In this document: piece after piece, positions 1 through 64,000 of the stretch | Layout: each line of letters starts with the position of its first letter | How positions within the stretch are numbered: position 1 is the stretch's first letter | Source: Ectocarpus siliculosus | Lineage: Eukaryota; Sar; Phaeophyceae; Ectocarpales; Ectocarpaceae | DNA length: 64,000 bases | Direction of reading: 5' to 3' | Assembly: GCA_000310025.1 (NCBI GenBank) | Contig: FN648396.1 | Location: 153,120 to 217,119 of the forward strand | Notes under the pieces: model-generated | What the model was told of the DNA's origin: nothing | Seen by the model: only the letters and a program-made list of their open reading frames with translations | Database searches by the model: none | Made by a program: the position numbers and the translations under genes

Positions 1-301
1 GTCAGAAACATGCCAGACCCCTTCGGTACCGACCGGCACGGGAAGATACCCGCGACAAGCCCGGCAAGCAGCGCACTAACTGCACGCCACAAATAAATGC
101 GTGACACACAACGGACAACACAACCAACGGGTCGCGCATACAGAACAAAAAGACGCGCAAACAGTAACAACACACACACACACAAGAACACCAACCACCA
201 CGACGAGTGCACACCGACTCGTCACGGCAACAGTAGTAGGTATAGGCTTGCCGCGGGTATCTTCCCGTGCCGGTACCGAAGGGGTCTGGCATGTTTCTGA
301 C
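1..301. repeat. Inverted-repeat (foldback/MITE-like) element at the window edge
   Basis: The first 60 bases return as their reverse complement at about 245-301. Both arms contain GTCAGAAACATGCCAGACCC at the outer end and GGAAGATACCCGCG further in. The arms differ by a 4-base indel and a few substitutions. The centre, about 65-240, is simple CA-rich sequence without a convincing coding frame. The left boundary coincides with the window start, so the element may continue outside it. No transposase was seen, so this is probably a non-autonomous DNA element. Confidence 0.8.
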
Positions 302-439
302 ATGTTCCTCCGTGCGTGGTCGGTCCGCAGTCGGCAGCCATGGATAGGAAAGATGCCATGGATACGGTGTTGGGAGGTTCTGAGTTCTGAGACGTTCCGA
401 GGCTATTCGATGTTCTGCCGTGCGGTGACGTGGAGGTCG

Positions 440-1070
440 ATTTCCGCTCGATTTTCGCCGTCCGTAAGTGGACAAAAAGTGGGTACAATTTGGACAAAAG
501 TGGGTCAAAATACAGACACAAGTGGGTACATGAAAAAATTAGTTGACGCCGGTGGGTATACCGTATATGACACAAGATAACACACCCCCTTGGCCGATTT
601 TCAAAGCTCGATTTCTCAACAGCAGGAAGAGTCACGGCGCCGAAAACGGCAGCGTTGGAATCGTCTCGTCGAGAAATTTTCGAAAATGTATCGTTTTGTT
701 TGTGTATCCTCTTCATCGTGGAGTAATCGAGCTTTGGAAATCGGTCCAGGGGGTGTGTTATCTTGTGTCATATACGGTACCCACCGCGATGTCGGACATA
801 AGTGGGCACTCTGGTGAGGCCTTGCGCGTGTCGGCGATAGTAGGGCCAAAGGTGTGCCTAAAAGTGGGTAAAATCGATGCCCGTGCTGTTTATGGTCCCT
901 GGCTGTGTCGCCCAGGTGTCAGAATGGGGTTTTGAGTCGTTTGGGGGTCGCCTATGGAGTGCGCGCGCGCTGGATTTTCGAGTACCCACTTTTGTCCGAG
1001 AAAGGGGTGGGCATACCCACTTGTGTCTATTTCCCTTTTTTAAATCTACAGATTTTTGAATTTCACGGAC
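440..1070. repeat. Nested terminal-inverted-repeat element
   Basis: Sequence around 466-525 carries GGACAAAAGTGGGT repeats, and the complementary form, ACCCACTTTTGTCC, occurs near 983-996, followed by further ACCCACTTGTGTC sequence. This suggests an outer inverted-repeat element that contains the separate short MITE at about 545-790. Boundaries are approximate and no coding capacity is evident. Confidence 0.5.
545..790. mobile_element. MITE, family copy 1 (TA target site)
   Basis: A left arm beginning CCGTATATGACACAAGATAA at 561 is mirrored by a right arm ending at 777. The inverted repeat runs more than 50 bp inward, through a conserved segment with CGATTTTCAAAGCTCGA. TA dinucleotides flank the arms at 559-560 and 778-779. 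Outside these, GGTGGGTA and its complement extend the symmetry, so the true ends may be a few bases further out. Related copies lie near 8603-8830 and 54115-54350. It has no coding capacity and is a non-autonomous DNA transposon. Confidence 0.75.
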
Positions 1071-1079
1071 AGTAAGTAG

Positions 1080-3100
1080 GTGTTTCCCGCCGTTTTTTTT
1101 AATTTACAAATAATCGTTTTTGATCCTTTGGGGTAACGTATCAGGGATGTTTATACAGCAGTAGATGAGAATGGTATAATACCTGGTGCATGGTAGGTAG
1201 GGCATACCATTCAGGTTGTATCATGTTAGCTTGTTTCTTGTTATGTTGGGTGTTGGTAAACACCATCAGTAGAGCATGGAAAGTTTCCAAATGATAAACA
1301 TCTAAATGTGGTGGTTGTTGTCAACTTCCCTGGTGTTCCTCAAAGCGGTTTGTCGAGATATCTTGTCGCAACCATGTGTCGTAATCACGTCGTAGAGCAT
1401 CCGTCATGAAGGTCAGCAGCAGCAGCGAGTAGCAGTTGGTCTCTCCGTGTGGAGCAGTGGTGTGGACATGTTACGGAGTGGCGAAGGATACAACACGTTA
1501 CATTTTACAATACACGACACAACGGAGGGATTCTCCTCGATATTTTGTCGTTGACCCCGTAGAGAACTACAGGGGATGTATTGTAAAATAAATGTAAGTT
1601 ACCTATCTATACACATGTTTTTGTACTTAGCACCAGCTGGCATCACTGGTATAAATCATCAGTGTATAGACTTAAAAAGACTCGAAATAAGTCCAGTACC
1701 CAGCCGGTTTCCCTCCACTCACTGCAAAGACTCCACCACATCCCGTTCGACTGTGGGTATATCTCGAATGGGTAGTCTTTCTGTGTGTGTTTTTATTATT
1801 CCTTAAGTTTCTTGAATGGGTATAGTCTTTCTGTGTGTTTTTAATATACTTGCTTCACTGAGTTTTTCCGGCTCTCTGTCATACGACTTTGAGGTACTGG
1901 TGTAACTGATGCGGCTGTGGATGACAGAATGGGGTGGAACGACGACACGACGACACGACGACCTATGTTCGTTTGTAAAAAGACGTGGGGGATGTGGACA
2001 CATCTACACAATACACCAGTAGCCCGAATATCGAGCATAAAGAGATGGGAACTTGAACGGTTGGTTGCCAATAATAACCTCATCGGGCCCGAGTTTCCCC
2101 ACTGTCCTTTCTCGAGCAAAAAAACGCGTTTCCTTCAATGCTTCGTGCGTGGTAAGCATGCGTCCCGTAGACACGTCGGGCCTACTCCTTCACATCCTAC
2201 AGCAGTAGTACAGCTGGTACCTGCTGCGTTTGGTTGGTTGCCGGCGAAAAGCAGGTTGGTTTTGGGTGTACAGAATTTCTTCTACTATTTCTGTAGCTCT
2301 CCCCAGTTACACGTCTAGAACCCATTGGCGAGGCCCGCGATCCTCTCCAACTTTCGCAGAACTTGACTTCTAACAACCTCTGTCTTCTTCAATTCGTCGG
2401 GAAATCGTACTAGCCTGAGTGAATGTTCTCAGACTTTACCCGCGTACCCACCACAAGCCGGCCAGAGCAAGCGATCTCATCCCTCTAGACTGTTCCCTTA
2501 ACAGGATCGCCTGCGCCCCCCTTCTTAAAACTCGCGGAAGCAACCACCAAAACGCGGTTGCGCGTGTTGAGTCCGATGGGCGACCACCCGCATGCCTGGC
2601 ACCGAGAAAAGTCCTCCTTCAAGCCGACGTTGGTTGATATCCTGGATTTTGACACGCCAAATCATGTGGCAACTGGGCCTCAGGCACCTGCAACCAAATA
2701 CTACTTAGAATTGCAACGTCCCAGAGCCCAACACCACGGCCAGACTCAAGGCGGAGCCTCCTCGGTGTCACTAACCCGGGTTGCATGTTGGCCTCAGCGC
2801 CTCGAGTAACCATTGGATGCCCGCTAAATAAGGCACAAGGCAGAAGCGTATGGGCCCACATTTAAGATACCACGAGTGGATTGGCCGTATTTCGCACTTG
2901 TTGATCTTCTCTACGACAGCACGCCGAAACAATCATGACCACGTACGTGTTACACTGCTGTGCTCTCACAAGAAAAATGCTCTATAAATATTAAATAGAA
3001 TTGATAACACTTCGGAAACACGCCTACACACTACCACCGTACAGCGATGCGCGTGCGAGGCAATACATCTGTACAACGCGACAACCGTCCCAAAGCCATC
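1080..3100. other. Intergenic stretch, no gene recognised
   Basis: Short open frames on both strands here match no family I can recognise, and none shows convincing splice-phase continuity with another. This stretch is the downstream flank of the minus-strand J-protein gene whose stop codon is at 3124. One of many TACAGCAGTA-type words in this window occurs near 2199. Nothing else could be supported. Confidence 0.5.
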
Positions 3101-3123
3101 GGGGCCAGAACGGAGCCGCCTTT

Positions 3124-4578
3124 TCAACTCAGCACGGCATGTCCTTCGGCCTTGACGTGTGCAAACAGCTTGGAACGCGAAGGGAAATTCGACCCACACA
3201 CTCGGCAGCTCAACCCGCCCTCCTCTCCTCCTCGTCGTGGGCCGCCGTCAGCAGCCGTGCCATGTCCGACATTCTTACCGTGCCCGCCCTTGGCAGCCTT
3301 CAGCGCCTGTCTTTTACGTCTCCTAGCCCCTTTACCCCCGCCGGCGGGGGCAGCGTTATCGGCATCCCCCCCCTTCCCGCTCTTGCCGAGCAGGTTACCA
3401 GCCTTTGCGTGGTGCCCTCCAGCCTTTCGCCGTCCTCGCTTTCCGGCGGGCTCTAACTCTTCCACTCGGCGGCTATCGTCAGAGCCATCATCGCTTCTTG
3501 CCCCGCTACTACTACCACTACGCGTCTCGTTCGGGCTTCGCTGGTGGGCACCCCGCCCTCTAGCGTGGCCGGTTTGCTGTCCCTTCGCTGGGTTTCCCTT
3601 CTTTCCCCGGTGTTCGCTGTCGTCTTGGTCCTCTTCTCGAGTATGCCTCCGCCGACCTTGCTCGCGTTCATGCGTGCCTGCCTTCGAGTGTCCGTGGGCT
3701 CTCTTGGCTGCATGCTCCCGGTGGTGCTTGCCCTTTGCGGGACTGTGGTTGTGATCGTGATCGCCCTTGCTGTTTTTTCGGTGTTTCCCGTTCGTCCCGG
3801 CTTCGCTGTCGTCGCTTTCCCCAGCCCTCATCGACACGTCCGCGTCTTCTTCTCCGTCCGATGCCTCAGCGTTGTGTTTCTTCCACCAAGAAAGGCCCGC
3901 CGACGTCGCTGCAGACACGGCGCTGCCCAAGTCCCCGCTGAGATGAAACCTGTCTGTGGCTGCGTTGGCAGCAGCCATGGCCGCAGCAGAGGCGGCCACT
4001 GCGGCGGCGGTTCGCATGTCTCCGTCCGGGTCGATTTGGCTTGCAGCCTCTGATGCCGTTGCGATAGTCTCAAACAAGTTCGGGTCGTCTTCGTCATTGT
4101 CGCCACTACCCGAGTCACTCCCGCTCCCACTCCCGCTCCCACTGCTGCCGCTCCCGCTGCTGTCGCTGTCGCTACTGCTTCCGCTGCTGTTCTCCTCACT
4201 GCTGCTGCCGCTACTGCTGCCGAAATCAAATAGGCCACGACCTCGGTTTTGCGGTTGCATTTTCGCCTCCCTACTGCTCCGGCTCCCTCCTGGCTTTGTC
4301 TCTTCCTCGTCGCTATCAGAGCCAGCTGATGCGGAGAGGGAAGCCTCCTGCTTCCGATCCACCGTCGCTGTTTGGTTGTGGCTGCTGCCGTCCAAATCTA
4401 CATCACGCATGGCCGAGTCCAAGAAGAAGTCTCCCTCTCCCTCTGACGATGCTAACCCTTCGGTATCGCTGCTACCATCTTCCGATGCGCTACTGCTGTT
4501 GTCGTGGTCTTCCCCTTCCATCCCTTTTCTTCCTGCAGTTTTCGCCATCGCTTCTCGTAGCATTTCCGCGTCGAGTTC
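3124..4578 (-). CDS. DNAJC21: Terminal exon of the DNAJC21-like gene: low-complexity tail plus C2H2 finger
   Basis: A single 1455-bp exon encodes 484 residues and the stop. It follows an acceptor ending CGCAG at phase 0. Its N-terminal part is acidic and serine-rich, with long Ser/Gly/Asp runs near 4090-4220 on the plus-strand scale. The middle is rich in His, Lys and Arg, and the C-terminus holds the [15 protein letters not shown] finger that diagnoses the JJJ1 family. The open frame continues upstream to 4698, but those codons are probably intron, because the splice to 4924 joins in frame and gives [14 protein letters not shown]. Confidence 0.8.
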   Translation of the reverse strand, partial: ELDAEMLREAMAKTAGRKGMEGEDHDNSSSASEDGSSDTEGLASSEGEGDFFLDSAMRDVDLDGSSHNQTATVDRKQEASLSASAGSDSDEEETKPGGSRSSREAKMQPQNRGRGLFDFGSSSGSSSEENSSGSSSDSDSSGSGSSGSGSGSGSDSGSGDNDEDDPNLFETIATASEAASQIDPDGDMRTAAAVAASAAAMAAANAATDRFHLSGDLGSAVSAATSAGLSWWKKHNAEASDGEEDADVSMRAGESDDSEAGTNGKHRKNSKGDHDHNHSPAKGKHHREHAAKRAHGHSKAGTHEREQGRRRHTREEDQDDSEHRGKKGNPAKGQQTGHARGRGAHQRSPNETRSGSSSGARSDDGSDDSRRVEELEPAGKRGRRKAGGHHAKAGNLLGKSGKGGDADNAAPAGGGKGARRRKRQALKAAKGGHGKNVGHGTAADGGPRRGGEEGGLSCRVCGSNFPSRSKLFAHVKAEGHAVLS

Positions 4579-7500
4579 CTGCGATGGTTGGGGATTACAG
4601 TAGCAACCCGGGAAACACGCGAATGTGCGGCGACAAATAGAAAAACTTAGCCCAACTTTCTTAAATCGCGCCATCTCAAATAGCCTATGTGCGCTCACTG
4701 TTTCGCTCTCTACCCGTCAGCCGGTTGCCCATTCTTTTCGCAAGTGTTGGGGACATGCTCTTGGAAACAAATATGCGTCATTTTGGGTTTAGCTGTGGTG
4801 GCGACGGGAGTTCGTATTTTTCGCCTTGAAGAGTTGACGAGAGGAGATTATGGGCAGTGGTCAGAACAGCTTGAAACGTGAGTAAAACAACCACAACAAT
4901 GATGATGATGGCCTTCAACTTACCTTGAGCTTTTTCTTGTGTGCTTTGGAGGTCTCGTGGTTCGACATCTGTCCCTTGGACTTGAAGTCCTTCTTGCACA
5001 CTGCGCAGACGAACACAGTCACCTCTTGCTCCCTGCCGCCGCTTCCTTTACCACCTCGGCCTGCTCGCCTGTGCAAATGTTGAGACAACCGCAAAGAAAT
5101 CGATTACGGTCCATAGGTAACAACAGTGCCGCGCGTCCACCCATGGTTTTACTCACGCTAACACGCACTACAACGCCAGTGAAAAGGGAGCACGTCATTT
5201 CAGGCGCGTGGTCAGAAAACGTCCACAAATCTTATCAATAAGCATGTGTTGTGACGCGGAGACAGCGAAAGCACCACCCGTGTGGCCTCTGTCATTGAGA
5301 AACAGAGACTTCGAATCACGCCCGTACAACGCCTACAAAAGCTTCTCGTTTGGTAGCACAATCACTGAGTACCAGGAAGCACACCCACCAAGGCACATCA
5401 TCGAACGACACAAGCTGGAAGCTCGTGCAGTTCACAGTGCAACAGACCAGTCCGACTCAAATCGAACCGCCTTCGTACCGCTTGGCATTCTTCTTGCGGT
5501 GGCGACCTTCCTCTTCCGGGTCACTGCCCGTCCCATCATCCTTATCCTCATCGTCGTCATCTTCATCATCTTCATCATCCAAACGAAAGGCCTTTTCCCC
5601 TCCCGCTCTCGCCCTCGCCTCCTCCTCGGCCTCTTCCTCCTCGTGCTTAGCTCTAGCCCTACGGTGCCACAGATGCGCAGTTGCATAGAAATACACCAAC
5701 ACGGAGGCATGCTTGGACGTGAGCACCACACAATTTGCGCCTACCACATAGCCGTCCCCTGGACAATGGCAGCGGAACCCATGTCAGCACAGGCGGTTCC
5801 GCCAGCAGCCACGGGACGAACGAACCTGGCCTATTAATAGGTATGCGTCGAGTTGTGGCCTGGGGAAACAAAACGCCCTCACACCTTCGTTCGAGATGGC
5901 TTGCTACATGTAGGTGGGAACATTTTCGGACGCGCAGTCCCATAGCCTCATTTTTCGGAGGTCACAGACCCGTAAGTCATTTGGCCTTTGCGTATTCCGC
6001 GCGGTAGAGGCATACCACACAAATTGACCGTGAAATGCGAAAACGTCCTTCGTTTGCGCAGCAGTGAGCGTATCAATCGTCGCTGCTCGCACAATGGAAT
6101 CGACGGCTCAAGGGCGACGGTGGTCTCATAGGCATGCTTGTTACGCAGCTACATGAAGCCAGATATGATCAATGCAGGGTCTGTACTACAAGTACATTGT
6201 GTGCCTGATCAAACGGGATAATCGAAAATCGCACCCACCACTCCTGCTTCCGGCGCTTCATGTCCTCCTTTTGATTGAGTGCTTCCTCATGGCGTCTCCT
6301 CTCCCTTGATGCACAGAAACATGCAACACCACCATCAACAATAACCAGGACGAAGATAACAATTAAACAAAATTGATACACCCATCAATGATCAAGAAGG
6401 TGCCAAGTCATGTGTCACGGGCACAAACTCCAGCGCGCAACACACCTTACCGCATATGGTACTCCCCAGCGTCAAAAACATGAAAGCGGTCTCTGTTCTG
6501 AGCCGATTGAAGGCGTTGTCTTGGTTCGGGTGAATAGTTCCCACTAGTCTTCGAGCATCACCATCATTCACGGTACCCTTGTTCTCCAACCGGGGTCGGA
6601 GAACCAAGTGCAAATACTTCCAGCGTATGGGCCACTCACGGTGCCTTCGCCCTTATCGGGGTTGGGACACCGAGTGACAAAGCGACTACTATAGATATTG
6701 TCTGCCGATGTCGTCCAAATATGGTTGTCTACACGCGATTGTTGTAGGAAGCAGAGTGTCGAGCAATCACACACGATCTTCCAATCACTTCAAGGGACGT
6801 GCAGCACGGCCAATCACCTCTCTTCTTTGTCCTTGGCGAGCTTGAGCTTGTAGCGGATCACACGGCGGTCCCTCCTTCGGCAGAAGTCCACCAGTGCACG
6901 TACGTCATCTTGGTACTTCCTCCTAGCAATCGCTCTCTTCTTGCTGTTCTCCTTCTCCATCAAACGTCGGACACGCCGGTTCTCAGCCTGTTCGTGGATA
7001 TTTACATTCAAGGGGGCGTGTTGAGATATTCAGCAGCAACACTCTTGGTTACATAGGAGTATGCTCAAATGCTGCTGTATGGTTGTTGTACGCAATGATC
7101 CATCGTCTGGAGAAAAACGCAACGTATGCGGAGAGTCAACTGGGTAGAATGAATATGTCGCCCAAGGAATATTTTCTGACTTTCCTGGACCCGTGCTCAA
7201 TGACGTTGAGAGGAACAACATGTGTTGGCACGAACGGTAATTTGAGTACACGACATGTAGAACGGTGCAAGCGTAGTTCCAGAACCGTTGCCCGACCAAG
7301 TAGAAAGTTACTAGGACTCCGGAACATTTTTCGGACCAGTCTCTGGGTTCTGGAGTTTGTTGTTTAGACAGGCAGAGGACGAGCTCGCCCAACGAGCTCT
7401 CTCCCAACTTTCCCTCTCCTAGCTTTGCACATAAGCTGTAGTCTGAGCAATGCTCACATCATAATGAGACGACAATAAACCATCATCAGGGTCTTTGTAC

Positions 7501-9736
7501 ACTGGTCTAACCCCCAGCAGCTTCACCTCGATCTGAGCGTGTTTATCGGCATACTGCTGCTGTTTACATTAGCGACACATTCGCCAGACTCAACTGAATC
7601 TTTGTTACTATCATCAGACACGTACATATTTTTAAGAGGGGCGTTGGTGCAATATTGCTCGAATACGTATGAGGGCAAAGGAGGTTTGACAAATATGACG
7701 CCCACATTACATATCCTATCAAAGCAGAGGTGGCACTACTGTTTTAATACATCCTGTGAGCATGATTGGATTCGTCGCTTGCATTCTCGTGGCGTCGTAG
7801 CCTTTGTTGCGACACTACTCTTGTCTCTCCCGACCGATCTCATGCGCCCGGTATCCGTCTGAAGTGAGCAGAAGGAGCGGTGATCCTCTACGGCTCAAGC
7901 AAACGATTTTAAACGGCGACACTTTCGAATCATTCCATGCACGGCACACCGAAAAGTCCAACATTGGAGGTCAGAACGAGAACCAACACAAAGAGAGCAA
8001 CAACGACAACAACCACAACTCCAACAGCAACAACATCAACAACGACGGCAGCCGCGGCAATGGCAGGCCAGCCAGCCTTGAAGCTTGCCGTCGCTGCTCA
8101 CTGACCTCGTTCACGTTGTACTCGTCCACCCAGCCGAACGACAGCCCCGACACGAACCCGCTCCACGTCCCATAGAACTCCTCCGCCGTTTCGCAGCTGT
8201 CTTTCGACCCGCCCATCTCGGGCGGGCTACCCTGACCCCACCCACTCCCATCAGACGAAGCTTCACCCCAATCTCTCTCGGCGTCCCACACCTCTCGGAA
8301 CGCTCTGGTGTAGGTCTGGTAGAAGCCGGACTCATCATCTCCGAAGCCGGAGAACGTTGCCGCGCTGCGTGTGAAAGTCAGACGTACAGCGAGCAGTGCC
8401 GAGGCACATTGAAGTTGCCGGATGGGTCCATTGCGCACGAGATGCAAAGTGGCCCAAACAAAACACGGAACATAGGGGCGCGGTAGACCAAATATCCGCA
8501 ACCCGAACTTTCTCAGAGCAGATGCCACGCTCTGTAAGATGGTGCGATACCGGGACGAGTTAAATCTACCGTTAGTTTTTTTGGAGAAAAAAAAATGCAA
8601 AAGTGGGCATCTTAGGTCGCACAAAATACAACACCCCCTTGGACCGATTTTCAAAGTGTGAGCACTCCAGAGCAGAGGCAGCGACGATGCTGAAAACGGC
8701 AGTGTTCGAACCGCGTATTCGAATGAGCGTTCCCAAAACGCATATTTCGACTGCTGTGGCATTCTGTTCGTCGTGGATAACCCTAGGCTTTGAAAACTCA
8801 GCCCACAGGGAGTGTGGAATCTCGTGCAACCCACGGTTCTTGAAAGCAAAGACATCGGAGTTGCACCTGAAGAACGGCGTCACGTTAACCGTCCGCCCGC
8901 CCGCCCCGTCATCGCTATCGCCGTCACCCTCGTAGCGTGCCGGGTTGAGGATCTCATCGCGATGGTCATCGTACCACTTCCTCTCGTGGGCGTTGCTCAG
9001 CACGGCGTAGGCGTGCTGCAGCTCTTGGAAGCGCACCTGCGCCTCGGCCTCGTTTCCCACCTGGGTTCCCGATAGGCATGCACACGTTGCGAACGGCGTG
9101 GCCTCGTTGCCAACCTGTAGTGCTGGTGCAGTTGCTCATGATGACGATTCAACGCAAAACACAGCAACGGCTGTACCGTTGGCACTCTTACGTTCAACAC
9201 GGTACTATGGGATAGCTGGGCGTATCATGCCCGCCGCCAACAAAACCAGCAGCACGGATGATCCGCGTTACAGCAGTTACAGCCTACGAGTCAGTGCTAC
9301 GCACAGCTGAAACAGCGGGTGGCCAACCGACGAAAGACTTACGAAGGGCACGTTCCTCACTCGGCCTCGAGAGAAAGGGGTGGAACCTGCACTACACACT
9401 GCACTGCACTGCACAACATTAGTCCGACCACCCAACAGTAAATTAACCGCTCTCACAAAGGTGTGTCCCCCAAACGCTTCCTACTCGAACTTGTCAAGGA
9501 ATACCCAAGCAACTTCGCGAGCCTGCCTATTCATGCCGTCAGTGTTACAACGGCAACGGTTTTACGGCCGCACCGAAACCAAAACCTCCTGATTAACCTC
9601 CAGGACACGGTACAGCTGTAGCATTCTACCATGACACATGCCTCACATTCTTGTCAGGGTGCCACACCAAGGCTTGCTTCCTGTAGGCCTTCTTGATGTC
9701 TGGCGGACTAGCATCGCGGGGGACGCCAAGGGCCAG
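3124..9736 (-). CDS. DNAJC21: DNAJC21/JJJ1-type J-domain protein (5' exon not found)
   Basis: Eight exons join in consistent phase: 9647-9736, 8867-9060, 8106-8364, 6818-6987, 6239-6304, 5479-5658, 4924-5068, 3124-4578. They give about 852 residues without the unfound first exon. The first two exons carry a J domain with the HPD motif (ALVWHPDKN), then [12 protein letters not shown] typical of this subfamily. The third carries [13 protein letters not shown] and [11 protein letters not shown], and the fourth the basic [13 protein letters not shown] segment. Next come an acidic stretch and a U1-type zinc finger ([10 protein letters not shown]...H...H). The last exon is a long Ser/Asp/His/Lys-rich tail ending in a second C2H2 finger ([17 protein letters not shown]). 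Yeast JJJ1 and human DNAJC21 stimulate Hsp70 on cytosolic pre-60S particles to release shuttling factors; the same role is inferred here. The tail is longer than in animal homologues. The start codon should lie upstream of 9736; no convincing exon was found there. Confidence 0.85.
8603..8830. mobile_element. MITE, family copy 2, in an intron of the DNAJC21-like gene
   Basis: This segment shares ordered blocks with the MITE at 545-790: an ACACCCCCTTGG block, a CGATTTTCAAAG block, an AAAACGGCAG centre and a TCGTGGATAA block near the right side. The arms are more diverged than in copy 1. It lies in the intron between exons 8106-8364 and 8867-9060. Ends are approximate. Confidence 0.6.
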
Positions 9737-12700
9737 CTGCAAACGTACCAGTACGTACGTTCGATGGGGCGAAATATTATACCAGTATCGAGTTCAGTTT
9801 TCCAATAATACAGCAGTATTTGTCCGCAGTTGTAGCTGGAAGGGGTATTGTTCGCGGATGCTAGCAATAAACCATTAGGAAAAAATAATTACACACACAG
9901 AAAGACTACCATGTACAGTAGAATCAGAGAAAGGCGGCCCGAGCTCACGCTCGACAATGATCACACTCATCCCACACGCGATACGTGATACGTCAGTGTG
10001 CCATTACTGCTCTGCCATGCCGTACCATATTACTCGTCGTGCAGTATGGGCTACATGGGGCATTTCCGCAACAAGTCTCTCCGCCAGTCGATATTACTGC
10101 CTGTATGTTGTGTGCAAGAACTCCCCATCACCATGAAGGTAGGTATTGTACATGTACGAGTACGATGTAATGGAATCAGTCTGTCGCCATGTGCATGTGC
10201 TAGCCATGTGCAACCAGCGACGCCATCGGCACGCTCAAGGACTGCAGTTAGTTCATTTAGCGACAAAATGTTGCTATGCTACTTGGTGCCACAGGCCATG
10301 TCCGGTGTATTTGCCACGTACCGTAGATAAGCCGTAGACTACTACTACTGTGTACTATTGGAAAGGGACTGCTGTAGGTTCTAGACTACACGCCACAGCA
10401 GTTACAGCACACCTACCGCTGTACCTTTTGTACAAGTAGGTGCTTTCTCTTTCCAACCATTTCAGGGCGCAAAGTTCAACCAGCGCACAGAAACACGCGT
10501 TGGTGTTGTCTTTCTTCATTCAGCATCGATTCTTGGCAATGATATCAGCAAGTAACGCGAAGAGAGAAGTCGTCACTCGGTGCAGCAGGTGTCGCTTGTG
10601 GGCGAAGAAGCTGCATCACGGCAGCTATCTATGTAGTGGTAGGTGCACGTGGCCCTCAGCAAGCGTCTACTGTTGTAGAGGTAGAGTACGGAAATACTCT
10701 CCTTGACCCTCGGACGATCAGCAGCCTTGTTGCACACGTTACGGGAAAAATAACAGTCACACATGGAGCTCTATGATGGTCTGGGGCCTGCATCAAACAG
10801 GATTCTACTTGTACAACCCAATGGTCAACATCAGTCGAGACGAGACGCTGCCTGGCCGTATGTACACAGCTGTATTAGCAGATTAGAAGCCAAACGTGAA
10901 AATCAAATTTCAGACACACACGTTCGCGATATGATTATCACACATCGGGCTGGACTCACATAGAGGCAACGGGTTGGAGCGTGAGTGCTCCCTCCACTTG
11001 CACCGCTCATCAGCTAACACACCCACGCACGCTCCACTAGCCGCAAAGCAGACGCAGCAACAAGTACGAGTACACGAGTACCAAACAGCAGCGTTCAGTG
11101 GGGGGCGCGCAGACTAGATTGCTAGGGGGCGCGCAGACGGGCAGATTGAGGTGGGTGCGATCGCTCCTGCGCGCGGAATGGTTCGTTTGGTGGGAACCAC
11201 TCCACTCGCAAGGTGTCTCGCTGCTGACCTAGAGTGCTGCACATGAGCGTCAAACACCCCAACGCCGTCAAAATAGACCTATGATGTTGTCTCCTCTCCT
11301 CGAGCTCCGAGCTCCGAGCATCGGTGGACCATCTCACTCACCCCTCTTTCGTTCGTCCGCGTTCAATTATTTTTCTTCACTCTACAGGTAGGTTGAGGCA
11401 TAGTGAGTCTCACACACCTCAGCAGGTTCCACGCCTCGCGCAGTCGCGGACCCTAATCTATAGCAAGTCCCAGGACGGAGGTCGCAATACATCGCCTGTT
11501 TGCATCCGCTGATGCGTCTGCCCTTTCGTCTACCACTGACTGGTGGTGGGTATCGAACACTTACAGTACTCATTTCGAGAGACGTTTGGAAACAAGGTTT
11601 ATTTCATAGTATAATAGGTGTATTTGCGATCCTGCTGTATCGGGTACACAGCAGTACAGACCGTAATGAAGTGAACACCCGTGTGCCTTTCGTGTCTCCG
11701 AAGCAACCGCTGATTGGACACCTAGATATATGCGTAAAGGTTAGGGAAGATCGTTACGGACGGCCGCATCCATCCCCAGTAGTCTCGTGCAAGGTCACGG
11801 ACAGGTAATAGAGGTATGAATGTTTCACTCAGACTGAAACTCGACACCTGAGAAAGCGGCGGGGTAATTAGCCACCCTGGCTAATCGAGTGGATTACTTG
11901 ACCACCCTGGCTAGAGCTCCCAAAATACTATCCTCCATAAGACGAGACGAGTTGATGAGGAGCAATTATGCTGAAAACAAATGAGACGAGACGCCAACAT
12001 ACAAATGCATCAGTCAGGCGGAGTTCTGTATCAGCAGATGGTTGGGAGTCTACAGACAATATGTTTCCTTTCTTTCACAAGTTATCGTCCACCACATGGT
12101 AAGGCGTGTGTCCTACCGTGTACCAGGGACAAAGGAATCGAGTCGACACACCCGCATCTTTACTACGTTTGATGTGGCCACTCATCACCAGATCGTGCCT
12201 AACGCGAAGAGAGAAAACAAAAAGGGAAGGCACGTGGGCGCGATTGCGCGTCCACGTGATCCGAAATTCCCCGTTACACCAGAAATTTGTACTTCAGAGG
12301 GGACAGCATCATAAAAAACGTTCGTGGCATATGTAGTGGTTCTTGTTTCACCCGGTCCGCAACCTGCTTCGTACCGGCATTGGTTAGTACCGATGCCAAA
12401 CGTGGACACCGCAAGACTCCTCCCGACGTTCCAGTCTGCGTGCAAAAAGGACGACCAGCAGAATCCCTCGAACCGGTTCCCCGTATGGGTACCTTCCCGG
12501 AGTGCTCCAACAAACACAGTACTCCAGTAGCTGGCATTAGCTCTGACCAGCTGTACGTTATCTCGCATGCATACATATTTTTCTTCTGCGCGGGTACGAT
12601 AGAAACCTCCCTATCTCCCCACCAATGAAAAGTCTACGTGTGCTACAATAGTATATGCAACAGTACTACAAGCCTAGGCAGTCCGTGCGGACACAGAACA

Positions 12701-13798
12701 CGAACAGGTATATACAGACCTCGATGACAATACCTTGTATCAGTGGCTTTAGCTTCACTTTATGCCCCGTCCCCACCCGCCCCCGTAGTCTCCTTACCAC
12801 CATTGCAGTTTCCATGTTGTGGAATACATATTTCGAGAGCACCATGCTACATTGGGGTCAGTGCACTCGTTTACCGTTCGAGGGGGCAAGCCGGCGAATC
12901 TTGTCAAGTCTTAACGAGAGTATTATCTTTAACAAGCACAACTATGTATGCCGCAGAACAGTGCTATAGTCTACGTTTGTCTCACAACAACCGAACACCA
13001 AGAGATTCGCAACACAAACACGACCTCACCGCTTACGAATGCATGCAACCTAGAGACAACGTTGCCGCTTGCGAAGGAATGCAACCGAGCATGAACGTGG
13101 CCCGCTGTTGATTTTGTCAACGCTTCCGTGCGGCAATTCGGCGGTAGGTTAACTGCAATTAATTCTTCTGTCCCTGTGAGTTCTCTACCGTAGGAGGAAA
13201 CAGCTGCAAGTATAATCGCAATGGGTACCCCACGCTTTCGACGTCCTGCGCTGTCCCCCTTGGCAATCGGAGTGGATCCCGGATGGGTCCTTCTCTGTTT
13301 GATATCCACAAGCTTGATTTCGGGTACACTTTTCCGCCAACATAGAAAACAATGGTTCTAGTTGTGGTCCACCTGCATCACACCATCATCATTCCAAGCC
13401 TCCCCCAATCCCATGGATTGGTATGCCCTTATCCTGTTTTCCCGCCCTCATACATGTACTGCTCTGTACGAACTTCCAGTTCATCTCCCAACAACAGAGT
13501 CTTCCAGATCCATGAAAACTTACACACAGAAAACGTGCCGTCCTCGATCCCAGCACCAACGATGAATATATGCATCAGGGATATCCTATTAGGTGGGTGT
13601 ACCAACCTTGCAGGAGGCGACCTTTCGTACCGTGAAACATATCGTTCTGTGCGTCCACGACGTTTCGGACCATCCCCCGCATGTTGTCGGAGGGGTGGTT
13701 ACTACCAGGATCTTCGTGTTTATTGCGGTAGCTTGGCATTCACCACACCACCACTGCAGACACCAAGTCAGCAGAAGCGACGTTTTGCGAAGATGATA
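9737..13798. other. Intergenic region between the DNAJC21-like gene and gene A
   Basis: No coding exon could be supported on either strand, although the missing first exon of the minus-strand J-protein gene should lie here. Words of the type TACAGCAGTA and TACTGCTGTA recur at about 9810, 10366, 10395 and 11648. From about 11.7 kb onward the sequence is recognisably duplicated at 31.67-33.4 kb, downstream of gene B. An AATAAA on the minus strand at 13719-13724, about 75 bp beyond the gene A stop, could be a polyadenylation signal. Confidence 0.5.
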
Positions 13799-16564
13799 CT
13801 ACGAGTAGGAATACACGCTCATGGCGTAGAATCCTCCGCACACTTGATCTGAGTCCCCCGGGCACTCATAGTCGCAAGAAGTTGACTCTCCGTGCTGCAA
13901 GAGGTCGGTTGAACTCCCTCCGCAGAAGCACTGCCATAGTAGATTCATGGCAGACAGACATGGAGAAAGTACGAAATGGAACATTGTGGGTGCTACTAGC
14001 TGCTTCTGTTCATTCCAATGGTTGGTTGGGTGTGTCATCTCCAGCACCGACGTACCCTCTGTGGCTCTCTTATACTGGTACTGTTTGGTGTTGGGTGATA
14101 GATACATCTGAAAAGCGTGTTTCTATGTCGGGGATCAGCGTACACGTGGAAGGTGGGAAGGTGGGGTCAGCGGCCGCCCGTAGTCGGATGATTAATTACC
14201 AGCGTTTGGATATTTGTCTCCATCGTCTGCTCGAGAAGACTACGCCATTTGGGTACGGAAGGATTAGATTAGTTCGGTCCTCTCACACCCGCCTACATGA
14301 CCAAACCTTCGTCACGATAGCAGCAACACAACTTGCTTGATAGCGTGGTTGTATCACAAGGAACCGCGTCTCACCTCCCTCCCGTACTGCATGCCGAAGT
14401 ACGTGTTTCCGGTGCACTCGGCCTCGCACCTCTGCAAAACGAACCGGTATCGAAGGCACAACAAAGGAGGGAAGAGCAGAAATCCTATCGACATCGAAAA
14501 GGAAGCTGTCACTGCTGAGGCTTCAAGACCAACTGTTCGATATCGAAACGGCGCTGAGTTTACTGCATACCGAAAGAGATAGGTACGCGGTTCTGTTGAG
14601 CATTAGGCACAGCAAGAGGAGCATTGGTCGTGTTGTATCGTCTGTTCAACACCGCAAGAGAAAAAATACAGGAACCCTGTGATAGAGCAACCGATCAGTA
14701 TGACACCGACAACAACCTCCCTCGCACCTCCTTGGTCATGGAAGAACTGTCCGTCAACGCGAGTTCCATGATGCGTGCGTCCGACTCGTCTTGGTAGCAT
14801 CCCACGAACGATGATGTCGTAGGCACGTCGTCACCCGTGTAAAGGTAGACGTTGGCGGCGTCGAACCCGCCGCACGTTTGGTCAGCGTCCCCTGCACAGG
14901 CATAGGTGCAGTCGGCGGACTCCCCGTGCAAAATGTAGTCCGCACCAGCCGAACCGCACCAGCACTGTTTGTGTTTATTCCAGGTAGAGGCAACACCGAC
15001 ACACAAGAAAGGCAGACAGGATGCGTTGTCGAGGCGAGGAAGGGTCGGCCATGCCACCGACATTGTGACTGCTAGAACCTTGGAATCATACTCCACGCAG
15101 AGCTATTTTGTTTGAGATTTCAGAAATATTCTTTGGGGGCGTTCTGTCCAGAAAAAGCCACAGCAAAGTGTGGTGGATGTTCGATAGGGCATATTTCCTA
15201 CAAGAAATACACATTTCATTATGAACGATTGTAGTGTATCCGCGATCGCATTCGTCAGCACCTCTGCTTCGTTCAAGGTACTGATACAACCGCCAAGACG
15301 ACTACTCCTACCTTGGTCCCAATATATCACACGGAAAATAATCCAACTACAGTCTAAGGGCGCCCAAAACTACAAGGTTCCCCACAACGACAGCCCGGTC
15401 GCAAAATATGGCACTTGTTGGTTACACTCCAAGCCAACGTGGTCGTGAAGGCTACTGCCATCTACCTGAGCTCACCTCTCGCCCGTACTGAGTGGCGAAG
15501 TAGGTGTTTCCGAGGCATGTTTGCTCGCACAGCTGATGTCAGCAACACGAAAAATTGAGAACGAAAGCGAGATGAGACAAAGGGAGCAAGTACCGAACCG
15601 AAAGTGAATTTCAAAACAGCATAGCGAGAAGACGGTGGCCGTTAACTTGACGGTGCCCGGGAAGGTTGCGACAAGTATGCCAAGCGTTGAAAAGGAGGAG
15701 TATTTTTCAACGTTTCTGCCGAAGCACGCATGGAGGCGGCTGTTCCTTTGACCGTTCAGTACGGTGGTCACACCCACCCAATACCACGACATACAGCCGA
15801 ATCGATTCATAGACTCGGCGTTCCAGTGCAAGCGCACACCGATCGTCTAGGGGGTCATGCATGAGCGCACCCCGTAGACACAAGGCATTGTTGTGTAGGG
15901 CGACTGACACATGACCAGCAACGAACGGCAAAATTCGATGTATAGGCCGACGGATAGGAACTGTGCAGGTCGCGCAATTAGTCGCCAGGAAATCTTCGGT
16001 GTAGAGTAAACGATGTGCCAATTAACAAGCCAGTTTGCGGGGTCGGAGCCCCGACAAAGTCACCGCATGTGGGGAGTCTTCTTGCGGAAACCCTTTCCAA
16101 GCATGCCACGTTGTGAGGGAAAATATCATACGTTTAAACATGCCTTGCGTCTGTTGAGAAGTTGCCAAATGGACTGAAGGCGTACCACTGGTTTTCGCCC
16201 ATCCTCCAGCGGACCAAAAACCATTTGATCAATCGATGCAAAACAGTATCGTTAAACAACTTAATCACCTCGGTCGTCATGGCGTTGTCGGAAAGAGCGA
16301 GGTCGTCCATGATACGGTCTTCGCGGTCGTCCTCGTAGCACCCAAGGGAAAGAGGGCTAGCGTCGTCTGCCGTGGGGCTAGGAGTGGGGCTGGGAGTGCT
16401 CTCGCCCTTGTAAAGGTAGACATTGGCGGCATCGAACCCGCCGCATGTTTGGTCCGCGTCGCCTGCGCAGGCGTAGGTGCAGTCGGCGGACTCCCCGTGC
16501 AAAATGTAGTCCGCACCAGCCGAACCACACCAGCACTGTGTGGGTTAGGTTCGGCAGAGGCAAC

Positions 16565-16596
<32 letters not shown>

Positions 16597-19500
16597 GATG
16601 TTTGGTCGAAGGGAGGGATGCTCGGCCATACTGGTAGCCCGATGGCAAGAACCTCAGAATCATAACCTCGTATGCATAGGTAGTTCAATTTCGGATTTCA
16701 GAAATATTCTTTGGAGGCGTTCTGTCCAGGAAAAGCCACAGCAAAGTGTGGTGGATGTTCGATAGGGCATATTTCCTACAAGAAATACAAATTTCATTAT
16801 GAACGATTGTAGTGTATCCGCGATCGCATTCGTCAGCACCTCTGCTTCGTTCAAGGTACTGATACAACCGCCAAGACGACTACTCCTACCTTGGTCCCAA
16901 TACATCACACGGAAAATAATCCAACTACAGTCTAAGGGCGCCCAAAACTATAATGTTCCCCACAACGACAGCCCGGTCGCAAAATATGCCACTTGTTGGT
17001 TACATTCCAAGCCAACGTGGTCGTGAAGGCTTCTGGCAACTACCTGAACCCACCTCTTGCCCGTACTGAGTGGCGAAGTAGATGTTGCCGAGGCATGTTT
17101 GCTCGCACAGCTGATGTCATAAACACGAAAACGTCGAAAAAGACAGCGCGAAGAGGCAATGGGAGCAAACGCCAAACTGATCGCACAAATGGAATTGAGA
17201 GGGAACAGTGGTCGGATATAGACTATTCGAACTTCACGTCACTAGGTACGTTCCGATGACAATAAAACGACACGTATTGGTTGGATGTTCATGCAGGAGC
17301 ACAGATGGAGACGAAGATCGTTCTTCCTTTGGGCATTCAGTACATTAGTCACAGTTACCCAACATCGCGAGGTACAGCGAATCGAATCATAGACTCGGCG
17401 TTCCAGTGCAATTCCACACTTCACCGAAGGTCTGGGGGGCTCCTGCAGTGGTATGCATGAGTGCAAGCCGTGGACACAGAACGGTGGTTGTTGTGTGGGA
17501 TTTTTGAGGTATGACCAACAACGGCAAAACTCGATGTAAGAGGTGACGAGTGTAAATGATGTACTGCCCTTCCCATCAAGATCAGTTTCCGGGGTATGAG
17601 TCTCGACGCATGTTGGGGGTCCTTGAGGAAACCCATCCCAAGCACGCCAAAGTGTGAGGAACATGATTTGCGCCTGTGGTACCTCTGGGTGTTGTCAATT
17701 CTCCATCGAACCAAATCTTCAGATGTTGATGCAGGGGAGTGGAAAAAACACAATGCCCGTATACATTCTGATCACCTCGGTCGTCATGGCGTTGTCGGAA
17801 AGAGCGAGGTCGTCCATGATACGGTCTTCGCGGTCGTCCTCGTAGCACCCAAGTGCAAGAGGACCAGCGTCGTCTGCCGTGGGGCTAGGAGTGGGGCTGG
17901 GAGTGCTCTCGGCAGCGTAAAGGTAGACGTTTGCGGCATCGAACCCGCCGCACGTTTGGTCAGCGTCACCTACGCAGGCGTAGGTGCAGTCGGTGGACTC
18001 CCCGTGCAAAGTGTAGTCCGCACCAGCCGAACCACACCAGCACTGTGTGGGTTAAGTTCGGCGGAGGCAACACGGACGGTCGAACGGACGGACGGGAAGC
18101 GAGGTTTGTTTGAGAACGCTTGTGGCAAGGGCAACATGCACACACGATGTGTGCTTTCCGGTACACTCCACGATACGGCCATCCCGGCGCGTAGATCGTC
18201 GCAAGACTAGTTTGTTTTTCATCATTTCCTAACATTTACAACGCGCAAACATACGCGATTCACAAGTACGACTTCAGAGTTCTGTTCATCGGCACATAGA
18301 TGAAAGACGGCCATATAGTCGTTTCTCGATTTCAAGGCGCGTAGTCTTACAGTATTGGACGGAAATTGTACGTAGGTTATCCCATTCGTTGCTTGAGGAA
18401 ATGCTGCCTCAGAACAGGATTCACTGCTCTGTTATGCAACAAACGCTGCTCGTCGCAGCACGTCGTTGAAGTTGTTAGTATTCTCGACATTGATAACAGT
18501 TCCGGAAGCCTCTCGGCACCCGTTGGTGTATGAACCATTACTTTTGGAGGGTTACGGACAACTCGATCGTCGCGGTAATTCGAAAGGTCTCGGATAGAAA
18601 AGGTACGCGTCTGCTTGACCTGAGTGTGCATTTATTAAAAGCAGGATGGACATATCACAGGAGAGTGATGACACATGTAAAAATATTTCGAGTTGTGTCC
18701 GCGAAACGTTCGTCACGAAATGAATACCTCTAAGTACATGTGCACCATTTGTCAGGGCAAGGCTCTATGCGTTTGACGCTAACTCACCTCTCGCCCGTAC
18801 TGTGTGGCGAAGTAGGTTTGACCGTTGCATGTCAGCTCGCAAAGCTGATGTTAGAAACACGTTGGCACGATACGGCAGAGGGAAGAGGGAAGAGGGAATT
18901 TCAGCAAACAAACAAGCGGACGTGCATTTTCAGACGAGACCTAGAGAAAAAGGCATTGATCAACGCTATGGCTACAGTGCAGATTTCACGCACCTCTCAA
19001 AGACTACACGTGGACAACGTAGGATCGTAGAACCTCTTGTTAGTCGCCTGGTACATTGGCCTCAGTCGCACAACATCATAAGACACAGGGTAACCCATCC
19101 AGAGATTGGCGTTCCTGTGAAACACCCCAACACGAGGCCGGTCTTCTACAGATGCCGCACGTGGGGATATGCGTGAGTGGCTACCGTGGACGTAGGGCGC
19201 TTCTAGCTGTGTAGGATGACATGTGCCCATCAACTTCCGAAATATCTACCAGTCGACGGGTGGGAGCTTAGACAATACAGGCCTGGTGCAAGACCATCAG
19301 CTAACTCTCTTCTACAGTAGTTCGCATGACATCTCTTCAACAGCTATTGTAGGACGAGAGCTTCGGAGGCTCGAATCTCGACGTGATGACTGCATCGTGG
19401 GGAATTCTTCATGAGGAACTCCTCGCAAGTATGTCTTTGTGTCTCTCCATCCCTCCCTCTCTGCAAAAACCGAACAACAGTGCGACCAATTTGTCGAACA

Positions 19501-19600
19501 TTTTAGTCACCTCGGTTGTCATGGCGTTGTCGGAAAGAGCGAGGTCGTCCATGATACGGTCTTCGCGGTCGTCCTCGTAGCACCCAAGCGCAAGAGGGGA
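13799..19600 (-). other. Gene A WSC-repeat region: four modular WSC domains
   Basis: Each WSC domain spans three exon pieces: the end of one exon (GCYEDDREDRIMDD), a 57-bp exon (LCEQTCLGNTYFATQYGRE or close), and the start of the next exon (CWCGSAGADY...CGGFDAANVYLY). The 57-bp exons are 18788-18844, 17054-17110, 15476-15532 and 14375-14431. All introns here are phase 0, so each 57-bp plus 267- or 237-bp pair is an in-frame unit. The last domain diverges (CFCGGSSTDLLQH) and ends at the stop codon. A (GACA)n microsatellite sits in one intron near 16570. Confidence 0.85.
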
Positions 19601-20361
19601 GCCTTCTATCACAGGGCTAGGAGTCGGGCTGGGAGTATGAGGCGCTTCATCTCTTATAGTGGGGCTGGGAGTAGGAGGGTCCAGACTGCCCGTGGGGCTG
19701 GGAGTGGGCTCCAATGTGGGGCTAGGCGTGATGCTGGGCGTGGGCTCGGAAGTAGGGTCTTGAACGACAGTGGGGCTAGGCGTCGGCAGCTCTTCATAAA
19801 CGGTGGCCGGTGAAGAACGGGTCGGATTGGCAAGGGTGGGAATGGGAACGAGTCAATCGAGCAAAGACAATCGGCAGCGAAGACGTTGCTGGATGACCAT
19901 CACGGCAGGGATATATGGGGTGTCAATCGATACTCAATAGTAGCGGTAGAAGTTTTACATCTTGCAGCCACGGGAAATAGCCCATAAAAGGTGTGAATCT
20001 TAGCAGGATGTTATAGACGTTGGGCACCTCTTAGGAAAGTCCGACCCCGAATTTAATCGTTTGTCCGGGAAGCAATTTCTACTTCAGCGTAAGGGGGCGG
20101 GCTTGGAGTCGGAATTTGGGTGAACAGATCGCCATTCTTGACTTCTAGCTGTGCGTGATGTGCGGAATCTTTCAATGGTGACTAACCACAGTACCTTCAC
20201 ACACGATGGCGCCCCGGCCGGAGGTTTCCCCCTCTGGGCAATCGGTGCACGGGGGCAAGCCGTCGCTGCTGAAGGTATTTTCTTCGCAAACGTCTGTTGG
20301 GGTTGTGTTGTGTCACATGTCGCACAGAGCGAAAGGGACGGAGAAAGGGAACGAATGAGAG

Positions 20362-20403
<42 letters not shown>

Positions 20404-23400
20404 AGAGATGGCTGATATTGGAATACGGTGCGGCACGAGGCGTGTGCGAGGCATGTGGCAAGGGACAGCTTACGAAACCGCCGGCGGTATGGCAAAGGAA
20501 TAGTTGATGGTGAAGCTCACCACCCCCAGCCGCTTCAACCTCCGTCTCGAACTCGTCGCCGGCTTCAAGGGTGGCAGCTCCCACATCCAGGCCCACGACA
20601 ATCGCGTCGAAGATGCACTCGGTGTTGTCTCTACACAGCTACAAGTATTCGGAATCGGGAGACAAAGCATCGGTGACGGGCGATAGCAGCGGGTGATCGG
20701 TGTCGGATGGAACGGGGAGTCCCGAATAGCAATATCCATGGAAATCAACGTCAAGACGAAGGGCAAATAGTACTCGCTGCGAACGGCAGGCAATATCCTG
20801 GACCAATAACGGTGTCACTTCGATTTTGGGGGGGTTGGTCTTATGTTCGCTAATCTTCTCTATGCTGGAAAGACATGACCATCGCCAGGTCCGATCTCGA
20901 CTAAGCCTCAAAAATGAAAGGATCGAACCCCTGCTCGATGGTGTTCGAGCGACGTTCGAACAGGGGAGGGGCGTGGGTTCTCCAGGACGCACCCTCTCCA
21001 ACAACGGAGCCATGCCCCAAATAATGTGGACAACGCAGAACAAACATCACTAGGCAGCTGTTGCGGGTGATTAATCGAGCTAGTTCATGGTGAAGATAGG
21101 TGAAATTTTCAAGTACTAGCGCCTTGGAGTCGAGCTACGCATGAACTGCGCGTGAACCTGAGCTCGATCAAGTATCATCCATAACGCGTATGCGTACCTC
21201 TTCCACGTCGGTGGGGATGACATCTGGGATCACCGGCGCGGTGTAGTCGTCGACGCTGGTTTGCAAGCGGCGCAAACGGCGGGAGGGAGACGAAAGCAGG
21301 CTCACTTCCGGTTGCCAGTTGGACGTGCAATAGTTGTACCCTTCGGCGATGGACGCCGCCCCGGTACCGATCGTCTCGCCCGTGGAATCCTGCGAGAGGG
21401 GAACCAATTGAGGTGTTGGGAATTGACGAGGGACTTTGCTGGAAGGTACAGAAGCCTTAAATTAGACGCGTCGGAGATATGAGAGGGAGGGATATATCGC
21501 AGCTTGGCATGGGGGTTCGGCCGCAGTTTTTCCCCAAAACGTTCGATCTCTTGAAAATAGGGAGGGAGAGTGTGAATGCCGGGTGGGAGGCAAACTATTC
21601 TCTCGGAAAGCTCTCGCGCAGTTTTAACGTATGTATGGACACCACAAACAACGCGTATGAATACACATATGCACTTGTAGAACAACTGCATTGCCGTGTA
21701 GATTGGTACACAGCGTTTCGGCCACTGGTAGTGAGTGACTATTTCGGGCATGTCCCACCCCAACGGAAGGAAGCGGTTGGAAACCGGAGACGATGATGCA
21801 TGAAGTCACACGTTCAGAGCCAAATCGATACCCGACGTCCGTGCTTTGGGAACCCACAATTTTGTTCGGTTTGTGTGCGGTGCTCGTTCGTTCTGAATTC
21901 ACATCTAACGGGACTCGATGCATCGTGCGTCTAAAACAACGATTTGCAGGACATACACCCACGTGGTGAATGTTTCTACAGCCAAACCAATACACCGAAG
22001 GGTTCCCGCCGCCACAGGCTCATCGCGAAAGCTCCGCTCAATGAAATACCGCCACCTATTGGCCGCCTGTACAAATCTGGCTATTCATCTACCGAGGTGA
22101 CGCAGTTCTCACCGTCCAATCATCGGCCATGTTCCCGTTGTTGGTGCCGAGAACGCCGACCGTAGACATGGCGAGGGGCGCGTACACGTAGACGCCCCCG
22201 ATGTAGTTCGGGTCCGTGAACCAGCGCCTGGCGTTCACCTGCAACCCTGAGGGAAACAACATGTCCACGTTCTGGTCGGTGACTGTGAGCGTCACCCCGG
22301 TCATGGTCTCGGGGAAGTCTCCTCCCTCGTATGCATAAGGCTCTCCGTCGATCAGGATGGTCCGCTCGCCGTCGTTAACGGTGACCTCGATGACAGAGGA
22401 GCCGTCTTCGGTTGCGGCCACGCCGGTGGTGAAGGAGGCATCGGGGCTGACGAGCGGCTCAAATCGTGCGTGCACCATGGCACCCGTGTCCGCCGAGTTG
22501 AGCAGCACGAAGTCGCCGTCTCCATGGCAGTCGAAGGCGAGGCCATCGAACGTGCGGCAGTGCGGGTCACCGTGACAATAGGCGCCTATTGTGCAGCAGA
22601 GGCAAACGCGACATGGGCAGGAGGGGGCACGTGAGCGCAGTTTGGGAAGGGCTCAATGGGATTGGAGTGTGGCAAATCTCTCTGGAATATTGTACCGTGA
22701 CTCTTAGAACTGGCGGGTCAGACCGAACAAAATTCCGCTTTCGTAGGTGCTTGCATTTTCGACGTAAGTAGTATGAAAATCCTCTGAATAGATATTATGT
22801 CTATCCACCCAAACCTTCCGACCTATAGGTTGGGAGTTCTAACCCGGCTGTTAAGGTCGCATGGATTGGGAATATGTATCTCACGGCTTACCTAGCAATG
22901 AGGGGAATAATATGACGAGCACACACTAATCGACACATTGTCGACGAGTGCCTGCCGCAACCGTCCCACAGTCATCACCAGGGCAAGCACCCCAGAACGA
23001 CGGCGGACGAAAATACATCATTGGCTGTTGTACCGGAATGGCTTTCCCCATGTTTGATCCCGGCTGGTACTACCACAAAGTACACGGAAAGGTGTAGCAG
23101 CTGGTGCCCAGAAAAAATAGATGGGATGATATCACACCAGTGTCTTCGAGCGTATCCTGTTTCGTGGATATATCTTCTCGTGGTCCCAACTGCACGTAGC
23201 GCAGACACTAGGCGATATTGTGGAAGAACAGCTTCGGCAGGAGCTCCGCGGGCACAAAGCCGTTCGTCCGAAGCGTTGGTCGACATCAGGTGCGCACGGC
23301 AGTTTGAGTATCGACCGACACTGCGACCTACCACGTCCACGTTCTGGATAGAGGAGAAACGGGAAACACACCCCTGATCACGTCTCACCACGCATGGTTG

Positions 23401-25342
23401 GGGCAGGCGTGGGAGCAGGGGTGGCGTCGGTGACAGGCGCTGGCGTAGCCGGCGATGGCGTGGCCGGGCTAGGAGTGGCTGCCAGGGTAGGAGAAGAAGG
23501 GAACGCATGAGCGGGCGTAGTATCCAGTTGGATTGGGAAAGCAGCTGTCATGCAGTTCGACCTGTGATGCACCAATATTTCCCGCATCGGGGTATAATAC
23601 TGTACGGTTCAAGAACAGGACTTCCAACAGGATTTCATGATTCGAAGACATGAGGGACGAGCTATTCGTGAAGATTTAAAGCGGTTCTTCAGTTGGCACA
23701 ATATCTTGAACCGTACTCACGACATATCCCGGTGTCCGGTTCCTCGATGTAGTAAGGATCCTCAAATGCGGACAGGTCGATGGCGTTTTGCTCGTCGTCA
23801 ACGTAGGACAGCTGGACGAAGTTGTCGTCCCAGGTGTAGGAGGTGTCGCAGTTGTCAAGATAAAGGTTAAAAAGCCAGTAATAGTATCCCCCGGACTCTG
23901 AGTATCTCTGATCGAGCTCGCCCATGTCGAACGTGAGGCTCAATTGATCATCAGATGCGTCCCCCCACAATGTACTGCTGCCTGAGGCATAACCCCCGCT
24001 CACGATAGGTCCCGTGAAATCGATTGTCACGATCGGGTTCGACGACACGCACTGCGAAGGTCGACGTCACACACCAAGCGCGAGGGAGCGATAGCAATGG
24101 AAGTGATCGAGTTGAACATCATGGCAAACAAAAGGGCGAATGAAGGTTGGCAAATGGATCCCAATGAATTCAATAGTCGGACGTGTGTGTGCTGTGGACG
24201 AACGGGAGAGCCCACACATTCCTCCACGAGCCCTCTGTGAGACAATGCAAAACCTATGTTGCGCAGCACAGTCTTCAATACGTCTCTCACGCCACGGAGG
24301 TCACCCATATACCGTAGGTTGCCTAAGATATCACACTTTCATTAGATACCACACCCCCTCAGAAAACGTTCACAATACCACACCCGTGTGCTATTTTTTT
24401 CAATCCCGAAAAAAGCGTAATTTTATCACACGGTGACACAAGATACCACACCCCCTGAAGTTGGGCCGTACATTATCGACGGAGCCCCCGCTTATCACAC
24501 GGTGAAGGCATGAGATCACAAGCAACAACCTACTCGTAAAGGCCATGGAGGCCAACAATCCCGTGGAGGGTGGTGCAGTTAGCAACCCTGCTGAAAGCCC
24601 CGCGGCTCAGACTGCAGTGGGTAAGACTCCAGCGGCGGCCCCACGTTCCATAGCGTCCTTCTTTCAACCCGCCCCGGGGGAACGTGGGGCTGCTGGGACG
24701 ATTCACTCCGCAGCCGCGCATGACACCGCACGTGCAGCTGAGGCCCGCCCAACAGAATCTACCGCTGCTGTGACTCCCACAGCACCGGCTGCGCCTGCCA
24801 CCGCGGGTGCCGCTGAAACCTGCGAAGCAGAACCTACTGTTGAGACTCCCGCAGCACCCACACCCACACCCGAAACGGCAGCTCTCCCGCCAACCACCAA
24901 CACCCTGAGCGCGGCTACTGCTGAGAACCCTGCAGCAGCACCGCCCTGCGGAGAACCATCGTGCACCAACAAGCCCTTGTTGTCACACCCCCTGTTGGTG
25001 GGGCTCTGTGAGTGCACTTTATCACACGGGTGACATAAGATATCACACCCCCTACAGAATACCACAACCGTATGATAACTATTGTCCCCCCGAAAATGAT
25101 ATCACACGGGTGCGGTATCTTATGCAACCTACGGTAGCTGTGTGAGATAACTGCACCACATCACTCACGTTGGTCTCCCGTTTGATCTGGAAGAAAAGTC
25201 CAGCTCGATCACACGACGTTGAACTGATCGTTCCACACGGGTACCATAACACGTAGGACCCACTGATACACTGGCTGGACGCTCGGCCCATGGACAGGAG
25301 AGCCATAGCGGCGATGAGAAGATGCTTCGGTCCCCCCAACAT
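13799..25342 (-). CDS. Gene A: secreted VWD and four-WSC-domain protein
   Basis: Fifteen exons join in phase: 25169-25342, 23721-24051, 23389-23478, 22113-22585, 21198-21389, 20521-20638, 19511-19791, 18788-18844, 17776-18042, 17054-17110, 16269-16535, 15476-15532, 14728-14964, 14375-14431, 13799-13930. The product is about 929 residues (951 if exon 3 starts at 23544). Order: signal peptide (1-24), short Cys-containing segment, unknown domain (59-169), TPSPATPSP linker, VWD module with CHGDPHCRTFDG (199-356), a CxxNxxCIFD segment near 421, a second TPSP linker, then four WSC domains with eight cysteines each. WSC domains are carbohydrate-binding or wall-stress modules, so an extracellular-matrix or wall role is likely but inferred. 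The start was chosen by alignment with gene B; an upstream in-frame ATG exists at 25372. Confidence 0.8.
20340..20400. repeat. (GA)n microsatellite
   Basis: About 35 bp of near-perfect GA repeat lies in the gene A intron between exons 20521-20638 and 19511-19791. Open frames that cross it are meaningless Arg/Glu or Ser/Leu runs. Confidence 0.9.
20521..22585 (-). other. VWD cassette of gene A (exons 4-6), absent from gene B
   Basis: Exons 22113-22585, 21198-21389 and 20521-20638 total 783 bp (261 codons) and are bounded on both sides by phase-1 introns. The first encodes a von Willebrand factor type D-like module: GDPHCRTFDGLAFDCHGDGD, followed by beta-rich sequence and GTNNGNMADDW. The third begins LCRDNTECIFDAIVVG, a CxxNxxCxFD pattern that often follows VWD modules. 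In gene B the flanking exons join directly in the same phase. Confidence 0.8.
24312..25134. mobile_element. TA-flanked TIR DNA transposon in gene A intron 1
   Basis: Terminal inverted repeats start CCGTAGGTTGCCTAAGATA on the left, with the complement at the right end. TA dinucleotides flank the element at 24310-24311 and 25135-25136. Internal copies of ATCACACGGGTG and ATACCACACCCC form subterminal repeats on both sides. Removing the element and one TA leaves an intron of 292 bp, exactly the length of the matching intron in gene B (46881-47172), which also shows the flanking sequence uninterrupted. The ends resemble those of the MITE at 561-777. It contains one open frame, 24545-25033. Confidence 0.85.
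24545..25033 (+). CDS. Ala/Pro/Thr-rich ORF inside the intron-1 transposon
   Basis: An uninterrupted 162-codon frame starts MEANNPVEGGAV and is composed mostly of Ala, Pro, Thr and Glu. A short PRSIASFFQPAP motif near residues 34-45 resembles the degenerate PCNA-binding motifs found in some transposases and repair proteins, but lacks the usual Gln. No catalytic transposase residues are visible. It may be the N-terminal remnant of a transposase or a chance frame in GC-rich sequence. Confidence 0.35.
   Translation: MEANNPVEGGAVSNPAESPAAQTAVGKTPAAAPRSIASFFQPAPGERGAAGTIHSAAAHDTARAAEARPTESTAAVTPTAPAAPATAGAAETCEAEPTVETPAAPTPTPETAALPPTTNTLSAATAENPAAAPPCGEPSCTNKPLLSHPLLVGLCECTLSHG
25169..25342 (-). 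CDS. Gene A exon 1: signal peptide
   Basis: The exon encodes a hydrophobic signal peptide (LLIAAMALLSMG, probable cleavage near SSQ) followed by QCISGSYVLWYPCGT and a donor GTGAGT at phase 0. The corresponding gene B exon, 47173-47355, shares the QCIS..YV.WYPCGT and CDRA.LFF.I.RE blocks. Confidence 0.8.
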
Positions 25343-25904
25343 CGTGCTCGCCTTGTACCGAGTTGAACGCACCTAACTGTTGGCGTCACAAGAAAGAGCA
25401 ACGCGAAGTAGAACGGAACATAATTCATTGATGCATGGGAGAGTGTTGTGCGCCAATGTCACTCTGCTGGCAGATTCTTGTAGGTGCACACCGTCACGCA
25501 ATATCTCCGATCGCGCAGAAAGAGCAAAGCATGTTTCGTGCATATTTGATGGGGTGTAACATCGTTGATTTGGCGGAAAGTCTCGGTTGCCTGTCACCAC
25601 TCATTGACGTCGATTTGAAGGCACAAAGTGATGGAATGCTGTTTCACAACGATAAGGCCGCTGCTGCAGCGCACTTTGGTCGGGGGAGGGTACAGCAGCG
25701 CCGGTCATAGCTTGTTTGGCAACTGATGGTACTGCGGTGGTGTACTACCATGGCATAATGTACCATGGGAGGTTTCACGCACGAGGAAGAGAATCTGCAA
25801 GAGTGATCATAATCCCAGAGGACCGTTTATGCCCACAACTAACTGCGGTTCGTCAGAGCGAGTGGGGTTGCATTTTTTACGGCATACGACTGGAGTTTAA
25901 TTAG

Positions 25905-26060
25905 TGTCCTGGCACCCTTCTAGCAACTAGGGTCCAGGATTCGAATCCGGCAAAATATGAGAGCTTCTCTTGCTGTGAGATATCTCTCGCTTCGGTTCCT
26001 GATTGTGGAAAGCGTTACTGCAGTTCGTGTGTACACTTCGAGGGGGGACAGTACTGCACT
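25905..26060 (+). repeat. SINE-like copy with tRNA B-box
   Basis: An AGGATTCGAATCC B-box lies at about 25936-25948. It is followed by a TCTCTCGCTTC block and CAGTTCGTGTGTACAC, in the same order as in the copy at 28386-28680. The upstream A-box half is degraded. This is a tRNA-derived short interspersed element rather than a working tRNA. Confidence 0.6.
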
Positions 26061-26269
26061 CTTCTCGCGTAACGTTGAAAGAAAGAACGGCAGAACGGAT
26101 TGGTAGAGAGCCTCAGCATGAAAACGGATTGGAGCTCCTACCCGGCAGAAATGGTGTGAGCGCTGATTGTGGTGATGAAATAGGAAGATATAGGTATACG
26201 AGATCAGTTAGGGTTAGGATTGTTAGGTTTGTCATCCCTATTATTCTGGACGTCGGTGTTCTGTGGTAC

Positions 26270-26385
26270 TGTTTGGTACAATTTCTGGACGCACCAGCTG
26301 GGATCACGCAGACAGCAGGAAGGCCACACCGGGGTATTTTGTACTTTTCCCGCCTTCCTCCTGCGGTGCTTGCCTTGATATTATT
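26270..26385 (-). repeat. SINE tail-like segment, minus strand
   Basis: On the minus strand this segment reads GGCAAGCACCGCAGGAGGAA and continues to GTGTGGCC and CGTCCAGAAATTGTACCAAA. The same blocks occur on the plus strand at 47820-47925, and the CGCAGGAGG block recurs near 28590. It is a dispersed repeat, probably the body of the same SINE family. Confidence 0.55.
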
Positions 26386-28385
26386 CTCGACAGGAGGATT
26401 CCGCCGTTGCTTTGCCTCGTCGACCATGAAGTCGTTTTATTGCGTACACACGAAGTTATCACTATACACAATCGTTGGCGCATACTCTTTTATGAGAAAC
26501 AAGGAGTTCGTTTGAACGCAACATTAGCAGGGAAAACATGTTGGAGCGCACACGTGCAGCCAGTTCGACTAGCGCCCTGGGAAGATTTTTTGAAGTGCTA
26601 TCCTTTCCGATAGCAAACCATAGTCAAGAAGTACCAACGAATACACAATGTACCGCATAGTTCACAGAGGAGTGACTACCGTCGGGTGCATGTCCCAGCA
26701 GTATACCGGCATCAAATGTACTCGCAACAGTAGGTGCAAGCAGCAGTGGCTCAACATACCCCTCACAAAACGGTCGCACCTATCGGTTGTTGCTTGTAGC
26801 TCGTCGGAGGCAGCAGGCGATCGGTAATATAGTTGTGGTATGGTGGATTGGTGGTGATGACGATGACTGGTCCCGCTCCACAGCACACGTAGGGGTAGGA
26901 GTGTTGTGATGGTCGGCTAGGGTTAGAAGAAATGGCGTGTGTGCGTGGTGTGGGTCATGGGGGGTGAGTGCACGATAATACGAGGCCAACCGCCCGATCG
27001 TCTGTCGTCGGGGTTGCCACGAAACCTTTGCGGAGCTGTATTAGTAGATCTCCTACACCATCCACCCGAACCCCAAAGGATATGTCTTTGATTTCGGTAG
27101 TCAAATTCCAAGCAAAAGCTGGAAAATTTCATGCATAGTCTGCACTGGTTATTTCATGCAGAGAGAGGAGCATACCCTGGCGCCAGAACGAAATTGACGA
27201 AACCAACACACACACAATTAATGCGGTCTACCACCATCGGGCCGACCTTGACTTTACCACCGTAATGAATATACCCCGCCGATACGAAGGAATATTACTG
27301 GAATCATCCGCAGCAGTTTGCAACAATAAATACACCGATGCGGAGACCGTACATTGTAGTTTGTATGGTATCGCACCAGTCCAATCAGAATTTTTCGCAA
27401 GGTACTGGTACACTACCAGCGGGAGAAAACTGGTTGAAAAAAACATATTATACGTACAACAGCCTCTGGTTGTCAGAGGGGTTGACGCCACAACTCGACG
27501 GTCTCTTAGACGTTTGGTGTGCACGAAGTAGAGATACCTTATGCATACCATTATGTTTGGGCCCTGAGACGCACGAGCTCAACCAATATTTCAGTCTAAA
27601 TCAAGACGTTTGTTTTCGGTGCACCAGTCTGCGGTCGCCCTCAGACTGTTTTCGCCCGTCTTTGCCCAATGTAGCGCGTCAGTCTCTCGATCGCAACGCC
27701 CCTGTCGCGAGCTCGAGACTCCAGGGGCGAGGCGAGTCACAGCACACCGTGAAAAACGCTTATATCTTCTGCACCAGGGCGAACCTACACGGCACTGTCA
27801 ACTGTCAATCTACAGAATCGCTACGGTCGTTGGACAAGGCTTTATTGGAGAACGTCAACTAATCAGCCATGACTACTTACTACACTGTAGGCGTCTTTTT
27901 TGGTAATGACGTAAACTAGATGAGCTCAACTACTACAGACACTGACATTGAACCACCCTGATGTTTTCATTGCTCGCGGCTCGCCCCATGCTGTCCTGAT
28001 GCTGCTGTAGACTTGTCTACCGCGAGAAAAGCCGATTCAATAATTATTTTTTCCTGCCAGCAACCTCGAAGGTAGGGTAGCGAGGTAGGTAGGGTTAATT
28101 GTGGTACGCCATGCTTGCTCGTCATCAAATTGATCCAACGATGATAAATGTCTTGAAGAGGACGTAGGCTAGTCTCCCTGCAAGTGTTTCATCAAAACGA
28201 TAGATATGTAGATGATGTAGATAATACCATGTGTGTGGTTTCACAGTGTGCACCAGGCACGCGCATTAGCACGCTGTCTTGTTTTGCTTGCCACTGCTCT
28301 GCCTCGCGTCGGATACCCCTGCCTACCGTCGGATACCCCCACCGGAATAAAACTGGAAGCTTTTTTGTAGTCCAACAAACAACCG

Positions 28386-28680
28386 GTCGCCTCGGTGATC
28401 TAGTTGGTATCCTCGAAACCTTCTAGAGGTCATCAGGTCAGGGGTTCGAATCCCGGCGTAAGCGAGCTTTTCTTGCAAAATGAGTTTTTCTCTCGCTTCC
28501 GCTCCTGGCCTAGTGGATAGCGCTAGTTCGTGTGTACACAGAGTGAAGAGAGTGCTTAACTCTTCTCGCATTAAAAATCGAAGGCAAAGTACCGCAGGAG
28601 GGGAGGGTAGAGAGGGGCTCTTCTGTGTGACCACGGGTTGGAGTAAACCGGCACTAGTGCTGTGAGCGCTGATTTGAAGT
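28386..28680 (+). repeat. SINE-like element with tRNA A- and B-boxes
   Basis: The head contains an A-box-like TGATCTAGTTGG and a GGGGTTCGAATCCC B-box at 28441-28454. The acceptor arms do not pair, so it is not a functional tRNA. A second A-box-like word, TGGCCTAGTGGATAGCGC, lies about 55 bp downstream, followed by a GGCAAAGTACCGCAGGAGG block shared with other copies. A dimeric or composite SINE is the simplest reading. Confidence 0.65.
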
Positions 28681-28734
28681 GAAGACAAAAACAAACAAAA
28701 AAAACATTCAACCATTCACTGGCCTTTTGAGTCA

Positions 28735-28900
28735 CCAAGTCCACTCCCTGCAGACGAATCAAAGAGAAAAATGTTCCGAGGCTCGAACCCCTGACCTACC
28801 CTCTTGCTGCTGTAAGAAAGTGTGTCCCTGCAACCAGCGCCCAGGTGGTCAAAGAAATTCTAGACTAGTGCTTCTAATAACTAGATGCTCTGCTTTGGCA
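28735..28900 (-). repeat. tRNA-like SINE fragment, minus strand
   Basis: The minus strand carries GGTCAGGGGTTCGAGCC, a pol III B-box, at about 28778-28796. A similar minus-strand B-box without other recognisable parts occurs at about 20921-20933 inside gene A. Confidence 0.45.
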
Positions 28901-28944
28901 GGGGCACGAAGCCGGCTAAAAACCCTAACCCTACCCCAAACCCA

Positions 28945-29195
28945 CCCGATAGGTGCTAGGTTGGCGCTGGGTGGCTCAGTTCTAAGTTGGTGTGTCAGGA
29001 TTGGCGCTACATATGCATATGTTGGTATTGTTTGGTATCGACGGGGAAAACTCTAGTTTTTTTCTGCTTGGATAGGTGCTAGGTTGGCGTTGATGGGATA
29101 AATCTAGGTTGATATTGCCTGGATAGATGCTAGGTTGGTCCTGGCGTGGATAGGTGCTAGGTTGGTGGGCCTTGGAGTAGGGCTAGGTCGCTCTT
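28945..29195. repeat. Degenerate minisatellite
   Basis: The block GATAGGTGCTAGGTTGG recurs at irregular spacing at least four times in about 250 bp, with diverged copies between. It has no coding potential. Two CCCTAA-like units lie just upstream at about 28922. Confidence 0.65.
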
Positions 29196-29418
29196 GGGTG
29201 GTAAACGGTGTTCGTGCAGGTCTGTATAGGTGGGACTGCCAAGTTGTGGGTGCATGACTTATGTGCGTACCCATGCATCGAATATTGTTACTTTTCAGTC
29301 TGTCAAGGGCATGGGTGCATGCCTTATTTGCGTACCCATGGATTAGGGTTAGTGGAGCCTGGAGACCTTGTACTTGTAGTGTGTAAAAGTATTATGTTGC
29401 CGAATTACAGATCAGTCG

Positions 29419-30340
29419 AGGGCGTGTACTATTTTATGTCCGTTTGTTGGACAGGGGACAGGGAACTATTTTATGTCCGTTTGTTGGACAGGGGACAGGG
29501 AACAGGGAACTCGGAATTCCCTGTTCCCTGTTCCGTGGGACGTACACCACATTTCCAGGAACACGGAACGTTTCAGTGCGCGCTTGGGGCCCGCAGATAC
29601 TCGAAGGCAACAAATACAACCATTGGATGCACAAAGACGAGTGGGCGGTAGACGGTAGAGGAGAGAGGGGGTGGTGGAATAGTTTTGAAGGAAGCTGTTG
29701 ACGAGCGCACATCAAACACATGTGCTAGGTATCGGCTGGAAAAGGCGGTGCTCGTCATGCAATCCGCACCCTCGACAGTGCTCTGACAGGCATGCCTTTT
29801 TGAGTTGTGGTCCACGGCAGCTTGCCGTTTCTTTGACACTTTATGTTCCCCCATACAACGGCTACACGAGCATCCACAGCCGTTTTTTTGCATGCGAGAC
29901 ATCTGATTGTGGTGGCAATGCCTACACGGCTTGAACCGGTAGCATGCAGCACCTGTGGCAGCCGCATGCCCGAGAGTGATCACACACATCCCACCACGTC
30001 CTGAATTGCCACCGAAGAGCCCGTGTTCCACGTTCCCTACGGTCTGTTGGCAAATTTTATCTCCCTCGGGAGTTAAAATTATGGTGCGGCGTAACTACCT
30101 CAAACAGGGAACAGGGAACGTGTGTGGCATTTCTTGTTTCCAGGAAAGTTATTATTTATTATTTATTTTTTTCTTAATATGACACAACGAATCCATCTTT
30201 ATCATAGAAAAGAGTCTGCGACAGATTAGCAATGAATTCATAGCGTCAGAAAGTACCGTTTGTGTGGCTGATCAATCAGGCAATAATTCGTTCCGAGTTC
30301 CCTGTTCCCTGTCCGAAAATGGACGTGTAGTACACGCCCT
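29419..30340. mobile_element. Nested TIR element between genes A and B
   Basis: The left end, AGGGCGTGTACTA, is the reverse complement of the right end, and both continue into GGACAGGG and CAGGGAAC blocks. Just inside the left end is a 37-bp unit repeated twice (29429-29502), followed by a strong hairpin of GGGAACAGGGAAC and its complement. A second, inner pair of inverted blocks lies near 29525-29570 and 30105-30150, suggesting one element nested in another. A minus-strand frame of 152 codons (29573-30031) has many Cys and His residues but matches no transposase I recognise. Confidence 0.6.
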
Positions 30341-31066
30341 GTGACTGGTGTGACCGCTGCTGCTGTGTGGTGCTGCTGCTACTGCTGGTGCTGCTGCTAT
30401 TCCAGAGTGGAGTGATAATTAGTTGCGGCCGTTGCAACAAGCTACACTAGCTGGGCACACCCGTTCCAATGCGCTCCTACCTACAGCAGTAGACTACCCT
30501 CCACCTACCTGTACTACTGTGACACGAACCGCTGCTGCGGCTGACGCCAGGAGCGAAGAAGTACACATGTTTCGCGCTGATCCTTTTCCTGTTGCGCCCC
30601 CACCACCATCCTGGTGCTCGCTTCCACCTGCATCGGAGGAGCTATCGAACTTTGGATGGTCGACAGCGGGAGCCCGGGGGACGAAGGAAACCGCGCTCAA
30701 GCTCCAAAGCCTCCATGTACTCCAAAACACTCCAATACTCGAGAAGAGAGAAATGTTGCGATGACGATACGAAAGAAGCGGCGGAGAGCTACTACTCGAG
30801 GTTTCCCTGTCGCTGTCTCTCTATGCCCCATTGATGTTTTCGCCTGTGCACAGCACACAGCACTCACCACACGCGGGTACTTTGGGTGTACTCATGTACT
30901 CCCGCACTCCCGCCCTGGTTCCTGATCCCTGGTACGCCGCACCGGACCACAGTCCTCCTCCTCGTCCTGTGATTGGCCTACATCAACGGTCCCGTGTACC
31001 CTTGTTCCGCCGTCAAGCAACACAGCACTAAATTATATATGTATGTACATATACGCAAATGTTGTA

Positions 31067-31088
31067 TCTACAGCAGTACTGCTGTAGA
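31067..31088. repeat. Perfect 22-bp palindrome
   Basis: The half-site TCTACAGCAGT is followed immediately by its exact reverse complement. It is the most symmetrical example of the TACAGCAGTA/TACTGCTGTA words common in the non-coding parts of this window. A similar cluster lies at about 51000-51035, the matching position in the other duplication unit. Confidence 0.8.
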
Positions 31089-33457
31089 GATGCACACACA
31101 ACAATGAAAGCAAGAGGCGTTCTACAGTACATTCCGTACTCCGAAACGCAGTTCAGCAGTATTTACTATGGTAGCAGGGCGCCCCAGGCTGGAGCATGCT
31201 ACAATACAGACAGGGCCCGAAAATTCCGTGAAGAAAAAAAGGCTCAAACTTTTTTTACGGAAAATAAGAAAAAACGTCTAAAAGAAACACGATCGCTTGA
31301 TATCCCAAGACAAAAGAAACAAGGGGTAGAAGCTGATGGAGCGTGTCCAAAGAAACGTCCCACTGCTGCTGCTGCTGCCATGCTCCCACCTCCTGCCTAG
31401 CTCATGTCAACGTAATTTTTTGGTAGGGGCGGAGCAAGGCGGAGTGGATATTTTCACGGCGCCCCCCGGGCCCCAGCGCCGGCGCCGCGGGCTCTGCGCT
31501 ACCCCCTGCTGCTGTACTTCTGTACTGAGTAGTTGTCTGGCAAACAACTACCAACTAAAGTAGTCGTACAGGGTGTGAAGTATTCGTTTTAGCGAGTTTG
31601 ACAAGACAGAAGATCATAGGAACTGCACAAGAATAATAGTATTTTTACTAATAGGAACTGGCATGTCCACAGCTTTAGGGAAGGCCGTTATGGACGGCCA
31701 CATTCGCAGTTTCGTGCACGGTCACGGACGGGTAATACAATCTTCCACATTTATTTTACGAGCAGACTTGACGAGCGAAAATGCTGACAACGAACGAGAC
31801 AACACGGCAGGTGTATACTGCTGTATCTGGCGGAGTTCTTCTGTGTCTCGGCAGATGGTGTATAGAACATTTTCTGTCTTTCACAAGTCGTCGCCAAAAT
31901 ATATAATATGGTGTGTATCGTATCGTGCATGGTACAACGATAGCAAGAAATTGAGTCGAAACACCCGTATCAGATGTGGCCACTCATCGCCCAGATCGCG
32001 CCCAACACGCAGAATAGGGCGACAAGGAAGGCGGGTGGGAGCGTGGTTCGAAATTCGACTAGTGATACAACAGAAATGTTTACCCCACAAGCGTCAAAAG
32101 CGACGAAATGAGTAGTCTACGCTTGGTCTACGTGCCATGGGTAGAAGGTAGTCTTGCACTCCATCCACAATCTGCTTCGTACCAGCTTCGGTTCCAACCG
32201 ATGCAATGCGTGGACACTGCGAAGACTCCTCCCGACGAACCAGTCCGCTTACGCAACGACGGTCTGCAAGAAACCCGGGACCTGATCCCCGTACGTCTAC
32301 CTTCCTCGAGTGCTCCAACAAAACCAGAGTACCTGATTAGACTATCGCGCTTCGAGCGAGCCCAAAATACCTGCACTTCATCACACGCATGCAGAACCAT
32401 CTTCTTCCGCACGGGAACCTTTGCACAGGCACCGGAGAATTTGCAGTCTCCCGCCTACAAGACTAGGGAGTCCGGACGGATACATAACACGGACCACATA
32501 GATAGTACGAACACAAACACGAATAATATAGGTAGTTACAGACCTCGGTGGCCATATCTTTCGGTTACGTTGACAACTTTATGCCCCTTCCCCACCCGCC
32601 CCCGTAGTCGCCTTACCCCGAACAACACCATGCTACATTGAGGTCAGTGCACTACTTTTACCGTCTGAGGGGGCAAGCCGGCGAGTATTTTCAAGTCTCT
32701 TATGAACTTGTTTATCTCAACGTGGTAGTCTACTTTCGTCTCTCAACAACCGAGGACAAGGGAACTCGCCAAACAAACACAAACCTATCGCGTGTGAAGG
32801 TATTCAGTCATGCGAAAACGCGACCCTGCTGTTGATTCTACTGCCACGCGGAAAAGAGGTTGGCTAACGGCTACCGCTATTCCTCTGGCACTATCAAAGC
32901 TCACACGAGGGAACAACGGTAGAACGTACAAGACAATCCCGTCGTCCCCTTTGCAATCGGGATTGGTCCGGAACGGGTCTCTCGTTATTATCTACGCATG
33001 AGCTGAATCTCGGGAACATTATTCTGTCAATATGCACACCACCCCCTCCCCCTGATTGGACGCACAAGCATTGGTATTCCCACATGTTGTTTTTCCACTC
33101 GCGCTGCTGTGAACGACCTCCCAGTACCTCCGTGCAACTTAGTCCCCGTTCCTAACTCGCGGGCTACCTCATGAACATTCACACACAGACAACGTGCCGT
33201 CCTCGACAGCGAACCCAAACATTGACATAGGCTATGCATTAGAGATAAACTTTTAGGTGGCTGCACCACCCATGCCGAATTAGACCTTTCGTACCGTGAA
33301 AACAGATCAATTGATGCGTCCACGACTTTTTTGGCCATCTCCCCCATGCTGTCATGGAAGATTACCAAAGTCTGCGAATTGCGGTAGTTGGAATACACTG
33401 CATCACCAATTCTGACGCCACGCCAGGAGGTTTCACAATGTACACGTGACGATGGTA

Positions 33458-36400
33458 CTACGAGTAGGAGTACACGCTCATTGCATAGAATCCTCCGCAC
33501 AATTCATCTGAGTCCCCCGGGCACTCGTAGTCGCAGGCAGTTGACTCCCCGTGCTGCAAGAGGTCGGTTGAACTCCCACCGCAGAAGCACTGTAAGAGTA
33601 GATTCATGGCAGACAGACATGGAGGCAGTACGAAATGGAATTTGTGGGTGCTGTTAGCTGCTAGTGTTCATTCCAGGCGATGTTTGGTTGTGTCTTGTCC
33701 AGCACCGGTGGATCCTATATGGCTCCCGTAAATACCGCTGGCAAAGGTGTATCGGGGTGTCCCGTGGCATAAAGGGGTGCTGCACGGAGCTACGAGGTTC
33801 ATGACCTCCTGGCACAAGAAGGAAGAGGAGGCTAGCCGACAACGAGCGCTCAAACGAAACAAGAAGCCCGGCAACAACACGGACACGGCAATAACCACTG
33901 GTACAGCAGGCAGACGAGACGGCGAGGGAAGCCAGGAACGCGAAGAGCCGGACCGAGTGGCGCGAAAATGCTGTGCCGGATTGAACCCCTTGCTTGCCTT
34001 AACCCCCCCCCCCCCTCCCCCCCCCCTCGGCCTTGTTTGCCATCGGGGTTTGGGTTTTCGTCGCTTGGCAACGACGTTGTAAAACAAGCCGCCCCCCCCG
34101 GTGTTTGTCATCGGGGTTGGGTTTTCGTCGCTTGGCAATGACTTTGTAAAATAAGCCCTCCACTCGGTGTTTGCCATCGGGATTGGGTTTTCGTCGCTTG
34201 GCAAACGACGTTGTAAAACAAGCCAATTCACTTCGTGAACTCGGCAACCAGGTTACCGTTTTTTTTTTTTACCTCGTTTTTTTTTTTTGGCGGTAACCAT
34301 AATGGTGGTCGAGTAGATCATGTTGTGCGGGTCGAGAACCCTCACTCCGCGCAACGGGGGATGATCGCACCACGTTGTGTTGAAATGGTCAAGCATCCTC
34401 GAGGCAGTTACACAGTGCTTACAACTGTCTCTGGAAGTGAAAGCACCAGAAAATAAATTAAGTCATACGTAGCTGTCATCCGTACGCAAGGAAGTACGCA
34501 CAAGATGCCGAACACCCTTAGCAGGATGCAGCTCGCCCTTCATGCGACTCGCCAAATACCTCACGGCGCTTCGCGCTTGGTGATGTGAGAGCCTGGTCCG
34601 GTGAGAACCCGGCGTGCTCCGTCCCGGCTTTGTAGGGATGCGAGGTCAATGGTCTAACGACTACGGCATGCACGACTATGAGTACACCCCCCCCCCCCCC
34701 CCCGGACTTTCACCGTTTGCACCCACCCCCCCCCAAAGAAGACCTGGAATTTTATGGGTCCGGGGGGGGGCCGCCTGGTGGTTTTTGTTGTCTTTTGTTA
34801 ATAAATTTGGTTTTTTGTCCTTGGGCCCGGGGGGGGGCTTTTTCTGTCTGGGAAATATCCCTTTCATTTCAAACCCCTCCTCCGAACCCCTCCTTTTCCT
34901 TTTCCTTTTTCCTTCCTTAATTCCCGGCCAAGGGTTACCCCCCATGGGGTGGAAAAGCCAACGGAATGAGCCAATCTATCTATCCTTGAATTTTATTGAC
35001 TTGGGGAACCCTTCGGTCCCTTTTAATTTCCTAAACCTTTTTTGGGGAAATTAACCCGGGAATACCGGAAACCACCCCCTCCAGTCTTAAAATAATACCG
35101 AAAAAAAAAAGGGCTGGGCGAAAAAACCGAAACTTTNNNNNNNNNNNNNNNNNNNNNNNNNNNNNNNNNNNNNNNNNNNNNNNNNNNNNNNNNNNNNNNN
35201 NNNNNNNNNNNNNNNNNNNNNNNNNNNNNNNNNNNNTGGGGATGGGGGGCAAATGTTTTAAGGATTCCGCCAGCCCCGATTAGGGGCCCCCCCCCCCCCC
35301 CCCCCCGGCACTTCACCGTTGCACCGACCCCCCTCGAACGATGACGTGCAATTTGATGGCTCGGGGGGGGCGCTGCGTGTTGTTTTGTGTTGTCTTGTGT
35401 TAGTAAGTTTGTTTGTTTGTCGTTGGTCACGGCGTGTGTCTTTCTCTGTCTGTGAATTATCCTTCTCATTCAAATCTCTTCATCTGATCTCTTCTTTTTC
35501 TTTTTCTTTTTTCTTTCTTTATTTCCAGTCTAGGGTTACCTCGCATGGCGTGTAGAGGCGAGCGGAGTGAGCTAGTCTATCTATCGTTGACTTTTATTGA
35601 CTTGCGGACCCTTCGGGTCCATTTTAGTTTCGTACACCTTTTTTGGGTAAGTTAGCCTGCGATTACGGGAATCGACCCCGTCAAGTCTTAGACTAGTACG
35701 GACAGAAGAAGGTGCTGGGCGAGAGACCGGAACGTTTTCATCTAAAGTGAAGACAACAACAACAACAACAACAACTGTTTCGTGTTGGATGATAGATGCA
35801 TGTGAACAGCGTGATTCTATGTTGGGAATCAACGTACAAATAGGCTCGTGGGCAAGCTGGGACGGCGGTCGATCATAATCGGATGTTTAAGGCCACCAGC
35901 GTTTGAATAAATGTCTCCATCGTCTGCTCAACAAGGCTGCGCAATTCGGGTACGGACACAGGGGATTAGATCCTTAGAGTATCTCGGTCCTCTCACACCC
36001 GCCTACATCGCCACACCTCGTCGCGATCAAAAGCAGCAACGCAACTTGCTTCTTGGTGTGATTGTATCACAAGCAACCGCATCTCACCTCCCTCCCGTAC
36101 TGCATGCCGAAGTACGTGCTTCCGGTGCACTCGGCCTCGCACATCTGCAGAACCAACCGATCAAAGACAACAACAACAGCGGGAAGAGCAGAAGTTATCA
36201 TCGACTTCGAGATGGAAGCTGTCACTGTTGAGGCTCAAGACCAACTGCTCGATGTGAAAACGGTGTAAAGTTTACTACCGATAGAGGTAGGCACGTGGTT
36301 CTTTTGAGCATTCGGCACATCAGGAGGATTGGTCGTGTTGTATCGTATGTTCAACACGGAAAGAGAAAAATACACAGGAAACCTGTGCTAAAATAACCGA

Positions 36401-39400
36401 TCAGTATGACACCGGCAACAACCTCCATCGCACCTCCTTGGTCATAGAAGAACTGTCCGTCAACGCGAGTTCCATGATGCGTGCGTCCGATTCGTCTTGG
36501 TAGCATCCCACGAACGTTGATGTCGAAAGCGCGTCGTCACCCGTGTAAAGGTAGACGTTGGCGGCATCGAACCCGCCGCACGTTTGGTCAGCGTCCCCTG
36601 CACAGGCGTACGTGCAGTCGGTGGACTCCCCGTGCAACGTGTAGTCCGCACCAGCTGAACCGCACCAGCACTGTTTGTGTTTATTCCAGGTAGAGACACC
36701 ACCGACAGACAGACACAGAGGATGGAACGTTTTGTCGAGGCGAGGAACGCTCGGCCATACCGGCAGCCGGACAACTAGAACTTCGACAAAAGAATCCTCA
36801 TAGGTCTATGTAGTTAGTTAGGGATGTCCGAAATATTGCTTGGGGTGTCCTTTTAAGGAACAGTTACAACACAAAAACCTTTGTTCGATAGGCGTACATC
36901 GGTCATAGACAATAGCGAATACGACGAACTCAACGATCCTCACCCCGATCACTTTCGTCAGCACCTCCTCAGTACGTGGTGTGTACCATGCGTACACAAC
37001 CAGCAAGACGAGTATTCCTACCGTGGTCACAGAACGTTGAGCGAAATGCAGCACAACTAAAACGTCCCCAATATCACATCGCGGTCGCGAAATATGATAC
37101 GAGTTGGTTATATACCAAGTTTTTTATCGTTAAGGTTACTGCCATCTACCTGAACTCACCTCCCGCCCGTACTGAGTGGCGAAGAAGGTGTTGCCGAGGC
37201 ATGTTTGCTCGCACAGCTGATGTCATAAACACGAAAACGACGAAAAAGAAGGCGCGAAGAGGCAATGGGAGCAAACACCAAACTCGATGTGTTGAAAAAA
37301 AGAACAGCAGGGGCCGTATATTTTCGAACTTGACGGCACTCGGATAGGTTCCGATATCTAAAAAACAAAACCTTTTGGTTGGACGTTCATGAAAGGAGCG
37401 CAGGTGGAAACGGATACCATTCTTCCTTGGCCATTCACTACATTAGTCACAACCACCCAGCACCACGAGATACAGCCGAATCGATTCATAGACTCGGTAT
37501 GCCAGTGCAAGTCCATGCTACACCGATCGCCTGGGGATGCCACACAGGGACCTTGTTGTCGTTGTTGTGTAGTGTGACCGAATTATGGCCAACCACAGCA
37601 ACCTTCGATGCAAGAGCCAACCGGTGTGAACTATATATATCACCTACCCGCAGTAGCTAGGCGTCACGTTGACATCGCTCCAGAGTAGGAGACATGTTGC
37701 AACACCAAGGAGCAACACCAGTTTCCGCATTTTCGGGATCTTTTTTGAGGAAACCCCTCCCAAGCATGGCAAATCGGGAGAAACACGATTTGCGCCTGGT
37801 GATATGCGGCTAAAACACTATGGGGGCGTACCTCTGGTCGTGGTCTATCTTCGCACGAACCAAACAAAGCTCGCATTCATGAAGGGAATGGAACAAACAC
37901 GATGTCCGTAAACATTCTATGTGATCACCTCGGTTGTCATCGAGAAGTCGGAAAGAGCGAGATCGTCCATGATACGGTTTTCGCGGTCGTCCTCGTAGCA
38001 CCCAAGGGAAAGAGGACCAGATTCGTCTGCCGTGGGGCTAGGAGTGGGGCTAGGGGTGCTCTCGCCCGTGTAAAGGTAGACGTTGGCGGCGTCGAACCCG
38101 CCGCACGTTTCGTCAGCATCCCCTGCGCAGGCGTAGGTGCAGTCGGCGGACTCCCCGTGCGAAGCGTAATCCGCACCAGCCGAACCGCACCAGCACTGTT
38201 TGTATTTGTTTCATGTTGAGGCAACAAACAGATGGGCGGGACGTGTTTCGGCCGTGAGCGCTATTGGCAAAGGCAACAGACACACGCAATCTTGAGGTTT
38301 TTGGTGGAGACGACGAAAGCTTGACCATACGGCCAGCCGGACAGGCAGAGCCTTGTGATCAGTTTGGTTTTGGTTCCAATGCATAAAATATCTGTTTGGG
38401 ACCAACGCCGCTCGGAGCGCATAGACGAAACAATCCACCAGTACGATTTCAGAACTTTGTCCATCGACATGAAATTGAAAAACGGAAATATAACCGCTCC
38501 TCGATTTTCACGCTCTTATGTGTAGAGGATTGAACGGATCGTCTACGCACTTTCATTCTTTCCTCGGGCATTCACCGACCAAGAGTCGCAAAAAAGTCTC
38601 CACTGCTCTTGCATATGATACAAGCTGCTTGCCATTGTCGTCGTTGTGTTGTTGGCCCCCATTGACAATCGTGTTAACTCTACCTATTCCTCCGTTGGTC
38701 ACAGTTAAGCTAGGACGACAACGGAAAGCTCAAAGTTAGTGCAGAACCAAGGGCAGCGCAACGTGAGCGTCGCACTAGATAGTTCTACTTGCCCGGGATA
38801 GAAAGCGTAGAAGGGCTGCTTGGGAACCGGTGTGTGTAGTGAACCTCTTTCGGGAATGTCGCAGGAGAAGACGACCAGCAGTCACACATCCAAAATGGTT
38901 TCAACGTGTTCCTTCGAAACGCTTCTCGCACAAACGAAACCATCCGAATCTTTCCAGCACCTGACTCCTCGTCATCTGCTTGAACTCACCTCTCTCCCGT
39001 ACTGAGTGGCAAAGTAGGTGTTTCCGACGCATGTTTGCTCGCATAGCTGTCGTTAGAAACACGTACAGCAGGTAAAATACCGGCAGGGGGAAGAGGGAAA
39101 TGCAGCAACCACGCAAGCGGACAGGCGTTATGAACACGGTGTAAAGAAAAAAAGAAAGGGGTTGATCAAAAGGATGGCTGACGACAAGATACACGCATAA
39201 TCCCAACGGCTACAATAAGAAGTGCGCAATCTTCTGTTCGTGGGTCTACGGACATGGTTTGGATATGTTAGCCGTACGTACAAGTGTGACGCAGATGGTG
39301 TAGAACCTTTTAGGTAGGGGTACGGTGATGATGCACCGGGGCCCCCTTTTGTTGTGTGCAGCAGCCCTGCTGCCACTCCTCCTTTCTGAGCACGACAGCG

Positions 39401-42400
39401 CCCTGGGTACGGGCGTTGCCTCACCGTCTGAAGTTAATACACTACACAAACAATACCCGATAAGCACGCGGAGTACGGCCGACAAACACTCTAGAGTTTA
39501 GATTGATTGTCCCTCGAGGGATAGCCGCATCGGGTCATGTCTGCGTCGGACAGCGGTTCCGTCGCAGGGCTGGGGGAAGAGACCCCAGCCACGCAACAGC
39601 AACACGCCGAGGATCCGGCGATTGCGAGGCTGGAGGGCCAGTTATCGCAGCTGATGAGCGTAGTGATGGAGTTGAAGAGGAAGGAGCCTGGTGACGCCGT
39701 GGCGGGCGATGCCAGTAGGGGCGGCGGTGCTGCCGTCCCAAGCCAGAGAGAGGCTCTGCCGCCTGGGGGCGGCGGGGCGTTTTCCCAGGAAACGGCCCGT
39801 GATGGGCGAAATCACCCGCGGGAAAGCAGCTGGGACAACATACCGGGAGCGAGTCCTGGGGTTCCAGCGAGAGTGACGACTGGCTGGGCAGGTAGATCGG
39901 GAGCGAATCCTGTGGGGCCAGCCGGAATGAGCCCGGGCGTAGGACCGGACCGCGGGGAAGCGAGGGGGTTAAACCCCCAAGGTGAGCAAACCGCAATTCG
40001 AGGGGCCGGAGCATTTTTTGATGGGTACAGCAGTAGTAGCCAAAAACGTGTTACGGTCAATGCACCGCGTCTCGAAGGGGAGAGTCGCGGCCACGGGTAC
40101 GACTCGTGGAGGAAGGCCCTTATTCAAGCCGCAAAAACCGTAGGCTTGGACGGGCAGCTTATCGGCAACGCCGAGAAGCACGCACCCGTCGGTGACCCAA
40201 ACAGGCCTAGCTCGGAGCTGTATAGCTTGGGCTACACAAGTGATGAGGTTCAGAGGGGTCTCCAGGCGTTCCACTTTGTGACTACAGCCATCGTCCGAGA
40301 AGCCGACAAGGCAATCGTGAATAAATGCGAGACCGCAAAGGAGATCCTTGCGGAGCTCGACAAAGTACACAACCCGGAGTCGCAGGGCTCGAAACAAGCC
40401 CTCATGAAGAAGATGTTTCGATTCACGATCCCCGCACACAGCAACAGCAACCCTGTCGAGCATCTATACACGCTCGAGCTGCTGTACTCACGACTGCGGG
40501 AAAAAGGGCTCAACGCTGACACACCCTTTGTTCTCGCACACTTTGTCGATGCCCTTCCACCCGAGTACCAACAAGCCAAATTCTTGTTGGAGACGGCTAC
40601 AAACCTGGACCGGGGCGAGATAATCAGGGTAGTCAGTACCGTGCACGCGAGCCTCCCGGAGGGGAGGAGGGCCACGAAGGGCCAGCGGAAGGCGGAGCAT
40701 GCTTTCCTCGCGAGCGACGGTGGCAACAGGGGCGGAGCGCCCGGCCGCAACAGCGGCGGCCACAGCAAGGGCGGCGGCGGCGGTGGCAGCCAGAAGGGGA
40801 AAGGGGGTGGTCGCAAGGGCGGTGGTGGTGGCAACAGCGGCGGAGGCGGCGGCGGTGCAGGTAGCATGCACGGCCGCTGCTTCCGGTGCGGAGAGAAGGG
40901 TCACCAGGCGGCCGCCTGTACCAAGCCGGAGCCCCTGCGATGCGAGAAATGCCTGGGCTACGGACACGACAAGAGCAAGTGCTCGTCCGAGCAGGCGGTG
41001 CTCGCGGTGGAGCTGCCGGTCTTGGACGCCACCGCACTGGACGTGGCAGAGGAGGCGCTAGTGGTCCGTGACTTCACAGGCGAGTGGAACAGAGTCGTTG
41101 ATCGAGGGGGTGTAGAGCAGGCCAGGCAGGAAAGGTTTGTGGCCGATACCGGCGCAACCAACCACATGTTCCCGAGCGCTAACGCGTTCGAAAAACTACC
41201 ATGAGTGCGATCGACGTTTGAGTGTCGCCGCAGGGAAGCAAGCCTTCGCCATAGTAGGCTACGGCGACGTGAGGGTGTCCATCGGTTCTCGCGTTGGGAC
41301 CACAGACCTGCTGTTGAAACGGGTCGCTCATGTGCCGGAGCTGAATTACAACCTCGTGTCCCTCACAGCCCTTTTGAAGCAAACCAAGGGCCGCTTAGCC
41401 GCAGACGAGCGTGAGTTGGAGGTGTTCGTTGGTGGGGGGGAGTCGGTGTACTTCCCTCTATGGGGGGACCTGTTCGTTCAGACTGGTCACCGCATAGAGT
41501 CGGGTAGGGAACTAGCCTGTGCCATAATTGCTCCTGGTAACGCGAAAGCGAACCGCACCCCCGTTGACATCAACGACTTCCACTGCGCGCACGGCCACTC
41601 CCACGAGGTGCTGCTGAAGAACACGGCGAAGCAGCAAGGGGTGACGCTGGTGGGTCAGCTCCGGGAGTGCATGGGGTGCTCGACGGCAAAGGGGCTATCC
41701 AAGCCCATCCCCAACAGGACGTCAACCCGAGCAGTTAAGAAACTGCAGAGAGTGTTCGTGGATTTGAGTGGGAAGGCAAGGGTGCAGAGCTTGGGGGGGA
41801 AGTGGTACACTCTCATTGTAAGGGATGACTGCACGAGGTGGAACCGCGTCTACTTCTTGAAAAACAAGTCAGACGCTGCAGAGGCATTCGAGAGATACCT
41901 AGCGGAAAACAGGGCAGACGGAGCCCCATCCGAGGTCATGGTCGTGCGGTCTGACAACGGAGGAGAGTTTTTCGAGGGAGAGTTCGGAAAGCTGTGCCGC
42001 AAGTATTGCATCAAGCAGGAGTTCACCCCCGCATACAGCCCAGAATACAACGGTGTAGCTGAGAGAGCACTGGGACTGATAAAGGATGCAGCACTAGCCG
42101 CCCGCATACAAGCGACGATTCTTTACCCCGAAGCACCAAGCTACCCCTCCCTTTGGGCCGAAGCCACAGCTTGGGCATGCAACGCCCTGAACTGCACCTC
42201 CACCACATCCAACCCGGACAAGAAATCGCCGTACGAAATGTGGCACGGGCACCCACCTCCACCAGAGGCGACGTACCCGTTCCTCAAACCCGCCGTATAC
42301 AAGGTCAAGCGCACGCACAAGTCAGAGCCGAAAGCAAAAAAGTGTTTTTACCTCGGCCCTGGAATCAACACAAACCGTGATTGCGTACGCATCCTGAACG

Positions 42401-45400
42401 AAAAACGCCAAGCGATCACCACTCGCAACTTCACCTGGCAATCTGTGCCCGCCGCCCCGACCGCGCACCCCCAGCCGCTGCCTCCCATTGCAGAGGAGGA
42501 CGAGGAGCTCACGACTGGGGAGCACGAGGGCGGAGGGGGTGCGTCATGCCACGGTGGAGGGAGGGCGGAGGGAGAACCTGAGGATGGAGGTTTCCACCTT
42601 GACACGACGGCAAACCCGGGGCCCGCGGAGCCGCCCGCGCGCGATGCGCCGGCGGCGCCGCCGGCCGCGCCCCAGGAGTCGGGCGCGGGCGACGCTGGCG
42701 ATGGCGCCCCCTCGAGCAGGGAGGGCGCGAGCGTCGCCCCATCTACCACGTCGACCGGGATGACCGATGTGGGCGGCGGCGAGGACGACCGCCGCAGCAG
42801 CAGCAGCAGCAGCAGCAGCAGCCGCGGTGGCGGCGGCAGCAGCAGCAGCAGCGGCAGCAGCAGGAGCAGCAGCAGCAGCAGCAGCAGCGGTGGCGGCAGC
42901 GACAGCGGCAGCGACACGGATATTCCGGCGCTCCGCGGGCCCGAGGAACGGAGGCTCGCCCGCTTTGGCGAGCCGGCCGAACTCACCAGCCGCCGACTCA
43001 GGGAGAACCCTCGCCGGAACACGAGGTACGAGTCGTCAACGAGTGCCGAAGGTCTGCTCGCCCGCCATGCATCGGCGGCCGGGCTGCCCACCCTGCCCAT
43101 CACCAGCACGGAGGAGTACACCCACTGGATGCTCGCGTGTGTGGTCGACGTGGTGGAAGGGCTAGAGGCGAGGGCGGTGCAAGCGCTGCTGTGCGAGCGC
43201 GCGGAGGAGGCCAACATCGCGCGCCAAGAGGCAGAGGACTTCCTGCCTGACCGAAGCGAGATGACGAAAGTGGAGGGGAGTGGCCGGTGAGGGAGGCCAT
43301 CGGCAGCATGATGTGGGTGTCGACGTTCTCGCGCCCGGACATCTCGTTCGCTGTGCGTGCGGTAGCGCGCCACGCCCACGCCCCTGCCGAGAGGCACTGG
43401 AAGGCGATACGGAAGATCCTCGCCTACCTCAAAGAGACGAGGGACCTCGGGATCACCTACAAACGGGGATCGGGGCTGGGGCTGGCGGTGTACGTGGACG
43501 CTAGCTACGCCGACGCTGAGGATAGACGTTCGGTGTCAGGGCTGGCAACAACGGTTGGAGGAACCGTCATCAGCCACGGTAGCAAGACGCAAGCTATCGT
43601 ATCTTTGTCGTCTACGGAGGCAGAGTACATTGCTGCCGGAGAGGGTGTGAAAGAAGCTTTGTTTGTGCGTGCAGTGCTTTCGTTTATTGCCCCAGAGACC
43701 AGCGGCGGTAGCATTCAGGTCCTTGAGGACAATCAGGGGGCCATGGCTTTGGTGCAGAACCCCCTTAGCTCAGCGCGTAGCAAGCACATCGACGTGCGGT
43801 ACCACTTCATTCGTGGATTGTTTAGGTCGGGTGACATCTCGATCAAGTTTGTGTCGACGTCGGAGCAACATGCAGACATGCTCACCAAGGCTCTTAGCAA
43901 GAGCAACCTGCAGTACCACCGGAAAAAGCTGATGAATTTGCCGGAGCTTCTGTAGGATTTTCTAGCGCTTGGGGAAGGTCATGTATACCATGCGGGGAAA
44001 GATGCATTACTGTCGCGGGCTGTGTCCCAATGGCAGGAGTAGGAGGCTTGCCTCGCATTCTTGTCTTCGCCTTGGCCTTCCTGATAAGTGCGGCCGTTGT
44101 TATCCGCTGTGATAGCAATGGTTTGTGTTGGATGGGATTTATTTTCGAGGGGTTTTGCCCGGGCGCCGGGTTTCCCCTCGACCACCGTATTGGCATTTTA
44201 TTGATGTATCCGGGGTGTTTTTGCCCCACTGATGGTTAGTCACTTGCGTGAAGAACCAGGGAGGGTGTTCGTGGGTCTACGGACATGGTTTGGATATGTT
44301 AGCCGTACGTACAAGTGTGACGCAGATGGTGTAGAACCTTTTAGGTAGGGGTACGGTGATGATGCACCGGGGCCCCCTTTTGTTGTGTGCAGCAGCCCTG
44401 CTGCCACTCCTCCTTTCTGAGCACGACAGCGCCCTGGGTACGGGCGTTGCCTCACCGTCTGAAGTTAATACACTACACAAACAATACCCGATAAGTACGC
44501 GGAGTACGGCCGACAAACATCTTCTACGCATTTCGAATCTTGTTCACGTTGGAGTGTAGAGTTGGTCTTTTGGTTGCCACTCAGCCCATTCGGTTTGGCT
44601 CCGCAATATCATGAGACACAGGGTAACCCATACAGAGATTCGGCGTTCTTGTGAGCAACCCACACGAGGCCGGTCTTCGACGCGGCACGCGGGAATGCGA
44701 AAAAGAGATTGCCGTGAACACGCCGAGCGTCTGTTGTGTATGGCGACATATGATATGACCCGCGACTGCAAAGCATCTACCAGCCGAGACGTGCTAACTT
44801 TAGACATGCCTAGAGAAATTCAACAGGAACAAGAACCTGACCCTCGTCTGGTCCGTATGATATTCAGCTTTAGAGAGACCTGGAAGGTTTGAGTCCCGAG
44901 GTGATGACTGCATCTCGGGGGGTGTTTTCTTGAGGGACTCCTCGCAAGCATGTCTCTGTGTCGCTCCGCCTTTCCGTCTCTACACAAACCGAAAGCAGTG
45001 CGAAAATTTGTCGAACATTTGTATCACCTCGGTTGTCATCGAGTAGTCGGAAAGAGCGAGGTCGTCCATGATACGGTCTTCGCGGTCGTCCTCGTAGCAC
45101 CCAAGTGCCACAGAGGAGCCTTCCACCGGAGGGCTAGTAGACGGGCTGGGAGTAGGAGGCGCTTCATCTCCAACAGTGGGGTGGGGCGTGGGAGGTTGTG
45201 GGCTCCACAATGGGCCGGGAGTGGGAGGGTAGGTATCAAGCGTGCCTGGTGGAGAACGGGACGGGTCGGCAAGGGTGACAGAGGAAGCACTGGCTGGTCA
45301 TTTAATGGCTGAGACGCAGAAGGGTTAAGAAATGGCAGATGTTGCACATCTTGCAGCCAAGCGGTCAGCCCATCAAGCGGAAATTTTCTGAAGTTAGCGG

Positions 45401-47355
45401 CGTGTAGTAGATGCTAGACAATACCAAAAATCAACCTTGTCAGGAGAACGTTCTACTGTGTCGAAAGGGGCCGGCTTCGAATCGAAACGTCCGGGAACAG
45501 ATCGCGTTTCTTATGCACCGTGCGTGGTGACTGAACACAGAATAAGTTTACACACGATGGCCCTCCTGTCGGAGGTTGACCTCCCTCGGCAATCGGCTTT
45601 GGTCGTGAATTCAAGCCTCGTTGAATTCGCAGGAAGTGGGGCATTACGCAATACTTAGCATTGAGAGGCTTTCCAAAACTCGCGACAGTCTCGACGAGGG
45701 CTGCCTCCTTCATTTCATCTCTACAGCAACAAAGCACCTCACAAGGAACGTGCAGGAAAATAGAGAACAACCTACTTAACATATTACCAAAGTTCCTCAT
45801 GTTTTGATCCCGACTGGTACAGCCACAGAACACACCGAAAGGCGTAGGAGTTGGCGCCCAGCAGAATAGATGGGATGATAACACGTTTTCAGCTTGTCTT
45901 GTTTTTGGTTGTCTGGGTATTGCCCGACGCTGCGGCCAATCACGTGCACTGAATGCAGGAGATTAAGCCAATGCATCCATCAGTCTGCCTCACCACGCAT
46001 GGTCGGGGCAGGAGTGGGAGCAGGCATGGCCGGCGATGGCGTGACCGGGCTAGGAGTGGCTGCCAGGACAGGACAAGAAGGGAACGACACGGACGGGAGC
46101 GGTGGAAAAGCGGGAGACTGCCATACATACTTCGACCTTGCATTCAAAATATCGACGTCTTCAGAGCGCGTCTACACTGGTTCAAGGAAAGGATACAAGA
46201 CTATATTCAACATCAACAATTTACGCCGTTTTTGGGAGTTAGACTTTGAAACTTTGCACACATGTACATTGGGTTAGTACGAAACGCTGCCAGGAGGGTC
46301 ATTTCTTTTGTTTTCCCCTGTCGCCGGATATCCGGGGTCCTATATAATAGGGGATTCGGGGTCATGTGCGGCTCCTGGAACCCCGAATAACCGGCGACCA
46401 TGGAAGAAAAATTGAAAGGACCCTCGGCACAGGCGATTTACTATGGTTACAGCTCATGTGCATTGGAACGAAGGCATACAAGTAGCTGTTCGCGAATGTT
46501 ACCGCGATGCTACAGTTGGCGCTACCGCTAGAACCGTACTCACGACATATCCCGGTGTCCGGTTCGTCGATGTCAGGATCTTCGAAGACGGACAGGTCGA
46601 TGGCGTTCTGCTCGTCGTCGACATAGGACAGCTGGACGAAGTTGTCGCTCCAGGTGTAGGAGGTGTCGCAGTTGTAAAGATAAAGGGCAAAATGCCAGTA
46701 ATAGTAATCCTCTGATTCGACGTAAATAGGATCTAGATCAGCCTCGCCAATGTCGAAGGTGAGACTCAATTGATCATCGGATAGGTCCGCATCTAAATAG
46801 CCGTCGCTGCCCGTGGTATATCCCCAGCTCGCGATAGGCCCCGTGAAATCGGCTGTCACGATAGGGTTCGACGACACGCACTGCGAAGGACGACGTCACA
46901 CACCAAGCGTGGGGGAGCGACAACAACGGACGTTTCGAGTTGGACGTCATGGCGAGGCCAAGCGCAACAGCGAAAGAATGTCGCCAAACGTACCCCAAGG
47001 AACGCATATGTCGGACGATACCTGCTCTGGACGAAGACGAGAACCCATCCATTTCTCTCCATGCTCACTATGGGTACACGCTTATTCTATTTTGCGCAAC
47101 ATCGAACACATCATCTCTCATGCCACCAAGGTCAACCAAAGCTGTGTGATTTACACACATTGCACCACTCACGCCGATCTCCCGATGAATGTGGAAAAAT
47201 AGACGAGCTCGATCACACGATGATGGAACAAAAGTGGAAGGCGTTCCACACGGGTACCAGGCCACGTACGGTGCACTGATACACTGGCCGGACACTTGGC
47301 CCATGGACACGAGAGCCGTCACGGCGATGGGAACACTCTTCGTCCCCGCGAACAT
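33458..47355 (-). CDS. Gene B: secreted three-WSC-domain protein, paralogue of gene A
   Basis: Ten exons join in phase: 47173-47355, 46544-46880, 45994-46059, 45028-45245, 38990-39046, 37929-38195, 37160-37216, 36434-36670, 36088-36144, 33458-33589. They give about 536 residues. Order: signal peptide, QCISAPYVAWYPCGT segment, unknown domain (about 62-173), a Pro/Thr-rich linker ([19 protein letters not shown], then PPTPSPSTSPP), then three eight-cysteine WSC domains ending CGGFYAMSVYSYS and a stop. Every exon has a counterpart in gene A with the same phase. Compared with A it lacks the VWD cassette and one WSC module. Intron 4 (39047-45027) contains a Copia element, and without it would be about 691 bp against 666 bp in A. 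Intron 9 carries a roughly 2-kb insert and the assembly gap. Expression is not shown. Confidence 0.8.
34030..34226. repeat. Three-copy tandem repeat, period about 60-70 bp
   Basis: The core TGGGTTTTCGTCGCTTGGCA occurs three times (with small variations), each followed by GTTGTAAAACAAGCC or a close variant. The unit lies next to poly-C runs inside the gene B intron insert. Confidence 0.8.
34676..35136. other. Probable low-quality duplicate read left of the gap
   Basis: This segment follows a poly-C run and matches 35280-35745 in order from end to end, but with smeared homopolymers (GTTTGTTTGTCGTTGG on the right becomes GGTTTTTTGTCCTTGG here). That pattern is what a degraded sequencing trace looks like, not biological divergence. 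It should not be read as a true repeat. Confidence 0.75.
35137..35236. other. Assembly gap of 100 N
   Basis: Exactly 100 N, probably a fixed-size placeholder. The sequences on either side appear to be the same locus read twice, so the true gap may be zero or negative. Confidence 0.95.
39230..39234. repeat. Target-site duplication of the Copia element (left)
   Basis: TCTTC immediately precedes the 5' LTR and recurs immediately after the 3' LTR at 44520-44524. Confidence 0.9.
39235..39488 (+). repeat. 5' LTR of the Copia element
   Basis: A 254-bp repeat beginning TGTTCGTGGG and ending CGACAAACA, that is TG...CA. It differs from the 3' LTR at a single position. Confidence 0.95.
44266..44519 (+). 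repeat. 3' LTR of the Copia element
   Basis: This is the 254-bp partner of 39235-39488, with one base difference. Confidence 0.95.
44520..44524. repeat. Target-site duplication of the Copia element (right)
   Basis: TCTTC matches 39230-39234. Confidence 0.9.
46544..46880 (-). CDS. Gene B exon 2: unknown conserved N-terminal domain
   Basis: The exon encodes about 112 residues with blocks CVSSNPIVTADFTGPI, DDQLSLTFDIGEADL, YYYWHFALYLYNCDTSYTW and NFVQLSYVDDEQNAIDLS. The gene A counterpart (23721-24051) keeps these blocks. It is acidic and aromatic-rich with few cysteines, consistent with a small beta-sandwich. I do not recognise the family. Confidence 0.75.
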
Positions 47356-47814
47356 CTTTTGTGCGGTGTACCCAGTTCAACACGCCTACCTGGTGGCGTC
47401 ACAAGAGCAATGCGGGTTACAACGGAACGGGATTGATGGGTGGGAGAGTGCATTGCGCTAATACCATTCTGCTGACAGTTTCTAGTAGGCGCACATCAGC
47501 GCTCACCCTCTCAGACTGCGTGAGGAAAGTAAATAGATACAATATGCATTTGTTTCACCGAGTTGAAAAATCTGAAGCAAGGCAGACCTCGGTTCATGTC
47601 CATATTTTGGGTTACAAAGGGAGTGGTTCAACTGGGTGCCTCACAGCCTTTTGACGTTTGGGACGTGCATTCGAGTCTCTATGTGAAGTTTCATGGACTG
47701 CAACTTTTTCCCATAATCACCCACTATGTGAACAGCGATAAACCCGTGTGTATGGCAAAAAAATGGCTTCATGACCGACGAGGGAAAGCATCAGCTGAAC
47801 CCCTCTCGAGACAA

Positions 47815-47930
47815 CCATCAAGGCAAGTACCGCAGGAAGAAGGAGGAGACACATTTCTGTGTGGCCTCACTCCTGTCTGTGTGACCCCGGCAGGCACGTC
47901 CAGACGTTGTACCAAAGGAGAATGTTATAA
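47815..47930 (+). repeat. SINE tail-like segment, plus strand
   Basis: GGCAAGTACCGCAGGAAGAA, then GTGTGGCC and CGTCCAGACGTTGTACCAAA, occur in the same order as in the minus-strand copy at 26270-26385. Confidence 0.55.
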
Positions 47931-50424
47931 GGAGCAAACCAAGTAAAAGGCACGGGAGAAGCAGGTCCGCTGCTCCTTGCTTGATGTCACTCACCACAGT
48001 TGGTGGATGTCACGTTTCATCCTGTTCACACCAGGCCCGCGTTTCACTCTCACAAGCAGTACATTTAGCGCCGCGATTAAGGAACAAAACTTTAAGAGTC
48101 ACTCAGGAATCGGCGATAAATAAGAAAATCGACCAAGAAACACACCCTCAGCCGCGGATCCTAAACCAAACTCTATACAATGACCTATGCTCGACGGTGG
48201 TGACCAAGTAAGAAATCAAACCTCGACCAAATTGCCGTTTCTTACACACGGGCGCTAACTGCTGAGAGTGAGGACGGGGGTTGGAATCCTGACTGATCAT
48301 GGATACCAACGAAAACACGAAATTTATCCATGCATGTAGCGCTCGCAAGACGCTCAGATAGTGCTCATACACTGCCGTAGTTGTCCCATTAGCCCCTTTG
48401 AGTCTAGCTGGTTTTCTTCGGCAAAACAAGGCAAACTTGTGATTTTTGGCAAAATAAAAAAGGGGGAGAAAGAGTGCGGGAGAGAAACAGAGAGCGCAGG
48501 TTAGCCTTGTAGACCTTGAAAAGATCAGTCGTCAATCTGCCTGAACTAATCTATTTTCAGTATTTTCAAACCATCCAAAAACGGAAATGATCTATGAGAG
48601 GGCTTGTAGACCCAAAGCTGCTGTTAGTACTTGTGTACTTCTCTGCCCCCCCCCAACGTGAGCCCTGCCGGCTAATTAGATCCTGTGATTTTCCCACAAG
48701 CACGCATGCACACCAGCGCACACCTACCAGTGCATCAATGGCTCGCTAGGTTCGGGCGAGGGTATGTGTGATGTGATGATGGTACAGGTGTTGCTATTGT
48801 TGGACTTGTCTATACTGCTGCTGTGTAGTGTAGCTGCTGACACGATGACTGCTGGATCTTGGAGTGTACGATTATCAAATGTGGAGATTCAGCATACCAC
48901 GATATCCTGGCCTGGTTGGGCTTGAAATGCCCCTTCGCTGCCCTCCGCTCTGTGCATCAAGTGGCTTCCTAGATTCGGGCGAGGGCATATATGTGGAGCT
49001 GCGATGTGTGTCTCTGTGAGAGGATATGGGGAGAGATTCATTGTGGCATTCGCAATTAGCGCATTGTGCATTTTTCAAGTATTGGTACCCGTCTACATGT
49101 AGGGACCTTGATTTTACCCGCTGGCACTACACTACGTGTTTTAAATGTACACCGGTTAGGGTGAGCGATGCTAGCAATAAAGACACACGCACCTATGGAC
49201 TTGCCAACACCTGCCGTGGAGGGATACAGGGGGCAACTGCATGCATCCACACCAACATTTGCAAATGATCTATCCATGATATCTATAAGTACGCCTTTAA
49301 AGGACCGATCGACATACAGTAGAGCAAGGACCGACGTCCAGAATAAACGGGGCCACTTAAAAAAAAAGTGGGGCGGGATCTGTTCTGAAAGAATCCCGGA
49401 GGACCGTCGACTCTTGAGACTACAACGACGATTCATGCGTGCGAGTGGTGCAGTAGGCTTTTCTTTGCTGTGCACGAGAGACCAATTCTTGCAGATCGTG
49501 GGCATTGTAGCATGATAGAAATTTAAGCGGAGCGCGCTTGGCAGCCAGCTTGACGAACTGGGTCGCATTCTGCGCTGCTGAAACTCCTCGATGCAAGAAC
49601 GTTGTATTATTGTAGCGACAAGCAGCACCATATTCTAAAGATTATGGTTGGTGAGAACGGAGGTACCGCATACCGTGGTAGCCAGACGACTGACTGCAGT
49701 CGTATGCATGTTGTTCACAGGAGTATTGCGCAGGGCGCATCAGAGACACAGAGCAGAGAAGGTACAAACAGAAGCGGTCTTGGTATCACACAAGAAATTA
49801 CGGTCGTACCTACCGTCACTTTGCCGATGCTTGACTCGTCGGGAGCAGGCGAGCGATCGGTTTTACGATACGCTGGGCTGGTAGCGGTGACGATGACTTG
49901 CCCCGCTCCAGCAAATGTTGCGAGAGTTTGTTGTGATCCGGGGCTTCAGTAGGCAACAAGAGTGAATGCGTGTGCGTGGTTTGGGTCGTCGGGAAGGATA
50001 GCACGAGACAAGCCGAGCAGACCGATCGACTTCGTCGGGATTGCCATAATAAACTTCCTGGGCAAACGATACATCCCCGTCACACAACAATCCCCACAAG
50101 ACTATATCGTTTTCTCCTGCTTGGAGAAGTATGTGGCGCCAGAATACCTGGGGCAAAGATATACACCCAACAGTGATGTGTGGTAGGGTATTAGGTCTAC
50201 GCCCATCGGACTAATTTTGGCACCAGAATGCAGCCCTGCAGCTAAATACAAGGAAAAAATGTGGAAGCGTCCGAAATCATCCGCAGCTTGCAACAATAGC
50301 CCGAGGTGGGGGTGATGACCAAGGTATGCAACCACTGCTGTAGCTACGCCAGAGCCTGCCCCGAACTCCCGTTCAGTGTTGCTCGTACCTGCCTCCACCG
50401 CTTGTACTACGTCGCTCTGCCACC

Positions 50425-50475
50425 GTCGCCGCCGCCGCCGCCGCCTCTGCTGCTGCTGCTGCTGCTGCTGCTTAA
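50425..50475. repeat. (CCG)n/(CTG)n microsatellite
   Basis: A run of GCC units merges into a run of CTG units over about 50 bp. It is non-coding as far as can be seen. Confidence 0.85.
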
Positions 50476-52486
50476 TCATATTTTTGCTCTTGTTTCACGC
50501 CGCCACCATCATCCTCCCTGCTTGGGTTGCAGGATTGCATGAGCGGTCGAAATTGTGAAATGTTGATTTTGATGTGACGTGCCTCTCTGGCTCTTCTCCC
50601 CGAACAGCAGCAGCATCGGTGAGGAAACCACACAAGCTTGGCTGACCCCATACGACTACCTGGTACACACTTACTGCTGTACCAACATTCACTAATCACT
50701 TTGTGTCACGCTCGCACACTCACCCGCCCCCAGCTGGCGCTGTGATTGGCCACCAAATTCACAGTCCCGTGAATGTAAATTTCGCCCTTCCCTTCGTTTC
50801 GCGCCTTGCCGAAAATCGAACACAACAATAGCAAAACGTTCTCGAATGTGGTGATAACGGAAGCTGCGGTGTTTTGCACCCCAAGGTAGGCCCTCCTGTT
50901 AAATCATGCTGCTCTCTGGGTAAATGTGGAAATACCGGTTTCCTCTGCATGGATGGGCCCTCGGCGTAGAAAAACATGAAAAACTAGAAGTATGTCTCGT
51001 ACTACTGCTGTAGCTGTAGTACATACTGCTGTGTATGCAAGCATGCAAAGAATAAACTACATAGAGGGCGGCCCCCCCCGCTGTGAGGGCGGCGGGGCCC
51101 GAACCATACCGCTAATGCACAGAAGTTCATGTACATGATGGATGAGTCGGCGTACGACACCAATTCCTCGATAATTTTTCCGGACATCGCATCGACATGC
51201 CGTCGGGCTCTGAAAAGTGCTTTCCCCGGTCCTCCCTTGCTTTGGATTTTCCCGCCACCCCTTTGGGCGCAACTCGGGAATGCAGCGCAGTGCATACTTG
51301 AGCAATTGGGTCTGCTTAGATGGTGACGTTCTGTTGCCTACTGCTGCGGTTGGTTGGCCCGGCGCCAATTTGTCTCACGGTCGCTCAGGGTGGACTCTCT
51401 GGATCGTCCTGAACGCACGCGAACATGGGGAATGTATGGCCAAGCAGGTCTCATGGGGATGCTTAGCAAACCGCACGGTGTATACTGTAGTCTCTCGACA
51501 ATAACGTTTCAATCGAGAAGACCATATCGAAAGCAGTGTAGAGGATCACCTCCCCCACCGTGGGGAACTTGTTGCTGGATCCCGCACGGACACCCCCAAA
51601 TGAGGATCAAATCGGGTACGGTTGGCCATAAAGTCGTGTTGAACCGGGGAGCAGATGTACATGGTTGTGTCTATGGCGGAATGCCGGCAACGATCGGAGG
51701 TCGCGTCCTTGGAATGATAGCCGGTCGTGCAGGGAGATGACAGCCGCAAATATTTTTGAGTGATGAGGAGGAAGGGCGGGACCTGGTTGCAGCATTGTCT
51801 TCCCGGACCCCGATCCCGGGACTCTCACCTACAGCACGTGCCCTGAGAGCACGGTGTCGCCTTCTACCGAATGATACCTCGGCTATCGAGACCTTCGCCG
51901 GGCAGCTTACGCAGGGTTTCAAAACGGATTGGCGCTGACGCGGCGCTCTTGCTCGCAAGGTGCTAGGGTTTGAGCCAGGTGCCCGTGAAAACCTACCTCC
52001 TGGCACCTTGGGCTGCCTCTGGGGCTTGTTGCTTGGCAAGCGGCGACGCATTATGTAGGGGGGCTGTACCCTGACCTTTGGGTGATAGCTCTCATGGACT
52101 GCACCAGATTGACTTTCGTGGAAGAAGGGCCTCTGGTGGACTGTTGTCTGTGGAATTCCTTCGAGAAATGTTAAGCGCTCCAACGACGAATGCCGGTGGG
52201 CGTCGGGTTCCGCCCACGACCAGCTGTTACTATAGAGCTCTAATACGCAGCGCATGTCGAGTTCAACTACATTGCCCGTCAGACAAGTATGTATGTCGAT
52301 GTAGGGTGGGTCCGGGGTCTTGTTCTTGTTCTGGAAGGTGGCGAGCTTCATCTTCAAGATGCCCGTGTCGTGGATTGGTTCAACTCGTGAAACTCACACC
52401 GTGGGACGATGTGCCACTCGGAGTCGACTCTTCCACAAATCGATTTCTCGAGGGAGGGCACTCTATGGAGATAGCAAGCAACTCGT

Positions 52487-53241
52487 GTGGGAGCGGTGCA
52501 AAATAACGGGGTGCTGCTCGATCTAGCACCACTGCGTAAACTTGTAGCGCGAAAAGTCTCAGCAAAGGTGGCCACTTTCGGGGATGGCGCGCGAGTTTTG
52601 TTTGACGCGATGGTCCCTCCCGTGCCAGAGCGCCGGTTCTTCCGCGAATTCCGCGGGATAGCCCTCCTGTCGCAGGATCGGAGTGCCCCTATGAACCGCG
52701 CGATTTAGGACGACGGCTGGGAGAAGGCGCCGGTCGCGCTGGGTGGGGTGCAACTCAGAGAGCGACATGGGTCGTGCTTAACCGGGACACGCTTCCATCT
52801 GGCCCTTGGACCTCGGCCAGCCTCGAGGCGGTGAGCTTCTAATGGCGATTCGGTACCTCGTGTCCACTTCATGTTGAATACGCTCGGTGGTTTGGCAGCG
52901 AAACTGATGGTGTTGTACAGAACGCGTTGGACGCATTGGACACACAGCCTTGGTTAACGATCCTCGACAACACAGCAACGGCTGGCCTGCGGGGTTTAGT
53001 TTGTCTCCTTGAAGATGCCGAGAGGAGCCAGGACGTTTGGGCCAACGACAGTGTTCCGAAAGGAAAGTGCTATGGCCCTGTGGCTTCAAACACTTCATGC
53101 GGTGTATTTACAACCCTTGATCCTCGTGTCTCACCTATAGTCTACGGACTGCGCGTACTCCAAGGGAGTCACCCCGCTAGCGTCGACTATGGCGAAGGAA
53201 TTTCCGGTTTTACGTACCACTCTCGTCCGGGACAGGTATAA
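52487..53241 (+). pseudogene. Unrecognised coding-like fragments
   Basis: Two open frames follow each other on the plus strand in a GC-balanced stretch: one with LLDLAPLRKLVARKVSAKVA (52487-52708) and one with LDTQPWLTILDNTATAGLRG (52927-53241). Their composition looks protein-like, but I recognise no domain and see no splice junction linking them in phase. They may be remnants of a mobile element or of an old gene. The call is weak. Confidence 0.25.
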
Positions 53242-54114
53242 TGGTGCATCAAGTTGAAACGGACAAGGGGATTGGGCGCACCCTCCACATTAAGCGCCGC
53301 CCTTCCGTCGAAGGAAGTGTCATTTCGTGCCCGCCAAAAACGTGGAGCCGCAGAACTAACGGGCTCGTTGGGTCAATCAAACTTGCTAACAAAGTGAAAG
53401 AGTTGACCTCAGAATTCGGTTGTTGGACAATGGATGTATGTGTATATGCCCGAGAAGCACGACACGCGTTTCTTGTGACGGTGCAGAGATATTTTTCTGT
53501 TGCCGCTTTACAGAACTATAGTCTACATTTTTTCTTTGGCCCCGTTTATGGTGGTGGTACTGTAGAGTATGAAGGGGAGCGGTGGGTTCTGAGCGCTTGC
53601 CTTCGAGTTTGTTGTGAACGACGCTCGGGTAGCCACACATAATCAGGCGAAATGCAACGCACCGGGGTGTTCGACAATAATAATCAAAGAGAGAGATGGC
53701 ACACTGTACTTCGTTGTTGCTGGTTTGTCTTCTGGTTTCATCAAACAGAGTCGATTAGTCAGCCAACCGATTGAATAGAGCGTATCGTTGGCTGCAATAC
53801 GCTTCTTCTGTGATGTTGGAGATATGTTTTTAGTCTTGTTGATGGTGTCGAATCGCAGGGAGTTCATCTCGTCTTGATCATTGTAGGTATACATTTTGTG
53901 AAGCGATGAGCAGGGTTCATATTTCGACGTTCACCTGGGATAGTCCTACAGTACTCCTTTTCGGATCCACATTGTGGATTTCTGCCCTTCGTTTTCGTAC
54001 TGCATTCTGACGGCGCTCGCCGCAGGTAGCGATACGAACGCAATGCGTTTTATAGCGGATGGATGCTGAAATCAATTTATTACTGCCTTACGGTAGTCTG
54101 CACACAGTAAGTAC

Positions 54115-54350
54115 AAGCTTAGGTGGGTGAAATTAGATTCCACATCGTCTGGACCGACTTTCGAAGCTCGATCTCCACAGCAGAAAGAGTGGCAGTGTTG
54201 AAAATGGTTGCGTTGGGGCCGTCTCGCTATAGCCTCCCGAAAACTAATTGTTTCATTCATGGATAATTCGTGGTGGAGGTTTCGAGCTTTGAAAATCGGT
54301 CCAAGGGCTGTGGCATATGTGCCACCTACGTACTGTAGGTACCATTTTGC
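54115..54350. mobile_element. MITE, family copy 3
   Basis: GGACCGACTTTCGAAGCTCGA on the left is mirrored by TCGAGCTTTGAAAATCGGTCC on the right, with the central TTGAAAATGG and TTCGTGG blocks shared with copies 1 and 2. The outermost ends are degraded. Confidence 0.7.
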
Positions 54351-54751
54351 TTTTTTAACGTGACAACAACGACAATTATTTAATAGGCTACAAAGTGGTG
54401 AAGTGGTGAAGGGTACCGACGTTCCATACTGCATCATCGCCATTTTCGTCCATAATCGGACACATCAATATCACATTACAAACATTTTTCGAACCAGATC
54501 GAGCTCTCACTGGCATTGGACGCCTAAAGTCACCGAAATCTCCCGGGAATACAACACGAAAGACAACGTTAAACCTGTGCGTTTCGTTCAGAGGTCATTT
54601 TCATTTTTCGGCAAGGATGGGTCATTCACCACCTGCTCACCACCCACGGATACTGTCAACCCTATGAGACGCGAAGCATGTTGCCTTGAGCTGCAGAATG
54701 TCCCTTTTGCTGGCAAGAGAAAACTCTATTCAAACACCTGTTGTGTGTGCC

Positions 54752-54897
54752 CTATCCTGCAGTGAAGAATACCTGTTGCGGGAAGCCCTGGCCAAGCCAT
54801 TGAATCCATCCGACTTCCGAAGAGTGTAGTAGTGCGTGCCATAATAATCGGTGCAAACCGCTGCAACTCGTCCGGAAAAGAAGTTGAATTTGCCCAT
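54752..54897 (-). CDS. Possible isolated exon, function unknown
   Basis: From an ATG at 54897 the minus strand reads MGKFNFFSGRVAAVCTDYYG and continues THYYTLRKSDGFNGLARAS. The aromatic-rich, low-bias composition looks like real coding sequence, but no partner exon or family was identified. Another short hydrophobic frame, MAVFLLSVCLGIIGMLC at 55325, could be an upstream signal-peptide exon of the same minus-strand gene; this is speculative. Confidence 0.25.
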
Positions 54898-55564
54898 ATA
54901 ATGAGTACTCTAATATCTCGCCACGAGAACTCATTCTTAAAATGGCGAACGACGAGTCACACACTACCGAAACATATGTGCATGGTCAGAATCGCATAAG
55001 TTCATTCGAAGTATAGTGTGCTGAAGTGAACAAAACCGATCAAGTTGTACCTGCTCGTGTAGATACAACTGACGTAGCTGTAAAGAAGACAGCATACGGC
55101 GTGATAGAGGCATGTCTACAATAAATGTCGATATCAAACCACCGGAATATCCACGAAGGTATTCTCGTTTTCAGTTTCCATCGAAGTCATACTCGACCAG
55201 ATTCCAGGAAAGCAGAAATTAAAACCTAGAAAATACCACTTCACCATTTTTTTAGCCCCCGGCTGGTGCGTCGAACACAACATGCCGATGATACCCAAAC
55301 ATACAGAGAGTAGAAATACAGCCATTTATTTTCTCGACCGCCACTCAACACTCCTCACGTGACAACACTAATAACGGCGATACCCAACCGCCTTCTAATG
55401 ACGCAAACCCCAGCAACCCCCGATATGAGCAGGTACTGATACAGGTCTCTCCTTTTACAACCCGCAAAGAGACATATTGATGTTCTGAAATTATTTATTG
55501 GTCACACAACCGAAAGCGCGGGAACACGCATGCCAGTAAACACCAACACAACACATGGTTATCC

Positions 55565-55700
55565 CATGGACACGCGGGTGAACGTTCAGGGACCTCCTTC
55601 GTGGACACGGCCGGTCGCGGACATGTGCTTGGACGCCCCTGTGGACGTCCATGGACCGTCCGCGGACGCATCCGTGAACGTCCGTTTCCACGCACCACGA
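55565..55700. repeat. Degenerate GGACG/GTCC-rich repeat
   Basis: Variants of GTGGACGTCCATGG and CCGTCCGCGGACG recur with partial inverted symmetry over about 130 bp. The overlapping open frame appears to be a by-product. Confidence 0.4.
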
Positions 55701-56647
55701 AAAGGTAAAAAATATGTAGTCGACAAAAACAAAACAGTGGCCGCGGCGCAGCAGTCACACCGCGCACAAACAGCTACATTGAGTGCTGTGGTACTCTTGT
55801 TCCGCAAAACCCTTAACGCTATGCGGGTTTTTGCTACTTCCGTGCTAATTCGGAGAAAAAGCCCTAGCGGCAGCATGCTAGGCGCCACAAGTCTGGCTTG
55901 CCTCGAAGGACCAACTTCAACATGATGATCGGCAACATCACCTCGATTTTATCAACGATCTCAACAGCATGAATGCGACACAGGATGCAGATCCGGAAGA
56001 CGCTTATCACTGACGTGTGGAATCTTGCCCGCAAGCTGGGCTACTGTTATTGACGTAGACGAGGGCGTCGCCGAAGCGCGGCTCGTACATATCACTTACG
56101 AACTAGCACCACCGTACGGCCCCGTACGTTCACAAGCGGAACCGGATGCAGGATTGAAACTTGCGAAAAACGAAGACCTCTTGAAATATGCACAAGAGTC
56201 GCTCACACGTTCAGCAGCAGCAACATTCGCAATCTACGTGATGACACACACAAATGCCGGAAGACGCAGGTGGTGGCCTCTTTCTCGAAACCGCGAAAGA
56301 CCGACGAATCAAATTGCTGCGATCGGTATTTCACATACAACGTAATAATCCTCCCAGAACCTTTTAGTGTGACGTGGTATGCACGGCCATATACTGATGG
56401 GCGTGGACCATACTCCAGGATAATGGAAACATCGCGTATTGCTCGGGCTACGACTGAAGTCTTGTTGCCGGCAGCAAACTTAAAATCAACAACATGCGTA
56501 CGAAGAAAATATCCCCGACGCCCTTGACGTGGGACAAGGGAATGTCAAGTACCACGAACACATGTCGCAATAGGCGGTGCGCACGGTGGCCAAGTATGTC
56601 ACTCAATTCAGGTAACTCGTTGACGTTTCGTGTCTGTGCTGTCCGTG

Positions 56648-59600
56648 CTATTGGGCGCTCATGTGTAATCGTTGCCAATGGCTAGTCACTGCATTGCACT
56701 CATCAATGCTCGTGATTTTCCGGTAGTCTGCTTCGTACTGTTCCAGTTCGGCTGGATCTGCTGGGGCGTACCGCCGATTCGCCTTGCAGACCCATTCGAA
56801 CTTGCCAAGATCCGGCTGAGTGCCAACAGAATCCATTGCCAGCCAATGAACAGCGTCGGGCATGTGGTACCTGAGACACAGTTTGTTGTGGTCAACAATC
56901 TTCTTGTTGAGACCATGGTTTGTGCGTCACGGTCCACCTTGTTGGTGATTGTGATTGCACTTGGGCCCTATGTGCAAACATACCTCCTTCTGTCGGTGAT
57001 ATGACTGTTTCCAAGGGTTCTGCGCACAGGAATCGCTTATTTGGAGTCTGCGTAGTCTATACTGTACGAGTCCGCGAGGAGAAGCATTGTCAAAGATTTT
57101 CCGGAGCCTCCACGTCAGCTGGTCAGCTCGTGGATCCTCTTTCACTCCTCATCTATCCAAACCGCTGAATCTAATCAAGCGACAAAACAACACGCTTCAT
57201 GACTCTGAAAGGAAAACAATAGGCATGGTATTCGAATATCCGCAATAACCCATTAGAGATCTGACTTGGTTTTGCGGAGTTTTGTCAATCATTTGTTGAG
57301 TCCGTTCCCTTTTTGAGCTGTTGGCTTGTGTGGGTTCGGGAACTAATATTTGTAGCAGCAAGACTCCCAAGCAACATTGCATACGATCTTCAACTGTTGC
57401 ACTTACCACAAATATGCTCCGATGAAGTTGAAGCCAGAAAACATCATAGCTCTCTCGTCTGCTGTCCATTCGGCCATGGTGTTAGGATGCATGCAAGACC
57501 CGCGTCGGGTAGCAAGGAAGTCGACGAACGACATCCCGTGGCGCTGCTCGATGAACTCTCGAGCAGCCGGGTACCTGAGAAACAATGGAAATGGTTGAAG
57601 AGCAGGCAATTTGTGCGTCAGGTGTCACACACGTCTGACATACATGCGTGCAACGAGCCCGCCACGAACCTCAGAAGCTGCGTTGATTCACCTTGTGGGT
57701 GTTGAAGTGGGACGTCAAAAGGGCCGTTTGCTCCCGTGGCATGTGACGAAAATGGAGAGTCTACCATTCGGATGACGTTGTCGTTTCCTGTGTTTACTCA
57801 TTAAGCTAGGAGACGACTGTTTCGAGGTTGCCGTCGTTCGAGTGCTTTTCGGCTGTTTGGAGAAGATCGTAAACATGTTTCTACCGCATTACGTCGGTGC
57901 TTCGTGCAGCACGCAAATTCGCCTCACATGGATCGTGGATACACGTGGGCGTTGAAGATGCTGAACTCGTGGGCGACATCCTCCCCGACCGCGAAAGACG
58001 TGCCATTCTGCCAGCATAATGTCGTCGCCCACCCTGCTTACAGCGTAGGATACGGGTGCCCGACAGTTGAAAACTCACGAATGACGCAGGGACTGAATTC
58101 CGAATCCTCGTTCGCGAAACGCTGCAGTTTCGGAGAAAATAATAGAACTGGTTGCTCACGACGATTGAGAAATATCTCGACTCGTGGCCATGCACCATAC
58201 TCACCCCCGTATCTAAAGACAGATGTTCATCGTTGAACGGCTGTGGTATGCTTCCCTCGTTGCCCTACCATCAAGCAGGATCCGCTGTTCCGTTCGTGCG
58301 CGCGAACATTAATGCGTCTCTCATGCTTGGGAGACGGCACAAACGTCTTCAGAAGACTCGATTCTCCATGGAAATAGGCATTTACGTACTAGTAAGGTAC
58401 ATGGAGTGCAGGACAACGTGACACCCACAACAGTCGCGCTGCCGTGTTTGCTTTACCTTCCAACGTCTCTTCTTCCCGGTATCGACGGAACGGCTGGACG
58501 GGCATGCCATCATGAAACACGTGCGCGGGTGTTACGTCCTCGAAGACGACTGCGTCTGAATCCAGGTGCAAAACGTATTCTCCTTCCGTGTACAAGTCAG
58601 CCCGTAGCTGCGGCCGTGGTCAGTAGACAAAGTCAGCGCACAGAGGGCAGCGTCAAAATGCTTGCAAGCAAACATTGAAGCTTCTGCATCGACGTACACT
58701 CCCGGCGGAATCATTATTTTGTTGCCAAGGTTGCGGTGATAGTGCACTTTCTTGTCTTCGAGCGTGCAACCATGTACGATTCCTGAAGAATTCCTTGGTG
58801 GCACTCCAAACGTCACATGATGTTGTTGACGATGATGCTCGGCACAATTATGGGAACAACCTGTACTAGAACCATGAAAATCATTCAAGTAGAAGGTTAC
58901 TTCCGAGGAAAGTATTGAACATTCTTCGGCCGTCGACAACAACCTCAAGCTAACCCATACTACAGCATTGCGACGGGAAAACGAGGTTCAGCGCCAGCAA
59001 CGTAGTCGGCACAAATACATGTTTTAAAGTTTTAGTGAGAAACCGCTACGCAAACGTAACGAAATCACAACAGTCCAGTCTCGAGGTCAAACCTCGTCGC
59101 AGAGGATGCGCTTTAGGCAAGCAAACGTCACAACAAAGCGCCTTCACCCTTGCCCTTTCCGTCTGCGGTGTTGGTATGGTTTGTCGTCTGACATCTCCGG
59201 CAGAGTCACAAATCTTTGTCAACCGGTGCTGATACTGTGCCCACCAGGATGGAAGTAAATGAGAAAAACACAACATCCCATGCTTAAGGGTTGCCTTTGA
59301 AGCTCCAAACACAACTAATTGCTACAAACGTTGCGAAGTTGTGAACGTTATCAAGGCGGACGTGTTGCGGCGTACACGAAACTTCAACTACGTGCACGGC
59401 CAGAGAGCTACATATAAATTCTCCACCGCTTGCTCACAGAACCCGTACGACTACGTTTGTGTAGACTGCAGACCTTTCATTTACTGCCACTGCCCACGTT
59501 TCATACGATGCATGTGATTCTCACCTTCGAATACGCCTGCTGAACGTTGCCGTCCATCAGCTCGGGCTCTCCGATGACACGAATGGGAAAGGTTACCGCA

Positions 59601-62600
59601 GTCCGCAACGGTTGGACAATGCTCTCGAAAAGAGCGACGTCGGCTTCAACGACAACGACAACCACTTCAAAGGCTCCCGACAAGTGCTCGATTACGGTGG
59701 CGATCGACGTGCTGAATATCTTTGCATCTCGGGCGCACGTTCGATACATAACCGCGATGTGGTAGTCCTGCAGCGTCGGCGTCCCCTGTTCCCCTTCGTC
59801 ACCAAGTTCCCTGTCAGCCTTGAGGTCCAACTTCGATCTGTCAACTGACTTAAAGCCGCGCTCACACGATGCCCCCAGTTTGAACCCTTCCAGCTCTTTG
59901 GCGATCATGCCTCCCACGTCGTACCCGTCCCGAGTTAAAGACGTATCGAAGGAACAGCCAAACCGAGGCTTCACCATTGGGATGTCCCAAATAGAGTCCT
60001 CCGAGAAAAGGTGTTCATGACTCCATTCACGAATGTTGACAAAGGTCACACCACGTGGGCTACGTGAATAGGCTAAGGCAGCAAGCACCTGTGACAAGGA
60101 ACAATGAGTTAGAGACACCGATTGCGGAAAAGTGATTGTTGTTGGCTAATAGGCACGCTTGCCAGATACCTTAGCTAGTATAACGCAGCCATCCCGTTCG
60201 CAAGAAAACTCTCGGTCATCGTTCACCTTTATCACACCCATTCTTGAAAATTGTTCAGAATGTGTTCTCCCTCATTCGGAACCTCTATGAGTTACACAAG
60301 CTTTCCTAGTATTCGATCGTGATTCCTTTCATCCCGATGAAGCCAGTGATATAACGTTAAACAGTATTTCTCAAGGCTATTGAAAAATGAAAGTGCTGGG
60401 CATGATTTCACACACGTCGAGTGCCAATCGCACCCACCTCCGGAACGTAAATTGAGGCGGAGCCACGGTGCATTTTCGCCACGTCAGCCAGGTATTCGTA
60501 CACTCTTTCCGTTTGTCGCCCGGTGTCGCCGTCCTCAGCGTTCGTTTGTGCGACCAGCCTCTGATTGGCGCCCAACACGGCTCGGAGCTGTGCGTTCGTT
60601 TCCGCCGGGAGGATGAGATCGCTTCCATGGGTAAACGTCGGTGTGGTAACCCCTAAAAGAACCGTGCTGCCCAGCGCACGCCGTGCGTATACTGGGGGGA
60701 CTTCATCTGCGTTGGCAAGGGAAACTATGAGATTCCCCAGAACCGTGTGCGTGTCCTTTTCTGTAAAGGTGCGACTGACCACCTGACCTGCCTCGATGTA
60801 GTAGATCAAGCGAGTCCCCTTGCCACAAACTTCATCCGCGATCAAGGCACCGTGCGATACGCTCTTCGAAAGTTCGATGGCGACGTCAGGAAGGTGTGCG
60901 AACGCCCTGAAGGTTGAAAAAGACAGGCAATACCGTCACGAGGAAATACATGCAAATGCTATGTATCTAGTATCAGATTCCGGAAAACGAAGAAATTCTT
61001 GCACCGCCACAAACTATTTGTACGTGGATCCGAATTCAACCCTAAAACAAATATCAGAAGAAGGTTGAATTTGCACTTCGAGATAACATGGAAAAGTGTT
61101 GTGGTTGTTCCTGTTGTGCCTGCAGAACACGTGCTGCACGTTTTCGGCGGGGGGGGGGGGGGTCTCCTCGGAAGTAGTCCGTGACATTTCCTGGCCCTGG
61201 CGGGCCATGGAAAGACTCGAAATTACCCATGCGTTCTTCATAGAATGCTTACGGAATACTTCTGTGGAGGTTCCACCATACGGGCAATACATCTTCCGCC
61301 GACGAATTCATCGTGTGAACAACGCAGAAACAAATAACGTTCACTTCAGGGAACCGTGAAACACATCACAGGAATGTGAACATGCCCACGCGAGGATGGA
61401 TCTGTAATCGTTTCAATGCCTCAAAGGGACTTTCTTCCGACAGCAGCAACACTTGAAATAGTAGAGAATCCGAACCGAACAATGCTGACTCGCACATGGC
61501 ACACTGACCTTGCGAATTCTTGGAAACCCGCTGCATCTGTTGCTATCGCGACCCGCATTCCCGGCATGAGCTCTAGAACGCTCGACACGGAGACCTTCGT
61601 CTCCGGAAGAAGCTCGACAAACCCGCGCATAAAGGCGCAGATATGACCACGAGTGGTGGTGCCGATGTATGCCGTTGCGGCTGGATCATTACTCTCGTCG
61701 GCTACGGCAAGAAGCTTTCTTTTGCTCTCCTGAGAGGAGACTGCCGAAGGCAAGCCGTCACCGGTATCGGCACTTCTATGCCCGGTGTCCTCCACCGTGG
61801 CTTTCGTTTTCGATCCGATCGGTAGTGGGGGCTCATGCGTGTTGCACATAACAACCCTGCCGCCGTGAGCCTTGGCAACCTCGTCTGCGAGAAGAGCCAC
61901 TGACGTTTCGTGGAAGCAGAGACGGCACGTGCTGTCAACACCCCTCCAGTTGCAGTTGAAGTCTCCATACCGCCCGCTTCCGCAGCGATAATCACACACC
62001 TGAGCAGACGGCGAAAAACAGGAACCCAGTTGTGAACGTCGAGATGCGGACAAGCTATTCCAAATTATATTGTGCTGGGAGACAGCATGGTCTCGACGTC
62101 TGGACATATCCCAGAGTTGCATGTGTATCGTGTTTTTGGCGAAAGCGGTCTCCGCGTAGTAACGAGAAGCAATTCACTAGTCAAACTGAAAATGCCCGGC
62201 CATGGTCACCTTGGTTGTTTGGTAGAGCGTGCCTCTGAAACAAAGTTGTGTTCACTACACGCAGAATATACCACTGGGTTGTTCGTGTGAACCTCAAACC
62301 GATCATGCTGCTGACGGGTTCTGTACCCGCGATCCGGGGAAAACTTGACATTGCAATGTCAAACCATTCAACACCGTTAAACCTGTAGCACGGGTGGGGT
62401 GGAGTGAAGCACCCCGTTAGAGGCGTTTCAAATCGCAACCCGAACCAAGTTGTCCTTTGCACAGCATTTGTGTTTCGAATCCTCGCCGCCCAAATTGGAA
62501 GGGGCGCCTGGAACGTAGTGGCCCTATTGGGGCATGCTCAGGCCCCGAAGAAACAATGAGCGGCATTACGTTGCGTGACGCTGCCCGTATTAGATAATCC

Positions 62601-63981
62601 GTAAGGTTTCTCCTCGATTTCGAACAGGGACTCTGGCGAAACCCTAACCCTAACCCTCTCGAGTGTACCCGTGAGTGCCACGTTCGTGGCTTTGGATCAC
62701 GTCGACGCCAATAAATTCACATTCGCCCATGTCAAAAGCTAAACAATAGAAGGAATCTCACCGTGTCTGCCATGTCTTGGCAAGCGGTTGTGCATCTCGA
62801 AGCCTGGGGCGGTTGGGTCGTGTCGCACATTACGACGTGCGCATCTGGCGTAGAGGGATCCGTCGACAAGGACGCCAGAGTGCGGTCTGCGGCCAAGGCT
62901 TCATCCTCGTTCGTGTAGCACAACCGGCAGGTGCTTCCGTACTGCGATGGGTCACCCGCGCCGCAATTATGCCCCCCCAAGCGCGGTCCTGCCGGCGACC
63001 AACCAGTAGAACAGCTTTCGTCACAAAAGGTCGATGCGCCCGTCCGAACCTGTGCGGAATGCTCTGAGCCACAAGCACCGGTACAGGAAAGGGTGTTGAT
63101 GTCGGACGCACTCGCTTTTGGGGGGCTGGAGATCGCGGCGCTACCGCCACTGTGAGAGCTGCCGTGGATGAACAGCGTCTCCTGTGAAATTGCCTGCGCC
63201 ACGTGCTTGTCGCTGACGTCGAAGAACCCAACGTTCGAAATCTGTGGTAACGAAAATAGTATCGGCGGATTTCCACCAGTTAAATGGGAACCCTACCGTG
63301 CCAAATGTCATCCTAAATTTAAGGCGGAGGGATGTTTGTTGCGGTATGTCAGATTGGTCTGAAAAGTCAGAATCGCGTGGTAACCCAACCTTTAACATTG
63401 CCGTACCGTGCGAATTCCTGTTCGGTAGTTTAGGCTTTGCTCGTTCTTGGAATCTACACAATAATCGTATTCTTGAACGAAGAGCGACGCGCTGGGAAAC
63501 ACGAGTCGGTGCGGTTTCGACGACAATACCCATTACATTATAAGATCATACCAGTTTAGTGGCCACGAAGTTTGAAGAGAATCGCTGCCAAAGCAGCCAG
63601 CTGTAGGGGAAATCCGAAATCGTGGCCCAAAGCGCAACGTCGTACCTGCCAGATCGCGAAACGAGGGCCATCACAACTACGAGTTTGCCATTTTGAATAT
63701 GTCGTATTGGTCATGTGACGTGCTTTCGCACCCATGTTTCCACGAGTGCGAAGTGCGTGTCTGCAGCGTTGGCTCTCCCTCTCTCGTACCCCCTCTCTCT
63801 GCGACGTCCCCGCGCGTGTTACTACGAGACTTAGGCAGCGTGATTGGTCTTTTTTCTGTCCTCCGCAAGAACTGACTCTTGGAGGACGAAGGAACCAACA
63901 TCGGACATCTCTTACACTATCGCTGAGGTACACACAGATTGCGACTGCAAGGATGACACGCCCATGAAGAGACGCCGCCAT
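56648..63981 (-). CDS. Gene C: secretory multi-module glycosyltransferase-like protein
   Basis: Nine exons join in phase: 63916-63981, 62762-63241, 61509-61999, 60438-60906, 59525-60088, 58457-58607, 57928-58033, 57407-57574, 56648-56870. They give about 905 residues. An N-terminal hydrophobic segment (VILAVAICVYL) is followed by two cysteine-rich repeats (GHNCGAGDPSQYGSTCRLCY and DYRCGSGRYGDFNC...STCRLCF), each ending in VVMC(D/N)T.. and QPP/EPP. The middle (about 270-600) contains RGHICAFMRGFVELLPETKV and IREWSHEHLF and is unassigned. The C-terminal 290 residues hold YRTCARDAKIFSTS, a DxD in YVLHLDSDAVVFEDVTP, YPAAREFIEQRHGMSFVDFL and WYHMPDAVHWL, resembling the DUF6492-type GT-A glycosyltransferases. 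A Golgi or secreted sugar-transfer role is inferred; donor and acceptor are unknown. The start is the first Met before the hydrophobic segment. Confidence 0.8.
61148..61162. repeat. Poly-G run in a gene C intron
   Basis: About 15 consecutive G lie in the intron between exons 61509-61999 and 60438-60906. Such runs are unstable and a likely place for sequencing error. Confidence 0.9.
62639..62660. repeat. Short interstitial telomere-like repeat
   Basis: Three CCCTAA-type units lie in a gene C intron between exons 62762-63241 and 61509-61999. Similar units occur at about 28922. Confidence 0.6.
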
Positions 63982-64000
63982 GTGTTAATGATCCTTCTGC

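What the first reader, a model, noticed from the sequence alone, without database searches (positions are those of the whole stretch)
20521..22585. VWD module behaves as a symmetric class 1-1 exon cassette, present in one paralogue only
The three VWD-region exons of gene A total 783 bp and are bounded by phase-1 introns. In gene B the neighbouring exons (45994-46059 and 45028-45245) join directly without a frame change. This is a clear case of whole-module gain or loss between recent tandem duplicates in a brown-algal-type genome.
Basis: partly seen in the sequence, partly recalled or inferred. Interest (0 to 1): 0.8.

Follow-up and report, generated by a model that had tools for sequence, protein, structure and literature searches.

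The report
Repeated loss of a VWD module
In a family of secreted, probably sugar-binding proteins of a fucoxanthin-bearing alga, neighbouring gene copies differ because one conserved protein module was deleted from some copies, apparently several times over, while the rest of the protein stayed readable.

Summary
Gene A (minus strand, 25342-13799) reads as 16 exons with GT-AG introns and one open frame of 962 aa: signal-like start, unknown N-terminal domain, Pro-rich linker, VWD, C8, a short Cys-rich exon, four WSC units. The VWD-C8 exons (22585-22113, 21389-21198, 20638-20521) total 783 bp between phase-1 introns; inner introns are phase 0. Gene B (47355-33458) reads open for 536 aa, linker joined to WSC exon phase 1 to phase 1.

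It is loss in B, not gain in A. B's 748-bp intron still holds part of A's intron 3, a truncated, splice-dead relic of A's exon 7, and part of intron 7. The window's whole genome holds eight family members; of the seven that reach past intron 3, three keep VWD and four lack it, with four different deletion end-point pairs. Common descent of the four VWD-less copies is rejected (AU test); two losses are the strict minimum, four the simplest reading. Three VWD-less copies are fully open; where tested (B, C11a) their WSC parts are under purifying selection. A and B are not very recent duplicates. What the loss does to the protein is inferred only.

The parts
25169..25342 (-). gene A exon 1: ATG, signal-peptide-like start (174 bp)
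   Evidence: open frame, GT donor, phase 0; paralogous exon in B, C9a, C11a, C24
23721..24051 (-). gene A exon 2: N-terminal domain of unknown family (331 bp)
   Evidence: no Pfam match at its cut-off; 9 matches in the genome belonging to 8 genes
23389..23478 (-). gene A exon 3: Pro/Thr-rich linker, class 1-1 (90 bp)
22113..22585 (-). gene A exon 4: VWD domain with GDPH motif, phase 1 in, 0 out (473 bp)
   Evidence: Pfam PF00094 37.8 bits; dN/dS 0.08-0.14 among the three close copies
21198..21389 (-). gene A exon 5: first part of VWD-C8 tail, phase 0-0 (192 bp)
20521..20638 (-). gene A exon 6: C8 domain, phase 0 in, 1 out (118 bp)
   Evidence: PF23263 C8-3_MUC4 over exons 5+6, residues 58-99 of 103
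   Evidence: weak sub-threshold likeness to TNFR/NCD3G models only
19511..19791 (-). gene A exon 8: Pro-rich linker plus start of first WSC unit, phase 1 in, 0 out (281 bp)
13799..18844 (-). gene A WSC array, exons 8b to 12 (four WSC units, all phase 0-0 exons, stop at the 3' end)
   Evidence: Pfam WSC
47173..47355 (-). gene B exon 1 (183 bp)
46544..46880 (-). gene B exon 2, unknown N-terminal domain (337 bp)
45994..46059 (-). gene B exon 3, linker, class 1-1 (66 bp)
45640..45993 (-). gene B intron, part homologous to intron 3 of A and C9a (limits approximate)
   Evidence: B 45884-45793 to A 23135-23044 and B 45913-45732 to C9a 5604772-5604591; weaker to about 45620-45640; above 100 of 100 shuffles
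45546..45623 (-). relic of exon 7 in gene B: first 25 bp and acceptor missing, donor changed (limits approximate)
   Evidence: above 100 of 100 shuffles
45028..45245 (-). gene B exon 8, linker plus WSC start; uses an acceptor 5' of the one used in A
33458..39046 (-). gene B WSC array, exons 8b to 12 (three WSC units)
39235..44519 (+). copia-type LTR retrotransposon in the intron after gene B exon 8 (described only)
   Evidence: 254-bp LTRs 99.6% identical, 5-bp flanking repeat

Best explanation
Genes A and B are paralogues in a small family of secreted multidomain proteins (unknown N-terminal domain, Pro-rich linker, optional VWD-C8 plus short Cys-rich exon, then 2-6 WSC units). The VWD-C8 part is ancestral to the compared members. 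In B it was removed by one DNA deletion running from within intron 3 to within exon 7; exon 7 lost its acceptor and donor and became intron, and splicing now joins linker to WSC exon phase 1 to phase 1. Other paralogues lost the same part through other deletions: C9b (intron 3 to intron 5), C11a (intron 3 to inside the second WSC linker exon, with a new acceptor at the junction) and C24 (inside exon 3 to inside a WSC linker exon, an in-frame exon fusion). Phase symmetry and repetitive Pro-rich linkers made such losses survivable; copies that keep VWD keep it under strong constraint. Shown: gene structures by sequence, relics, end points, tree test, selection. Inferred: that VWD-C8 contributes self-cleavage at GDPH or inter-protein contacts in the wall or matrix, and that VWD-less copies act as simpler WSC lectin-like proteins.
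For: B's intron keeps intron 3, truncated exon 7 and intron 7 in order, each above 100 of 100 shuffles, and none of exons 4-6. Genome search: 8 family genes; the close VWD exon in 3 of them. Four VWD-less copies with four different end-point pairs. Outgroup-like C1 (52% identity) retains an exon-3 remnant and the start of intron 3, so the fused exon of C24 looks derived. AU test rejects monophyly of the four VWD-less copies (p 1.6e-99 with 8 genes, 0.009 without the partial C11b) and of the VWD-bearing ones (0.0007, 0.007). Open frames with GT-AG at every modelled intron: A 962, B 536 aa, C11a 391, C24 811, C9a 863. dN/dS of the VWD exon 0.08-0.14; of the WSC part 0.14-0.22 in 6 of 6 pairs of A, B, C9a, C11a, including the VWD-less pair B-C11a, 0.17 (0.10-0.28).
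Against: No transcripts or relatives from other species were available. Branch supports are modest (61-81 UFBoot). Sister groupings B+C24 (AU 0.23, 0.20) and C9b+C11a (0.18, 0.69) are not rejected, so a shared smaller deletion later widened in each line is possible and the strict minimum is two losses. C9b is frameshifted in exons 1 and 2, so its loss may be decay of a dead gene. C11b lacks exon 1 and half of exon 2, and an 8,041-N gap hides what follows its exon 6. Gene conversion between copies could mislead the tree. Only 7 of 15 intron pairs that would remove exon 4 are frame-compatible, so keeping the frame is not very unlikely by chance. The function of VWD here is untested.
Confidence: 0.86

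Rival explanations
1. Gain: the VWD-C8 cassette entered gene A by exon shuffling after A and B separated.
For: The cassette is class 1-1 and a distant VWD-C8-exon 7 set (about 41-44% identity) sits in other genes of the genome.
Against: B has a relic of exon 7 and flanking intron pieces; C9a and C11b carry the same exons with alignable introns; the tree puts VWD-bearing copies apart.
Confidence: 0.04
2. Fewer losses: one deletion shared by B and C24 and one shared by C9b and C11a, each later widened.
For: AU does not reject B+C24 or C9b+C11a as sisters; the missing stretch of C24 contains that of B.
Against: No two copies share an end point; the best tree pairs A with B and C11a with C11b; C9b and C11a would each need a widening on opposite sides.
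Confidence: 0.2
3. The VWD-less copies are simply dying genes, so the loss has no functional meaning.
For: C9b is frameshifted; B carries a retrotransposon in an intron.
Against: B, C11a and C24 have complete open frames with canonical sites; dN/dS of the WSC part is 0.17 between the two VWD-less copies B and C11a.
Confidence: 0.12
4. Assembly error: VWD exons of B were dropped from the contig.
For: The assembly has gaps (for example 35137-35236; 8,041 N near C11b).
Against: No N between 45245 and 45994; the junction lies inside a diverged exon relic; three other copies show their own deletions.
Confidence: 0.02

Closest known systems
Class 1-1 extracellular modules of Metazoa (Patthy review, PMC8001218; passages seen)
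   Same: Module flanked by phase-1 introns in a secreted multidomain protein; that paper stresses class 1-1 modules of extracellular proteins.
   Different: Here in a fucoxanthin alga, whereas the passages seen ask why exon shuffling is restricted to Metazoa; and the event shown here is loss by deletion, not insertion.
Snake venom metalloproteinase domain loss (PMC4963849, passages seen; Casewell 2011 seen only in its reference list)
   Same: Paralogues of a secreted protein lose a domain through intronic insertions and deletions and splice-site change.
   Different: Different proteins and lineage; here several end-point pairs with a surviving exon relic are compared inside one genome.
Exon shuffling of LRR exons in brown-algal ROCO genes (Teng 2024, PMC11378527, passages seen; Zambounis 2012 seen only as a citation, its text is not held)
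   Same: Exon-level turnover of repeat modules in an algal gene family.
   Different: Those are phase-2 LRR exons of candidate receptors; here a class 1-1 VWD-C8 part of a secreted WSC protein is deleted. The WSC array here varies in phase 0-0 units.
VWD-C8 part of FCGBP and gel-forming mucins (PMC10880436, passages seen)
   Same: VWD followed by C8; GDPH motif, reported there to cleave itself; sequence match to FCGBP E 2.5e-24.
   Different: The Cys of the GLCG stretch seen in FCGBP is absent in 6 of 6 algal rows; TIL and E domains were not recognised; the partner domains are WSC units.

Membership tests
Class 1-1 symmetric module | both flanking introns in phase 1 | tested here: met
   exon 4 in phase 1, exon 6 out phase 1; exons 3 and 7 also 1-1; same phases in C9a
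Class 1-1 symmetric module | coincides with a folding domain | tested here: met
   exons 4-6 = VWD plus C8
Class 1-1 symmetric module | found shuffled in unrelated gene contexts with the same flanking phases | tested here: inconclusive
   C18, C212, C303 keep the order exon 4-5-6-7, C26 exon 4-5-6; phase-1 entry of exon 4 can be read in C18, but whole host genes were not modelled and direction of transfer is unknown
VWD domain (PF00094) | score above Pfam cut-off | tested here: met
   37.8 bits against 22.9
VWD domain with GDPH | GDPH motif at the start | tested here: met
   invariant in 6 of 6 aligned rows; the seventh copy, C303, left out of that alignment for a stop inside, also shows it
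VWD domain with GDPH | self-cleavage at Asp-Pro | not testable with these tools
   needs protein
VWF / gel-forming mucin D assembly | VWD-C8-TIL-E order | tested here: not met
   VWD and C8 found; exon 7 gives only sub-threshold matches to other Cys-rich models, no TIL
VWF / gel-forming mucin D assembly | Cys in the GLCG stretch of VWD | tested here: not met
   absent in 6 of 6 rows; GLCG present in FCGBP rows shown
WSC-domain proteins | Pfam WSC above cut-off | tested here: met
   single exons 30.3, 35.5, 32.8 bits against 27.8
Post-duplication domain loss | relic or partial remnant of the lost part in the shorter paralogue | tested here: met
   exon 7 relic and intron 3 and 7 pieces in B
Post-duplication domain loss | short paralogue still makes a protein | not testable with these tools
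   no RNA; only open frame and dN/dS

The most novel reading that the evidence does not exclude
Outside animals, a lineage that became multicellular on its own keeps class 1-1 VWD-C8 modules in matrix-type proteins and switches them off paralogue by paralogue: in two of three genomic clusters a VWD-bearing copy lies near a VWD-less copy that still reads open (A/B; C11b/C11a), as if a network-forming form and a plain sugar-binding form were kept side by side (in the third cluster, C9, the VWD-less copy looks dead).
Probability: 0.2. Interest if true: 0.62.

Novelty: new member of a known kind. Interest (0 to 1): 0.42.

Why it matters
It turns an ambiguous gain-or-loss into a documented loss within one genome, and shows the same module leaving a gene family by several different deletions while the rest stays open and, where tested, constrained. 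That makes the family a compact natural test of what VWD-C8 adds to WSC proteins in an algal wall, and of whether class 1-1 organisation of extracellular proteins, discussed mainly for animals, also eases domain turnover in another multicellular lineage.

Tried and rejected
Gain by exon shuffling in A: rejected on the exon-7 relic. Transposon-borne insertion in A or deletion in B: B's junction stretch 45600-45790 matched only itself in the genome. In C9b a repeat with 39 further scored copies (40 of 2,314 candidates scored) abuts the junction, so a repeat may have taken part there only; whether it came with the deletion or later is unknown.

Structure: AlphaFold2 models of the exon-2 domain (mean pLDDT 44.8) and the VWD exon (51.9) were too poor, so no fold search was run. 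The exon-2 profile had no useful match in PDB sequences (best E 0.7).

Literature: searches (call numbers) showed no paper on VWD loss in algal WSC proteins; that is a statement about these searches of an open-licence library, not about print as a whole. Relatives in other species could not be sought: the genome tool holds no relatives for this assembly, and the other contig collections were not searched.

First model of C11a had wrong exon-3 limits and showed one stop; the corrected limits gave an open frame. The C9b reading began one base off, so its count of 11 stops is not used; one search repeats the reading. YN00 failed for some pairs; NG86 values are quoted. Candidate further loss: C19 holds exon 7 and the downstream domain of the C18-type gene, but no VWD, C8 or WSC match in the 18 kb taken; a 338-N run lies there; not pursued.

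Full report
What is there. Gene A lies on the minus strand. Joining exons at the splice sites seen in the sequence gives 16 exons, 15 introns all GT-AG, and one frame of 962 aa without inner stop. The order is: signal-like exon 1; exon 2, a domain with no Pfam match at cut-off; exon 3, a Pro/Thr-rich linker; exon 4, VWD; exons 5 and 6, C8; exon 7, a 33-aa Cys-rich exon; exon 8, linker and WSC start; then WSC exons to the stop, four units in all. Intron phases for introns 1-8 are 0, 1, 1, 0, 0, 1, 1, 0; the WSC exons that follow are 0-0. Gene B gives 10 exons, 9 GT-AG introns and 536 aa, with three WSC units.

Loss, not gain. B's intron between 45994 and 45245 is 748 bp. Against 100 dinucleotide shuffles it matches A's intron 3, exon 7 and intron 7 better than any shuffle, but exons 4, 5 and 6 no better than chance: 59, 96 and 26 of 100 shuffles reach the observed scores. 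The pieces lie in the same order as in A. The exon-7 relic starts about 25 bp into the exon, so the acceptor is gone, and the donor GT is changed. B's exon 8 uses an AG upstream of A's. A deletion from intron 3 into exon 7 explains this directly. Gain in A would need B to hold pieces of an exon and introns that it never had.

The family. The window's own genome is held (189 Mb, 492 contigs). The exon-2 domain finds 9 matches belonging to 8 genes (two matches are the two halves of C9b). The VWD exon finds 7 places: A, C9a (91%), C11b (89%), and four distant ones at 43-46%. Pfam's VWD model finds the same seven genes. C1 ends in an exon-3 remnant and intron 3 with no later exon found in the 18 kb taken, so it is left out of the count of VWD presence: 3 of 7 keep it, 4 of 7 lack it. 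End points of the missing stretches: B, intron 3 to 25 bp inside exon 7; C9b, intron 3 (C11b-equivalent 221089) to just before exon 6, with a repeat of at least 39 other copies at the join; C11a, intron 3 94 bp before exon 4 to inside the second WSC linker exon, spliced in the model through an AG at the join; C24, inside exon 3 (A-equivalent 23424) to inside a WSC linker exon (A-equivalent 19623 or its repeats). No two agree. Three of the four VWD-less copies (B, C11a, C24) read fully open. C9b has a shifted frame in exon 1 and another shift in exon 2.

How many losses. On 1,138 columns from upstream of exon 1 to the start of intron 3, the best tree pairs A with B (SH-aLRT 82.6, UFBoot 76) and C11a with C11b (85.1, 81). 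Forcing the four VWD-less copies together is rejected (AU p 1.6e-99 with all eight genes, 0.009 without C11b), as is forcing the VWD-bearing ones together (0.0007, 0.007), B with C11a (0.0067, 0.0063), B with C9b (0.0051, 0.011), C11a with C24 (0.026, 0.028) and B with C9b and C11a (0.0022, 0.0037). B with C24 (0.23, 0.20) and C9b with C11a (0.18, 0.69) are not rejected. So at least two losses follow from the tree alone; the end points make four the simplest count. Gene conversion could disturb the tree.

Selection and age. The VWD exon differs among A, C9a and C11b with dN/dS 0.11, 0.14 and 0.08 (NG86). The WSC part gives 0.14-0.22 in 6 of 6 pairs of A, B, C9a and C11a, upper bounds up to 0.39; for the VWD-less pair B-C11a it is 0.17 (0.10-0.28). 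C24 was not in that test. Exon 1 is loose (0.60-1.14). A-B dS is 0.39 in exon 2, 0.46 in exon 1 and 0.21 in the WSC part. These are not very recent duplicates.

Was the frame saved by symmetry? Of 15 intron pairs that would remove exon 4, 7 are frame-compatible. B joins phase 1 to phase 1, C11a does so through a new acceptor, C24 by an exon fusion in frame. Symmetry allows the loss; it is not proof of shuffling, and keeping the frame is not rare by chance.

What it may do. VWD with GDPH is reported to cleave itself in FCGBP and related proteins, with effects on stability (PMC10880436, passages seen). GDPH is invariant in 6 of 6 aligned algal rows. FCGBP and mucins are the nearest solved relatives by sequence (E 2.5e-24 and 2.5e-9). 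But the algal VWDs lack the Cys of the GLCG stretch, and TIL and E were not recognised, so filing it as a VWF-like multimer unit is not warranted. WSC proteins are named among brown-algal wall proteins in a review figure legend (PMC8307928, passages seen). The proposal that VWD-bearing copies add cross-links or cleavage, and VWD-less copies are simpler wall lectins, is inference.

Organism. Light-harvesting genes are many (87 matches) and the best one is nearest to fucoxanthin-chlorophyll proteins (FCP17 of 9ygv, E 2e-97). That supports a fucoxanthin alga; the species was not identified.

Verdict. Observation confirmed; interpretation partly supported and sharpened to loss in B. It belongs to a known kind, post-duplication domain loss, with the added point of repeated loss of one class 1-1 module in one algal genome.

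Noticed in passing
window 39235-44519: Copia-type LTR retrotransposon in the intron after exon 8 of gene B, antisense to it, LTRs 254 bp and 99.6% identical with a 5-bp flanking repeat; a young insertion. Described only.
   Followed up: partly
window 24310-25136: About 827-bp insertion in intron 1 of gene A with inverted ends (TACCGTAGGTTGC), absent from B; looks like a DNA transposon with a 175-aa Pro/Ala-rich frame.
   Followed up: partly
window 18073-17771 and 16566-16264: Two WSC exons of gene A are 94% identical; WSC number differs among paralogues: A 4, B 3, C9a 3, C11a 2, C24 6 by the gene models.
   Followed up: partly
L049 (C19:2127001-2137000), near 2132171 and 2133333: A C18-type gene with exon 7 and a downstream domain, but no VWD or C8 match in 18 kb: a possible further loss in a sister family.
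   Followed up: partly
L038 and L039 (C212, C303), L037 (C18): Near-identical VWD genes: C212 and C303 99.8% identical over 7 kb, both about 95% to C18; C303 has a TAG inside VWD. Haplotypes or recent copies.
   Followed up: partly
L031 (C11b, C11:222483-218784): C11b lacks exon 1 and the first half of exon 2, and an 8,041-N gap starts after its exon 6.
   Followed up: partly
L027 around C9:5616894-5617370: Repeat of about 480 bp with 39 other scored copies at 90% identity or more, at the C9b deletion junction.
   Followed up: partly
whole genome G000: At least 102 WSC exon matches (150 of 244 candidates scored), and long runs of light-harvesting genes on C92, C232, C488 and C16.
   Followed up: no
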